Shown here: positions 1-64,000 of the stretch, piece by piece | Layout: every line of letters begins with the position of its first letter | How positions within the stretch are numbered: the stretch's first letter is position 1 | Source: Gracilaria domingensis | Taxonomy: Eukaryota > Rhodophyta > Florideophyceae > Gracilariales > Gracilariaceae | Length of the DNA stretch: 64,000 bases | Direction of reading: 5' to 3' | Assembly (NCBI GenBank): GCA_022539475.1 | Contig: VCMS01000108.1 | Location: forward strand, 1-64,000 | Notes under the pieces: generated by a model | Databases searched by the model: none | Seen by the model: only the letters and a program-made list of their open reading frames with translations | What the model was told of the DNA's origin: nothing | Program-made: the position numbers and the translations under genes

Positions 1-471
1 CGTAGGCCGACCTCCTTTTTAGGATCAGGCCGCTTGTGAACTTCATTGTTTGCTTGCTAGAAGCGTACCTCGGTTTGTCATAGTACCTGCAGTTTCAGGG
101 TCGCGCAAGTTCTTGCAAGAGACCAGAGAGCGTTTTACTTGGTGAAGGCATATCTTCGGTCATTAACCATCCTCTGGAAGTCTCGTAGAGAGCGACGCAC
201 CTTCTCCTAGAACGCAGGAGGAGGTAGACTGCAGAAGTCGTTTCTTACCCGAAGAGTCTCCGGGGGTCAGGGGTCCGACTCCCTAGGGTACCAGGAATCT
301 TAGTTCCTTTTGCACCCGACTATTCATCCTTATTGTTGTTGTTGTTTGTTGTTATTGTTGTTTGTGGTTGTTTGCTGTTGTTGTTTGCTGTTGTTGTTTA
401 CCGCTGTCGTTTGCTATTGCCGCCTGTCTGCCACCGCATTATCTGGTTCGCTGCAGTTCCTCTCTTACATT

Positions 472-2013
472 ATGGACTCGTTTAGTGGGCTCAAGATCGA
501 GAAGTTGGGTGAGGATAACTTCCATACTTGGAAGCAGAAGATTCAGTATGTACTTGCACTGAAAGACCTCAAGAACCATCTCACCACTTCTGCACCCACG
601 GATGAAGAGGAACTGGTAAAGTGGCAAATCCGCGACGAAAGGGCTAGAGCTATCATTGGACTCACGCTTGCCGACGAGCACTTGGATCACATTCGAGACA
701 TCGAGACTGCTGCTGACGCATGGAAGGCCATTTGCAATGTGTTTCAACGTAAGACTCTTCTTAACCGAATCAACGCCAGACGTGCTTTCTACTCCGTCAA
801 AATGCGCGAGGACGAGAAGATGTTGCAATTCATCAATCGTGTTCGGCACTTGGCTTCCGACCTCAAGAGTATGGATGTCAACGTTGAAGAAGAGGACATT
901 GCCATGGCCGCTCTATGTGGACTTCCGGAACGTTTCGAACACCTCATTGTTGCAATTGACACCAGGATGGGAGATCGCGAACTCACCATGGAGTTTGTGA
1001 AGAGCCGTCTATTGCAAGAAGAGCAACGTATGAGTGATCGTGCCAAGGAGGAGTCCGGTGGTGATGCTGCACTCTTGGGACGCCAGTTTCGTAGGAAGCC
1101 ATTGAAGTCGGTTGTGTGTTACTATTGTGGCATAAAGGGTCATATCCAGAAGAACTGTTTCAAAAAGCAACGTGATGGGGCTAACAAGGATCAGATCGAT
1201 GCTGCTCACCCAAGTGTACATACCGCGCTCAACAATGAGCAAGGTACGGGCGGCAGCGATTCTGACTTTGTATGCCTCATTGCGAATGGTGCCGACAAGG
1301 CCACTAACAGTGACTGGATTGTTGACTCTGGAGCTACTGCACACATGACTTATGATGACTCAATGTTCCAAACGTACGAGACAAAGGTGTCTTCGGGTGT
1401 GAGCATCGGCAATGATTCCAAGTTGCAGTCTGTTGGTCACGGAAGTGTGGACCTCGATCTGACAGTTGAAGGGTCCAAGCGTAAATGCAAGCTAAAGCAG
1501 GTGGTACACGTGCCCAACTTACGGTACCACTTGTTGTCTGTGTCACAGATTTGTGATCTGGGCTGCACGGTAGTGTTTGACAAAGAAAAGGTATGTGTGT
1601 ACAAGGGGTCAAAAGTGGTTGCCGTTGGGCGCCGCGTCAAAGACCTGTACTACCTTTGCACTGCTGCAGATCAGTTCACGGACACGGACAGTGCGCTTGT
1701 GTCAGACTTGTCTCTTTGGCATGCTCGAATGGCTCATGTGAATGTGGAAGGCATCAAGCAGATGGCTCGAAACGGTGTTGTGTCAGGTCTGAATGTGGAT
1801 GTGGCTCAGAAGCTGGATGTGTGTGGCTCTTGTGTAGTGGGCAAAGCAACCCGTGCTCCGACTCCCAAGCAAGGGAGGGAACGAGCTGAACACGTACTGG
1901 ACCTGGTACACTCTGACATTTCGGGTCCAGTGAACGTGAAGTCCTTGGGAGGCTCGCACTACTTTGTCACATTCATCGATGACCACAGCCGCTACTGCTT
2001 CTTGTACATGCTC
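472..2013 (+). CDS. Copia A: gag, protease and N-terminal integrase
   Basis: The ATG at 472 begins MDSFSGLKIEK, the usual opening of a copia-type gag domain. In order come a gag alpha-helical domain, a CCHC zinc knuckle (CYYCGIKGHIQKNC) near residue 218, the aspartic protease active site in WIVDSGATAH, the GAG-pre-integrase HHCC zinc region (HARMAHV ... CGSCVVGK), and the first part of the integrase core (DLVHSDISGP, FIDDHSRY). The frame upstream of 472 back to 310 translates a low-complexity leader rich in Val, Cys and Leu and is not considered coding. The frame runs into the inserted solo LTR at 2,014. Confidence 0.88.
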
Positions 2014-2799
2014 TGTTGGATGTTGACCCTGTGCTGTCACTGAAAACCAAAAGTGCTGGGGAGCATGGGCTGTTTTGGAGGGTGCCGTTGGAAAAGCGCA
2101 TATGCGCCTCTGCGCAAACTCAACGTGAAACGGGCTTCTGATTGGCTACTGCAAATGGTCATATGCATTGTGGTTCGTACAAGTGTTGTGGCGCTAATGG
2201 GTTGTTTCGGGGGTACACGTGTGTAGCTAATACACTGGGCATGCTGTACATGATGCACAGGGTACACACGTATGTACGTGGACATGTAGGACAGCTTCAT
2301 GTGACTTCGGCACTATGGTGAAGAGTAGATGCGCTGTCAAGAGGTTTACAATGTGGTGTTGTTGGTGACGTAGGACTTGGAGTGAGTTTGTGGTGACGTG
2401 TTAGTTGGTGAGCTTGTACGTAACTGTTATGGTGTCGTGTACGGATTACAGTGTGTTGTCACTATGTGAATCTGTGCATGGTCATGGTTATGTGTAGGCA
2501 CGTAACTTGTTGTGCACTGTTGTGCACTGTTGTGCGTTGTTGTGGTTTATTGTTGTATGCTGCCATGATAGTGTGGGAGTGTTACCATGTTATGTTAGAA
2601 GATGATTGGTAGTATTGAGTGTCTCTAGCTAGTGGTTTAGGTATTGCTTGGAGTTGGAGTTGTGCAATGGTTGCGCAAAGTAGTTCTATATAAGCGGTGA
2701 CTCGAGCGCCTCCAAGTAAATTCCGAGCCAGAGCTGGCGAACTTCCCTTCATTCCCCCATCCTTTCTTCAACCTTCCCTTTCAGCTTCAACCTCTATTA
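2014..2799 (+). repeat. Solo LTR of the Copia family, nested in copy A
   Basis: The 786-bp sequence starts TGTTGGATG and ends CTCTATTA. It is closely similar to the LTR at 5,318-6,094 and lies in the same orientation. It is flanked by the 5-bp direct repeat TGCTC (2,009-2,013 and 2,800-2,804), a classic target-site duplication. It carries a TATATAAG promoter-like box near 2,688. A lone LTR with a target duplication is the normal footprint of insertion followed by LTR-LTR recombination. Confidence 0.9.
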
Positions 2800-5297
2800 T
2801 GCTCAAGACGAAGGATGAGGTGTTCCGGATGTTCATCAAGTGGCTCAGGTTTGTGGAGAACCAGATGGGCAGGAAAGTGTTAACCATCACCGCTCGAAAG
2901 AGTGTATTGCGTGCATTACGCACTGACAATGGTGGTGAGTACTTGTCCACTCGGTTCTCCGAAAAGCTTGAGCAGTACGGTATTGAGCATCACCGAACTG
3001 TGCCTTATAATCCACAGCAGAACGGGCTTGCCGAGAGGTTCAACCGCACACTCATGGACTTGGTCAGGTCAATGTTGCATCACAAGAATGTTCCAAAAAG
3101 CTTTTGGGCTGAGGCTCTGAATGTTTCTGTGTATGTGCGCAACAGAGTGACCTGCAAAGCGCTTCCGAGTGACGTGACGCCGTTTGAGCTGTGGCATGGA
3201 CAGAAGCCTGATCTGAGCAATCTGCGTGTGTTTGGTAGCCGTTGCTGGTACAAGGTGGTTGATCACAAGTTGAAGAAGCTGGAAGAGCGTGCAGTGGACG
3301 ATATCTTCATTGGGTACACTTCAGGCTCCCACGGATACAAGTTGTGGGACAGCCAGAAGAAGAAGGTGATTGTGTCACGAGATGTTAGGTTTGACGAGTG
3401 CTCTGGAACTGAAAGTGACGAGCACTCTGAACACGAGGACTACGCGGATATCGACTTGGTCGACAAGTCGGGAGCTGCTGAAGCCTCAACCTCTGACACA
3501 TCCGCCGATCATTCTGAAGATGACCATTCTGCACCAGCTTCTCATGAGAGTACCACGAATGCCAGTACGGATGAACACACCACACCAGTTCCACAAGATG
3601 AGCCGGAAGTGACAGAGACGCAGCCCCTTCGTAGATCCACACGTCAGAGAAAGACGCCATCCTCGTGGTGGCGTGGTGCCAGTGCTTTTCTTACAGCCAG
3701 TGATGATACTCCTTCGTCGTACGGTGACGCAGTGTCACGTCCTGATTCCGAAGCTTGGAAGAAGGCCATGAAAAGTGAGTATCAATCGTTGATGGAGCAC
3801 GACACGTGGAATCTAGTGCCAAGGCCAGCAGACAGCAACGTGATTTCGTCCAAGTGGGTGTATGTGCAGAAGTATGAGGCTTCGTCATCTAGTGAACCGA
3901 CAGTGCGTTACAAGGCTCGTGTGGTTGCAAGAGGCTTCCTGCAGATCGAGGGTGTGGACTTCTCAGAGACTTATGCACCTGTGGTGAAGTTCACATCCAT
4001 CAGAATGATCTTGTCTGTGACTGCCGTACGAGACTTTCACTTGCACCAGATGGACGTGAAGACTGCCTTTCTGAACGGTGACCTTGACGAGACAGTGTAC
4101 ATGGAGCAGCCAATGGGATTCACACAGCAGGGAAAGGAGGACTTGGTGTGCCGACTGAAGAAAGCGATCTATGGGCTTAGACAAGCACCAAGACAGTGGC
4201 ACGCCAAGATATACGCCTTCCTTGTTGGTGAAATGCACCTCAAGCCGAATGACGCAGACGAGTGTGTCTACACCGGGATCATACTAGGTTTCTTGGTTAT
4301 CATTGCTCTGTATGTTGACGACTTGCTGATTGCGAGTCCGAGCATGAAAACCGTGGAACGTGTGAAGGCAGAGCTGTCAAGTCGTTTCCGCATGAAGGAC
4401 CTCAAAGAAGCTCGCATGGTTCTTGGATTTGAAATCCATCGAGACAGAACCAAGCGAGAGCTGTACTTGACTCAGTCAGCGTACACGAACAAGGTCCTGG
4501 AGCGATTTGGCATGCAGCTGTCGAAACCCGTTGACACTCCTATGGAGTGCGGTGTGGACTTGTCCGTTGAGGAGGAAGTGCTCACGCATGTACCGTATCG
4601 TCAGGCGATTGGCTGCCTCATGTATCTCTCTGTGGGAACTCGTCCAGACATCTCATATGCTGTGGCTAAGCTGGCCAAGTACGTTGAGAAGCCGGGCAAA
4701 ACTCACTGGAAGGCGGTCAAGCGTGTTCTTCGCTATCTCAATGGCACTACCACGTTCGGGTTGACGTATGGCTCCAGCACCGATTTGCAACTGCACGGCT
4801 TTGTGGACTCTGACTGGGCTGGCGATGTTGCCAACCGCAAGTCCACTAGTGGATACTTGTTCATGATGTGCGGTGGTGCTGTGTCGTGGTCGTCTCGTCA
4901 ACAGGAGGTAGTTGCTCTGTCGAGTGCAGAGGCTGAGTACGTGAGCTTGTGCTCTGGCACCAAGGAGGCGATCTGGCTTAGGCGACTTTGGAACGGCATT
5001 GGCAGTGTGATTGGCATGGAAGCAGACGGGTCTGTGAAGTTGCTGGATAAACCAACTCCCATGTATGTTGACAACCAGGGCAGCATTGACTTTGCTCGAA
5101 ACGAAGTGGTGAACAGGAGAACGAAACACATTGAGATTCGGTTCCACTTCACTCGAGAAGCTCTGCAGGCCAAGTCGATTGTACTGTTCTACTGCCCGAC
5201 GAATTCCATGGTTGCGGACATGCTGAATAAGCCGCTTCCGCGAGTGAAGCACGAGAGGTTCCGCGAAGCCGGTGGAGTGATCCACATAGAAGTTTGA
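2800..5297 (+). CDS. Copia A: integrase core, reverse transcriptase, RNase H
   Basis: The integrase catalytic core continues (ALRTDNGGEYLS, then the Glu helix in QQNGLAERFNRT). An acidic Ser/Thr-rich linker follows, then the copia-type reverse transcriptase (WVYVQKYEA, YAPVVKFTSIR, FLNGDLDETVYMEQP) with its catalytic YVDDLL motif, and RNase H (HGFVDSDWAGD, ALSSAEAEY). The frame ends at 5,297, about 20 bp before the 3' LTR and its purine tract. Bases 2,697-2,799 in the same frame belong to the nested LTR and are excluded. This is the best-preserved pol copy in the window. Confidence 0.88.
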
Positions 5298-5317
5298 AGT
5301 CAGTGACAGAGGGGGGG

Positions 5318-6094
5318 TGTTGGATGTTGACCCTGTGCTGTCACTGAAAACCAAAAGTGCTGGGGAGCATGGGCTGTTTTGAAGGGTGTCGTTGGAAAAG
5401 CGCATATGCGCCTCTGCGCAAACTCAACGTGAAACGGGCTTCTGATTGGCTACTGCAAATGGTCATATGCATTGTGGTTCGTACATGTGTTGTGGCGCTA
5501 ATGGGTTGTTCCCGGCGTACACGTGTGTAGCGAGTACACTGGGCATACTGTACATGATGCACAGGGTACACACGTATGTACGTGGACATGTAGGACAGCT
5601 TGGTGTATCTTGGGCACTATGGTGAAGAGGTGATGCGGTGTCAAGAGGATTACAGTGTGGTGTTGTTGGTGACGTAGGACTTCGAGTGAGTTTGTGGTGA
5701 AGTGTTGTTGTTGAGCTTGTACGTAACTGTTATGGTGTCGTGTAGGGATTACAGTGTGTCGGCACTATGTGAATCTGTGCATGGTCATGGATATGTGTAG
5801 GCACGTAAGTTGTTGTGCACTGTTGTGGACTGTTGTGCTTTGTTGTTGTAAGCTGGCATGATAGTGTGGGAGTGTTACCATGTTATGTTAGGAGATGATT
5901 GGTAGTATTGAGTGTCTCTAGCTAGTGGTTTAGGTATTGCTTGGAGTTGGAGGTTTGCGATGGTTGCGCAAAGTAGTTCTATATAAGCGGTGACTCGAGC
6001 ACCTCCAAGTAAATTCCGAGCCAGAGCTGGCGAACTTCCTTTCATTCCCCCCATCCTTTCTTTCAACCTTCCCTTTCCAGCTATAACCTCTATC
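5318..6094 (+). repeat. 3' LTR of Copia copy A
   Basis: The 777-bp LTR follows a run of seven G residues at 5,311-5,317, the polypurine tract. It starts TGTTGG and ends CTCTATCA. A TATATAAG box at about 5,980 is probably the LTR promoter. It abuts the foreign Copia-2 fragment at 6,095. Confidence 0.9.
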
Positions 6095-6972
6095 ATATGT
6101 GTCCACGTAGTTTCTCCCCGAAGGTTTGGTGATTACTACCAGCGACAACTCGAGCCTTGAAGCGATCCACAGACCCATCGGCATTACGTTTAACTTTGAG
6201 AATGGTATGTGTGGGAAGTGGTTGCTGAGCTAGGGACTGGTCAACCTTCCAGGTTTTCTTCGACTCGAGAGATTCCAGCTGATCCTCAATAGCGGCGCGC
6301 CACAAGCTTTGTTCTGTAGGCGTTGCGGACATTGGTTCCTTGAGCGTTGGTTCATCACTTGTAGTGACCTGGACTCCAGCTGAGGTTGCAGAACCAGCCA
6401 TGAACCACCTGCGTGGTGCACGACGACTGCGCTGTGGGTAGCGTGACTCCTGCTGTACAGGCTCATCTTGATGAACAGTAGTGGCTTGATCGGTGTCATC
6501 GTCCACATCGTAGTCGCTGGAGCCATCATCTTCACTCTCGTCAGCACCAGAGTCACTGTTACTTGACTGGACACTTGGCGCAGCTTCAACGACTGCAGCA
6601 TCAGGTTCAGATTCTTCTGGCGTGGTATCGAGAGCATTGGTGATATCATCAACACAGAGCTCATCATGGAAATCAAAACCTGTGCTTGAATCCTCCTCGG
6701 TGCTGTAAGACTCTGAATCCAAGGTGAAATCAGTATCAGATGCGCTTTCATCCTCCATGTACTCCTCCAAGTACGCTGCACCGGGGAATGAATCTTCGTC
6801 AAATGTGACATGACGGGAACGCATGATGCGCGGCAGTCCATCATCGCCAGCAACAAGAATGTCGTAGGCACCATGCTCAAGAGTCTCCAAGTACAAACCC
6901 TCAAGTGCACGAGACCCGAACTTGGTTCCACCAGTGCTCTTCAGGACAAATGCGGAACAACCGAACACGCGA
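6095..6972 (-). mobile_element. Fragment of a second Copia family (Copia-2)
   Basis: The minus-strand frame encodes the C-terminal part of a copia integrase (VFGCSAFVLKS ... RHVTFDED), a long acidic linker rich in Asp, Glu and Ser, and the start of the reverse transcriptase (FKARVVAGSNHQTFGE). It is clearly different from the main family, which reads differently at the same positions. Both ends stop exactly at LTRs of the main family (one + and one -), so this is a broken remnant trapped in the nest. Neither its own LTRs nor its 5' or 3' parts are present. Confidence 0.8.
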
Positions 6973-7759
6973 GCGATAGAGGTTGAAGCTGAAAGGGAAG
7001 GTTGAAGAAAGGATAGGGGAATGAAGGGAAGTTCGCCAGCTCTGGCTCGGACTTTACTTGGAGGTGCTCGAGTCACCACTTATATAGAACTACTTTGCGC
7101 AACCATCGCACAACTCCAACTCCAAGCAATACCTAAACCACTAGCTAGAGACACTCAATACTACCAATCATCTTCTAACATGACATGGTAACACTGCCAC
7201 ACTATCATGACAGCTTACAACAACAAAGCACAACAGCGCACAACAGTGCACAACCGTGCACATCAAGTTACGTGCCTACACATAACCATGACCATGCACA
7301 GATTCACATAGTGCCAACACACTGTAATCCGTACACGCCACCATAACAGTTACGTACAAGCTCACCAACTAACACGTCAGCACAAACTCACTCCAAGTCC
7401 TACGTCACCAACAATACCACAGTGTAAACCTCTTGACAGCGCATCTACTCTTCACCATAGTGCCAAAGTCACATGAAGCTGTCCTACATGTCCACGTACA
7501 TACGTGTGTACCCTGTGCATCATGTACAGCATGCCCAGTGTATTAGCTACACACGTGTACCCCCGAAACAACCCATTAGCGCCACAACACTTGTACGAAC
7601 CACAATGCATATGACCATTTGCAGTAGCCAATCAGAAGCCCGTTTCACGTTGAGTTTGCGCAGAGGCGCATATGCGCTTTTCCAACGGCACCCTCCAAAA
7701 CAGCCCATGCTCCCCAGCACTTTTGGTTTTCAGTGACAGCACAGGGTCAACATCCAACA
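6973..7759 (-). repeat. Copia-family LTR, minus orientation, next to copy B
   Basis: This is the reverse-complement LTR, from TATAGAGG-type ends at about 6,973 to CATCCAACA at 7,759. It meets copy B's integrase region at precisely the point where the nested solo LTR meets copy A (GAGCA follows, the complement of TGCTC). On its other side lies Copia-2, so no matching target duplication is present here. Confidence 0.85.
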
Positions 7760-9301
7760 GAGCATGTACAAGAAGCAGTAGCGGCTGTGGTCATCGATGA
7801 ATGTGACAAAGTAGTGCGAGCCTCCCAAGGACTTCACGTTCACTGGACCCGATATATCAGAGTGTACCAGGTCCAGTACGTGTTCAGCTCGTTCCCTCCC
7901 TTGCTTGGGAGTCGGAGCACGGGTTGCTTTGCCCACTACACAAGAGCCACACACATCCAGCTTCTGAGCCACATCCACATTCAGACCTGACACAACACCG
8001 TTTCGAGCCATCTGCTTGATGCCTTCCACATTCACATGAGCCATTCGAGCATGCCAAAGAGACAAGTCTGACACAAGCGCACTGTCCGTGTCCGTGAACT
8101 GATCTGCAGCAGTGCAAAGGTAGTACAGGTCTTTGACGCGGCGCCCAACGGCAACCACTTTTGACCCCTTGTACACACATACCTTTTCTTTGTCAAACAC
8201 TACCGTGCAGCCCAGATCACAAATCTGTGACACAGACAACAAGTGGTACCGTAAGTTGGGCACGTGTACCACCTGCTTTAGCTTGCATTTACGCTTGGAC
8301 CCTTCAACTGTCAGATCGAGGTCCACACTTCCGTGACCAACAGACTGCAACTTGGAATCATTGCCGATGCTCACACCCGAAGACACCTTTGTCTCGTACG
8401 TTTGGAACATTGAGTCATCATAAGTCATGTGTGCAGTAGCTCCAGAGTCAACAATCCAGTCACTGTTAGTGGCCTTGTCGGCACCATTCGCAATGAGGCA
8501 TACAAAGTCAGAATCGCTGCCGCCCGTACCTTGCTCATTGTTGAGCGCGGTATGTACACTTGGGTGAGCAGCATCGATCTGATCCTTGTTAGCCCCATCA
8601 CGTTGCTTTTTGAAACAGTTCTTCTGGATATGACCCTTTATGCCACAATAGTAACACACAACCGACTTCAATGGCTTCCTACGAAACTGGCGTCCCAAGA
8701 GTGCAGCATCACCACCGGACTCCTCCTTGGCACGATCACTCATACGTTGCTCTTCTTGCAATAGACGGCTCTTCACAAACTCCATGGTGAGTTTGCGATC
8801 TCCGATCCTGGTGTCAATTGCAACAATGAGGTGTTCGAAACGTTCCGGAAGTCCACATAGAGCGGCCATGGCAATGTCCTCTTCTTCAACGTTGACATCC
8901 ATACTCTTGAGGTCGGAAGCCAAGTGCCGAACACGATTGATGAATTGCAACATCTTCTCGTCCTCGCGCATTTTGACAGAGTAGAAAGCACGTCTGGCGT
9001 TGATTCGGTTCAGAAGAGTCTTACGTTGAAACACATTGCAAATGGCCTTCCATGCGTCAGCAGCAGTCTCGATGTCTCGAATGTGATCCAAGTGCTCGTC
9101 TGCAAGCGTGAGTCCAATGATAGCTCTGGCCCTTTCGTCCCGGATTTGCCACTTTACCAGTTCCTCTTCATCCGTGGGTGCAGAAGTGGTGAGATGGTTC
9201 TTGAGGTCTTTCAGTGCAAGTACATACTGAATCTTCTGCTTCCAAGTATGGAAGTTATCCTCACCCAACTTCTCGATCTTGAGCACACTAAACGCGTCCA
9301 T
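7760..9301 (-). CDS. Copia B: gag, protease and N-terminal integrase
   Basis: The domain order matches copy A: gag, CCHC knuckle, protease WIVDSGATAH, and integrase HHCC plus the first part of the core. The frame is open from the ATG at 9,301 to the LTR junction at 7,760. It cannot give a complete Pol because the rest of the element is missing. Confidence 0.85.
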
Positions 9302-9826
9302 AATGTAAGAGAGGAACTGCAGCGAACCAGATAATGCGGTGGCAGACAGGCGGCAATAGCAAACGACAGCGGTAAACAACAACAGCAAACAACAACAGCA
9401 AACAACCACAAACAACAATAACAACAAACAACAACAACAATAAGGATGAATAGTCGGGTGCAAAAGGAACTAAGATTCCTGGTACCCTAGGGAGTCGGAC
9501 CCCTGACCCCCGGAGACTCTTCGGGTAAGAAACGACTTCTGCAGTCTACCTCCTCCTGCGTTCTAGGAGAAGGTGCGTCGCTCTCTACGAGACTTCCAGA
9601 GGATGGTTAGTGACCGAAGATATGCCTTCACCAAGTAAAACCCTCTCTGGTCTCTTCCAAGAACTTGCGCGACCCTGAAACTGCAGGTACTATGACAAAC
9701 CGAGGTACGCTTCTAGCAAGCAAACAATGAAGTTCACAAGCGGCCTGATCCTAAAAAGGAGGTCAGCCTACGACACGTCGCCTCCCCGCACCACCGAAGC
9801 AGTACGGATCAAAAGCTCGTTTCAGT

Positions 9827-10474
9827 TTGCCTTCGCCACAGATCAAGAACCCAACACAAAGTCAGGTCAGCAACAATAAAGGTGGACCACCTCCTGTCCA
9901 GTGCAGTACGTCACGGCACCCCGTCCACAAATGCCCCCGCGAAGAATACCAGGTCTTTCGACCGACACCGTTATCTGCCCCTAAGGACCGGTGGGAAGCT
10001 CGCAAGACGGAACAAATGCTTTGGTTCAAGCCGCCAGACTAACGTCCCCGATTGCTCGGATCAACCGCTCGTCGCACCGAAACTCAAGTGTCACCACACC
10101 TGCCGAGCACACACGCAGTGCACGGACTTCAACAGAAACGAATGCTGAGCACAACACACAAGTGCACAGACTTCAACAACACAAGGTCCTCAACCTCTCG
10201 GATCAGAACCCACAAAGACGACGTGGGGATCCCAACAATAATAACAGAGGGAGACCAAACGAAGCGGATAGCGATCGACAACACGGGCAACAACGAGCGC
10301 CCAAACACAATCACGATAGAAAGTCAACGTCGAACCACCACCAACAAAACGCCCTCAGGAGGAACGAACGACCGAAAGAAGAAAGTCAACACCGACCAAC
10401 GATACGGTCAACACACCGGACGCAACGGAGAAGGGAACGAAAGGGAAAACAGCGAAGCGGATGAACGGCGGTGA
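9827..10474 (+). other. Copia B leader region without a supported gene
   Basis: Several overlapping plus-strand frames rich in Asn, Gln, Thr and Arg lie here, but the segment is antisense to the 5' leader of copy B. The same leader in copy D (18,585-19,778) does not preserve one common frame. I read it as untranslated leader, with low-complexity CAACAA-type composition. Confidence 0.6.
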
Positions 10475-10530
10475 GGGAGAGCGGCGAGAATCAGCGGCGA
10501 GAGGGAACGATAACGGCAGAGGTCAGCGAG

Positions 10531-10545
10531 GCTGGGCCCATAACC
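10531..10545 (-). promoter_or_regulatory. Primer-binding site of Copia B (half-tRNA iMet type)
   Basis: The plus strand reads GCTGGGCCCATAACC directly beside the LTR edge at 10,546. The element strand is therefore GGTTATGGGCCCAGC, complementary to the anticodon region of eukaryotic initiator tRNA-Met. Use of an internally cleaved initiator tRNA half as primer is established for Drosophila copia. Confidence 0.8.
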
Positions 10546-11324
10546 TGATAGAGGTTGAAGCTGAAAGGGAAGGTTGAAGAAAGGATAGGGGAATAAAGGG
10601 AAGCTCGCCAGCTCTGGCTCGGAATTTACTTGGAGGTGCTCGAGTCACCGCTTATATAGAACTACTTTGCGCAACCATTGCACAACTCCAACTCCAAGCA
10701 ATACCTAAACCACTAGCTAGAGACACTCAATACTACCAATCATCTTCTAACATAACATGGTAACACTCCACACTATCATGCAGCATACAACAATAAACCA
10801 CAACAACGCACAACAGTGCACAACAGTGCACAACAAGTTACGTGCCTACACATAACCATGACCATGCACAGATTCACATAGTGCAACACACTGTAATCCG
10901 TACACGACACCATAACAGTTACGTACAAGCTCACCAACAACACTCACCACAAACTCACTCCAAGTCCTACGTCACCAACAATACCACAGTGTAAACCTCT
11001 TGACAGCGCATCTACTCTTCACCATAGTGCCAAAGTCACATGAAGCTGTCCTACATGTCCACGTACATACGTGTGTACCCTGTGCATCATGTACAGCATG
11101 CCCAGTGTATTAGCTACACACGTGCACCCTGAAACAACCCATTAGCGCCACAACACTTGTACGAACCACAATGCATATGACCATTTGCAGTAGCCAATCA
11201 GAAGCCCGTTTCACGTTGAGTTTGCGCAGAGGCGCATATGCGCTTTTCCAACGGCACCCTCCAAAACAGCCCATGCTCCCCGCACTTTTGGTTCTCAGTG
11301 ACAGCACAGGGTCAACATCCAACA
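10546..11324 (-). repeat. Copia LTR shared by copies B and C
   Basis: This 779-bp LTR (reverse complement) has copy B's primer-binding site on one side. On the other side is copy C's purine tract (read here as CCCCCC from 11,325). It can therefore serve as the 5' LTR of B and the 3' LTR of C, a head-to-tail tandem formed by LTR recombination or unequal exchange. Confidence 0.87.
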
Positions 11325-13484
11325 CCCCCCCTCTGTCACTGACTTCAAACTTCTATGTGGATCACTCCACCGGCTTCGCGGAACCTCTCGTGCTTCACTC
11401 GCGGAAGCGGCTTATTCAGCATGTCCGCAACCATGGAATCGTCGGGCAGTAGAACAGTACAATCGACTTGGCCTGCAGAGCTTCTCGAGTGAAGTGGAAC
11501 CGAATCTCAATGTGTTCGTTCTCCTGTTCACCACTCCTTTCGAGCAAGTCAATGCTGCCCTGGTTGTCAACATACATGGGAGTTGGTTTATCCAGCAACT
11601 TCACAGACCCGTCTGCTTCCATGCCAATCACACTGCCAATGCCGTTCCAAAGTCGCCTAAGCCAGATCGCCTCCTTGGTGCCAGAGCACAAGCTCACGTA
11701 CTCAGCCTCTGCACTCGACAGAGCAACTACCTCCTGTTGACGAGACGACCACGACACAGCACAACCGCACATCATGAACAAGTATCCGCTAGTGGACTTG
11801 CGGTTGGCCACATCGCCAGCCCAGTCAGAGTCCACATAGCCGTGCAGTTGCAAATCGGTGCTGGAGCCATACGTCAACCCGAACGTGGTAGTGCCATTGA
11901 GATAGCGAAGAACACGCTTGACCGCCTTCCAGTGAGTTTTCCCGGCTTCTCAACGTACTTGGCCAGCTTAGCCACAGCATATGAGATGTCTGGACGAGTT
12001 CCCACAGAGAGATACATGAGGCAGCCAATCGCCTGACGATACGGTACATGCGTGAGCACTTTTCCTTAACAGACAAGTCCACACCGCACTCCATAGGAGT
12101 GTCAACGGGTTTCGACAGCTGCATGCCAAATCGCTCCAGGACCTTGTTCGTGTACGCTGACTGAGTCAAGTACAGCTCTCGCTTGGTTCTGTCTCGATGG
12201 ATTTCAAATCCAAGAACCATGCGAGCTTCTTTGAGGTCCTTCATGCGGAAACGACTTGACAGCTCTGCCTTCACACGTTCCAGGTTTTCATGCTCGGACT
12301 CGCAATCAGCAAGTCGTCAACATACAGAGCAATGATAACCAAGAAACCTAGTATGATCCCGATGTAGACACACTCGTCTGCGTCATTCGGCTTGAGGTGC
12401 ATTTCACCAACAAGGAAGGCGTATATCTTGGCGTGCCACTGTCTTGGTGCTTGTCTAAGCCCATAGATCGCTTTCTTCAGTCGGCACAACAAGTCCTCCT
12501 TTCCCTGCTCTGTGAATCCCATTGGCTGCTCCATGTACACTGTCTCGTCAAGGTCACCGTTCAGAAAGGCAGTCTTCACTCCATCTGGTGCAAGTGGAAG
12601 TCTCGTACGGCAGTGACTGAGAGGATCATTCTGATGGATGTGAACTTCACCACAGGTGCATATGTCTCTGAGAAGTCCACACCCTCGATCTGCAGGAAGC
12701 CTCTTGCAACCACACGAGCCTTGTAACGCACTGTCGGTTCACCAGATGACGAAGCCTCATACTTCTGTACATACACCCACTTGGACGAAATCACGTTGCT
12801 GTCTGCTGGCCTTGGCACTAGATCCCATGTGTCATGCTCCATCAATGACTCGTACTCACTCTTCATCGCCTTCTTCCAAGCTTCGTAATCAGGACGTGAC
12901 ACTGCGTCACCGTACGACGAAGGAGTATCATCACTGGCTGTAAGAAAGCACTGGCACCACGCCACCACGAGGATGGCGTCTTTCTCTGACGTGTGGATCT
13001 ACGAAGGGGCTGCGTCTCTGTCACTTCCGGCTCATCTTGTGGAACTGGTGTGGTGTGTTCATCCGTACTGGCATTCGTGGTACTCTCATGAGAAGCTGGT
13101 GCAGAATGGTCATCTTCAGAATGATCGGCGGATGTGTCAGAGGTTGAGGCTTCAGCAGCTCCCGACTTGTCGACCAAGTCGATATCCGCATAGTCCTCGT
13201 CTTCAGAGTGCTCGTCACTTTCAGTTCCAGAGCACTCGTCAAACCTCACATCTCGTGACACAATCACCTTCTTCTTCTGGCTGTCCCACAACTTGTATCC
13301 GTGGGAGCCCGAAGTGTACCCAATGAAGATGGCTTCCACTGCACGCTCTTCCAGCTTCTTCAACTTGTGATCAACCACCTTGTACCAGCAACGGCTACCA
13401 AACACACGCAGATTGCTCAGATCAGGCTTCTGTCCATGCCACAGCTCAAACGGCGTCACGTCACTCGGAAGCGCTTTGCAGGTC
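11325..13484 (-). pseudogene. Copia copy C, 3' half of pol, broken
   Basis: The minus strand carries the end of integrase (TPFELWHGQKPDLSNLRVFG), the acidic linker, reverse transcriptase and RNase H, all very similar to copy A. It holds roughly five or six breaks and lacks gag, protease and most of integrase. It stops at an LTR inserted at 13,485. It is older or less constrained than copies A and B. Confidence 0.87.
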
Positions 13485-13761
13485 TGATAGAGGTTGTAGC
13501 TAAAAAGGAAGGTTGAAGAAAGAATGGGAAATGAAGGGAGGTTCGCCAGCTCTGGCTCGGAATTTAGTTGGAGTCGCTCGAGTCACCGCTTATATAGAAC
13601 TACTTTGCGCAATCATCGCACAACTCCAACTCCAAGCAATACCTAAACCACTAGCTAGAGACACTCAATACTACCAATCATCTTCTAACATAACATGGTA
13701 ACACTGCCACACAATCATGACAGCTTACAACAACAAAGCACAACAACGCACAACAGTGCAC
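13485..13761 (-). repeat. Partial Copia LTR
   Basis: This is 277 bp of the LTR's terminal part (reverse complement) ending abruptly where a full LTR begins at 13,762. It is an older LTR, cut by the arrival of copy D or by recombination. Confidence 0.82.
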
Positions 13762-14547
13762 TGATAGAGGTTGAAGCTGAAAGGGAAGGTTGAAGAAAGG
13801 ATAGGGGAATGAAGGGAAGTTCGCCAGCTCTGGCTCGGAATTTACTTGGAGGTGCTCGAGTCACCGCTTATATAGAACTACTTTGCGCAACCATCGCACA
13901 ACTCCAACTCCAAGCAATACCTAAACCACTAGCTAGAGACACTCAATACTACCAATCATCTTCTAACATAACATGGTAACACTGCCACACTATCATGACA
14001 GCTTACAACAACAAAGCACAACAACGCACAACAGTGCACAACCGTGCACATCAAGTTACGTGCCTACACATAACCATGACCATGCACAGATTCACATAGT
14101 GCCAACACACTGTAATCCGTACACGCCACCATAACAGTTACGTACAAGCTCACCAACTAACACGTCACCACAAACTCACTCCAAGTCCTACAACACCAAC
14201 AACACCACACTGTAATCCTCTTGACAGCGCATCTACTCTTCACCATAGTGCCAAAGTCACAACAAGCTGTCCTACATGTCCACGTACATACGTGTGTACC
14301 CTGTGCATCATGTACAGTATGCCCAGTGTACTAGCTACACACGTGTACCCCGGAAACAACCCATTAGCGCCACAACACTTGTACGAACCACAATGCATAT
14401 GACCATTTGCAGTAGCCAATCAGAAGCCCGTTTCACGTTGAGTTTGCGCAGAGGCGCATATGCGCTTTTCCAACGGCACCCTCCAAAACAGCCCATGCTC
14501 CCCAGCACTTTTGGTTTTCAGTGACAGCACAGGGTCAACATCCAACA
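13762..14547 (-). repeat. 3' LTR of Copia copy D
   Basis: This 786-bp LTR in reverse orientation runs from TGATAGAGG at 13,762 to CATCCAACA at 14,547. The element's purine tract follows immediately. It differs at a modest number of sites from the partner LTR at 19,794-20,567. Confidence 0.9.
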
Positions 14548-14567
14548 CCCCCCCTCTGTCACTGACT

Positions 14568-17500
14568 TCAAACTTCTATGTGAATCACACCACCGGCTTC
14601 GCGGAACCTCTCGTGCTTCACTCGCGCAAGCGGCTTATTCAGCATGTCGGCAACCATGGAATCCGTCGGGCAGTAGAACAGCACAATCGACTTGGCCTGC
14701 AGAGCTTCTCGAGTGAAGTGGAACCGAATTTCAATATGCTTGGTTCGCCTGTTCACCACTCCATTTCGAGCAAGGTCAATGCTGCCCTGGTTGTCAACAT
14801 ACATGGGAGTTGGTTCAACCAGCAGCTTCACAGACCCTCTGCTTCCATGCCAATCACACTGCCAATGCCGTTCCAAAGTCGCCTAAGCCAGATCGCCTCC
14901 TTGGTGCCAGAGCACAAGCTCACGTACTCAGCCTCTGCACTCGACAGAGCAACTACCTCCTGTTGACGAGACGACCACGACACAGCACCACCGCACATCA
15001 TGAACAAGTATCCGCTAGTGGACTTGCGGTTGGCAACATCGCCAGCCCAGTCAGAGTCCACATAGCCGTGCAGTTGCAAATCGGTGCTGGAGCCATACGT
15101 CAACCCGAACGTGGTAGTGCCATTGAGGTAGCGAAGAACACGCTTGACCGCCTTCCAGTGAGTGTTTCCCGGCTTCTCAACATACTTGGCCAGCTTAGCC
15201 ACAGCATATGAGATGTCTGGACGAGTTCCCACAGAGAGATACATGAGGCAGCCAATCGCCTGACGATACGGTACATGCGTGAGCACTTCCTCCTTAACAG
15301 ACAAGTCCACACCGCACTCCATAGGAGTGTCAACGGGTTTCGACAGCTGCATGCCAAATCGCTCCAGGACCTTGTTCGTGTACGCTGACTGAGTCAAGTA
15401 CAGCTCTCGCTTGGTTCTGTCTCGATGGATTTCAAATCCAAGAACCATGCGAGCTTCTTTGAGGTCCTTCATGCGGAAACGACTTGACAGCTCTGCCTTC
15501 ACACGTTCCACGGTTTTCATGCTCGGACTCGCAATCAGCAAGTCGTCAACATACAGAGCAATGATAACCAAGAAACCTAGTATGATCCCGGTGTAGACAC
15601 ACTCGTCTGCGTCATTCGGCTTGAGGTGCATTTCACCAACAAGGAAGGCGTATATCTTGGCGTGCCACTGTCTTGGTGCTTGTCTAAGCCCATAGATCGC
15701 TTTCTTCAGTCGGCACACCAAGTCCTCCTTTCCTTGCTGTGCGAATCCCATTGGCTGCTCCATGTACACTGTCTCGTCAAGGTCACCGTTCAGAAAGGCA
15801 GTCTTCACATCCATCTGGTGCAAGTGGAAGTCTCGTACGGCAGTCACTGACAGGATCATTCTGATGGATGTGAACTTCAGCACAGGTGCATATGTCTCTG
15901 AGAAGTCCACACCCTCGATCTGCAGGAAGCCTCTTGCAACTACACGAGCCTTGTAACGCACTGTCGGTTCACCAGATGACGAAGCCTCATACTTCTGTAC
16001 ATACACCCACTTGGACGAAATCAAGTTGCTGTCTGCTGGCCTTGGCACTAGATCCCATGTGTCATGCTCCATCAATGACTCGTACTCACTCTTCATCGCC
16101 TTCTTCCAAGCTTCGTAATCAGGACGTGACACTGCGTCACCGTACGACGAAGGAGTATCATCACTGGCTGTAAGAAAAGCACTGGCACCACGCCACCACG
16201 AGGATGGCGTCTTTCTCTGACGTGTGGATCTACGAAGGGGCTGCGTCTCTGTCACTTCCGGCTCATCTTGTGGAACTGGTGTGGTGTGTTCATCCGTACT
16301 GGCATTCGTGGTACTCTCATGAGAAGCTGGTGCAGAATGGTCATCTTCAGAATGATCGGCGGATGTGTCAGAGGTTGAGGCTTCAGCAGCTCCCGACTTG
16401 TCGACCAAGTCGATATCCGCATAGTCCTCGTCTTCAGAGTGCTCGTCACTTTCAGTTCCAGAGCACTCGTCAAACCTCACATCTCGTGACACAATCACCT
16501 TCTTCTTCTGGCTGTCCCACAACTTGTATTTGTGGGAGCCTGAAGTGTACCCAATGAAGATATCGTCCACTGCACGCTCTTCCAGCTTCTTCAACTTGTG
16601 ATCAACCACCTTGTACCAGCAACGGCTACCAAACACACGCAGATTGCTCAGATCAGGCTTCTGTCCATGCCACAGCTCAAACGGCGTCACGTCACTCGGA
16701 AGCGCTTTGCAGGTCACTCTGTTGCGCACATACACAGAAACATTCAGAGCCTCAGCCCAAAAGCTTTTTGGCACATTCTTGTGATGCAACATTGACCTGA
16801 CCAAGTCCATGAGTGTGCGGTTGAACCTCTCGGCAACCCCGTTCTGCTGTGGATCATAAGGCACAGTTCGCTGATGCTCAATACCGTACTGCTCAAGCTT
16901 TTCGGAGAACCGATTGGACAAGTACTCACCACCGACGCAGCACACTTTTACGAGCGGTGATGGTAAGCACCTTCCTGCCCATCTGGTTCTCCGCAAACCT
17001 GAGCCACTTGATAAACATCCGGAACACCTCATCCTTCGTCTTGAGCATGTACAAGAAGCAGTAGCGGCTGTGGTCATCGATGAATGTGACAAAGTAGTGC
17101 GAGCCTCCCAAGGACTTCACGTTCACTGGACCCGATATATCAGAGTGTACCAGGTCCAGTACGTGTTCAGCTCGTTCCCTCCCTTGCTTGGGAGTCGGAG
17201 CACGGGTTGCTTTGCCCACTACACAAGAGCCACACACATCCAGCTTCTGAGCCACATCCACATTCAGACCTGACACAACACCGTTTCGAGCCATCTGCTT
17301 GATGCCTTCCACATTCACATGAGCCATTCGAGCATGCCAAAGAGACAAGTCTGACACAAGCGCACTGTCCGTGTCCGTGAACTGATCTGCAGCAGTGCAA
17401 AGGTAGTACAGGTCTTTGACGCGTCGCCCAACGGCAACCACTTTTGACACCTTGTACACACATACCTTTTCTTTGTCAAACACTACCGTGCAGCCCAGAT

Positions 17501-18584
17501 CACATATCTGTGACACAGACAACAAATGGTACCGTAAGTTGGGCACGTGTACCACCTGCCTTAGCTTGCACTTACGCTTGGACCCTTCAACTGTCAGATC
17601 GAGCTCCACACTTCCGTGACCAACAGACTGCAACTTGGAATCATTGCCGATGCTCACACCCGACGACACCTTTGTCTCGTACGTTTGGAACATTGAGTCA
17701 TCATAAGTCATGTGCGCAGTAGCTCCAGAGTCAACAATCCAGTCACTGTTAGTGGCCTTGTCGGCACCATTCGCAATGAGGCATACAAAGTCAGAATCGC
17801 TGCCGCCCGTACCTTGCTCATCTTTGAGCGCGGTATGTACACTTGGGTGAGCAGCATCGATCTGATCCTTGTTAGCCCCATCACGTTGCTTTTTGAAACA
17901 GTTCTTCTGGATATGACCCTTTATGCCACAATAGTAACACACAACCGACTTCAATGACTTCCTACGAAACTGGCGTCCCAAGAGTGCAGCATCAACACCG
18001 GACTCCTCCTTGGCACGATCACTCATACGTTGCTCTTCTTGCAATAGACGGCTCTTCACAAACTCCATAGTGAGTTGGCGATCTCCGATCGTGGTGTCAA
18101 TTGCAACAATGAGGTGCTCAAAACGATCCGGAAGTCCACATAGAGCAGCCATAGCAATGTCCTCTTCTTCAACGTTGACATCCATACTCTTGAGGTCAGA
18201 GGCCAAGTGCCGAACACGATTGATGAATTGCAACATCTTCTCGTCCTCTCGCATTTTGACAGAGTAGAAAGCACGTCTGGCGTTGATTCGGTTAAGAAGA
18301 GTCTTACGTTGAAACACATTGCAAATGGCCTTCCATGCGTCAGCAGCAGTCTCGATGTCTCGAATGTGATCCAAGTGCTCGTCGGCAAGCGTGAGTCCAA
18401 TGATAGCTCTAGCCCTTTCGTCGCGGATTTGCCACTTTACCAGTTCCTCTTCATCCGTGGGTGCAGAAGTGGTGAGATGGTTCTTGAGGTCTTTCAGTGC
18501 AAGTACATACTGAATCTTCTGCTTCCAAGTATGGAAGTTATCCTCACCCAACTTCTCGATCTTGAGCCCACTAAACGAGTCCAT
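14568..18584 (-). pseudogene. Copia D gag-pol, broken
   Basis: It begins MDSFSGLK at 18,584. It holds a gag domain, CCHC knuckle, protease, integrase, a YVDDLL reverse transcriptase and RNase H, the full copia order. Its sequence is very close to copies A and B. It has about two interruptions; otherwise it is long and open. Confidence 0.88.
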
Positions 18585-19778
18585 AATGTAAGAGAGGAAC
18601 TGCTGATCAAGTCAAACACGGCAAACGGAAATAGGCAGCAACGGCAGAAAACAACAGCAAACAACGACAGCAAACAACAACAACAAACAACAACGACAAC
18701 AACAATAGTAGAAAGAATACTTCAATAGTCGGGACCACTGGCAGGAACTAAATTCCCAGTACCCTAGGGGATCGGACCCCTGACCCCCGGAGACCCTCCG
18801 GGTAGGAAACGACTTCTGCAGTCTACCTCCTCCTGCGTTCCAGGAGAAGGCGCGTTGCTCTCTACGAGGCGTCCAAAGGATGGTTAACGACCAAAGATAT
18901 GTCTTCACCACTTAACCCAATCTGGCTTCTTGCAAGAACTTGCGCGACCTCGAAACTGCAGCTACTATGACAAACCAAGGTACGCTCCTAACGAGCAGAC
19001 AATAATGCCCACACGCGGCCTGATCCTGAAAAGGAGGTCAGCCTTCGGTACGTCGCCTCCCCGCTCAACCGAGGTTGCACGGATCAAAAGCCCGTTTCGG
19101 TTTGCCTTCACCACAGATCAAGAACCCGACACAAAGTCAGGTCAACAACAACAAAGGTGAGTCACCCCAGTCCTACAGTGCGCCACGGCACCGCGTCCAC
19201 TTCAGCACTCGCGGTACTACCAGGTCTTCCGACCGACACCGTTATCCGCCCCGAAGGACCGGTGGGAGCCCGCTAGACAGCACGTCCGCTTTGGTTCAAG
19301 CCGCCAGACTAACGTCCCCGATTGCTCGGATCAACCGCTCGTCGCTGGACCTTAGGTAACAAACCCCAAACGCTGAGCACACACAGTGCACAGACTTCCA
19401 CAACTGCTGAGCACACACGCAGTGCACAGACTTCAACAACACAAGGTCCTCAACCTCTCGGACCAGAACCCGCAACACGACGCGGGGATCCCAACAATAA
19501 CGACAGAGGGAGACCAAACGAAACGGAAAGCGATCGACAACACGGGCAACAACGAGCGCCCAAACACAATCACGATACAGAATCAACGTCGAACCACTAC
19601 CACCACAACGCCCTCAGGGAGGAACGCAAGACCGAAGGAAGAAGATCAACACCAACCAACAACACGGTCAACACACCCGACGCAACGAAGAAGAGAACGA
19701 GAAGGAAAACAGCGAAACGGATGAACGGCGGTGAGGGAGAGCGGCCATGGACGAACGATAACGGCAGAGGTCAGCGGG

Positions 19779-19793
19779 GCTGGGCCCATAACC
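19779..19793 (-). promoter_or_regulatory. Primer-binding site of Copia D
   Basis: The same 15-bp GCTGGGCCCATAACC as in copy B, directly abutting the LTR at 19,794. Its conservation in both copies supports the half-initiator-tRNA priming model. Confidence 0.8.
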
Positions 19794-20567
19794 TGATAGA
19801 GGTTGTAGCTGAGAAGGGAAGGTTGAAGAAAGGATGGGAAATGAAGGGAAGTTCGCCAGCTCTGGCTCGGAATTTACTTGGAGGCGCTCGAGTCACCGCT
19901 TATATAGAACTACTTTGCGCAATCATCGCAAACCTCCAACTCCAAGCAATACCTAAACCACTAGCTAGAGACACTCAATACTACCAATAATCTTCTAACA
20001 TGACATGGTAACACTCCGACACTATCATGCCAGCCTACAACAACAAAGCACAACAGTGCACAACAGTGCACAACAAGTTACGTGCCTACACATAACCATG
20101 ACCATGCACAGATTCACATAGTGCCAACACACTGTAATCCCTACACCACACCATAACAGTTACGTACAAGCTCACCAACAACACTTCACCACAAACTCAC
20201 TCCAAGTCCTACGTCACCAACAACACCACACTGTAATCCTCTTGACACCGCATCTACTCTTCACCATAGTGCCCAAGATACACCAAGCTGTCCTACATGT
20301 CCATGTACATACGTGTGTACTCTGTGCATCATGTACAGTATTCCCAGTGTACTAGCTACACACGTGTCTGCCGGAAACAACCCATTAGCGCCACAACACT
20401 TGTACCAACCACAATGCATATGACCATTTGCAGTAGCCAATCAGAAGCCCGTTTCACGTTGATTTTGCGCCGAGGCGCATATGCGCTTTTCCAACGGCAC
20501 CCTCCAAAACAGCCCATGCTCCCCAGCACTTTTGGTTTTCAGTGACAGCACAGGTCAACATCCAACA
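19794..20567 (-). repeat. 5' LTR of Copia copy D
   Basis: This 774-bp LTR in reverse orientation ends TCCAACA at 20,567, where copy E begins. It carries the same TATATAAG-type box on the element strand as the other LTRs. Confidence 0.9.
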
Positions 20568-20899
20568 AGCTTCAACCTCTGACACATCCACCGATGATTC
20601 TGAAGATGACATTTCTGCACCAGCTTCTCACGAGAGTACCACGAATGCCAGTACGGATGAACACACCACACCAGACGCCCATGATGAGCCAAAAGTGCCA
20701 GAGACGCAGCCCCTTCGTAGATCCACACGTCAGAGAAGGACGACATCCTCATGGTGGCGTGGTGCCAGTGCTTTCCTTACAGCCAGTGATGATACTCCTT
20801 CGTCGTACGGTGACGCAGTGTCACGTCCTGATTCCGAAGCTTGGAAGAAGGCGATGAAAAAGTGAGTATCAATCGTTGATGGAGCACGACACGTGGGAT
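20568..20899 (+). pseudogene. Copia copy E, short pol fragment
   Basis: The plus strand encodes the acidic linker between integrase and reverse transcriptase and the first RT residues (TSDTSTDDSEDD, RGASAFLTASDD, DSEAWKKAMK). It is cut on the left by the LTR of copy D and on the right, at about 20,900, by unrelated sequence leading into the LINE. It is a broken fossil. Confidence 0.85.
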
Positions 20900-22033
20900 C
20901 ATATAAGCAAAGGGTGCCAAAAGCGACTTTTCGGGAGTACGTGAGCGCAAGCGGGTCCAGGTACGCAGTCATAAGAGACTAGTAGCCTGCCGCGCCCCTC
21001 CTTCATTGGACGGGTTAACCGAGGCCCTGTTCAGTCAGGAATCTCCAGGTTTTCGTAACCGAAGAGCCGAGGGAGTGCTCGGGGAAGCAGACAGAAGTCG
21101 GCCCCCGCTGGGAAAGCCCAGAGCGGTACAAGTCAAGCAACGCTTCGGTGCGGAAACCTGTCTGTCCAAGAGGCAGTCAAGACCGTGCCGAAGTCGAGCG
21201 AACGGGGACCCAGTGACGGCCACGTGGAAGCACGTTGTGTCGGAGGGGCATAAGTCCTGTGTTTGTACTTTCGCAGGCGATTCGGCTGTCACCGCCCAGC
21301 CATAAGGTGTCGGACCAAGTGGGTGCAGTACTCGCTCCATTGTGAAAGGCAGTGGTCCAGGGTTGACTGCTGAGGGCCACCTATAGTTAACCCCGTGGTC
21401 CTTAAAGCGCGTATTTCAGCCGCGATTTATTTTCAACGCCGATCTACCGGGACGCTGTCAAATTTTTGTCGGAGGCGCCTCGAATCTGTAGAGGAGATTG
21501 TTGTCTTTCTGACAAGCTACAGATCGCTTCCGGCAGTGGACGGGAACCGAAGTTATAGGCCTCTGAAGTTGGTGCAAAATCGTAGTTTTCGACCCTTCTG
21601 GGGCACACCCTCAAACGACCCCAAAATCGACGGTTTTGCGAAAAGTGACTTTGCAAACGCCGCGATCTGCCAAGTTGCATTCCAGCAACCAAATCCGGCC
21701 AAATCCGAACTAAAGCCCAAAGTTCGGATCAAATTCGAACTCTTTGCAATGTCAACTAGGAGCGCCACGTTTCACACCTGGACAAGTGTGACGCACATAC
21801 TTCGTTGTCTAACGCTAGAATAGCAGTAACACGCAGGTTGTGTGAGTGAAAGTCATAAAAACGAAAAAATTGAAAAAAGTATGAAACCTTTGAAAATTTT
21901 GAAAAGATCTAAAAACACAAGAAACAGTGCTAAGAAGCCACCAGAGCCAACTAAGCACAATAGAAGACACCAAAAAGAAAAACGAAACAGAAAATTTAAA
22001 AAATGACTTCTCCAAACCTCAACGTCTAGACCT
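20900..22033 (+). other. Leader of the LINE or unassigned spacer; no gene seen
   Basis: About 1.1 kb between the Copia E fragment and ORF1 of the LINE. Frames are short, and the last 200 bp are A-rich. No rRNA, tRNA or known promoter motif was recognised. Confidence 0.5.
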
Positions 22034-23425
22034 ATGAATCGCTTCAGCCCTTTGGCTGACTCAGTGGAGCCCATGGAGGGTATCCACATGCCGCTCGCAG
22101 ATGATGGAGCCTTCGAATCTTTCTCGTGGAGTCCCGGACTTTCTACTGCGGGTCGTAGCAAAGCCGCTGCCAATCGGGCAGTGACTGCACCAAAGCCTCT
22201 TTGCAGCCCAGAGGAGGCAAGGGACACCTTCGCATTTTACCACACTTTGCTCAACTGCCGCAGCTGTCTCTCAAAAAATTCGTTCACATTGAATGGCAGC
22301 TCCAAGTTCGGACCAACTGTTCGATGCAATGTGAAGGGTTGCCGACGCACGTTTGTAGGAATTCGCTTCCACGACCTAATTGGACCATTTCTAGGTCTCA
22401 ATCAGGCCGATGCCTGCAATCAGCCTTCAATATCCTCGGCACCGACTCCAACTCCACTGGCAGAGGCACCTCAGCGCCGAGCGAGCTCACCCTCCCAGAC
22501 TCCAGTATCTGTTCTACAGATCCCAAAGGAGCAGTGGGAGGCCATACTGAGGAGGTGCCAAACTCTTGAGGATCAAGTCGCCCGCCTAACCGAGCAGCTC
22601 CGATCCTCTCGAAATGAAGCCACGGTATCTCCAGCGAACCAAATGCGGTATTCAGAACCGACCTCCCGAGGAGCTGTAGTGAATGCGACACGTTCGCAAC
22701 CTGCCCCAATCCATGTCCAGACTAACAGACCTCTTGGGCATGTACGAGCTCACATGGAACAAGGTAGTACTCGTCACGAAGCACGCTCTGTTGCAACAAA
22801 AGGCACCGATAGTGGTGTTAAAACATGGGCCCAAATTGCAAGAGAGGGCCAACCCAAGTCAGTAAATGAGCTCCCCGCACAGTTCCGAGCTCGAATGGAA
22901 AGAATGGCTCAGAGCCTCAAGTCCGGTGGTTACGCTCCTCTTCCGAAACGAAGCTCTCAGCCACCGAAAATGGAAGCGCAGTACTTTCGTGGCATACCGC
23001 GCGGTCCCTACAGACCACTCATGACATATCTGCGAATTGGTCTCCGTAGTCGTTGCATCATCGGACTCTCGTTCATTGGAAGATCCATTCTTGAGATTGT
23101 CAGTGCGTCCGATGTCTCTCACAAGTTAGTAGCGGGAATGCGTGCAGCTGGATACACGCATATGGCCATCTTCTCGGCCACCTCGAATGCAATGTCATCT
23201 AGAAGGATGATGAGTAAGGCTGAGAGAAAGAAGAAAAATCTGGAACAGGCTCTGTACCGCTTCCGCACTGCTGCCAATCGCACCACCTCGTCTTGGGCCA
23301 AGCATTGGTACGAGGCCCAAGTGAAGATGGCAGAGCAAATGCTCGGCCAAAATAACACGGTTACATCTGCGAAAGACCGAAAGAGAAGACAAGCGAATTT
23401 CGAAAACTTGAAATTTCAGCAGTGA
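22034..23425 (+). CDS. LINE ORF1: nucleic-acid-binding, coiled-coil protein
   Basis: 463 residues from an ATG that follows an A-rich stretch. A probable zinc-binding module lies near residues 74-104 (C-x2-C ... C-x4-C around NCRSCLSK and CNVKGC). A short heptad-like coiled coil sits near residues 165-200 (WEAILRRCQTLEDQVARL). A region at about residues 315-385 (YFRGIPRGPYRP, LSFIGRSILEIV) resembles the single-strand nucleic-acid-binding part of LINE ORF1 proteins. A basic C-terminal helix (KAERKKKNLEQA) follows. It is open throughout. Its role would be RNA binding and ribonucleoprotein formation. Assignment rests on position upstream of an endonuclease-RT gene and general architecture, not on a recognised named family. 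Confidence 0.65.
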   Translation: MNRFSPLADSVEPMEGIHMPLADDGAFESFSWSPGLSTAGRSKAAANRAVTAPKPLCSPEEARDTFAFYHTLLNCRSCLSKNSFTLNGSSKFGPTVRCNVKGCRRTFVGIRFHDLIGPFLGLNQADACNQPSISSAPTPTPLAEAPQRRASSPSQTPVSVLQIPKEQWEAILRRCQTLEDQVARLTEQLRSSRNEATVSPANQMRYSEPTSRGAVVNATRSQPAPIHVQTNRPLGHVRAHMEQGSTRHEARSVATKGTDSGVKTWAQIAREGQPKSVNELPAQFRARMERMAQSLKSGGYAPLPKRSSQPPKMEAQYFRGIPRGPYRPLMTYLRIGLRSRCIIGLSFIGRSILEIVSASDVSHKLVAGMRAAGYTHMAIFSATSNAMSSRRMMSKAERKKKNLEQALYRFRTAANRTTSSWAKHWYEAQVKMAEQMLGQNNTVTSAKDRKRRQANFENLKFQQ

Positions 23426-24213
23426 AGGCTTCTCCGAATATGCCGAAACCGCACGCGACTGGAGCAATGGACCGTCTGGATGCCATGCGAACGCATCTTC
23501 GTTTTCCCGAAAACTCCGAGGTTACGGAAAAGGCAATCGACGGACGTGCTGACTTGAGAACTCATGTTCGCTTTGCAGAGGATTCGACTACATCTGGTGT
23601 CGAAAGAAGGGTTCCAACCAATGATGATCACCATGCAAAGCCATTAGACGGACATAGTGCACTTCGCACTCACTTACGTTTCAGTGCAGTAAATACTGAA
23701 TCAGTCCCATCGGTTCAGCCCATGAGCAATTCAAGCGATTCTGAAACTCAGGATGATCCGCAACTCATCTCAAAAGATTATGGAACTTCTCAGAACATCG
23801 AAGCCGGGCAACAGTCGCAGTCGTCGGACTTGCCCACCGACTCTTGACAAAGCGCTGTTTCGGTGTCTGCAGCAAACACTAAACCACACACGATTCCGAA
23901 TCGCTCAACAAATCTCGCAGAAGTGACTCCGGCGTCAGATAAAATCACTGCAAGTACGGGTGCAGAAACTGCTGATCCTAGAGACATCACCATCAATTGT
24001 GCCGCACGCAACTCCAGAGAAACTATTACGACTCCTGAAGGAAGCTTATCTTCGAACTGAGATCATGATGGTGCGCCAACTTACGATCACGAAATGCGTC
24101 GCCCGCCGAGATTGGTACGAGCCGTGCACAATGCTAGCATCAATCTTCCGTCCACCACGACTCAAACGTGCGCAATTCAGCACAGTAGTCACCTGACGGG
24201 TGAGCAGCTCTGA
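23422..24213 (+). pseudogene. LINE intermediate ORF with repeated motif
   Basis: This frame starts at the GTGA overlap with the end of ORF1 and runs to 24,213 with two in-frame stops (TGA at 23,845 and TGA at 24,058). Near its N-terminus a short motif occurs three times (MRTHLRFPEN, LRTHVRFAED, LRTHLRFSAV), spaced about 25-30 residues apart. The rest is polar and Ser/Thr-rich. The final TGA overlaps the ATG of ORF2 as TGATG, the arrangement used for termination-reinitiation in some retrotransposons. Its function is unknown. It may be the C-terminal part of ORF1 reached by frameshifting, or a separate small protein. Confidence 0.5.
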
Positions 24214-25403
24214 TGCGGGTTGGAACTTTCAACGTAAGAGGTCTTGCAAATAGCGAGGCCGAAGTACACCGCGCATGGGAATTTCTAGGATTGGACTTCC
24301 TCTGCGTTGTGGAAACATGGCAACGTCCCTCAGATGAGGTGTCGTTGGCATTGCCGCACGTGAGTGTGGCACTGGAAGCGGATCATAGGACTCGCTCACC
24401 GAGAGGTGGAATCACGATTTTCCATCGCGAACGATTGGCGACGAAGGTTCTGGCAAAGTATGCAACTCCCTCTTACCAAATCTTGGCGTTAGGTGTACGT
24501 CCTGACCTCAATGTTGTGGGCGTATACCTCAGCCTAAGAGCCTCAGATGTCGAAGTAACCGACTTTCTGGACCAATTGAAGTCGCTCATTCGTGGTCCCA
24601 CTTTGCTTCTTGGAGATTGGAATGCTCGCCATGACGACTGGGACCGTCGAAGGAACAAACTTGGGCGTCGCATCCGGGCTTGGATTCGAAAATAGGATCT
24701 TCAATTGAAGGCCCCATCCGAAGTAACGCCCACATTTCACACCCCAAATGGGTCAAGTGTAATAGATTTCTTCATTTCGAAACATGTTTTAGTTCGCAAT
24801 GTGGTCACCACGAATGGTTCTTGGGATGCAGTCTCCGATCACAACATGGTTGTCGCAGACATTGAGTGGCGCATCACTCAGTTTGGAGCTCGAAAACCGA
24901 AGATTTCGAGGGCACAACTCGGATGCAGTGAACGAATCGAAGAAGCTCAGCTGCATTACGCGTCAACTCTACCGGGTGTGGCTGCCTGTTTTGACAACGT
25001 ACGCAATGAAACCGACCTAGAAGACGCCTGTCTGCAACTTGCGGACACACTCAGAACCCCGTGGATAACTTCATCATCTATGCGTCCTGATCGATATCGG
25101 TTCTTCTGGGACTCTAATTTGGGCCATTTGAGCCGCATGCGATCAAGATATTACAGACGATGGAAACGGAGTGGCAACATTCAGATGTGGAATGTGTACA
25201 AAGTGCTCGACCGATTCATAAAACGGCGTTGTCGAACGAAGAAGAGACGGTTGTTGGAGGAGTTTCTAGACACCACCGAAGATGAAACAACATCCGAAAC
25301 CGTAAATCGAATCAACTCGGTGATGAAGTTACGTTCGCAGCGTAGTGCACGTGCGTTGGATAAATCCGTTAGACCCACAGGACTACGCAGACTTCGTTGC
25401 TGA
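24213..25403 (+). pseudogene. LINE ORF2: apurinic-type endonuclease domain
   Basis: Apurinic/apyrimidinic-type endonuclease signatures appear in order: FNVRGL, CVVETW (catalytic Glu), LGDWNARHDDW, and SDHNMVVADIEW (catalytic Asp-His pair). These are typical of LINE endonucleases that nick target DNA for target-primed reverse transcription. One in-frame TAG (24,693-24,695) interrupts the frame. It then shifts frame near 25,345-25,403, where the sequence continues in another frame toward the RT. It begins at the TGATG overlap with the preceding ORF. Confidence 0.8.
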
Positions 25404-25985
25404 GTATCAGCCCCCTCAATGCCGTGTGCAAGTGGCCAAATTCGATGTTCCGGACTCATTCGAGAGTGAATTGACAACGTCCATCAAGAATTCGAAGAAG
25501 AACAGATCGATTGGAAGAGATAACGTTGCGTCTGAAATGTTGCAGGTGAGTCCCTGCTTGTACGCGGCGGCACTTATGAAGCTGTGGCGCGCATGTCGAA
25601 GACTTGCTTACGTACCTACACCGTTAAGATGAACGCATATCTCTCCCATATACAAGAAAGGTGACATCTCGGTACCATCCAACTAACGTCCAATATCCAT
25701 CCTGTCCCATCTGCGCAAGGTGATCTCAGCGACAATCAACTCGATTGTGCTCAACCGTGTCGAGTTTCATGAATTTCAATATGGGTTCTCCAAGTACAAT
25801 GGAACGGAACAATCGATTGTGGAGGTGAACAACATCATCACAAATGGCCATTCTCGTGTGTCTGTTTTGGATTTGAGGAAGGCGTACGACAAAGTTGACC
25901 GAAAACTGTTGTCACAAGTATGTGCATCTAAGCTTCAACCGGAACATGCGGCGATGACAACTCTATTGCTGCACGTCTGTCTCTT
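25345..25985 (+). pseudogene. LINE ORF2: start of reverse transcriptase, truncated
   Basis: The frame carries the pre-RT linker and early RT blocks: KNRSIGRDNVASEML, IYKKGDISVPSN, RPISILSHL, QYGFSKYNGTEQSI and VLDLRKAYDKVDR (the block holding the first catalytic Asp). In-frame TGA (25,630) and TAA codons (about 25,684) interrupt it. Similarity ends near 25,985, before the YADD/FADD motif, so the enzyme is incomplete. The downstream sequence to 26,268 remains open but does not resemble RT. Confidence 0.75.
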
Positions 25986-26405
25986 GCAGATGCTAGTTTT
26001 TGGCGAGGGTCGTCCAGAAATTGGCAAGGGTCGTCCAGTAAATTTTTTGAAAAAATATCGAGATCAATTATTTCAAAATTTGCAGATAATTGCTTCGGTC
26101 GTCCAGAATCGCTGTGCAGTAAATACTGGTGGGTTTTCCACTCGTGCTAGTTCTTTAGTCGAGGGCTACCTGAACTGTATTTCGCGAAGTCTAGGTTCAG
26201 TTTCCATTGAGGTGCACATTACACGATACCTTCTGCGGAATGATACCCTGCAACGCATGGAATACTAGTGCTAGTACAGATGATGCCCATTATGAAATCA
26301 TACCGTTTTATTCGTATCTATTCTTCTATCGACCGCTTTTGCTAACCACTACTTCGCTATATTACATGTACCATTTCCCCATGATGGATCGGGTGTAGGC
26401 GCAAT
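25986..26405. other. Unassigned sequence downstream of the truncated LINE
   Basis: An open frame continues to 26,268 but has no recognisable domain. It includes a short direct repeat (GGTCGTCCAG three times between about 26,008 and 26,105). No gene is called. Confidence 0.4.
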
Positions 26406-26557
26406 CTGCGGCAGATGCCGCAGAGGGCACCTGCACCATAGTGCTGGATCGGTAGAACACATACGCACTCCGAGAGGATGAGGCGCGAAGCGCCTCATCC
26501 TCTCCGTTCCTCATGTAGGGAACCATGCCCAGATGCATGGTTCCCTACTTGAGGAAC
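26406..26557. repeat. Cluster of three perfect or near-perfect hairpins
   Basis: Hairpin 1 (26,406-26,423) has 8-bp arms. Hairpin 2 has perfect 15-bp arms (26,472-26,486 and 26,490-26,504) with a 3-base loop. Hairpin 3 has 23-bp arms (26,506-26,528 and 26,535-26,557) with one mismatch and a 6-base loop. Hairpins 2 and 3 are separated by one base. They could be an end structure of a mobile element or strong RNA stem-loops. Confidence 0.75.
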
Positions 26558-26879
26558 CTGCACCTGCAACTCGTGAGCTACGTACGCATCAAAAGTCATT
26601 TACCTGTATACGCAAGCAGAAAGTATCCATAAGTTAGTCAATGATCCGTTAGATACATTTGAAATGCGATGGAACGTACCATTGATAAAACAAAACAGAA
26701 ACGTTGCGCTAGAAAAGTCGAGGGACCTGGTAACTCGCAAACGGAAGAAGAAGCAGGAAAGGGATCGGTTAGATTACAAGCCCACCATATCATCGTAAAC
26801 CGCGAAAGGTGTCGAAGCGAGAACTCACAAGCAACGACACCAAGAATACCCATGCAGCAAACATACCGCAAAATGCGAT

Positions 26880-27300
26880 AAACGAGAGAGCAGCCTATGT
26901 CGCAACCAAGTACCAGAATCGACTATCCCGCAAGCCAGTCAACCAAGATCGCCAATACAAGAAGATCAACGTAAGGCGCGAGAAGAGAGGCGAGTCTATG
27001 AGGCAACCAAGTCAAACCATATCGCCAATGCACCAAAAGTAACGCAAGACGCGATAAGAGAGAGACCATCCTATGGCGCAACCTAGTCAACCAAGATTGC
27101 CAATGATGAACCTATCGCCCGAGCCAGTCAACCAATATCAACCAATATCGCCAATACACCAAAAGCAGCGCAAGACGCGAGAAGAGAGAAGAGTCTATGG
27201 CGGAACCAAGATCGCCAACAAACCAAAAGTAGCGCAAGATGCGAGAAGCTAGAGACGCCTATGGCGCAACAAAGTGAACCAAGATCGGCAATACCGCGTG
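26880..27300. repeat. Degenerate tandem repeat
   Basis: Units beginning with variants of GCGAGAAGAGAG, then CCTATGGCGCAACC, then CAACCAAGATCGCCAA, recur starting at about 26,880, 26,975, 27,049, 27,176 and 27,240. Unit length varies from about 64 to 127 bp. No gene is present. Confidence 0.6.
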
Positions 27301-27678
27301 ATAGGTTACACGAGCAGTCAGAGATCGATCTTGAGAGACGAAATGAAACTGGTTGCGTACTTACAGTCGTTGTGGACGTCGGAAGAAATACAAAGGACGC
27401 ACGTCAAATAGTGGTTACCTTCAATCACGTCAATGTTAGTAGCAAGACGTAGAACAAGATGGAACATATCGTAAGCAGAACGTAGTTGAACAAATGGAAC
27501 GAGTTGGAGGCTGAAAACGGGAACCCGGTAACCCAAAGCTTATTTTCTGCCGTTTACATGTCGAATAGCGCGAAAAAACGTGGTGAGGATGGGTTAGTTT
27601 AGAGCAAAGATACATAGAAGAATATGGAAGAGAACCTACGAAAAGACTGCACGGAATACATCCGTGAGATACGGATGA

Positions 27679-27753
27679 CTCCGTCCTACTTTTTTCCGCC
27701 CTCTACTTTAAGGAACCTCCATAAAGTACAGGGAGGAAAAAAGAAGGACGGAG
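27679..27753. repeat. Long hairpin upstream of the transposase
   Basis: Inverted arms of 32 bp (27,679-27,710 and 27,722-27,753) match at 29 positions around an 11-base loop. It lies about 270 bp before the transposase start. It may be a sub-terminal repeat of the transposon or a separate MITE-like relic. Confidence 0.75.
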
Positions 27754-28026
27754 CGGAGTATAACGCGAGGATGTGGATGGCACGGATCACGACGGTAAGG
27801 GAAGGTCGGACGTCGGAGGCGCGGCGGCGGCGGCGGAGGGAAGAGATTTATTTTTCTGTGCGAGATTGGACAGGTGTACAGCGTACAACGTTGCGAAACC
27901 ACAGGTTTATAACCAGTGGTAGATAATACGAGAAGTACACCCTTGTGTTGAGGTCGACGTGTACCTACGTTCCTTTTTGAACGAAAGCACGTGATTTGAA
28001 CTCAAAATATATTCTCCGTTCTCAGC

Positions 28027-31000
28027 ATGACGTCGATCTTGACTGTCGCTCGACCTCCTTCTCCCTTCGGACGCCCTTCCCTTGCAGTCTTTGTCGTCGT
28101 TTCTCGTTCAGTTCTTCTTCCCATGGTCTACTACTGTACACATAAGAAGCGTGGGTGCCCCTTCGTTACTCGCCGAGGAGTCTTATCCCTTCAACAGCAT
28201 GTCAACCATTGCCCGTTTCGTCTGAAAGCAGCGCTGGAAGACGACAATAGCCGGCCCATTCGGAGAAGCAAGCGTCTCAAGCTTTCCGCACCCGCGCCCG
28301 CATCTTCCGAAACGGTCACTGCCCCTTGTCGCCTTCCCGAGCCTCCAGTGTCCGAGGACATCGTCGACCCCACTCCGTGCGCCCCTCCCATTCCGGAAAC
28401 TTCGCATTGTGTTTCTTTTTCCCCGGGTCCCGCGTCATTAGAGCGAGAACACGGAAGCAGTTCCCGCCCAGTGCCTTCTGAGGAGGCCCTCGGTGATTTG
28501 CATATGGATTATCTCACGGTTTGTCTGGCTTCAGTAGCTTCCAACCTTGGTCATCGTGAGGCGGACGAGCTAATTGGGCTACTTCGGGACCCGCGATTCT
28601 CGCAAAAGCGATTCAACGAGACCATAACAAGTTCCAAGCGCTGTACAGAACTGAAGAAGGCCATTTTCGAACGATACGCCTCAAAGGACGGTTTCAATCG
28701 CAGAACTGTCTCGCCAGAAGGATGTAAGTTCAGCGCCACCCTCTACACGAGAGACCCCGTTCAGACACTTGTGAAACAGCTCCAGTTGGCTAACAACGAA
28801 AACACATTCTTCCACCCTATACCTCAGACCCACTCCACGAAAATATCTCACCCCATGTCCGGCTCTCTCGCAAGAGACGCCACCTCAAAACTTAAGGAAA
28901 TGGTCATGGGCTCTTTGGATAGTAGAATAGTGTGGTACTCCCAAGAAATAAGTTACAGTGAATCTTTCGTAGGTCTTCTGCAGGTATACACCGATAAGTC
29001 TTCAACAACTCTAAAGCAAACATCGGTTACCGCCTATCCTCTTCACCTCATATTTCTCAACTTCTCCGACCAGCTTCGCCGTAAGTGTATCCGTGATGAC
29101 CTCACAGTAGTGGCATACTTCCCTACCACACTGATCGAGGTTTCCGCATCTGAAGCAGACGCAATGCCATTCGTTTCTAGCAAGTCTCTACGCGAGTCCA
29201 GGATGCAAATCCTTCAAGAATCTCTTCGTCAAGTCCTGGAGCCCATTCTAAATCTCACGCAGAAAGGTTTTCAGTTCATCGGCGAAGACAAACTAAGTCG
29301 AGTGTGCCATCCTCTGCTTGCAAGTTATTGTGCGGATATTCCTGAGGCTAAGGACATTCTGTCTATTCTTCATGGCACCAAAACGGAAAGCCCGTGTCAT
29401 AGATGCAAAGCCCCTCGCTCATCTTTATGCAGTCCTATTCCCACCTCATTCAACGGACGTTCTCAAAAGCACACGAAAAGCATCCGAAAGACATACACAG
29501 CTATCTTGCAACATGCACAAAAAGACGAGGCGGAAAGACGTCCACGTCGTGCGAGGGAGAGGAGATCTCAAGCGGATACTCTGATGCGTTCAAATTCCAT
29601 ATCTCTCATTCCTTCGTTCCTCGAAACTTCCGTAAGCCTTGGAATGATCCCGGGATTGTCTCCATACAGTCTGTTCTCATTCGAACCATTACACAACTTG
29701 CATCTCGGCATCTCAAAGTTGATAAAAACGGCCACAATCGAGAGACTGCAGTCAGACACCCTGTGCACCACATTAGGAACATCTGCATCGCGTTCATTTC
29801 GAACGATACGCACCCAACTCCTCAACCATGCAAACGCAATTCTAGCTGCCATAGAACGCGATTCTCCTGCCAAAGGTTTACATATCGATTTCTCCACGCA
29901 GGAGAAAGGCAAATCTTTGAATGGTATCTTCACGAAAGACGGTCTCCGTGGAATGCTGGAGGCCAAAAACTACAAAGCACTTGACATGGTCTTTCCCTTC
30001 ATAGGAGCATTCTTTGACATATGCTGTGGAGAACAGGACGTTGCCCCAATCACAACCGTTTTCTCTCAGTATTCGGACTTGCTCTCGACCTTATTCAGAT
30101 ACAATCGTGACCCGTATTGGACTGAAAGCTCTCTCCTGTGTCTTAGTTCGGAGATTGAAGCCTTCAAGCGTTCCGCAACAAAGACTCTGGCGGATTTTCA
30201 TCCCTCCAGACTGGGAACTCTGAAGTTTCATCTTCTCGATCATCTCGTGGACGATATTCGCCGTCTGGGAAGTATCAAGTACTACGACGCAGGCATATAC
30301 GAACATGCACACCTGCTATTTAAGAGACACTACAAAAAGACGTCCAGAAGAACAGCAACGGCTGTGGAGGAGACTATTCGCTCCATTGAGCACGGACATG
30401 TTAGAAAGCAATGGAATGGCAAAACTCCTTACCAGCGTAATCCAGGTTTACCAGGAACTTCCACACAGCTTCCTCGGTTTGCAATGAGAGGGCGTTCTTT
30501 CACTTTACGAGCTCTTCAACATTGTGTTTCAAGTATGTCCAGTTCAAAAACATGGACTGCTGTTAGAGAAATGTTCTCAAGTACGGACACAAGGTCGATT
30601 CTTGATCAAATTGGTCAACAGGCCCTTCCTCCTTTCCTCAGTCTCGTGAAAGAAACACTGGATGAGCACTCTATTACATACTTCCCAGAAAAGACAAGGA
30701 TAACTCTGGTGAATTCGGCCGTCGTGAAAGGCGGTTTCGTTCCGACTCTTGAACACTTCGATTCGTCTTCTAAGGCACTTAAGCTGGGACGACCCAAATA
30801 CCCCATCATCCAACGTGTCTTCGCTTCTCCAGCATTTGGTCCCAGTAGAAAGCCAAAGTTTTCCACTGTATTGGTAAGCGGAGAAGATTCAGAGACTTGG
30901 GTTGCCCAGGTAGTCGCTCTGATTCGAATATCTCTCCTTGATTCTGCACTTACCGCACCAGAGGTGGCATTCGTCCGGTATTTCGAGGTTTTACCCCCCG

Positions 31001-31302
31001 CAACAAACATCGACCACATATTGAAATGCATATCTTTACGGTGGGCTACAAACGATGAAAAGAACCACACTCTTCCGTTCCCTCGTCATTCCAAAGCGGA
31101 GACTATCGTAGAGTTAACTCCTTGGTACGGGATGGTTCCGGCTTCTGCACTACAGGGAACTGTCCATGTTGTTCGATCAAACTACCCTGCTCCACCTTTT
31201 TGTCCTCCACTTCAATGGTTCCAACACCGATTCTACATCAATCGATTCTATCATGATTCAGATGAAGGACCAACTGAGCACGTTGATCTTGTACAGCCTT
31301 AA
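28027..31302 (+). CDS. KDZ/Plavaka-like DNA transposase
   Basis: A long intact frame. The likely start is the ATG at 28,123, because the Cys/His zinc-binding N-terminus (CTHKKRGCPF ... QQHVNHCPF) follows directly; the upstream ATG at 28,027 would add 32 residues. Features resembling Plavaka/KDZ transposases are a Cys pair with a CHRCKAPRSSLC block near residue 457, an FEPLHNLHLGISK block near 551 (these families usually have Asp-x-x-His there), KNYKALDMVFPFIG near 645, and KFHLLDHLV ... YDAGIYEHAHLLFKRHYKK near 735-770, whose Glu fits the third DDE residue. It would be a nuclear enzyme for cut-and-paste transposition. Its stop codon overlaps the stop of the convergent gene at 31,299. I am fairly sure of transposase, less sure of the exact family. 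Confidence 0.62.
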   Translation: MTSILTVARPPSPFGRPSLAVFVVVSRSVLLPMVYYCTHKKRGCPFVTRRGVLSLQQHVNHCPFRLKAALEDDNSRPIRRSKRLKLSAPAPASSETVTAPCRLPEPPVSEDIVDPTPCAPPIPETSHCVSFSPGPASLEREHGSSSRPVPSEEALGDLHMDYLTVCLASVASNLGHREADELIGLLRDPRFSQKRFNETITSSKRCTELKKAIFERYASKDGFNRRTVSPEGCKFSATLYTRDPVQTLVKQLQLANNENTFFHPIPQTHSTKISHPMSGSLARDATSKLKEMVMGSLDSRIVWYSQEISYSESFVGLLQVYTDKSSTTLKQTSVTAYPLHLIFLNFSDQLRRKCIRDDLTVVAYFPTTLIEVSASEADAMPFVSSKSLRESRMQILQESLRQVLEPILNLTQKGFQFIGEDKLSRVCHPLLASYCADIPEAKDILSILHGTKTESPCHRCKAPRSSLCSPIPTSFNGRSQKHTKSIRKTYTAILQHAQKDEAERRPRRARERRSQADTLMRSNSISLIPSFLETSVSLGMIPGLSPYSLFSFEPLHNLHLGISKLIKTATIERLQSDTLCTTLGTSASRSFRTIRTQLLNHANAILAAIERDSPAKGLHIDFSTQEKGKSLNGIFTKDGLRGMLEAKNYKALDMVFPFIGAFFDICCGEQDVAPITTVFSQYSDLLSTLFRYNRDPYWTESSLLCLSSEIEAFKRSATKTLADFHPSRLGTLKFHLLDHLVDDIRRLGSIKYYDAGIYEHAHLLFKRHYKKTSRRTATAVEETIRSIEHGHVRKQWNGKTPYQRNPGLPGTSTQLPRFAMRGRSFTLRALQHCVSSMSSSKTWTAVREMFSSTDTRSILDQIGQQALPPFLSLVKETLDEHSITYFPEKTRITLVNSAVVKGGFVPTLEHFDSSSKALKLGRPKYPIIQRVFASPAFGPSRKPKFSTVLVSGEDSETWVAQVVALIRISLLDSALTAPEVAFVRYFEVLPPATNIDHILKCISLRWATNDEKNHTLPFPRHSKAETIVELTPWYGMVPASALQGTVHVVRSNYPAPPFCPPLQWFQHRFYINRFYHDSDEGPTEHVDLVQP

Positions 31303-32765
31303 ACATTAAGGGCTCCATCTTCTACATGTTCACCTTGTGGTGCCTTTTCTTGTGATCCTGTGTTAATTCCGAAATCGTTCATGTCCATTTCCTTGAACTC
31401 CATATCCCCTTCCTCGCATTCACCAACGAAGCAATCGCTAATAGACCCCAATCTTCGGCTCACACTGTCAATAAAAAATTGTTCTTTCACAGTGAGGTAA
31501 AGTCTTCCGTTCGACGGCATTCGATATCCAAATGTAGCCTCTCTCATGTCATTACCAAGAACCTTAGTCCAATCTTCCGTTGTCGTTCCAAAATTATGAA
31601 ACTCGCTGGAATTGGTCCTCAAGACATGTTGCCTAACATCCCCCAGAACATTCTTTAAACACAGAGGTAGCAGTTCAGCAAACTTCTTTGTAAACAGTTT
31701 CTGTCTCTGGCCACCCCTTGACACATCCGTACTTAGAAGGCTCACAACCGTCAACACCCAAGCGTCCAAACGTGCGAGCAACAGTATTGTGCCATCTAAA
31801 AAGGTGCCCGTATCCTTGTCTTCCACATCATACCCAATAAACTCCTTCAGCACTTGTACCCCGACACGGTTTCGGAAGAACAAGTCTTGATCTTCCGTCG
31901 GCATATCCTCGACATTGTCCGCATGGGAGTACTTTAGACGAACAAATGGGGCTTTTCTCCACCATGAAGTGTTCGGTACACCATTTTCGTCAAAACGCAG
32001 TATGTTCTCCTGCGCTTCCTTCAACTGCATTGTGAGTTCGTCAGCATTCTCTTCTACCAGCTTTGTTCTTCTCCAAATCAGATCGTACCCCAGGAGCAGA
32101 AATAGTTTATCCCTCGTATTTCTCTTACGAACGCCCACGACGTCACTCATGGTCTGCCGCATTCTCTGCCTAAGGCACATATCTGCACAAAGTTCCAGTA
32201 TACACCTGTCGGTAAGAGATGCTTTTCTAATACCTTCCCAGCTCAACTCCTTCAACTCGCTTTCAACCATTTTCTTCAGCAAAGCATCTGGTCCCCCCTC
32301 TACCGACGGTGTGAACATGCCAAAACTGCCCAAGAGCTCCACGGGGTTTTTAGGAACCATGTATGAACCACCTTCCTCCGGCTCAATAAGCCCTTCCCCA
32401 CTCTCAGTTGCGTCTTCCACCTTCTCGGCACGGTTACCCCAATTTCGGGTGAGCGACTCACCTTCGAGCCATAGCTCACTTGTTTCTCTCCTTGCCCACG
32501 TCAGCATGTTGTGATACACTGCTCGAGCAACCCCTCGAAACTCGTCGCACACCTCAATTTTATGCTTCTTTCGACCTGTCTGCCCAGGTTCACCAGCACG
32601 TGTACTCCTATCTCCCTCCTGTTTCAGTGCCCCTCTTAGCCCTTCAATGACTAGATCCTTCTCTTCAAGCCTCTTTTTCAAAGCCGTACTCTGCTCTTGG
32701 GCGACCTTCACTAGAATTCCCCGAACCATCAAGTCCTCTTGTAGCGTCTTAACCTTTTCTTTCAA
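31299..32765 (-). CDS. Unknown protein with N-terminal coiled coil
   Basis: 488 residues, open throughout. The N-terminal 60 residues form a strong heptad-type coiled coil (VKTLQEDLMVRG, ALKKRLEEKDLVIEGL). The remainder is a mixed globular region rich in charged residues and Trp (LTWARRETSELW, YDLIWRRTKLVEENADEL, NTSWWRKAPFVRLKYSH), ending in an acidic tail. I recognise no known domain. Its stop shares the TTAA at 31,299-31,302 with the stop of the transposase, so the two are tail to tail with no spacer. In the frame upstream of 32,765 the coiled coil seems to continue (YEQTDLLNEL), suggesting that the gene originally began further upstream, in the ORF at 33,013. Confidence 0.6.
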   Translation of the reverse strand: MKEKVKTLQEDLMVRGILVKVAQEQSTALKKRLEEKDLVIEGLRGALKQEGDRSTRAGEPGQTGRKKHKIEVCDEFRGVARAVYHNMLTWARRETSELWLEGESLTRNWGNRAEKVEDATESGEGLIEPEEGGSYMVPKNPVELLGSFGMFTPSVEGGPDALLKKMVESELKELSWEGIRKASLTDRCILELCADMCLRQRMRQTMSDVVGVRKRNTRDKLFLLLGYDLIWRRTKLVEENADELTMQLKEAQENILRFDENGVPNTSWWRKAPFVRLKYSHADNVEDMPTEDQDLFFRNRVGVQVLKEFIGYDVEDKDTGTFLDGTILLLARLDAWVLTVVSLLSTDVSRGGQRQKLFTKKFAELLPLCLKNVLGDVRQHVLRTNSSEFHNFGTTTEDWTKVLGNDMREATFGYRMPSNGRLYLTVKEQFFIDSVSRRLGSISDCFVGECEEGDMEFKEMDMNDFGINTGSQEKAPQGEHVEDGALNV

Positions 32766-32779
32766 GCAATTCAGTTCAT

Positions 32780-33013
32780 TTAAAAGATCAGTCTGTTCAT
32801 AGAGCTTGAATTCACACCAGTTTGGATATCTTCCGTTATTTCCCTAGCTTCTTCGGCGACAGGCCCCGGTAATGCCGCAGGATTCGGTGTTATTTCGTTA
32901 TCGGAACTATCCTCATGTGCCATAGCCTTAGCCACGAGAGGCTGCAGGCGTTCTGTGTCCACCCTTGGCACGGCTCGAGCTCCAACTCCCGTGTATGTCC
33001 TCCTCCATGGCAT
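32780..33013 (-). CDS. Small ORF, probable N-terminal part of the coiled-coil gene
   Basis: 77 residues from an ATG at 33,013 (MPWRRTYTGV ...), basic then acidic and Pro/Ala-rich, of low complexity. It ends 15 bp before the 488-residue frame, in a different frame; the neighbouring frame already shows coiled-coil sequence. A single frameshift (real or a sequencing error) would explain this, because the adjacent DNA is a suspicious duplication with an ambiguous base at 33,092. Confidence 0.4.
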   Translation of the reverse strand: MPWRRTYTGVGARAVPRVDTERLQPLVAKAMAHEDSSDNEITPNPAALPGPVAEEAREITEDIQTGVNSSSMNRLIF

Positions 33014-33222
33014 GGTATATCAGATGAATTGGGCCTCGTACGAGCTGCAACGGCCCCCGTTCTGGAAAGAGGGGAAGCGTCGAAAAAGTAANCACCTTAG
33101 CACGGCTCCGGGCTCCAACCTCCCCGTGTCTGTCTCCTCCTGGCCATGGTTTATCAGATGAATATGGGCCTTCGTACGAGGCTCAACGGCCCCCGTTCTG
33201 TAAAGAGGGGAAGGTCGAGGAG
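32959..33222. repeat. Imperfect ~130-bp tandem duplication with an N
   Basis: Two consecutive versions of the same sequence (about 32,959-33,090 and 33,093-33,222) share blocks such as CACGGCTC, CAACGGCCCCCGTTCTG and AGAGGGGAAG. The second copy differs mostly by single-base insertions. An N sits at 33,092, on the junction. This looks like an assembly join. Confidence 0.75.
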
Positions 33223-34575
33223 TAACTTCGTTCTATAAGTTGTCTCTCGTTTATTAATTGTCTTTTCCCTTCGTCCAGACCCCATGCGGAGGCATGATAC
33301 GATTTTCATAGCGGCCCCAGTTCTAGAAGACAGGATGGACGTGACGATCTTAATATACTAGGGCTTCACGACTTCTCGTCATTGTACCTTGTTGTCCAGA
33401 TCACTGGGCCGGCGTAACCCAGGGCCCCAGTAGCTCCGGTCTTCGGATTATCGGCCGGGGACATTGAGGTTTGGTGTCTACAACCTCTTCAGTTCCCAGT
33501 TGTTCATGCCCTCCTGTCCTGGGAACCCGCTGGCGGCCGAGTTTCACCTCATCTTTTTGAGAGCAGAGACGATGCACGATTGCTTATCGACAGTTGACGG
33601 CACGACATCGTTCGCTGACACGAATTTCTTTGACGCAATCCCGGAGGATGTCCGCTTTATCAGATGAGCGAGCAGAGTTACTGGTAGAAGCTCCACTGAC
33701 TCTCTCCTTCTCGAGGACGACTTCCGTTAAGAAGTGCGGTGCTTGATAAGCCTGGATTCGTATCAATCCAATGTTCTTCTCTTCTTCTCTCACTCTTCTC
33801 CGCTGCGTACATTTCGCTTTCTCGCGCGTCTTACATGTTGTGGAGATAAACGGGGTAAATGAAACCGAAATTGTTGGGGGGGCGAAGGCGTGAGGGGGGG
33901 GTGCATGTTCAGATATTCCGGGAGACTCCGCAGTTCCTGCTTTTTAGGAATTTGAGGTGCCCAATGGGTCGCAAATATCGCCGTTACAGATGAAAAGCTC
34001 CAGTTTACATGTACAACAACGCGTATTGCAGGCAGCTGCAACATTCACAAGCATATTTACTTTCTATTCGGTACTGAACTCATCTATTGCTCAATGTCAG
34101 AGCCCAGTCCCAGGCGTACTGCTCTCCGTAGTTGAAATACAACTCTTCGCCCCTCTCAATATCTCTTACTGCTCTACAACGAAGTAGAGCATAGTTAGAA
34201 AGGTCGACTTAAACTGTATCACGGACTTCGCTTCCACCACCTGCACATTGGCACTTCGAGTCCTGTTTGACCGGGGCTCCGATAAATCGGGATCCCCGGC
34301 ATGATATCCGGCGTCGTTAATGTAGCCCCCGATACAAAAAGCGCCGGGACAATGTAGACTTCGCTCTCCTTTCTATCCTGAGCCTGTCCTGGTCTGTTCC
34401 TCAGGTGCAGAAACTCCGTACCATCACAGTGACCATCATAGAAAACAACTTGTACCGCACTGGAGTTGCTCCGAGACAGCCACTTCCATACGTTAAGTGT
34501 CTTTCCTTCCGGTTCGTCAGATCCGTGTATACCAAAGTTCCATAGAAATGACAGATAGTTTCCCCAGCCAATATC
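33223..34575. other. Spacer without a recognised gene
   Basis: About 1.35 kb between the small ORF and the methyltransferase region. Frames are short, a run of G residues lies near 33,875-33,902, and no domain, tRNA or hairpin of note was found. Confidence 0.5.
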
Positions 34576-35779
34576 TTATGTTCCGTGAACACCCCATACC
34601 AGCACGGGATGTCGGATCTTAGAAGATGCTATATGTAAGCGATATCGATTGGCTTCAACAGTCAACAGCATATGCATATCCATAAGATTCAGAGCTCCTC
34701 GGTACTTCTCCTCCCAAAGATCTACAGTACGCTCTCCACACTTGTCGACAAAGTCCCAGTCCTTCCAGTATCTTCCTAGGAACTGAGTAATATGTCCAGG
34801 CATCACTTGGTACTGGGGGTAACCAAATGGAGCCTCCCATTCAAGCCGACCTCGGTCCCGATGTGGAACCCGTTCATAGGTCGTTGAAGCCGCATCCACC
34901 ACCTCCTGTTCAACCAGGATGTCATTCTTCCCCCCCCGAATAACTTCGGCCATAAGAGTCGTTAGATGGTGCTTCGCATGGCTGAAACATGGCCTATTCT
35001 TCTCGCACCCCAAGAACTTCCTATGCTTTGTCAGCGATAGGCACGCCATACCCGTAGAAAAAGTTCCCGCGAACATGTCCATGACAAGATCACCCGGTCT
35101 TGTGAAGCGACATATCAACTCCTTCATCAACTCCCTCGACTTCTGCTCCGGTCTATGTACTGCCCACCTGGTACTGACTACCTGGCTCATGTACCTTCCA
35201 TGTCAACCACTCCCCCGCCCTCGGTTTGGGCACCCGGTCAATTACATTCCTGTTAGCCGGGAAAGTGGAAGGAATGAAATTGTTCTCCTCAAATGGAGTA
35301 AGACTGGCTTCCTCCGATGGTCGCAATCCACGCTTCACCCCATGAACGGCGTACTCCGTTACGGGCTGTATCCCAAACTTCCGTGGATCCCTCCAACATT
35401 ACTGCGATCCCGGATGAACACCAGTGGATTCGCATCCACTTTAAACGAAGGCATGAGTTCTGGTTTACCTTCGCTTCCAGCTTCATCTTTCGTACTCGCC
35501 GTTTCCGAAAGTATCCTGTGCACACATGAAACTGTGCCATGGCACAGAATATAATGAATGCCCACCTGACCGAAGCGCGGAACTTATTAAGTCAGCCGTA
35601 CGGATCATGTCTTCCTCACTGAAGACATCGTGACCACTATTCCGTTTGTTCCTCTTCCTTCGAGTGTTAAAGGGAGGGTCTGTTAGGACAAGCTGTGCCT
35701 CACCCCATAAAATCTGACTCTGATTCACAAACGTTTCGTGTGTGTGCCTCAGGTCCGTCATGTCACAGTTGTACCACAA
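34576..35779 (-). pseudogene. DNA methyltransferase, N4-cytosine/N6-adenine beta-class type, interrupted
   Basis: Two minus-strand pieces carry the signatures. 35,483-35,779 has LVLTDPPFNTRRK (catalytic motif IV, DPPF at 35,669-35,680). 34,576-35,190 has HRPEQKSRELMKELICRF, then the S-adenosylmethionine-binding motif I (VMDMFAGTFSTGMA) and FLGCEKN. Motif IV before motif I is the circularly permuted order of beta-class amino-methyltransferases, mostly bacterial and phage enzymes. The middle (about 35,190-35,480) is readable only by changing frame, for example through FKVDANPLVFIRD. There is no ATG at the N-terminal frame start. It may be a decayed gene or one with unrecognised introns. It would methylate exocyclic amino groups of DNA; which base cannot be told. 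Confidence 0.7.
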
Positions 35780-35913
35780 AGTGTGACTTTCTCATCCCCT
35801 TCCACACCTTGTCCATATTCATTCGAAGGAGACTGGATATCCCTTCATGGGCGGCTCAATACCAGTCTTTTGGATGTTGTAACCGGCAACCCGAGATTCA
35901 TACTCCGCAAGAT

Positions 35914-36549
35914 TCACCGCTTCTCGAAGTCGTCGCTATCGGAGCTCACGAGATTCATATACTCTCGACGAGGTGGGGGTGAGGCAGACTTGGTCGAAGA
36001 AGGTTCGGCATTACCGGAATTTTTAGGGGTTTTCGTCAGTTCAATATCAGGTTTCGCGTGAATGCCGACATGGAACCCTGCCGCATGACGCATATCCTGT
36101 ATCGGTTTCCATAGCAACTCCGAAAACTTCTGAAATCGAGCAGGCAACTCACCGGAGTCAAAACCAGATACGGTATCCATCCGTATCTCCGAAAACTCTA
36201 TCCAGTTCCCATCTGATCAGCCCGTAAGCTATAGAGGCTATCGTGGGTGCATATGGTTTCGAGGTCTGTCAAAAAATTCCTTAGCCAGTATTCGGAGGTT
36301 TGTATCGCATTCATCACTCAAGGTCTCCACCGATCCACTAGTACTGCTCTGTGGCACATCCTTTGTGTTGAATCGAGTACTCTGGCTCGGCGGGGCACAA
36401 CCAGACTCCCGTGTCTCTAGCGCCGTATACCTCAATGTCTGCATATTCATGTAAATGTATGGTTTCACCATGTGCTGAACGTTCGTGTATCCAAGATGTG
36501 CCGTAAAACAACTCCATGCCCATACGACCTCACTGATAGCGAATCCCAT
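35914..36549 (-). pseudogene. Upstream segments of the methyltransferase transcription unit
   Basis: Two frame pieces in the same phase. 36,238-36,549 (SEVVWAWSCFTAHLGYTNVQ, then Ser/Thr-rich) and 35,914-about 36,220 (GNWIEFSEIRMDTVSGFD ... PARFQKFSELLWKPIQ, ending acidic) are separated by stops at 36,238, 36,229 and 36,217. Their protein-like composition and orientation suggest N-terminal regions of the methyltransferase protein or a neighbouring gene. No domain is recognised. Confidence 0.4.
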
Positions 36550-36646
36550 CGATCACAGTTGTCTTTGGAGAACGACGTAAAAGTGGGTATGTACACAGAT
36601 GGTGCATGGTTCACTTTTCGTTTCTCTTTCGGTTGTTTCTTCTTCA

Positions 36647-36955
36647 TCATTCGGATGTTGTCGTTCTCTCCATTATGTGGCCGAGGTATGATAAGTATAT
36701 AACGACCTCAAATGGGTTCACAGCTGTTGGTGGGATGAACAATGTCGTCTTCAGAACCTGCTTTCTCCTGGTCATGAAATAACCAACCAGGCATCGCACC
36801 GGTAGGTATATACCCATATCCATAGAGAGAATGAAAAAATCGCGCAGTCTCTGGTCCTCATCCCCGTCCTTCTTGTCAAGAAGCTTCGTTACATGATATC
36901 GTTGTTCCACAGGTTTGTTATTCACAACACTCTTTCGCAGTTGTTGCAGTGTCAA
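36647..36955 (-). CDS. Unknown ORF in the minus-strand array
   Basis: About 102 residues without a proper ATG (the frame opens at a TTG) and overlapping the end of the preceding ORF by 4 bp. It contains LRKSVVNNKPVEQRYHVTKL, a hydrophobic stretch (FFILSMDMGIYLPVRCLVGY) and FEVVIYLSYLGHIM. The overlap and lack of ATG suggest it is the continuation of 36,952-37,203 after a frameshift or intron. Function unknown. Confidence 0.4.
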   Translation of the reverse strand: MTLQQLRKSVVNNKPVEQRYHVTKLLDKKDGDEDQRLRDFFILSMDMGIYLPVRCLVGYFMTRRKQVLKTTLFIPPTAVNPFEVVIYLSYLGHIMERTTTSE

Positions 36956-37203
36956 GTTCTGGAGTTCTTGGAGTTAGTGGCCTCCTTAAACATCTTCCTT
37001 GCCTCCGGAATATCCTTATAGTTCTCGGCGCAGAACTCTATTAACCCTCTAAACCCGACGTTCCGTGACCGATCAGGGCCTCCATCGCTGTTTGCCAAAG
37101 CATCGCGAAGAACCAAGAAAAGTCTAACATATGCATGGAACGCCGGAGGCGGAGCACTCATGTTGATAGGATGTATCTCCTCTCCAACATCGGTGGAATC
37201 CAT
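36952..37203 (-). CDS. First ORF of the minus-strand array
   Basis: 83 residues from the ATG at 37,203, which lies about 25 bp from the edge of the palindromic region and downstream of a TTTAAA box. The sequence (PPPAFHAYVRLFLVLRDAL, FRGLIEFCAENYKDIPEARK) is alpha-helical in character; no known domain. Its promoter sequence is mirrored before the divergent ParB-like gene at 38,607, implying co-regulation. Confidence 0.5.
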   Translation of the reverse strand: MDSTDVGEEIHPINMSAPPPAFHAYVRLFLVLRDALANSDGGPDRSRNVGFRGLIEFCAENYKDIPEARKMFKEATNSKNSRT

Positions 37204-37225
37204 CGCTTCAGCGCAAACAACGGAG

Positions 37226-38537
37226 GCGAGCCTTTAAATGGCGACTTACGCTGGGCACCCCCGCTTTCGCAGCTCCTCCTAGCGCACTGCCAGTCTCGTC
37301 CGTGTCCGTGTCCGCTCGGTGCGATAGCGTCGCGTGTCGGCCACGTCGCGATTCGGAGCTATTGCAAAGGTCGCGTATTGTGCTAAAAGTCGCGGATCAA
37401 GTGGGTGTGAAGCGCTAGTTTTCTCTAGTTTGATATATGTGCACGGCGTGTGCAGCGAAATCACTGCCGGGAGAGTGGGGAGGAGTGCTTTGGGAGGTCT
37501 CCGGAGGGTACCAGAATGTGGCTAGAACGTGCCCGCGGGCGGAGGGGGTCGGTTCTGTTAGGGTAGCTACCCTAACACGACCGGATCCCCCCGCCCGCGG
37601 GCACGTTTAGGGCGATTTTTTGAAAAATGTGCGATTTTATGCCCGCGGGCGGGGGGGTCTGGTCGTGTTAGGGTAGCTACCTTAACACCACCGACGCCCC
37701 CGCCCGCGGGCATAAAATGGCCACATTCTGGCACCCTCCGGAGACCTCCCAAAACACTCCTCCCGGCACTTCCTGTACCCACTGCATCACCTCAGTGCAC
37801 CATCCCGGAAATTAAAGAGTTTCTGGAGGGTGAAGAAGACGGGATGGTCACCTCAGTGCTCCATCCCGGAAATTAGGGAGTTTCTGGAGGGTGGAGATGA
37901 CGGGATGGTGCACTAAGGTGACGCAGTCGGTACAGGAAGTGCCGGGAGGAGTGTTTTGGGAGGTCTCCGGAGGGTGCCAGAATGTGGCCAGAACGTGCCC
38001 GCGAGCGTAGGGGGTCGGTCGTGTTAGGGTAGCTACCCTAACACGACCGGACCCCCCCGCCCGCGGAAACGTTTTGGACGATTTTTTGAAAAATGTGCGA
38101 TTTTATGCCCGCGGGCGAGGCGGTCCGGTCGTGTTAAGGTAGGTACCCTAACACGACCGACCCCTCCCGCCCGCGGGCACGTTCTGGCCACATTCCGGCG
38201 CCTTCCCAGGACCTCCCAAAACACGCCGCCCTGCAGTGATTTCGCTACACCCGGCCGCCGGTACGTTGGCGCCGCTGTCCACGTGTATTTGCGGGAGTAG
38301 GCTATACATGGAAGTGAATGAGTGTACTCTTGACTACTATGCAAAGCATTTGAAGAGCATGATTAGAGAGCGCGACCATTGCTCGCCTGAGTCATCATTG
38401 CGCGAACTCCACGACTCTAAAGCGTACAATCAGCGTGCGAGCGGCCACGGACAGGACACGGACGAGACTGGCAGTGCGCTGGGAGGAGCTGCCGAAAGCG
38501 GGGGTGCCCAGCGTAAGTCGCCATTTAAAAGGCTCGC
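37226..38537. repeat. 1.3-kb nested palindrome between divergent gene arrays
   Basis: Outer inverted arms of about 100 bp (37,226-37,320 and 38,436-38,537) carry TTTAAA promoter-like boxes facing both genes. Inside is a second pair (about 37,435-37,545 and 38,170-38,290), then a third (about 37,720-37,800 and 37,905-37,990). Four compact palindromes lie at 37,527-37,606, 37,635-37,717, 37,992-38,071 and 38,104-38,181. Each has CCCGCGGGC at both ends and a TTAGGGTAGCTACCCTAA-like core. The whole is symmetrical about 37,870. It could be a shared control region, an origin, or a binding array for the neighbouring ParB-like protein. Confidence 0.88.
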
Positions 38538-38606
38538 ATCCGTTCTTGTATCGTCCAGAGCGAGCGTATTGTTGATATACACCTTTCACTGCAATAGCTG
38601 TTCAAC
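38515..38606 (+). promoter_or_regulatory. Candidate core promoter of the plus-strand array
   Basis: ATTTAAAAGG at about 38,523 lies about 80 bp before the ATG at 38,607. The same box in mirror image (CTTTAAATGG near 37,232) lies about 30 bp before the divergent ATG at 37,203. Both are inside the outer inverted arms, which suggests matched bidirectional promoters. Inference from sequence only. Confidence 0.45.
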
Positions 38607-40232
38607 ATGAAGCCAACTCGTGTTCGAAAGCGTACGCAAAGCGTGACTCCTCGCACTCGGCGGAGCACCCGATTATTGCAAGGTGGAATGCGGGTTTCTC
38701 TGCAGATAGATATTGAGGATGAAGGAAAGGTGATAGTCGGGGAAGCGTTGTTGCATGGAATTGGAAGTGTTCTACGCCGCAAGTTGCACGGGAAGCAATT
38801 GGACCCAGGTCTTGTGGTGGTTCATAATATTCTCATCAGTCGAAGCGGTCAGACGTTCTACCCTTACCGGGCGGAGGGCCTGGATCTTCCACAATATATC
38901 CAGGATCTCCGGACGGCCGCTCCTTGGGATGAGAAAATGATGGAACCGGTGGCAGCCAGCATTCCGGCGTCGAAGCGAGGAACGGTGAGCGCTATGAGTG
39001 AGGTGATGACGCCGACAAGCCGCACGGAGCCAATTCGAAGTTCATCAACACCGAGAGGTAGCGCATCAGTACCACCTCCGCGGGCAGGTCCGTCGTCTGT
39101 TACGAAGCGGTCTATGGAGACGAGAGCATCCCCAGCTACGAAGCAGACAGGTCAAACAAAGTCTACCTCCGCTACGAAGCCCACTGCGTCGAAAAGGGCT
39201 TCTCCTGCGATGAATCAGACCGTCGACACAAGGGGAACTTCTGCGTCGAAACAGACGGTTCAGCAGGGGACGGCTGTGCAAGAGGAGGAAGATGAGATCA
39301 TAAAAGGTCCCCTTCCAGACGCGGATGCGCAATCCGCACAAGGAGCTGGTCCATCTGTACCCCAAACTGCACCAGAAACTGCGAAGCAGCAGGACGATGA
39401 CGTTGTGCTTCTGTCCGCAAGAATGGCACGTTCAAGTGTTTCTGGCGAGCGGTCTGGAACACAAGGGACACCTACTTGGAGCAAGACGTACAGACGAATT
39501 CGTCAGAAGGTACCAAAGGTGAACCTCAATCAGTACCGGATGGTTGTTGTTACTGTTGACATCACTCTGGTGGACACTCCGCCGAATTTACTCCGTGGAG
39601 TAAGTAAACGCCACGTTGAAGCCCTTGTGAAGAGTATGGAGGAGCTAGGGATATTGCGGTCGATGGGTTCTCCAGTGGTGGCCTTACAAGATGCTACTAC
39701 GGGAGAGAGAGATACTGACAAGGGACGCCTAACGAAGAAGTGTTTTATTGTAGATGGTTTGCATCGTCTGAAAGCTATACAATATTTGGCAGCGACTGGT
39801 GCACCAAAGTGGAAGCGATTAGCCAAATTTTGGCGTTTCAATCTGCTGATACGAAGAGATGGGAGGCCCATTGGGATGAAGGAATTGTTATGTGTTGCTT
39901 CGTACCTCAATGAGTCGACGAGTACCATGCGAAGGATGATGTTTGCAGACAAGATACACTCTATAGTTAGTGTGGTCGCCATTCTAATTGATGATGTTGA
40001 GGGGGTGACGCCGGCAGACGTGGATCCTGCAGAAGTGACAGAAGTGTTGAAGGAGAGCCAACTGATTGGGACTGTGCAAGAGCGTCAGTATCTGAGATAT
40101 GCCATTGTCTCCCTGCAACTCATGTCTCGTGAGGGAATGCTGGCCCATTTCGAGGGTATATGTGAGACTGTGAGTGACATAGGTCTCACACATCTGTCCC
40201 ATACTCCGCTATATGTTTTGGATGCCGAGTAG
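38607..40232 (+). CDS. ParB/sulfiredoxin-fold protein
   Basis: 541 residues from an ATG 70 bp beyond the palindrome. The N-terminus is basic (RVRKRTQSVTPRTRRSTR). Residues about 165-225 hold a degenerate Thr/Ser/Lys repeat (ASPATKQTGQTKS, ASPAMNQTVDTRG). Residues about 300-400 match the ParB N-terminal fold: VDITLVDTPPNLLRG, VSKRHVEALVKSMEELGI, then CFIVDGLHRLKAIQYL, the DG-x-HR nucleotide-binding motif. In bacteria this fold is a CTPase/DNA-clamp or nuclease domain in partition and DNA-modification systems. The next two frames continue in the same phase after the TAG at 40,230, so this may be the N-terminal part of a larger protein ending in a dioxygenase. Confidence 0.65.
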   Translation: MKPTRVRKRTQSVTPRTRRSTRLLQGGMRVSLQIDIEDEGKVIVGEALLHGIGSVLRRKLHGKQLDPGLVVVHNILISRSGQTFYPYRAEGLDLPQYIQDLRTAAPWDEKMMEPVAASIPASKRGTVSAMSEVMTPTSRTEPIRSSSTPRGSASVPPPRAGPSSVTKRSMETRASPATKQTGQTKSTSATKPTASKRASPAMNQTVDTRGTSASKQTVQQGTAVQEEEDEIIKGPLPDADAQSAQGAGPSVPQTAPETAKQQDDDVVLLSARMARSSVSGERSGTQGTPTWSKTYRRIRQKVPKVNLNQYRMVVVTVDITLVDTPPNLLRGVSKRHVEALVKSMEELGILRSMGSPVVALQDATTGERDTDKGRLTKKCFIVDGLHRLKAIQYLAATGAPKWKRLAKFWRFNLLIRRDGRPIGMKELLCVASYLNESTSTMRRMMFADKIHSIVSVVAILIDDVEGVTPADVDPAEVTEVLKESQLIGTVQERQYLRYAIVSLQLMSREGMLAHFEGICETVSDIGLTHLSHTPLYVLDAE

Positions 40233-40259
40233 TTTTCCTTCATTCTTGATTCTCTTCAT

Positions 40260-41687
40260 ATGTTTCTATTGAAGGGCAAGTCGACGAAGACAAAGCAATG
40301 GAAAAGCTTTGAGGAGGTTCGAGGTTTCTTTTATGATAGAGCAGTGTCTCTGTTCCGCGCGGCTCGAGCAGTGAGGAATGAACTGAACGAGGAAGAGTCC
40401 ATGAAAGTGTTCCTGAAACGCGAAGTCAGTCTTTCTGCTCCATCGAATGAAGATGACGTTGAAGACCCAGACAACAACGCAGCTGTGTATCAGTTCCTTT
40501 TGGGACAAGTTGTGAACTTCAAAACATTGCCGCGTGTTCGGAGCAGGACAAACTCAATTAGAACTGCCACGACTTCCGTTCAGAATCGATTGCGGACGAT
40601 GCTCAAGGTAATTCCGCCCCCCGCACCAGTGAAGCAGTCCGTGACGAAGAGGAGGACTCCCGCTGCTGCTGCTGCAACATCTGCCAGTGGAGAAGGGGAG
40701 CCGCGAAGAAGTGCACGAGAACGGGCGCAGGTGAGTTATAGGGAAATTGAGCACGGCCGAAATCGAGGTGCCATAGAAGTTCTGGATAGCTCTAAAGAAG
40801 AACAGCGGGCTCCGCCGAGGAAGAAACGGAGAAAGACTTTCACAGAACAGATGAGATCTACTCTGAACAGCATGACACCGGATGACCTGATGTCTCAACT
40901 AAATGAACATGTGCTGAGAGGAAGGTCGATGAAGGTTCAGTTCGTGGCATTGGGAGAGGGAGCGAATGCAGAGAACGCAGGCAGTTCTGCATTTGTGGAT
41001 GACGAAGAGCTTCTTTGTGTGACGGTTCCACGGGTTGTCACCGTCGAGCAAGAGGCTGCGCCAGACGATCAGCAAGAGACAGGTGGGGGGTCATTTGATG
41101 ACGAGTTACCTACAGCTCTTCCGGAATCTGAGGAGCACGGACTTGTTCGAGGTGACCCATATGATGGCCCACTGAACCCATCATGGTGCGGGTATGCCAG
41201 GCTGAGACCGCAGGAATGGAAAAAGAAGAACGGAATTGAGCACAAGGACCCCTGGCTCAGAGTCATTCACTTGCCGAAGGGACATAGGTCGGAGCTGCTA
41301 AGTGTCTCGAATCTCAGAGATGTACACCATCTTGTCTTTTGGCACGCTGCAAGGGCTGAACATCGCCTACGGGCGGAGACATTTGGTATGCAGTATCCTC
41401 GTACTCGGCCGACAGGTATGGATGATGAAGAGGTGCTGTCGGTTGCTGCGAAGGAGCATGACGAATTTGGGCAAATGTTCTTCCCCCGAATGCAAGCTGA
41501 GCTAAGGCAGAATGGATATTGCGTGCTTGATGGCTTTGCGACGGATAATGGTATCCCTAAATGGGAGGAGTTGGAAGAAGTTCGGGAGTTCGGAGATGTG
41601 TCGGGGAAGTTGGTGGACTTCTTCGAGAATGAGTATGGAGCGATGCCAGATATACGGAAAGAGGAGGAACAGAAGTCGTTTGTTTAA
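40260..41687 (+). CDS. Unknown middle region and start of a 2OG dioxygenase domain
   Basis: 475 residues, same phase as the ParB-like frame. It is charged and low-complexity up to about residue 290, including a basic nuclear-localisation-like PPRKKRRKTF near 182. From about residue 420 it has FPRMQAELRQNGYCVLDGF ... LVDFFENEYG, the usual entry strand and helix of phytanoyl-CoA-hydroxylase-like dioxygenases, whose catalytic residues lie in the next frame (41,748-42,413). The in-frame TAA at 41,685-41,687 separates them. The ATG at 40,260 lies 27 bp after the previous stop. Confidence 0.55.
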   Translation: MFLLKGKSTKTKQWKSFEEVRGFFYDRAVSLFRAARAVRNELNEEESMKVFLKREVSLSAPSNEDDVEDPDNNAAVYQFLLGQVVNFKTLPRVRSRTNSIRTATTSVQNRLRTMLKVIPPPAPVKQSVTKRRTPAAAAATSASGEGEPRRSARERAQVSYREIEHGRNRGAIEVLDSSKEEQRAPPRKKRRKTFTEQMRSTLNSMTPDDLMSQLNEHVLRGRSMKVQFVALGEGANAENAGSSAFVDDEELLCVTVPRVVTVEQEAAPDDQQETGGGSFDDELPTALPESEEHGLVRGDPYDGPLNPSWCGYARLRPQEWKKKNGIEHKDPWLRVIHLPKGHRSELLSVSNLRDVHHLVFWHAARAEHRLRAETFGMQYPRTRPTGMDDEEVLSVAAKEHDEFGQMFFPRMQAELRQNGYCVLDGFATDNGIPKWEELEEVREFGDVSGKLVDFFENEYGAMPDIRKEEEQKSFV

Positions 41688-41747
41688 ATAATCAACGATG
41701 ATGAAGGATGGAAGGACGGTAGCGATGGACCATTTGAGGGGAGAGTG

Positions 41748-42413
41748 ATGTCGACAAGTTGTGGTACGGTGGAGAAGCCGGAGGATAATGAGGAGCTCAG
41801 GTGGGTTGTAAGGTCGCGTGCTTTACTTGATGTTCGAATGGGTACAATTGCTGCGGCTTTGGGACTATGGGACAATGAAAGGGAAGCTGTGAAGATGTAC
41901 ACTCCGAAAACTGGTGGTCGATTTCTGGGGACGACGAGAAAGTGCAAGCGCCAGACGCTGCACACCGACTTCAGTGGTCTGATTACGAAGGAAACAATGA
42001 ATACTGGTAACCCCGGATACTTTTTAATGGCCTCTGGGAAAGAAGGCTTTCCTCTCTGGGTGAGCGCCGGAAGCCATCAACTGGTGGGGATGAACAACCA
42101 ACAGTTGCGAGTGATGTCGGAGGTGTTTCCAGCGAGGAAGATAATCATCCCACCGTACTCTGTATTCGTGGGCCGTGGTGATGTGATACATGCTGGAGCA
42201 AGTGGGAAGGACAAGGTGGATAGGCCCGAGTCTATGGATTTGCTGGTTAGATACCACATGTACATGGTACCAGAGGGCTACACCCTACCTGATGCTGTTC
42301 ATCGGGTGCGGGATTTCCGACCAACGTTTGTCAATGGTGACGAGGAGGAGGAGGCGGAGGATGAACTGTTGTCCGATAAGGAGGGTGGGGCGGTTGACAT
42401 GGACGAAGACTAA
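41748..42413 (+). CDS. 2-oxoglutarate/Fe(II) dioxygenase catalytic domain
   Basis: About 221 residues with the full iron site: HTD (41,961-41,969, in RQTLHTDFSGL), a distal His (42,189-42,191, in FVGRGDVIHAGAS) and the co-substrate-binding Arg 20 residues later (LLVRYHMYM, 42,249-42,251). This is the double-stranded beta-helix pattern of Fe(II)/2OG oxygenases. The tail is acidic. After the TAA at 42,411 the same phase continues for 36 codons (SSSDDDLPIMRLRAP) to a TGA at 42,522. The superfamily includes TET/JBP DNA-base oxidases and AlkB repair enzymes, but also small-molecule hydroxylases; the substrate is not known. Neighbours favour a nucleic-acid role. Confidence 0.65.
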   Translation: MSTSCGTVEKPEDNEELRWVVRSRALLDVRMGTIAAALGLWDNEREAVKMYTPKTGGRFLGTTRKCKRQTLHTDFSGLITKETMNTGNPGYFLMASGKEGFPLWVSAGSHQLVGMNNQQLRVMSEVFPARKIIIPPYSVFVGRGDVIHAGASGKDKVDRPESMDLLVRYHMYMVPEGYTLPDAVHRVRDFRPTFVNGDEEEEAEDELLSDKEGGAVDMDED

Positions 42414-42524
42414 GTGGTCCTGGAGATTGGTGTGGAAGCGGACGCCGGTAGAACCGAAGTGCTCGAGAGTAGTAGTGATGACGATTTGCCAATAATGAGG
42501 CTGCGAGCGCCTCGAAGTGGATGA

Positions 42525-42782
42525 AAATGAGATGATTAGTAAATTATGAGTGTCTTGCGAGTATTAAGAGTAGTATACTACTACAAGGCTATATATATGA
42601 ACATAGAAAAGGTGCAGCAGGCTGGTAATTGAACAAATTTCAAACTTCTTTGGTCCAGTTGCGTCTAATTGCAAGATGCCAAATGCTCGGTATCGTTAAC
42701 ATCATTGGTGGCACCAGTCAATTCGCAATTGAACATGTAGCGCATTTCTGAAACTGCACTTAAGGTTGCTTTTAAGAGAAGT
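42525..42782. other. Spacer, no gene seen
   Basis: AT-rich, with a perfect 12-bp palindrome (GTAGTATACTAC near 42,568) and a TATATATA stretch near 42,590 that could be a promoter for the following gene copy. No terminal inverted repeat matching the left side of the cluster was recognised. Confidence 0.4.
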
Positions 42783-43694
42783 ATGAAACTGAGAAGCCTA
42801 TACAGTTCCTGTCTATGCGGTACTTGTGGCAGTATGGTGACGGTATCAGGAGAAATGGCAGAGGAACAGAGAGCCTTGGCAGAAATTTCACCCAATATCT
42901 TGTCTAAGTTCATATATGCCAATGGTTACGGTATATTAAGTTCCGTTGATGAAACGTTGAGAAGAGAAGGAGAGTCAATTCCAGAAGAAGTTGTGAAGTG
43001 TATGAAGTTCATTGACGAACGTGTTGGTTTCGAACTTGTCACAGGGGGTGATGTGGGCGACGTGGAGGCGAAAATGGAAGGACTCGGAGACTATAAGTTT
43101 GGTGTCTCGGCGAATCATGGAGCTTTCCTCCGTTTCTCTGACGAGAGGGAAATTAAGGCTGCATTCAATGATCACACCCTTGACCACACTGTTGACGGAC
43201 TACTGTTCCTGGCAAGGGATTTGAATAGGAGGCATGGTATTGTGAATGATGATGAGAAGGGGTTCGTGGAGACCAGAAGTGATAGTGGCCTTCCCAATTT
43301 CGTGTACAACAAACTGTGGCGGTAGAGAGAAGAAGTGGATTCTGCTATTGGGGACCTGTTGCAGAAAATGGATGCGTTTATTATCTATACCGGCGATAAA
43401 AGTTGCGAAATTGTGGACAAGCGATACACAAAAGGAAGCGGAGGAGAAAATCTTGTGGATAATGAACCGAGATTTATTGATACGGATGACGTCGTGACGT
43501 TCGGAAGTGCTTTGAGCGACGGGCCTTTGCATGAAGTAGGCGTGTACGGCGTTCACGTCAAAGAAGATTGTATCCCGGGTGGAGTACACAATCTGTTCGA
43601 AAGCGTGGAGGATGTACATTCGACAATTATGCTGGTGGCTCTGTTGTACGGCTACGAGGAAAAGCAGCACGATAAAAACTACCATGAATCATAA
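42783..43694 (+). pseudogene. HAD-superfamily phosphatase pseudogene (copy 1)
   Basis: Paralogue of the minus-strand gene at 43,747-44,667, tail to tail with it and about 50 bp away. Similarity is end to end (NGYGILSSVDETLRREGESIP aligns with SGYAVISDIDGTLKRAGENIP). The catalytic DxD motif is lost: the nucleophilic Asp is Ser and the Gly-Thr context is altered. An in-frame TAG at 43,323-43,325 stands where copy 2 has Trp; the frame then continues in phase to 43,694. With both active-site loss and a stop, it cannot be an active phosphatase. It is a dead duplicate. Confidence 0.75.
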
Positions 43695-43746
43695 AAGGGT
43701 ATTGAGATATATACGACACTTTTATTACTGAGATCTCATATTATAG

Positions 43747-44667
43747 CTAAGTATTACAGGCATCGTAGCACTTGAAACAAATTCCAAGAGCATTTCTAAA
43801 CCATTGACACTTGCATTTTCTGTACCCGTACAGTTCTGCCACCCTTCTGATGGTCTCATGCACGTCCTCCACGCCATCAACAAGATATGTTACCGCTGCG
43901 GGATGGTCTTCTCCCTTCACATGAACTGCCAGGGTTGCCATTTCATATAGAGGGCCTTCATTGGAAGCATTCTCGAAAGCAACGATTAAATGTGTGTCGA
44001 ACTGGGGGTCGTTTTCAACCAAGGCTAGCGCCCCACTATTTTTCGTGAAACGAATGTCCCCTATGTCACAGTTTTCATCTTGAGGGTACGCAACCAGGTT
44101 CGGAAAGGATGTCAACACTTTTGAAATACCGGAGTTAACTTCTGTTTTCCACTTCGACAGTCCATTGTACGTGAAGTTAGGGAGTCCACTGTCTTTTCTA
44201 GTGCTCACCACTGCTTGTTGACGCTCTTCGTGAAGTCCGTGCGATTCATTTAAGGAGAGTGCAAGTCTCTCAAGTTCGGCTGCACATCTTTCGTAGCCTT
44301 CCCTGTCAAGGTCCTGATCAATTTCGGTACCATTGGATAATCTCACCCGTGCGCCTTGGTTTCCAGAGATGCCAAAAGTGTAGCCACCCAGGTGCTCCAT
44401 GAAACTCTCGGCATCCTCTATATCTCGCCCAGTAGCAATTCCGAAACCAACGCGTGCATTGATGTACTTCATGCATTTGACTGTTTCGGCAGGAATGTTC
44501 TCCCCAGCTCTTTTCAGAGTACCGTCAATATCACTAATCACGGCGTAGCCACTTTCGAATATTTCGTTACCCAGCTGCTGAGGAGTTACTTCTTGGGCTC
44601 TAACTTCTGAGTTATACCTATTTTGAAAGCTTTCAAAAGGGTTCGTTTTGCAAATGTGTGTGGGCAT
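43747..44667 (-). CDS. HAD-superfamily phosphatase, trehalose-phosphatase-like (copy 2)
   Basis: 306 residues from the ATG at 44,667 (a GTG 30 bp upstream is less likely). The nucleophile motif SDIDGTL is present, then FGIATGRDIEDA and GISGNQGARVRLSNG, and a C-terminal block TYLVDGVEDVHETIRRVAELYGY. These follow the order of the trehalose-6-phosphate phosphatase/Cof-type HAD fold. The acid-base region near DPQFDTHLIVAFENAS is unusual. It would hydrolyse a sugar phosphate in the cytosol; the exact substrate cannot be named from sequence. Single exon. It faces copy 1, so the pair arose by inverted duplication. Confidence 0.62.
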   Translation of the reverse strand: MPTHICKTNPFESFQNRYNSEVRAQEVTPQQLGNEIFESGYAVISDIDGTLKRAGENIPAETVKCMKYINARVGFGIATGRDIEDAESFMEHLGGYTFGISGNQGARVRLSNGTEIDQDLDREGYERCAAELERLALSLNESHGLHEERQQAVVSTRKDSGLPNFTYNGLSKWKTEVNSGISKVLTSFPNLVAYPQDENCDIGDIRFTKNSGALALVENDPQFDTHLIVAFENASNEGPLYEMATLAVHVKGEDHPAAVTYLVDGVEDVHETIRRVAELYGYRKCKCQWFRNALGICFKCYDACNT

Positions 44668-44697
44668 ACGAATGAGAAGGATGTGATTGATGTTCAC

Positions 44698-45245
44698 AAG
44701 GTGTTTCGTAGTATAAAAAGAGTCTAAGAACGACCATATACGGGTATTGTAGGACTGTTTTAAAACGTTACTACGACGAGAAGCTTTTGCATCGATTTGC
44801 AGTAAAGAAAGGATGATTTAGTCATAAATTATATGTACGTGTTCAAGTGGGTAAAGAAATCTATGAATATCTTCAACATGAGCTTAGAAATCAAGATCAG
44901 TAAAACAACCTCCACTAAGGGTTGAAACCCATAAAAGGTTTACCTTACTTTATACGGCTGACCCAAGTATTGCAAAGGCTTAGTTCTTCAGAAATATCAC
45001 AATTTTGTACTTGTTTCGTTACTAGTATCGTGCACTTTAATGATGTGGAATGAACCTTTTCCATCTAGCAAAAACTTAGCCAGGTATTAGAGATAAGGGA
45101 TGTAGGATTTAAAGGGGCATATTTGAACCACAGAAGGAAGAACAATATAAGTAATGTAATAGGAACATGTCATTTCGATAAAGTAACTTTTATGTTTAAC
45201 TATCTCTAAAAGGTTTACAACACCGAAACGTCATGTGTTCTAACC
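44698..45245. other. Spacer, no gene seen
   Basis: AT-rich DNA between the HAD gene and the reductase-like gene. No long frame, repeat or RNA gene recognised. It should hold the promoter of the HAD gene and the 3' region of the reductase-like gene. Confidence 0.45.
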
Positions 45246-46262
45246 TCAAAGCTGGGGGAATAGGGAGCGGGATAACTTTTCCTTAACAACGTTGACGTAG
45301 TTTGTATGAAAAGGAGTGGGGTTACCGCCTACAATGTTTCTTTCTTGGCGGGAAAAGTCGTAGAAGTACGCGTTCCTAAACTGAAAGTCGGAGAAAGAAG
45401 TAGGGAAGCCAACGAGAGTTTTCCCATATGCAAGAAGTCGCCCAACGGTCTCTTCCAGGTTGAAAGTAGTACCTGTCTTAAGCGAAACTATCTTCAACAG
45501 CTCTTTAATTATTGTGAGCACAACCGTACTGCACTCCGTAGCGACTACGTCCATAGGAATGAAACCTCTTGAGGCCCCGACGATGTTGAACGCTGATAGC
45601 AACACGAGCTTCTCATAATAGCTTACGAGAAATGTGTCTTCGTCGACAACCCCGCAAGTGAGACCCATAGACCTAAACCCGTCTGCAACGTTGGAGCCCC
45701 ACTTTCCTGTTGCGACAGTGAGACCATCCGGACTTCGAGGAGTGACACCATCCTGCGGAGCTGCGTTTCTTGAGGGGACACCAACGTATAGGACAACTTT
45801 TGAACATTTGTCCACACCGAGCTTCGAAACCAATGGTATGATGTTTCCATTCTGGGAGAAAACGAGATTCTCTCTGAACGAATAAGGGCAAGCCTGAATT
45901 ACGGTCTCCAGGGTGTTCGTTCTTCCACAAACTAGTATCGGTACATCAGAAAGATGAGAGGTAGCAGCCATGCTGCAGAATTCGTGTGCGGAAATGACCG
46001 TATCTTCTTCGTTCGCCAGCATGGTACCTATACGCCCCCTTCCAATAATAACGGCCCGAGTCCTTCGGGCGGGAGATGAGGCCTGAGGGACGTCAAAGTA
46101 TCTGGGACTCGGAGGCGAAGTCGGAGGCATGTCGGACCGGGAGTTCATTGCAAGTGTTCGATTGTTTTTGTGTGACGATAAAAATGGAAGATGGGGCGGA
46201 GAACTGATGGGTAAAGAGTGATACTTAAGTACAAACGGTGGGTAAGCAGAGAACGCGAACAT
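45246..46262 (-). CDS. Ketopantoate-reductase-like NAD(P)-binding protein
   Basis: 338 residues from the ATG at 46,262; an alternative ATG at 46,148 (MNSRSDMPP) would remove a 38-residue N-terminus rich in Phe, Pro and Ser that could be an organelle-targeting peptide or simply leader. A Rossmann entry (RAVIIGRGRIGTML) begins near residue 68, followed by VLVC/ILVCGRTN and FRENLVFSQNGNI. A C-terminal helical block contains the candidate catalytic Lys (YYEKLVLLSAFNIVGA), as in 2-dehydropantoate 2-reductases (PanE/ApbA family). The role would be NADPH reduction of a keto acid, possibly in pantothenate synthesis. The glycine pattern is slightly atypical, so a relative with another substrate is possible. 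Single exon. Confidence 0.6.
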   Translation of the reverse strand: MFAFSAYPPFVLKYHSLPISSPPHLPFLSSHKNNRTLAMNSRSDMPPTSPPSPRYFDVPQASSPARRTRAVIIGRGRIGTMLANEEDTVISAHEFCSMAATSHLSDVPILVCGRTNTLETVIQACPYSFRENLVFSQNGNIIPLVSKLGVDKCSKVVLYVGVPSRNAAPQDGVTPRSPDGLTVATGKWGSNVADGFRSMGLTCGVVDEDTFLVSYYEKLVLLSAFNIVGASRGFIPMDVVATECSTVVLTIIKELLKIVSLKTGTTFNLEETVGRLLAYGKTLVGFPTSFSDFQFRNAYFYDFSRQERNIVGGNPTPFHTNYVNVVKEKLSRSLFPQL

Positions 46263-46548
46263 GTTTCACCTTGTGAAAGTGAGCGAAATGTATGATATGT
46301 GATTGTACTGAATGAATGATAGGGCTTGTATGAGACGACAAGCCACAAAGTGTGATGATGTTTTATGAAAAGTAGTTGGAAGAGTAGAAAGTGTACAATG
46401 AATGAAACTGATTTCGAACCTGAGTTGTACAGTACGAGTTACGGAGAGCTTGAATACAGAATGAAAGGAGCCATTTTGGCTTCATAAATGACCTGAACGG
46501 GTTCTATAGCTTCACTCGGATTGCCATAATTAAAAGGATGGAGTTGGG
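46263..46548. other. Spacer, no gene seen
   Basis: Short region between the reductase-like gene (its promoter should be here) and the epimerase fragment. No recognisable N-terminal half of an epimerase was found. Confidence 0.45.
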
Positions 46549-46854
46549 TTGCGCCCGAATACGTGTATAAAGGTCGTAGAAGCACTTATGGAGGAAGAAG
46601 TTGTAGACATGTTATTGTTGATGAAGGTGGAGCCAGGGTTTGGAGGACAGGCGTTTATGGAGGGTGTTCTTGAGAAGGTGCGACATGCAAGGGAGTTGTA
46701 CCCAAGAATAGGGATACAGGTGGATGGGGATATTGGACTGAGTACTGTGAAAGGAGTAGTGAAGGCCGGTGCAAACATTTCAGTTGCAGGATCTGCCATC
46801 TTTGGCTCGAGTAACCCAGCTCATGTCATAGCTGGTTTTCGAAAGGTTGGTTAG
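46549..46854 (+). pseudogene. Ribulose-phosphate 3-epimerase, C-terminal fragment
   Basis: About 101 residues matching only the second half of the beta-alpha barrel of RPE: LLLMKVEPGFGGQAF, the IQVDGDIGLST segment with its catalytic Asp (the usual VDGG is VDGD), and AGANISVAGSAIFGSSNP. A full enzyme has about 220 residues. The frame opens at a non-ATG codon and no first half is visible upstream, so this is a truncated gene copy. The pentose-phosphate and Calvin-cycle function is established for the family but this copy should be inactive. Confidence 0.8.
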
Positions 46855-46924
46855 AGATAGTAGCATAAAATTATTGTTTATGACATTGTTACCTTTACGT
46901 GTTATCACGACTATATTTTCCCTC

Positions 46925-47250
46925 TCCATTGGAGATGTATTTCTCTTGTATCACAACCGGGAAAGGATGTGAGAGAACATAAATATATCCCCAGTGGACG
47001 CTGAGAGGGAGGATGAACTACTCTACGTGCTATCATTGTTACCCATCCGGTGTCGAGTGGTGACATATTCTTTTTTTGTCACAACCCACAAAGGATGTGA
47101 CGGAAGAAGAACATGCCCCCAGTCGAGACAGAGGGTGAGCAACTCTAAGTACAATCACTAGTCCCTAGCTTGCCTCCACTGGCAATATCTTCCTGTTTTG
47201 CTATAACCATCGAGTGGGGTTATGGTGGAAGAGAAAAATATCGCCGGTCG
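46925..47250. repeat. Three tandem hairpin units
   Basis: Each unit is an imperfect hairpin with 33-34-bp arms and a 6-9-base loop. Arms: 46,925-46,958 with 46,965-46,998; 47,054-47,086 with 47,093-47,125; 47,176-47,208 with 47,218-47,250. Units repeat every 120-130 bp. The units differ from each other, yet each keeps pairing. Confidence 0.7.
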
Positions 47251-47487
47251 AGGCGAGGTGGGTGGGGACTATGTGAAGAGGGGACAGAGAGATGGCGCTT
47301 AAATAGTGGAAGGTGCGGAGGTGTACAGTGGATGTTTTGGCGGGAAATGGGATGAGGGAAACAGGGACAATCATGGTGCTGGATATAGCTCGTGTGGTTG
47401 GACAGTGGGGGTGGACAGCACAGTTTAGCTCGATTGCACTGTATCGCAGCGGAAACTTCGATTCAACTACTATTTCTTTTTCTGAAG

Positions 47488-48399
47488 ATGTCGAACGGAT
47501 ACGTGAAGGATGAGGAGCTGTTGGCGCTGTTGGAGGGGAAGGAGGTACCGCTGACTCCGTCACCAAAGCGGGAAGAGGACGTGATTACGGCGGCTGGTCG
47601 GATTTCGCAGAAGAAGAAAATGGCCGATGAAGGAAAGAAGTGTGAGGCGAGGAGAGGGGATGGTGATGAGCTGGAGAAGGGTGTAGAATTGGAGGTGGAG
47701 GGGGTCGCAATAGAGAGAAGGGGTGCGGTGCATCTAAGTCAGTTAGAGGTTGGAGACCAGATAGAGAGTAGGGGCGTAGAGGGTGACAAGGAGATGCGGT
47801 TTGTGTGGGAGATGAAGGCGAGGGTGGGGATGTTGGGGTTGGTGATGAAGGAGCAACTGGACGATGGAATTGTGGAGATTGTAACGGAAATGGGCGGTGT
47901 GGTGCTAAGTGGGGGTGGTAGTGGTGTTTCGGTTGAGGCGATTTCGAGCCTGCGGAATTCGTTGTCGGTATTGGGAGTGGAGATGAGAAATCATGTGTAT
48001 GGGATAGTGGAGTGTGCGGGAAGGGAGGTTGGAGAGTTGCGGGAGGAGAATAGGGTTCTGAACGAGAGGTTGGACGTGCTGGAGAAGGAGGTGAAGGAGC
48101 TGTGCAAGAGGCAAAGATTGGTGGAAGAGGAAACGGTGAAAGGAGGTGTGGAGGGAAAGACGGAGAAGGAAAGTGTGGGAAGGGTGGCGGTGCAGAAGGG
48201 GTCTCCTGTGACACCGAAGACAAAGGGTGGTGGGGTTGGGGATGGGAAGAGCCGTCTGAAGAAGAGGCGTAAGGAGATGAAGAAGGTGGTGGAGGAGGTG
48301 CCGCGGGAGGGAGTGGGAGCTCCGGTGGTGACTGGGTTTACACATGACTCACACCACGTCGTGGTCACTCGTTCTTTTCGCCTTGCACTGAGAGGATGA
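47488..48399 (+). CDS. Coiled-coil protein of unknown function
   Basis: 303 residues from the ATG at 47,488 (MSNGYVKDEELLALL). It is Gly-, Glu- and Lys-rich. A coiled coil lies near residues 175-215 (VGELREENRVLNERLDVLEKEVKELCKRQ). A basic patch (SRLKKRRKEMKKVVEE) follows near 255-270 and a non-acidic tail at the end. No known domain. The layout (short acidic N-terminus, coiled coil, basic patch) is reminiscent of gag-like or ORF1-like proteins of retroelements, but no partner gene follows. The reverse strand has Pro/Ser-rich open frames that are composition shadows. Confidence 0.5.
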   Translation: MSNGYVKDEELLALLEGKEVPLTPSPKREEDVITAAGRISQKKKMADEGKKCEARRGDGDELEKGVELEVEGVAIERRGAVHLSQLEVGDQIESRGVEGDKEMRFVWEMKARVGMLGLVMKEQLDDGIVEIVTEMGGVVLSGGGSGVSVEAISSLRNSLSVLGVEMRNHVYGIVECAGREVGELREENRVLNERLDVLEKEVKELCKRQRLVEEETVKGGVEGKTEKESVGRVAVQKGSPVTPKTKGGGVGDGKSRLKKRRKEMKKVVEEVPREGVGAPVVTGFTHDSHHVVVTRSFRLALRG

Positions 48400-50058
48400 G
48401 AAAATGAATTTCTGTCGTACGTTTCTATCTCGTGGAGACAAGTTTACAACTGAGTTTCAGATTGTACGGCACACAGCTATGTCGCCCTGTAGGGAGGGCA
48501 TATGGTTGTTGGGCTCCGTATGTGTACGTCTTTCAGCTAGGCTCACTCATGAAGAGTTAGAACCAGTTTCTGGTGAATCTGAACAGCTCTGTCGGGACAA
48601 ATTTCGTCGTTGAGACAAGTTTTGTCAGATGTCTCCGAAGTCGGAATCCGAAGGAGATACAGCTGAACCCGCTGGGTACTAACTCTCGCGTGACGCCCTA
48701 TATCGGGGAAAGCCATTGGAACCGTGAACACCGGTGTTCTAACGCTACCGTTTTCGATCTCTCGCTGCAGGATCTGGACCGTGAAAGGTGAACAATAAGG
48801 GAGTCAAACCTTCGCAGGTATGACCCCGAAAGGGTGTTGTCAGCCCTGTCAAGTATCCTATTGGATGGGAAGTTGGTATGAAACATATAAAGGTGATTAT
48901 TTGTTCTTGGTCAATGATCCTCTGGAAAGGTGAACACTCTGTGTGAGTTATGCATGAATGATACCGCCGTGCGGTTGACGTGAACTTCTTTCGCCGCGGA
49001 GCGGATGTGATGCTGCATTACAACCGGATGGTCGGTGAAGATAGGGTTGAATGCTCGTCAGTACGAGGTGGAAGTGGTTTGTTCCCGCTTTCGGGCGCAT
49101 GCACCCTCGGCTAAGGAGAGGGATGTGTAGTGCAGAACCACCCCTCACGGGTACTGATGAGCCTGCTTAGGATGTGCGCTCCCTCCGGGATGAGGTGCTG
49201 TTCTCGTCGAGACTGGCCCCACTACTTGGGTAATGTTGGGGATGTTTCTGGTGAACCTTGTCAGGTGAAGTCGGTCTTGGAACCATTGCATGGTCATGGA
49301 CACGTGGATAGTGTGTAGTTTTTAGCTAGTGCACCACCTCTCTAGACACCCTGACACTGGGTTAGCCACGTGTATGGACCTCGTAAGGTGTCCACTGCAT
49401 TAGTTAATATTGTTAGCTTAATGTCTAGTTCAACCTACTTAGGTGAGCGTGACCTCCCGGCCGCGGGCACTAAGTAAAGTCAACTGAGGTCGCCTCGCTT
49501 AACCAAAGGCTTGGCGCTAGTTCGTACTTCCTTCGTAGGTTTACAACCCCTTTTTTAGGCCGGTAACCACGTTTGGTTCTTGTACAACTATCCCCTCAGG
49601 GTCACTTAAGAAGCTCTGTCTCACCACTGAATAATCATTTGTTGTTGATCCGATTCCGGCTAGTGCCAAGCGTCTTGGCCCTGGAGTGGCGTCGCTTTGG
49701 ACATAGTCACCTGGTTTAGGTTTGGTTTCCGCCCTTGTATTGGGTTTATTTCGGCATTGGTCGCCGTTGTCGCTCCACTCTCGGCCCTGTTTCCGCCGGT
49801 TGGCACGGGCCTTGGCTCCGCTTCTGGGTTGGTTTGCTCTGAGGCATTCCCCGTATTTACGGTTTCTTTTCCCTTCTTTCCCCCTTTCTCTGGGTTTCCT
49901 TACTGTATATGGATCACCATCCTTTCTTGGTTTCTCACCTCTGTAGGTATATCCAGGCACCGTCTCCGGTCTTACACCCGGCTAGCCACTCGGCTTGAGT
50001 GCGGACAGAGGGCTGTTCTGCTGAGTCTGCCCATACAGGGAGCAGGACTCGGACATCT
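48400..50058. other. Region without a supported gene
   Basis: Only short or compositionally biased frames, including an Arg/Lys/Pro-rich minus frame at 49,541-49,960. A few short repeats occur, such as GAAAGGTGAACA near 48,782 and 48,916. It may be old, unrecognised repeat DNA. Confidence 0.4.
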
Positions 50059-50571
50059 TGTGGATCATCACCTCTTTTGTTTTTTGCTCGACACTTCCCC
50101 TCGCTGATGGTCAAGGATTATACCAGCCCAAGCCATAAGTACATCTGGGGACTTGCATGCAAGATGGAGAACAGTATCACCAATCTGATATTCATATTCA
50201 TCGTTTCTCAACTCGTAGACCGATATTTCTTCTTCTGGGGTATCCTAAATGTCTCCCTGCCCTTTTTCAGACCTTTCCCATTTTACATTAGCGGCTTTCT
50301 CTAGATGATTCACGCGAACAACAACTCCGCGCCTTGCATCCTTTCTGGGATGTTGATTTCCTCGCATTGACTGATCTTCTTTTCGTCCCACAATTTCTCC
50401 AGGTCGGAAATCATTGCTATCTTCAAAATCGTTTGTTCGCAAATTCGCGGCAGGGACATTCACTTCCGTCCAACCATCTTGCCACCGCAGTGTTACGAAT
50501 GTCTTCGATACCAAGCTAGTGAAGTCGATGGTGCCAGAGTTTGCATGCATAACTCTGTTCGCAAGTATCAA
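50059..50571 (-). pseudogene. UBE2O-like E2/E3 ubiquitin-conjugating enzyme fragment
   Basis: The minus strand reads VTLRWQDGWTEVNVPAANL ... DFRPGEIVGRKE ... RRGVVVRVNHLEKAANVKW and, after an in-frame TAG (50,245-50,247), EEEISVYELRNDEYEYQIGD. This order matches the conserved central region of UBE2O (in the human protein: WQDGSVE, FCPGDFV, YGVVQS, MVKWF, then EEEDVSVYDIADHPDF). The catalytic UBC domain and other conserved regions are absent within reach. It is therefore a fragment of a host gene, either a pseudogene or an exon with an in-frame stop in an intron. The full enzyme acts as a combined E2-E3 for ubiquitination. Confidence 0.75.
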
Positions 50572-52823
50572 GTTGGGTCTCTCTATCTCTCTCTCATTTA
50601 TGGGAACATTAGCTCAATTAATGCTACGTGCAGAGCGTTTCTCCTGAAAGGAATGCTCTCTCTGGAGAAAGACCATCATCTTTCAGGCAATTTTCTGATG
50701 ATATCCGCGAAACGCATAACTTGTCGCCTCTTGGGGATGGCAGACATATCAACCGAGAGAGCCTACATTTAGGGCACCTCAGAATATAGTGGTCAAAGTC
50801 GTTCACCACCTCAGGGGCCGACAAACGCATACGAGCTTTTTCGTTAACAAATGTGAAGTGTTCGCAGAGCATTCGCGCAGCTGCGCCAACGCGGACGCCA
50901 CGCGATGAGCTACTCTTGCGCAAAATGCTGGCGTTCTTACATTTCGCTTTTACTGCAGACGTTTTGAGAAAGAAGCTCAACTGAATACCTCCGGAAGGAT
51001 ATTCTCGTTGAGATAAAAAACAAAACTCGAGTAGTACTTGAACTCTTGTAGCATGATAGATTTCAATATGTTGCTAGCTGGATGGTGACGCACTTGAATT
51101 CCCGTGTAGTCCAATGCTTCTGAATCACAAGGCTTGATGTTGAACAAGGTTTGACGAAAGCTGTGGCAAAAGCTTGTGTATCTTTGAGAGAATATGTATG
51201 GACATAAGTTCTGAAAGCTCTCTTCGTTCGGAAACTGCCCATGTCGTGGTTGTAAAAAAGGCTGTTTCAAAACCTTTACGAGGGTAGCTGGTTACTTATC
51301 TTACGAAATACGTGGGGTAAAATGCTCCGAACTACTGTGGCATAAAATCGAAATTCTTTCTCAACGACAGCGTGCGAAATTTTCGAAATATTGATAGTAG
51401 AAATTTTTGGGCGAAGAAGCTCCATTGCAGTGGCATTCTTCAGCACAAATTCCGGTATAGAAGAAAGGAAAAACAACCAATTCTCACATAGTCCTTCTAA
51501 AATGCGTACAGGGTCAGGAACATTTGGGGTGGATATCGTCATTAGCAAGCAATACACTTAACGCCCGGGAATGAACAGTGTAACATAGACGTAGAGCTAA
51601 AAGCTAATATCACGCCTGATCATCATGATCGGTTTGTAGCTCCCGCTCTAGGGAACAGTATGTCACTCTTTGATGAAACGTCCTCTAGCATGTAGCTTAG
51701 TTTGACAGCTAGAGAAAAAGCTAGAGCTACTGTAAAGAGAGCGTCAGCCGGCCTTCTCCTCCATTCGAGAAGGCCAGACCTCATCCAACCTCATTGTTTT
51801 ACCGAGAGACAAGATTGGGAACGTTGATGCTCGTGAGTTTGAGGCAAAATTCAGGGAAGGACTGTGTGCGTTGTGAAGCTGTGGAAAGCATCGAAACGTT
51901 TGGAAAGAGAGGTAGATGACTTTTTATAGAGCTTTGGATGGCTTAATTCTCAAGAAGGGCCGACAGAACTGATGCTAATGCATTTAATGCATCTGAAAGC
52001 GAATGCATGACAGCGTAACGTTGATGCAGACTCGAAGTCACTTTGCCTTGTCACATGGTGTCACACCGTATGTAAGTCTTCGTTTTACTCTACCATAGTA
52101 AGCTGACTTTTGAGATGTGTAATAGTCAAACACGTTTGTCTGCTGTATCACTCATTACAGCTGCAAAATGTCGGGCGTTTAAACACCCTTACACCCAACA
52201 CCCTAAGGGTGTTTCCACACCCGGACATGGACAGATTTGCAGCTGTCTCTTGTCCACAATTTTGGGGTCGCTTCTTGAGCAAATCCACTGCAGAGACACT
52301 TCAAAAATCGTTCTGTCAGATTTGTTTTTAATTTTTCTGCAGGCAATGTTGATTTGTTTTTAATTTTTATGGTACACGTGTGCCAGTTCTGCGTGTCCAT
52401 GTCGCGGTGTAGAAACAAAGTCTTGTCTTGTTTAGACATGCAATGGCTTTGGTGGGCTAGAATTAGTCTCTTTTCATTGCTTGTCAAGAAACGGCTTCGG
52501 GGCATGTTTGACTGAGTTGAGCCTTGACAGTTAGCACAGAGGTTGGTTTTGTGCATTGGTATATGCACGCAGAATTTTAATTTTGGAGCGCTTTCGGTTG
52601 CGAAGATATGGTTTGATTTGTTTGATGGATTATTTAAAGTTTTGTGGATCTTTGAAAGTTTCGGCATACTTCTTTTATGTTTTGTACAATGTTTATGGTT
52701 TTTTTGTGGTTTCTACATGGCTAAGTACGCAGTTCTAGTACAGCAAACAGGACCAATTTTCATTTACGCGCTAAACCTATGTAGTTATCTGTAGAGTACA
52801 AAACCTGTTTTGAATCTATGTAA
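50572..52823. other. Region without a supported gene; minor minus-strand frames
   Basis: Minus-strand frames at 50,624-50,980, 50,977-51,270 and 51,276-51,557 abut one another and look somewhat protein-like (FYLNENILPEVF, ENWLFFLSSIPEFVL) but carry no domain I recognise. They could be decayed gene pieces. A 9-bp perfect hairpin (GGCCTTCTC) lies near 51,759-51,785. The remainder is AT-rich. Confidence 0.4.
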
Positions 52824-52951
52824 GAGTTATGGTGAAAATCGAGTGATGACATCGGGGCACGAGAAAGAAAAATTAGAGCCCGAGCCGTAGGCGAGGGACC
52901 AATTTTTCTTTCGAGTGTCACGATGTCGTCACGAGATTTTGACCATAACTC
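52824..52951. mobile_element. Fold-back (MITE-like) element
   Basis: 128 bp in which the two halves are imperfect reverse complements, with arms of about 60 bp. The outer ends are GAGTTATGGT and ACCATAACTC, inner parts share GACATCG and GAAAGAAAAATT with their complements, and the centre is a GTAG loop near 52,889. It is non-coding. No clear target duplication. Confidence 0.75.
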
Positions 52952-53026
52952 GCTTACCACACGTCAAATCAAAACCTGACAGCCAACCCAATCATTGTTG
53001 CATCAACCCCAAAAATGGAAGGGGAC

Positions 53027-55314
53027 TGTGAGGAAGAAAAGAGGGGTGAAGGAAAAGTGAGCGGTGCATGCGCTGCGCCGCTCATTTTTTTATTTTGAAA
53101 CGTACGCCGACACGCGCAGGGCGCACTACTTCTGTAAGCGCGCCAGTAAAATTTCGAGGAGCGGCGCAATGATGTGCGACGCATCATTGCGGCGCCCCTC
53201 GCACACGAATATTATACCGCGAATTACGACCCCCGTATACAGCGTGGCCGCCTGGCTGATAAGGTCCATAAGGCGGCGCCGGTGCGCGTAAACGTCGAAA
53301 TTCCCGGTAGAAACCTCTCGGAGAAACTGCTACAATTCTCCGAGAAGCGCTTCCGAAAACCCAAACCCCAGGACTTCCTGGGGCAGGGTGTGTTCGGCGT
53401 CCTGCACAGTGGGGGCGGTGGGCGGTGCCGGAACCGCCTCCACGTCCACGACAGGGCCGAGCCCAGGTAAGGACTCGTTGGCTTGCAATGGGACCGGGCT
53501 GGTGACGTGATCCTTCATGACGAAATGTAGTTGATAGGTTGACGAACGATAGAGATAGGAGCATAAGACGCACGAGACTCATTCTTATAGTCTAGATCAT
53601 AGGTTAGTTTGCATCTGAATTTGCCATGACGGCAGGTCATGGCAAGTGTAATTGCCATGATGGCAGGTCATGGCAGTTTCATTCGCCAGCATGGCGGTAT
53701 GACACCTTGTCATAGGTACACGTGCATTCCACGACGAAGGCTGCGTGGCGTAGGCGCCCCCTGCGGTGGCAAATGCGCCAAACATATCTACCGTCTACAG
53801 CTCTCATTGGGTAGGGCAGTAGATACAACGCAGCCATTGGCCAAGCCAACCGTACCGTCGATTCTCGCCGGGAATCGACGCTGCGGTTGTGCATAAAAGG
53901 GCCGGAGCAGTCGCCTCCGACTCAAATCCGGCCAGACCACTTCCCCTTCAAAGAGCTCCCCCAACCCCCCACTCCTCATCTCTTTCCCCCTTTGTAGTCT
54001 CAATCTTCTTCCCCCCATCCCCAACCTCTCTCACTCTCCCCCTTTGGCGGCTTGGTCTCACCGCCCACAACCTTCCCTGCTACTCACACAGCCCCTCCTC
54101 TAGGCTCGTCTCGTGTGAGTCGGCAAAGCGTCCGCACTACCCTACCGTTGGGTTAGCCTTGTGCGGGCGTGCCTCTCTCTCCCGAAGTCCGTTCTTCCTG
54201 GTTCCCAGTCTCTCCGTCTTCTCCGTGGTGGTTCTCCTTGTTGTCGTTGTTCTCGTTATCATTGTTTCCCGTTTCTACGCGCCACGGTTGTCTTTGTTGT
54301 TGCTTCCCTTCGTTCCTTCGTCGTTGTGCGGGCCTCGCCTGCCTGCATCTGTTTCTTTGCTTCTCTTGTCGGCCTTGGACTCTGGTTTCGCTGGTTCTTT
54401 TGAATTGCGATTCCGTTCCTCAAATAGTGCTGCTTTGCACCTTTTGTTGCTAGACACACTGTGTGATACGGCGTAGGGTCCCCATTAACCCACGGCCCTG
54501 AGGCAATCGTTCAAGAGTAAGTTGTTCTCAGCTGCTCTTTTGGCATTTTGTGTGACTACTAACCTCTTGTTTCTTTCACATCAAGTGCCAAAGTCTTTCG
54601 TCTCATCCAGCGAGTATTCGTCCGTGGTTGACCCGTACGAGCGTCTAGAAGAAGTCCCCGATCCCGTTCCGCAGATAAAGAAGACGGCTGTGCAGCCTCT
54701 TGACGGGCCACGCGAGCGCCACATTTTTCGCGTAGCCACTCAGAAGGAGAAGCGCCGTCGCAACCCTCCGCCGCGTAAGCGAATCTTCCAACGCTGTCGT
54801 GTCTGTGACATCAAGGTCCAGAGCCAGCGTCAGCTTGAAGTCCATCAAGCCGGCCGTCGCCATCGCAGAGCTTTGCGCCGTGCAAATTACACCGAGCTGG
54901 ACATCCACTGCAAGGCTTGCGACATCCGGTTCTCTGAAGCCCACGATCTGCGCGTCCACTACAGGAGCCTTCGTCATCGTGCGACACTTAGAAAGAAGAA
55001 CAATACTATCTTTTAGAGCACAGGTCTCTCTTCTCATTGTCCAGTTGTGACACATTCCTATCCATATCGCATTACATATATCATCCTTGTTTGTTTTTCC
55101 TTATTTTTTTGTCTATCGTTTGGTACCGCTATTCTGTTCTTGTGTTCGTGCTTTTGTTGTTTGGCTTCTGCCGCACTCTATCTACGTAAGCTTATATTTG
55201 GCTAGTGCTTCTTCGTCCGGTTGGACTGGTACTCTACGAGAGCAAACCTTATTTTTATTGTTTTTGCCCCCTTTGGCTGTAACCGCCGGCGTCATCACCA
55301 AAATGGCGTTTTCA
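53027..55314 (+). repeat. 5' LTR of the Gypsy element
   Basis: 2,288 bp. A CATAAAAGG box at about 53,892 is a plausible core promoter, followed by a pyrimidine-rich leader (53,930-54,470). An intron-like segment at 54,517-54,585 has a GTAAGT donor, a TACTAAC branch-point motif (54,557-54,563) and an AAG acceptor. A zinc-finger ORF occupies 54,522-55,016. TGG follows the LTR directly, as expected of a primer-binding site. Confidence 0.92.
54522..55016 (+). CDS. LTR-encoded protein with two U1-type C2H2 zinc fingers
   Basis: The open frame lacks an early ATG; it opens at a non-ATG codon inside the intron-like segment 54,517-54,585, so its start is probably set by splicing at about 54,586. The last half has two C-x2-C-x12-H-x5-H fingers (CRVC ... 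HQAGRRH and CKAC ... HYRSLRH), the U1/matrin type that usually binds RNA or structured nucleic acid. A basic stretch (KEKRRRNPPPRKRIF) precedes them. The protein is complete within the LTR and so is present twice per element; the copy at 63,023-63,517 appears identical. Possible roles are RNA binding, silencing counter-defence or transcription control. None is shown. Confidence 0.68.
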   Translation: MFSAALLAFCVTTNLLFLSHQVPKSFVSSSEYSSVVDPYERLEEVPDPVPQIKKTAVQPLDGPRERHIFRVATQKEKRRRNPPPRKRIFQRCRVCDIKVQSQRQLEVHQAGRRHRRALRRANYTELDIHCKACDIRFSEAHDLRVHYRSLRHRATLRKKNNTIF

Positions 55315-55350
55315 TGGTACTCTCGCCGAGGTGCCCTTGGCCCTGGTACT

Positions 55351-58347
55351 ATGGACACCTCGACGCCTCTCTTCGACAGACACAACTCCGATGTCCGTCG
55401 ATTTCTCTTTTTCTTCGAGAACCTTGCCACCCGTGGAAAGTCTGATGAAGAGCGTTCCTCCGAAATCCTCGGCTTCCTAAGTGGTGACGCCTTCGATCAT
55501 TATTATAATAATTTCTCTGTAGATGGCGTGCTCACCCCGAACGCGGCCAACTACATATCAGTTAAGAAGTCCTTGCTCGATCGCTTTGGCGCTGCTGAGG
55601 AACCCGAGGAGTATATCCGAGAAGCTGTGACTGCGCGTTTGGACTACGGTGATCTCCTTGGCCCCCTCCAGCACATGGACGCTTGCTTCGACAAGGCCGA
55701 GTTCAACGCGAAGGCCAAGTTTGGCCTTCTCCGTAAAGCAGTTATAGAGTACGCAGACTTAGCTCAGTTTGTGATATTTCGCAGAGCAAGCGAGTATAAG
55801 TCGTTGAAAGATCTCATCAAATCCTTTGTGGCCGGCAAGAAAGCTCTCGGAGCAGGCGGTTCACTGGCCTTTATGCCTCCTCCGAAGAAAGTGTTACAAA
55901 GGAAGCCCGTCGACCGTTCTGATAGGGATCCCACTGCAGACAAGGTGGATCAGCTAGCTAGTCAGCTTGCAGAACTCACGCTCCTGATGAAGAAGAAGTC
56001 AGGACCACCTCCGAAGGCTGAAGGAGAGGAAATTTGTGGCTACTGTCAGAAGCCTGGTCACTTTTCTACTCGCGGTCCGCAGAATCCGCATCGAGATACG
56101 CGTTGTGGGGGCTGTGGAAAGATGGGGCATTCCATCGCAACGTGTTGGAAGCGCCATTCGGAGAAGAAGGTCCGTTTCGATGCCGAAAATCAGAAAGAAG
56201 TCCCGGAAGTTCCTAGACCCAACCAAGTTTCTGTAGTCACCGAGGATGACCTTCAGGATTGCAAAACTGTAGCGATGGCCAAACCAGCCGCTGATGGCGC
56301 CCCATTGCCAAAGCAGGCCCGCCTGGAACATCGGGTGGGTGTCAAGGAGCTTCTGAACACAGCAAGCAACACCCCATTTCGCTTGATTCGCTCAGCCACG
56401 CGTAATCGATCCGGGAAGCCTAAGAAGGCCTCCACAAAGAAGCTCTCTGGTAAGTCAATGCTCCAGGAGCACGCCGGAAAGTATAACGTAATGGAGGAGC
56501 TCGCGAATGCCCCGACCGGGCTCACATTCGGTCAACTCATTCGCGGAGACGCCGATGAGGCCAAGAAAGATCTGCGTCAAATCATCTCTGGCCGTTCAAC
56601 GACCAGAAAGGTCAATGCGACCCAGGTCGAGCGTGAAAACTCTCGTCTTAAGGTTGTGCCTATTACAGTCTATGAGACCATGACACAAGCCTTTTTGGAC
56701 TCGGGCGCTGTCCTGAATCTAATGTCAGCAGAACTAGCGGACCATCTGCTACTGACACCGAACCCCACTGAGAGGAGGATTAAAGTAGCTGATGGCAATG
56801 TTGCCCGCATTCGGGGTACTCTAGAGAGCGTTCCTGTAAGGTTAGATGACCTCCGAGTATCCCTCGAGTTTCTTGTTATCGAGAACCCCCCCTTCGATGT
56901 AATCATCGGGAACCCCACGCTAGAAAAGCTGCATGCCTGTATCGATCTTGGCACGCAAGAAGTCACCATGAGTTACAACAAGAAGCACGTCATTATAGGA
57001 CTCGACTCCGATCGTTCCGGATTAGAAGCATTTGTCCCGTTGTCTGAGACAGATAGCGAAGATTTCACGTCAGACTCTGATGCTATCCCGTCTGACTCTG
57101 AAGAGGAGTCGGAGGACTTTGCTAACCTCCCCCTTCCAAAGCCGCGAACCACTGGTGACGCCGAAGTGACCTTAGTGGCAGTAATGGAAAGGGATGCGGA
57201 AGCAGGATCCCAGGATGGCGAGGAAGAAGAAGATGGTCAGGGAGGACCAGCCGATGTGACAGCACGGCCCACCCGAGCCGGGCCGTCCGAAGGACCTCAA
57301 GTATCTGTCCAAGACCGTCGTCGGACTCAGCACGAAGGTTCCAACGGCCCTAACTTCACCTGGCGTACCATCGGGACTCAGATCCATCTGGATAGTTTGA
57401 CCGCGGAACGTGGGGAGAATCCTCATGCAAATAATGTGCATTTTGCCGAACCCGATGGCCCACGGATTTCTCAAGAGGTAGAAAGGGTGGCAGTCGGACC
57501 AGCACCGCGTCAGCAACCCCCGCTGATCTTCCAGTATGATGATGATGAGGATCGACGATTCGAAGGCGCCGAGGAAGAAGTGCAGGCAGACCCCCCTACC
57601 GAAGAAAGGTCCGGACCCAATCCCTCCTCCTTCCAGAGCGAGTCTACGGATACCAGCGTACAGCCAGAAGATGTGAATGTCGTGATTCCTACAAGTATTG
57701 CACCCAGGGCTAATAGCGCCAGCGAGGACAGTGAAGTCCGCTCTCCTGACGGTGGGCCCGTAGGTGAAAGCCCGGCGGAGTTTCCAGACGGTAGTGACGA
57801 TGAGAATGACTCCTCACCGGAGGAAGTAGACCTCATTGGCTCACTACTCTACCGCGACCCTGTCCTTACTATCCCGATCAGAGACAAAGTAGTTCTGCTT
57901 CCTTTAGCCGAAGGCCAGTCAGATACTGAATTCTTGGAGGTGCGGGTTCAATTGCGACATCCAGTACCGTCACCCGCGCATCCCCCTCATCTAGAAGCAC
58001 AGAACATACCGCTCAACCGCGTAGGAATGCTGGAGGAAGACGACTCCGGCGGTTATGTCATAGCATTTGAAGAAGAACTACCTCCGGACGAAATCGACAT
58101 CCAGATCCCGGGAGATGATGAACAATCACGAGACCCAAGCCGCCACGAAGAAGTTGTAGCTGAGCCTACGTGCCCAGCACAGGGCATTGAGTATTCCCTG
58201 CAAGATCCAATTGCACAAGATTCACTGGGTCGCACACTCGACCGACGTGACTACCAACCAGACACGAACAAGGAGGAGGTGATTCTAGAACGGATCTCTC
58301 ATCTCCCAAGAGATAGACAAGGTGGACCTCCTCGCTGTCCTATATAA
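55351..58347 (+). CDS. Gypsy gag and aspartic protease
   Basis: The frame is open from inside the LTR; the ATG at 55,351 (MDTSTPLFDRHNSDVRRFL) is the likely start, although an in-frame ATG at 55,303 lies inside the LTR end. A retrotransposon gag helical domain comes first, then two zinc knuckles near residues 227-262 (CGYCQKPGHF and CGGCGKMGHSIATC). Next is the retropepsin-like protease (AFLDSGAVLNLMS, FDVIIGNPTLEKL). A long acidic, Pro/Ser-rich region follows to the end. It overlaps the pol frame by 26 bp, an arrangement for which Gypsy families are known to use ribosomal frameshifting. Confidence 0.9.
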   Translation: MDTSTPLFDRHNSDVRRFLFFFENLATRGKSDEERSSEILGFLSGDAFDHYYNNFSVDGVLTPNAANYISVKKSLLDRFGAAEEPEEYIREAVTARLDYGDLLGPLQHMDACFDKAEFNAKAKFGLLRKAVIEYADLAQFVIFRRASEYKSLKDLIKSFVAGKKALGAGGSLAFMPPPKKVLQRKPVDRSDRDPTADKVDQLASQLAELTLLMKKKSGPPPKAEGEEICGYCQKPGHFSTRGPQNPHRDTRCGGCGKMGHSIATCWKRHSEKKVRFDAENQKEVPEVPRPNQVSVVTEDDLQDCKTVAMAKPAADGAPLPKQARLEHRVGVKELLNTASNTPFRLIRSATRNRSGKPKKASTKKLSGKSMLQEHAGKYNVMEELANAPTGLTFGQLIRGDADEAKKDLRQIISGRSTTRKVNATQVERENSRLKVVPITVYETMTQAFLDSGAVLNLMSAELADHLLLTPNPTERRIKVADGNVARIRGTLESVPVRLDDLRVSLEFLVIENPPFDVIIGNPTLEKLHACIDLGTQEVTMSYNKKHVIIGLDSDRSGLEAFVPLSETDSEDFTSDSDAIPSDSEEESEDFANLPLPKPRTTGDAEVTLVAVMERDAEAGSQDGEEEEDGQGGPADVTARPTRAGPSEGPQVSVQDRRRTQHEGSNGPNFTWRTIGTQIHLDSLTAERGENPHANNVHFAEPDGPRISQEVERVAVGPAPRQQPPLIFQYDDDEDRRFEGAEEEVQADPPTEERSGPNPSSFQSESTDTSVQPEDVNVVIPTSIAPRANSASEDSEVRSPDGGPVGESPAEFPDGSDDENDSSPEEVDLIGSLLYRDPVLTIPIRDKVVLLPLAEGQSDTEFLEVRVQLRHPVPSPAHPPHLEAQNIPLNRVGMLEEDDSGGYVIAFEEELPPDEIDIQIPGDDEQSRDPSRHEEVVAEPTCPAQGIEYSLQDPIAQDSLGRTLDRRDYQPDTNKEEVILERISHLPRDRQGGPPRCPI

Positions 58348-60838
58348 CTTGAATGTCATAGCATGGTCCTTGTTTGATCTTAGGCCCTCTGACGTGCCGG
58401 TAACGCACAGGTTTGACCTCAGTGTCGAGACCCCAATTCATTCGAAGGTCCGAAGGCTACCCCCAAAGCATGACGACGTTGTTCGGAAAGAGATTGACAA
58501 AATGTTGTCCGCCGGGATCATCAGGCCGTCCACCTTTCCTTGGTCCTTCCCAGTTGCCATCGCACATAAGAAGGATGGAAAGCCCCGGTTCTGTGTCGAC
58601 TATCGGGGTCTGAACCAGTTCATGACGCCCGACAGGGGGCCCCTACCAAACATGGAACAGATCTTTGACGATTTGGGTGGTTGTTCGTTCTTCACGACCC
58701 TAGACCTTTTCTCTGGATACTGGCAGGTGCGCATGGCCCCTGACTGCAAAGAAATGACGACTTTCGTTTGTCGTCAGGGAACCTTCCAGTTTGAAGTCAT
58801 GCCTTTTGGTCTCATGAATGCCCCAGCCACGTTTCAAAGAATGATGGACGCGGTCCTTCATAGGGTGGAGTTTGCTCGCGTCTATATAGACGACGTTGTC
58901 ATCTTCTCGAGAAGCCCGGAAGAACATTGGTACCACCTAACCAGGGTGCTCGAGATCCTTGCAAGTCATGGTCTGAAGATAAAAATATCCAAATGTGATT
59001 TTGCACAGCCCCGTATCAAACTGCTTGGTCACGTCATCAACAAGGAAGGCACTTCGGTTGATCAAGACAAGATCGACGTCATCCAAAAGGCCCCCGAACC
59101 TTCGACGGTAACCGAGCTCCGAAGTTTTCCCGGTCTAGCCAGTTATTATCGAAGGTTCATAAAGGATTTCGCGGATACGTCAGCAGTGTTGCATGCTGCC
59201 ACTACAGGGAAGGGAAAGCTGAATTTCACCAATGAGATGAAGACCGCGTTTAATGATCTAAAGGGAAAGTTAGTATCCCCGCCGGTCTTGGCATTTTCCG
59301 ACTTCGAGAAGCCTTTTAGAGTTGAAACCGATGCTTCTTCAGTCGCGCTTGGTGCCGTTCTGTCACAAAAGAAAGAGGACGGAATGTATCACCCAATTCA
59401 ATTTGCCAGTCGCACGCTTAATACCGCCGAGCGAAAGCATTCTACTTGTGAAAAGGAGGCCCTAGCCGTGGTCTTTGCCTTGAAGAAGTTTCGCATGTAT
59501 CTGCTCGGAGGTCTCCCCTTTGAGCTTGTTACGGACCACCAAGCTCTAAAGTATGCATTCCAAAAGAAGGACATTCACGGGCGCCTAGCCCGATGGATGG
59601 ACCTGCTGACGGAATACGAGTTCGTTATAGTCTATAGATCTGGCGACAAGAATCGGGCTGCCGACTATTTCTCTCGCTCTGCCGTTGGGGATCCACCGGA
59701 GCCGGATGATGACGTGTCTGTTGTACTGAATGCGACGGACGAAGTCTTTGACTTGGAGCCCTTCTGCGCGCACATCAAGTTGTACCTTGCCGCCTTTTCT
59801 TTTCCTGAAGAAGACCCTAAGATCCGCGCTTTGATTAGGAGGAATGCGAAGAAGTTCTTCATCTGGGAAGGTCTCCTCTATCGCCGTACCAAGAAAGGAT
59901 TAAGATTGGTACCCTCTGTAAGCAAGCGCCGTGGCATCCTCTCATCCTTTCATGATGACATAGGACATTGGGACTTGGAGGCTACTAAGGATCTGGTCCA
60001 GTTCAGATTCTGGTGGCCTGGAATGTATCCCTACATCGTTTCATATGTTCGCAGTTGTGATGGGTGTCAGTTCACAACACCCCTGCTTAAGTACCGGCCA
60101 CGACAAAGAGTTCCATTGACTGGCCTATTTCATACATTCTCTGTGGACTTCGCCGGTCCTCTTCCGGCTACCAGGAATGGCAACCGTTTTGCTCTGATTG
60201 GTGTAGAACACCGAACAGGATGGCCTATTGCCGCGGCCTACGGTAATCAGACCTCTACCATCGTCATTCACTTTTTTCGATCTCAGATCGTTTCCCCGTT
60301 TGGTCCCCCGCTGACGATCGTGTCCGACAACTTCAGTTCCTTCAAAGCCAAGGCAGTCGAAGCATACATGGAAATTAAGAAGATAACCCTCAAGCCCACC
60401 ATGGCCTATGCCCCTATGTCTAATGGCCGTGCTGAAAGAATGGTTGGAACCATCAAGAAATCGATTGCCAAGACAATCTTCAATAAGGGACAAGAATGGA
60501 ATGAAGCTCTCGAGCAGATAATTTACGGATACACGTGGCGCCGGCTGGGTGGCGGGTTTTCTCATTTTGAGCTCATGTATGGCACACTCCCACGGATGAG
60601 CTCAGTCGACTTACCCCCGCTCATCGTAGATCCAACCCCCACTAATCGTCATCATGAACTACTGTCAAATTCCGCAGGCAGAGCTTCCAGAGTTCTATCT
60701 CAACCCAATCGACAAGACGACCCCAAGTCTGGGCACCGGTTCAACGTCGGTGATGAAGTCTTGGTGATACATGGGAAAGCTCTGAACCCCAACGTGAGGT
60801 GGCCTGCCTTTCAGTCAAAATTCTACGCCCCCCTGTAA
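58322..60838 (+). CDS. Gypsy reverse transcriptase, RNase H and integrase
   Basis: Reverse transcriptase blocks are present (AHKKDGKPRFCVDYRGLN, FTTLDLFSGYWQ, PFGLMNAPATFQRMMD) with the catalytic YIDDVVIFS. RNase H follows (VETDASSVALGAVLSQ, FASRTLNTAERKHSTCEKEA). Integrase has the zinc-binding HHCC region (GHWDLEATKDLV ... CDGCQ), SVDFAGPLPA, VSDNFSSFKAKA and the Glu helix (SNGRAERMVGTIKK). This is the canonical Gypsy order and all catalytic motifs are visible. The frame begins within the end of the gag-protease frame. Confidence 0.92.
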   Translation: MDLLAVLYNLNVIAWSLFDLRPSDVPVTHRFDLSVETPIHSKVRRLPPKHDDVVRKEIDKMLSAGIIRPSTFPWSFPVAIAHKKDGKPRFCVDYRGLNQFMTPDRGPLPNMEQIFDDLGGCSFFTTLDLFSGYWQVRMAPDCKEMTTFVCRQGTFQFEVMPFGLMNAPATFQRMMDAVLHRVEFARVYIDDVVIFSRSPEEHWYHLTRVLEILASHGLKIKISKCDFAQPRIKLLGHVINKEGTSVDQDKIDVIQKAPEPSTVTELRSFPGLASYYRRFIKDFADTSAVLHAATTGKGKLNFTNEMKTAFNDLKGKLVSPPVLAFSDFEKPFRVETDASSVALGAVLSQKKEDGMYHPIQFASRTLNTAERKHSTCEKEALAVVFALKKFRMYLLGGLPFELVTDHQALKYAFQKKDIHGRLARWMDLLTEYEFVIVYRSGDKNRAADYFSRSAVGDPPEPDDDVSVVLNATDEVFDLEPFCAHIKLYLAAFSFPEEDPKIRALIRRNAKKFFIWEGLLYRRTKKGLRLVPSVSKRRGILSSFHDDIGHWDLEATKDLVQFRFWWPGMYPYIVSYVRSCDGCQFTTPLLKYRPRQRVPLTGLFHTFSVDFAGPLPATRNGNRFALIGVEHRTGWPIAAAYGNQTSTIVIHFFRSQIVSPFGPPLTIVSDNFSSFKAKAVEAYMEIKKITLKPTMAYAPMSNGRAERMVGTIKKSIAKTIFNKGQEWNEALEQIIYGYTWRRLGGGFSHFELMYGTLPRMSSVDLPPLIVDPTPTNRHHELLSNSAGRASRVLSQPNRQDDPKSGHRFNVGDEVLVIHGKALNPNVRWPAFQSKFYAPL

Positions 60839-60839
60839 G

Positions 60840-61481
60840 GTGGTTAAAGCCAGGCACCCCCGATATGTCCTAGTGTCCCCTCATAATCGCTACACTAGAG
60901 AAGGAGTTCACGCCCGCCGGCTCAAGCGGTATCACCGCCGACCAGTTCATCTGCAGGACGAGGTGGTAGCCACTATTACGGAAGGCGAGGACACCCCTGC
61001 CCCATATCCCACGCAGATCACTGTAATGCCACTCCGCGTTGACTACAATATCCTCACTGCACCCCATCTCTCGTGTCACTTTATCATTGGAGGGAAAAGC
61101 ATACATTCATGGCTTAGCCCTTTGAACGTCTCTATCCAAGAGGTGGAAAGGGTTACCTGGACGCTGACACATGCCTCACTCGCCCTGTTCTCAATCTCGG
61201 GCCCGTTCTTGAGTCGTAGAGGAGGATCTATCTTAAGAGCATTATTTCGACGTGTGCACCAGAACTACGGAAGTAATATCGCGCCAGAATTCGTGGTATA
61301 TCTTTACCACCATGCAGTCTCCTTGCATGGGCATCTCCCAGAGTCGCAACTCTACATACAAGAGACTCAGGACCATATGTCGCACTATGCTCGCACAGGA
61401 ATCGCTCGGATACTCAGCTACACCCCCGACCCAGAGAAGCTAGCAGTACCCTTTCTCTTCCACTATACCACCGAGAACTAG
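60840..61481 (+). CDS. Third ORF of the Gypsy element
   Basis: 213 residues following pol directly, before the 3' LTR. Its first 40 residues (RYVLVSPHNRYTREGVHARRLKRYH) resemble the DNA-binding C-terminal tail usual after a Gypsy integrase. The rest (ASLALFSISGPFLSRRGG, FVVYLYHHAVSLHGHLPESQ) has no domain I recognise. No signal peptide, transmembrane segment or other envelope-like feature is seen. Confidence 0.55.
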   Translation: MVKARHPRYVLVSPHNRYTREGVHARRLKRYHRRPVHLQDEVVATITEGEDTPAPYPTQITVMPLRVDYNILTAPHLSCHFIIGGKSIHSWLSPLNVSIQEVERVTWTLTHASLALFSISGPFLSRRGGSILRALFRRVHQNYGSNIAPEFVVYLYHHAVSLHGHLPESQLYIQETQDHMSHYARTGIARILSYTPDPEKLAVPFLFHYTTEN

Positions 61482-61528
61482 CTCAGTACTTTCGACGCCC
61501 GGTGTAGCGTCGTTTGAGCTCGCGGGTG

Positions 61529-63815
61529 TGTGAGGAAGAAAAGAGGGGTGAAGGAAAAGTGAGCGGTGCATGCGCTGCGCCGCTCATTTTTTTATTTTGA
61601 AGAGTACGCCGACACGCGCAGGGCGCACTACTTCTGTAAGCGCGCCAGTAAAATTTCGAGGAGCGGCGCAATGATGTGCGACGCATCATTGCGGCGCCCC
61701 TCGCACACGAATATTATACCGCGAATTACGCCGCCCGTATACAGCGTCGGCGCCTGCTGATAAGGTCCATAAGGCGGCGCCGGTTCGCGTAAACGTCGAA
61801 ATTCCCGGTAGAAACCTCTCGGAGAAACTGCTACAATTCTCCGAGAAGCGCTTCCGAAAACCCAAACCCCAGGACTTCCTGGGGCAGGGTGTGTTCGGCG
61901 TCCTGCACAGTGGGGGCGGTGGGCGGTGCCGGAACCGCCTCCACGTCCACGACAGGGCCGAGCCCAGGTAAGGACTCGTTGGCTTGCGATGGGACCGGGC
62001 TGGTGACGTGATCCTTCATGACGAAATGTAGTTGATAGGTTGACGAACGATAGAGATAGGAGCATAAGACGCACGAGACTTATTCTTATAGTCTAGATCA
62101 TAGGTTAGTTTGCATCTGAATTTGCCATGACGGCAGGTCATGGCAAGTGTAATTGCCATGATGGCAGGTCATGGCAGTTTCATTCGCCAGCATGGCGGTA
62201 TGACACCTTTTCATAGGTACAAGTGCATTCCACGACGAAGGCTGCGTGGCGTAGGCGCCCCCTGCGGTGGCAAATGCGCCAAACATATCTACCGTCTACA
62301 GCTCTCATTGGGTAGGGCAGTAGATACAACGCAGCCATTGGCCAAGCCAACCGTACCGTCGATTCTCGCCGGGAATCGACGCTGCGGTTGTGCATAAAAG
62401 GGCCGGAGCAGTCGCCTCCGACTCAACTCCGGCCAGACCACTTCCCCTTCAAAGAGCTCCCCCAACCCCCCACTCCTCATCTCTTTCCCCCTTTGTAGTC
62501 TCAACCTTCTTCCCCCCATCCCCAACCTCTCTCACTCTCCCCCTTTGGCGGCTTGGTCTCACCGCCCACAACCTTCCCTGCTACTCACACAGCCCCTCCT
62601 CTAGGCTCGTCTCGTGTGAGTCGGCAAAGCGTCCGCACTACCCTACCGTTGGGTTAGCCTTGTGCGGGCGTGCCTCTCTCTCCCGAAGTCCGTTCTTCCT
62701 GGTTCCCAGTCTCTCCGTCTTCTCCGTGGTGGTTCTCCTTGTTGTCGTTGTTCTCGTTATCATTGTTTCCCGTTTCTACGCGCCACGGTTGTCTTTGTTG
62801 TTGCTTCCCTTCGTTCCTTCGTCGTTGTGCGGGCCTCGCCTGCCTGCATCTGTTTCTTTGCTTCTCTTGTCGGCCTTCGACTCTGGTTTCGCTGGTTCTT
62901 TTGAATTGCGATTCCGTTCTTCAAATAGTGCTGCTTTGCACCTTTTGTTGCTAGACACACTGTGTGATACGGCGTAGGGTCCCCATTAACCCACGGCCCT
63001 GAGGCAATCGTTCAAGAGTAAGTTGTTCTCAGCTGCTCTTTTGGCATTTTGTGTGACTACTAACCTCTTGTTTCTTTCACATCAAGTGCCAAAGTCTTTC
63101 GTCTCATCCAGCGAGTATTCGTCCGTGGTTGACCCGTACGAGCGTCTAGAAGAAGTCCCCGATCCCGTTCCGCAGATAAAGAAGACGGCTGTGCAGCCTC
63201 TTGACGGGCCACGCGAGCGCCACATTTTTCGCGTAGCCACTCAGAAGGAGAAGCGCCGTCGCAACCCTCCGCCGCGTAAGCGAATCTTCCAACGCTGTCG
63301 TGTCTGTGACATCAAGGTCCAGAGCCAGCGTCAGCTTGAAGTCCATCAAGCCGGCCGTCGCCATCGCAGAGCTTTGCGCCGTGCAAATTACACCGAGCTG
63401 GACATCCACTGCAAGGCTTGCGACATCCGGTTCTCTGAAGCCCACGATCTGCGCGTCCACTACAGGAGCCTTCGTCATCGTGCGACACTTAGAAAGAAGA
63501 ACAATACTATCTTTTAGAGCACAGGTCTCTCTTCTCATTGTCCAGTTGTGACACATTCCTATCCATATCGCATTACATATATCATCCTTGTTTGTTTTTC
63601 CTTATTTTTTTGTCTATCGTTTGGTACCGCTATTCTGTTCTTGTGTTCGTGCTTTTGTTGTTTGGCTTCTGCCGCACTCTATCTACGTAAGCTTATATTT
63701 GGCTAGTGCTTCTTCGTCCGGTTGGACTGGTACTCTACGAGAGCAAACCTTATTTTTATTGTTTTTGCCCCCTTTGGCTGTAACCGCCGGCGTCATCACC
63801 AAAATGGCGTTTTCA
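61529..63815 (+). repeat. 3' LTR of the Gypsy element
   Basis: 2,287 bp, nearly identical to the 5' LTR. It ends TTTTCA at 63,815, followed by the target repeat GGGAC. The DNA just before 61,529 is not strongly purine-rich, so the plus-strand primer site is atypical or lies further in. Confidence 0.92.
63023..63517 (+). CDS. Second copy of the LTR-encoded zinc-finger ORF
   Basis: Duplicate in the 3' LTR of the frame at 54,522-55,016; the predicted residues appear identical throughout. The differences I saw between the two LTRs all lie outside this frame, mostly in the first 1.9 kb. The same intron-like signals precede it. Confidence 0.65.
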   Translation: MFSAALLAFCVTTNLLFLSHQVPKSFVSSSEYSSVVDPYERLEEVPDPVPQIKKTAVQPLDGPRERHIFRVATQKEKRRRNPPPRKRIFQRCRVCDIKVQSQRQLEVHQAGRRHRRALRRANYTELDIHCKACDIRFSEAHDLRVHYRSLRHRATLRKKNNTIF

Positions 63816-64000
63816 GGGACTTCCGAAACAAGGCGGAGTGTAATGCATCCAATGCATGCATTTTGCATGGTTCTCATGAACCTGTTTCAATACCTTTCAT
63901 CCCGACGGCTCCTAATGATCCCCTTGTTACTCAAGATGAGGATACGACGCAAAGCTACATGTCTGGAACCCCACTCCCGTCTTCTCCCGTGCTCTTTTTC
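63816..64000. other. Flank to the right of the Gypsy element
   Basis: Begins with the second copy of the GGGAC target repeat. The rest contains ATGCAT-rich sequence (near 63,843-63,870) but no recognised gene in the 185 bp available. Confidence 0.5.

Follow-up and report, generated by a model that had tools for sequence, protein, structure and literature searches.

The analysed window, 64,000 nucleotides of a Gracilaria domingensis contig, contains one copy of a large, multicopy DNA transposon of the Plavaka superfamily, an assignment about which we have almost no doubt. Besides its transposase, the element encodes a predicted DNA amino-methyltransferase fused to a SET domain (gene 3) and, divergently, a ParB-like/2OG-oxygenase-like fusion (gene 4). 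A preliminary description had proposed one large transposon with a DNA amino-methyltransferase and a ParB-like/2OG-oxygenase gene, and the copies, ends and divergent gene pairs reported below bear this out. We consider it fairly probable that this cut-and-paste transposon carries its own chromatin-marking module.

Ends and copies of the element

The window copy extends from 25974 to 48340 (no strand), a wider span than the 28027..42524 initially proposed. Its right end is truncated. Other copies are longer on that side, the element measuring about 22.4-22.9 kb, and position 48340 is the point where the window copy departs from all four extended copies compared, whose final 507-515 bp it lacks and whose shared extra stretch ends in ACAGACG. 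The left end lies at the identical base in 9 of 10 copies compared, the left part being absent from the tenth; altogether, sharp left ends were found in nine copies plus the window and complete right ends in four copies. The left terminus deduced from copy comparison, CGTCTGTCTCTTGCAGATGCTAG (25974..25996, plus strand), and the right end read from other copies, ...TTTGCAGAACACAGACG, form an imperfect inverted repeat with the termini CGTCTGT...ACAGACG. Left subterminal repeats, with units of about 64-73 bp, occupy 26836..27292 (plus strand). Three empty sites revealed 2-bp target duplications (CA, CG and AT), within the 2 or 3 bp typical of Plavaka; for each site, the left junction is on a different contig from the right one. 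They overturned a first flank reading, which had given no duplication because the two flanks assembled around a single copy are not a matching pair. The further copies, terminal inverted repeats and target duplications anticipated for a single transposon were all recovered.

The methyltransferase stretch has at least 39 other genomic matches, 97-99% identical in all those scored, and the left end at least 40 scored matches, the window's included; these are lower bounds, the best 40 matches being scored per DNA query (unscored first-look counts were 259, 612 and 646). No plasmid match to the methyltransferase stretch was found. In each of the 10 copies for which two or more genes were measured, the window's included, at least one gene is broken or shortened, and no fully intact copy was found among those measured. 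The window copy is decayed, and intact gene structures were taken from other copies.

Could chance grouping of host genes, assembly artefact or contamination produce this picture? Contigs do mis-join or recombine inside repeats: for one assembled copy, the sequence on its left and that on its right share no empty site among the matches scored. However, the same left end and gene order recur in many copies sitting in unrelated sequence, and one of the contigs also bears a named G. domingensis protein, so that we regard this explanation as extremely improbable. A host gene cluster is ruled out by the sharp ends and many copies, and the genes were not found as host genes in conserved synteny. A fungal origin is ruled out by the named relatives, which are red algal, and by phycobilisome linkers; viral relatives were sought through 37 and 2 pattern matches, none of them confirmed.

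Genes of the element

The transposase (1091 aa; 28027..31302, plus strand) is open in the window and matches Plavaka in Pfam (PF18759, 1e-18, above the cut-off). It had been described as KDZ/Plavaka-like; the Plavaka half of that label holds, and the KDZ half is dropped, as Plavaka alone was matched in Pfam at E<=1. Gene 2 (31299..33870, minus strand) encodes a coiled-coil-like protein of about 820 aa when intact, with an 823-codon frame in copy C296; it is broken in the window and no Pfam match was found for it. Genes 5 and 6 encode predicted HAD-type hydrolases. The former (42783..43690, plus strand; about 303 aa when intact) matches Hydrolase_3 at 7.8e-5 in copy C359, its broken window piece having no Pfam match; the latter (43747..44697, minus strand; 316 aa, open) matches Hydrolase_3 at 6.7e-10 and a Cof-type family at 6.7e-9, under the curated cut-off. 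Gene 7 (45246..46262, minus strand; 338 aa, open) has no family match. Gene 8 (47390..48340), interrupted by the truncation, is a charged coiled-coil-like ORF with a 357-codon frame in copy C165 and no convincing Pfam match; its plus-strand assignment is uncertain, and minus-strand frames are present in the region too.

Gene 3 (34072..37215, minus strand) is broken in the window and encodes 1045 aa when intact, as in copy L065 (155-3289). By sequence it joins an adenine-type (DPPY/F) beta-class amino-methyltransferase to a SET domain, with Pfam matches to N6_N4_Mtase (3.8e-15) and SET (1.7e-7, above the cut-off). A methyltransferase with DPPF and FAG motifs had been placed at 34,576-35,779. 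Both motifs are indeed read in the window, where the minus-strand ORF 34576-35190 holds the N6_N4_Mtase match, and the extent is revised to an ORF running on that strand from about 37215 to 34072 and ending in SET. Only gene pieces had been seen because the window copy carries about ten single-base deletions relative to other copies; introns were rejected, the frame changes being indels of the window copy. The SET domain and the two fusions were absent from the preliminary description.

Gene 3 has 25 database relatives, 19 of them pre-annotated with both domains, and SET is above the cut-off in eight of the nine scanned. Motif IV, DPP[YF], lies ahead of motif I, FxGT, and DPP is invariant in all 26 aligned rows. 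The nearest solved structures to the methyltransferase part are the adenine enzymes DpnA, CcrM and MboIIA, and those to the SET part KMT2C, EZH2 and SETD8. From these sequence features, gene 3 quite probably modifies DNA adenine. GATC is depleted in the element (52 observed vs 78 expected), which rules out a GATC-marked element. The usual SET active-site motif is NHSCxPN; since gene 3 reads IND..Y...ANV at this place, its SET domain could be weak or dead. A regular expression finds IND..Y in 13 of the 26 rows and GEEL..DY/NY in 15 of them, a number of rows being truncated.

Among 44 scored loci, nine copies of gene 3 (the query's own included) are full-length and stop-free. In the methyltransferase-copy comparison, rows L001, L003 and L007 repeat others, L008 was left out for its strand, and L005 and L006 were left out as repeats of kept copies. 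The pooled dN/dS was 0.25 over 1611 bp, calculated on six copies picked for their open frame, which differ at few sites and whose pairs are not independent.

Gene 4 (38607..42522, plus strand; 1305 aa when intact) is also broken in the window. The ParB DG-x-HR and HTD...H...R dioxygenase motifs noted initially are both present there, as DGLHR and HTD...H...R; they belong to one ORF (38607-42522). Stop-free frames of 1295-1308 codons exist in 6 of 40 scored copies, and in copy L095 (195-4109) gene 4 is open with the four motifs in order. The ParB-like motif and the oxygenase co-occur in most aligned relatives: DGxHR was found by regular expression in 13 of 16 rows, and HxD and the distal H motif each in 16 of 18. 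In the oxygenase alignment, H262 and D264 are invariant and H338 and R358 are conserved at 90% or more. The putative oxygenase is assigned from these conserved motifs, and the putative ParB-like domain from its motif, one phage-family match (phrog_3264, 5.6e-4) and a confident AlphaFold model (pLDDT 84.6, pTM 0.81). No phage sequence match to the ParB-like part was found; gene 4 gave no Pfam hit, and neither ParB nor TET/JBP was hit in the relatives scanned. Using residues 290-1149 as query, two proteins were matched among the best 8000 candidates, both from G. domingensis.

Another conceivable function for the pair is to build a modified base on transposon DNA, perhaps with help from the HAD hydrolases that the element carries; the base would protect against restriction as in phages, SET being accessory. 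The methyltransferase is of bacterial/phage type (phrog_67, 1.8e-23; 29 bacterial loci) and the best family signal of the ParB-like part is from phages. Yet no glycosyltransferase or nucleotide-modifying family was detected in the element ORFs scanned, and the SET fusion is conserved, which argues that a protein substrate matters. To our knowledge, moreover, eukaryotic hosts rarely restrict DNA. We hold such a base hypermodification to be distinctly unlikely.

Genes 3 and 4 start divergently on either side of a palindromic centre (37216..38606, no strand). The 1.3-kb palindrome reported earlier is confirmed as nested inverted repeats, whose outermost arms (37233-37269 / 38493-38529) are 100% complementary. 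A 20-bp palindrome, GTTAGGGTAGCTACCCTAAC, lies at 37557..37576 (no strand) with related sites at 37667, 38023 and 38133, giving four sites within 2 mismatches vs 0 expected. Of five other copies, four contain the exact pattern one to three times and one lacks it. Two divergent promoters on one palindromic centre suggest mutual regulation, and many copies retain an intact gene 3 or gene 4. The pair could then serve copy-number control rather than escape from silencing, the writer silencing its own copies and gene 4 releasing them. We find this unlikely, as the amplification looks recent and large (two copies are identical over 1613 bp), unlike the outcome of strong self-silencing.

Recurrence and possible role of the gene pair

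The best 150 N6_N4_Mtase (PF01555) matches in G. domingensis all pass the Pfam cut-off. Of these 150 rows, 129 served to type the methyltransferases, one short row among them, after 21 short matches had been set aside; the transposases were typed from 98 of 123 Plavaka rows, omitting 25. The type labels A, B, C and 1, 2 were assigned from match spans. Three diverged methyltransferase families were seen, two of which adjoin Plavaka transposases, and the second Plavaka type adjoins a methyltransferase-SET 32% identical to gene 3. The 33 type-B methyltransferases have no adjoining SET among the best 150 matches listed, a zero that comes from the list holding the best 150 matches; one type-B read has SET above the cut-off. 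Genes 3 and 4 form at least 10 divergent pairs in the genome, and on contig C382 three of three loci pair with a relative of the oxygenase half.

This recurrence bears on the idea that the enzymes are hitchhiking cargo, captured from host or bacteria and acting on proteins or metabolites with no chromatin role. The uncharacterised HAD pair and gene 7 fit such cargo, as does the gene breakage seen in every copy with several genes measured. On the other hand, methyltransferase-SET recurs in diverged Plavaka families, both gene types recur in other database proteins, and the dN/dS of 0.25 also argues against it; we consider it quite unlikely.

In the chromatin-marking module that we favour, gene 3 would put N6-methyladenine on element DNA, and its SET domain would methylate lysines, either of nucleosomes close by or of some other protein. 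The ParB-like part of gene 4 would bind DNA, perhaps at the palindromic sites that lie between the divergent promoters, and the oxygenase part would remove or oxidise a DNA or protein mark. The two genes would jointly establish a chromatin state specific to the element, in which the transposase is expressed despite host silencing, and which may autoregulate the transposase gene. The 'writer and eraser or reader' reading is one that we, too, infer from the domains. For the gene pair itself, we give an anti-silencing or self-regulating role slightly less than an even chance. A bolder version has only a small chance of being right: a ParB-type clamp, loaded at a palindromic parS-like centre, would deliver the oxygenase along the element, while one polypeptide gives the same copies both 6mA and a histone mark, making a transposon-owned writer/eraser system spread through red algae.

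Comparison with known systems

KDZ elements (Kyakuja, Dileera, Zisupton) are DNA transposons with 2OG-oxygenase (TET/JBP) genes, whereas the transposase described here has no KDZ match. TET+ Plavaka transposons are known in Agaricales (Kojima 2025, PMC12730594), and with these the G. domingensis element shares a Plavaka-type transposase, 2-bp target duplications, large size and an oxygenase-family gene. The termini differ, CGTCTGT..ACAGACG here versus TGT..ACA in PlavakaA and CATCA..TGATG in PlavakaB; termini being a lineage trait, this argues against PlavakaA/B and not against the Plavaka superfamily. In addition, the TET+ elements are fungal and carry a TET gene, whereas this one belongs to a red alga and combines methyltransferase-SET with a ParB-like-oxygenase having no TET/JBP family match. 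PMC12730594 uses 'methyltransferase' 7 times, never for an amino-methyltransferase. The same paper mentions transposons with a SET gene, such as Phytophthora HarbingerS and MuDR; SET is here fused to a DNA methyltransferase.

Giant Plavaka repeats with other genes have already been described in Amoebidium (PMC11244446), in a paper that mentions Plavaka and red algae together. They form tandem gene clusters with many tyrosine recombinases, and the main text of the paper has no mention of 6mA, adenine or SET domain, though some genes may be shared. Bdelloid rotifers likewise have, in N4CMT (PMC8885841), a eukaryotic fusion of a bacterial beta-class amino-methyltransferase with a chromatin domain. 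That rotifer gene has an SPPY motif (4mC) and a chromodomain as reader, whereas gene 3 has DPPY/F and SET and is multicopy and transposon-borne. No link between Plavaka and an amino-methyltransferase was found in the portions of the literature consulted; the fusion of methyltransferase and SET may be described in Iyer and colleagues' 2016 adenine-methylation review or 2014 TET/JBP paper.

Eraser-carrying transposons (TET/JBP) are known; an adenine methyltransferase-SET and a ParB-like oxygenase would bring the marking of DNA and that of histones together in a single mobile gene, and the element would offer a test of whether selfish DNA determines its own epigenetic state. In Asparagopsis taxiformis, whose genome is rich in DNA transposons, 66 N6_N4_Mtase genes have been reported as gene duplication, with no tie to a transposon in the sections of that article consulted (PMC12115072). 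This expansion may be the same phenomenon, and the G. domingensis element may explain why seaweed genomes are so oddly rich in bacterial-type DNA methyltransferase genes.

Extent, copies and insertion sites of the element

Gene 4 of the element (ParB-like and oxygenase-like) matches proteins named Gracilaria domingensis (Rhodophyta, Florideophyceae), and 14 phycobilisome-linker matches were found in the genome; from these names, this taxonomy and these matches we deduced that the host is a red alga. The assembly (77.9 Mb in 680 contigs, the window being on contig C108) contains the methyltransferase stretch 34500-35800 at its own place and at 39 others with 97-99% identity (best 40 of 259 first-look candidates). 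Three DNA searches, each restricted to the best 40 matches, together recovered at least 110 separate elements or element fragments, spread over 93 contigs; the safe minimum copy number is the 40 scored left ends.

The ends were mapped by comparing ten copies with the window. The left boundary is window position 25974, the same base in the window and in 9 of the 10 copies, where unrelated flanks precede it; the tenth, on contig C465, is devoid of the left part. On the right side, the window diverges at 48340 from all four extended copies, which share a further 507-515 bp terminating in ACAGACG. The window copy is thus cut at its right end. Calculated from the end positions, three of the four extended copies measure 22,427-22,545 bp and the fourth, carrying an internal deletion, 18,824 bp.

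For six copies, the left and right flanks were joined and searched against the genome. No locus crossed the join by more than 3-4 bases among the best 40 of 802 candidates; therefore, the two flanks of one assembled copy seem not to belong together, and the mismatch seems to reflect assembly joins or recombination between copies. Uninterrupted (empty) sites were reached through single-flank matches instead. Compared with left and right junctions elsewhere in the genome, three of them revealed target duplications, CA, CG and AT, of 2 bp every time, the two junctions of each site lying on different contigs and being paired through their common site. The preliminary description, which proposed one large transposon, is borne out by the outer flanks of the other copies, with these three 2-bp duplications and imperfect terminal inverted repeats, CGTCTGTCTCTTGCA (left) and CGTCTGTGTTCTGCA (right, reverse complement) matching at 12 of 15 positions.

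A LINE-like endonuclease-reverse transcriptase, itself broken, occupies window positions 24213-25973 (Exo_endo_phos, 9.5e-13); the element appears to have inserted into it at 25973/25974. Among the 40 scored left ends, 11 are on the minus strand less than 18 kb from the contig start; breakage or mis-joining of contigs inside the element seems frequent, perhaps at its palindromic centre. Elsewhere in the window, positions 1-20900 are occupied by a Copia-type LTR retrotransposon (gag_2, RVT_2) in nested, partly inverted copies up to 98.7% alike, and positions 53027-63818 by a Gypsy-type LTR retrotransposon, probably recent because its 2.29-kb direct repeats are 99.3% identical.

Coding content and putative functions

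The window copy is decayed: about ten single bases present in other copies are missing from its methyltransferase region (gene 3, minus strand). An uninterrupted 537-codon methyltransferase frame was detected in 6 of the 12 other distinct copies examined, and gene 3 is full-length and stop-free in 9 copies (best 44 loci of 1052 first-look candidates). One of these, on C465, encodes 1045 aa with N6_N4_Mtase at residues 506-743 (3.8e-15) and SET at 873-1032 (1.7e-7), both above the Pfam cut-off. The transposase frame (28027-31302, plus strand) is uninterrupted in the window copy, as it is in 3 of 8 other measurable copies. Genes 5 and 6 encode HAD hydrolases, and no convincing family match was obtained for genes 2, 7 and 8. 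None of the 10 copies with more than one gene measured, window included, is intact in all genes, at least one being broken or shortened in each.

Database searching yielded 25 relatives of gene 3 (27-46% identity), the named ones coming from Chondrus crispus and Pyropia yezoensis, and both Pfam domains were already annotated in 19 of the 25. Nine relatives were scanned: the methyltransferase domain scored above its cut-off in all nine and the SET domain in eight. The SET motif of gene 3 departs from what we take to be the canonical one, so SET catalysis is uncertain. The DPP motif is invariant in all 26 rows of the alignment of gene 3 with its relatives, and the closest solved structures to the methyltransferase are adenine methyltransferases. 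In bacterial N6A enzymes this motif is described as DPPY, and in most N4C enzymes as SPPY (PMC8885841). The pooled dN/dS of the gene 3 region was 0.25 over 1611 bp in six open-frame copies (two of them identical across 1613 bp), a value drawn from few differences, non-independent pairs and copies picked for their open frame; it is compatible with purifying selection in the amplified lineages.

Gene 4 (plus strand) is a single frame, stop-free over 1295-1308 codons in 6 of 40 scored copies (best 40 of 1627 first-look), and at one such locus, L095, the motifs follow in the order DGLHR, LHTDF, RGDVTHAG and RYHMY. Residues 290-1149 used as query retrieved two proteins among up to 8000 candidates, both from Gracilaria domingensis; the oxygenase half retrieved 21, including four from Gracilaria domingensis (92-100% and 35%). 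A regular expression found the ParB-like motif in 13 of the 16 rows of the gene 4 alignment, the exceptions being P0032 (motif present, preceding residue altered), P0028 (motif lost) and P0039 (cut short). The AlphaFold model of the ParB-like part is confident. Among the oxygenase residues, H262 and D264 never vary, and conservation is at least 90% at H338 and R358. Two database proteins, P0027 and P0028, are gene 4 copies under misleading names (mediator subunit 15-like and cell-wall-anchored protein SasA), and their gene models lack the oxygenase core found in open copies. Another relative, P0040, is additionally fused to an Ulp1-type C48 peptidase domain (1 of 16 scanned, best 9.1e-15). Finally, P0004, of the gene 3 type, and P0030, of the gene 4 type, share the same contig statistics (4 contigs, longest 20,528), a hint that both may lie on one contig of another organism.

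The domains suggest that gene 3 methylates DNA adenine and, via SET, a lysine, and that gene 4 binds DNA and oxidises a mark. In the window, four near-palindromic 20-bp sites (0 expected by chance) lie between the divergent gene 3 and gene 4 starts, which would be a natural position for a regulator; the ParB-like part might also be loaded there. In five other copies, the exact pattern was counted 3, 1, 0, 2 and 3 times, and such low counts argue against the regulator and loading readings. In the left subterminal region (26643-27330), 8 GATC sites are clustered despite depletion over the whole element.

Related families in the genome

Genome-wide, all scored matches exceeded the Pfam cut-off for N6_N4_Mtase (150/150, best 150 of 328 first-look), SET (150/150, best 150 of 311) and Plavaka (123/123, best 123 of 672). 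Neighbours were compared for 129 of the 150 methyltransferase, 150 SET and 98 of the 123 Plavaka matches, types being labelled by match span. Of the 92 type-A methyltransferases listed, 60 show a downstream SET match at a distance of 365-437 bp, and 17 are faced by a type-1 Plavaka within 9 kb. At least 10 divergent pairs of type-A genes 3 and 4 were found among the best 44 and 40 loci. Similarly, 12 of the 33 type-B methyltransferases listed face a second Plavaka type within 9 kb, an arrangement also present in the window; over 957 residues, a type-B gene on contig C12 shares 32.5% identity with gene 3, and its SET domain also passes the cut-off. On contig C382, a third type has methyltransferase and SET in a single reading frame (1169-1170 codons) at each of three loci, and about 3 kb from each, on the same strand, lies a relative of the gene 4 oxygenase half; no adjoining Plavaka match was detected for this family among the rows compared.

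Comparison with known systems

By its transposase and target duplication, the element is a Plavaka transposon, with termini unlike those of PlavakaA and PlavakaB. Kojima gives target duplications of 2 bp for PlavakaA and of 2 or 3 bp for PlavakaB, and TET/JBP genes are reported as Plavaka cargo in two Agaricales (PMC12730594). Plavaka giant repeats of Amoebidium reach 50 kb, with intron-poor genes, many tyrosine recombinases and database matches in dinoflagellates or red algae; the main text nowhere mentions 6mA, adenine or SET domain (PMC11244446). A giant Plavaka with red-algal affinity is consequently less new, the novelty of the gene set being unaffected. In the literature searched, no link of Plavaka with an amino-methyltransferase was found, and the closest eukaryotic fusion of a DNA methyltransferase with a chromatin domain was bdelloid N4CMT (PMC8885841). 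In the red alga Asparagopsis, 66 N6_N4_Mtase genes are reported as duplications and termed potentially the most striking feature, in an assembly with 33.48% DNA transposons; a figure legend names two DNA methyltransferase genes on the contig of the bromoform cluster, at the mbb locus (PMC12115072). We predict that the Asparagopsis N6_N4_Mtase genes belong to the same kind of element, of which the two genes on the mbb contig could be remnants.
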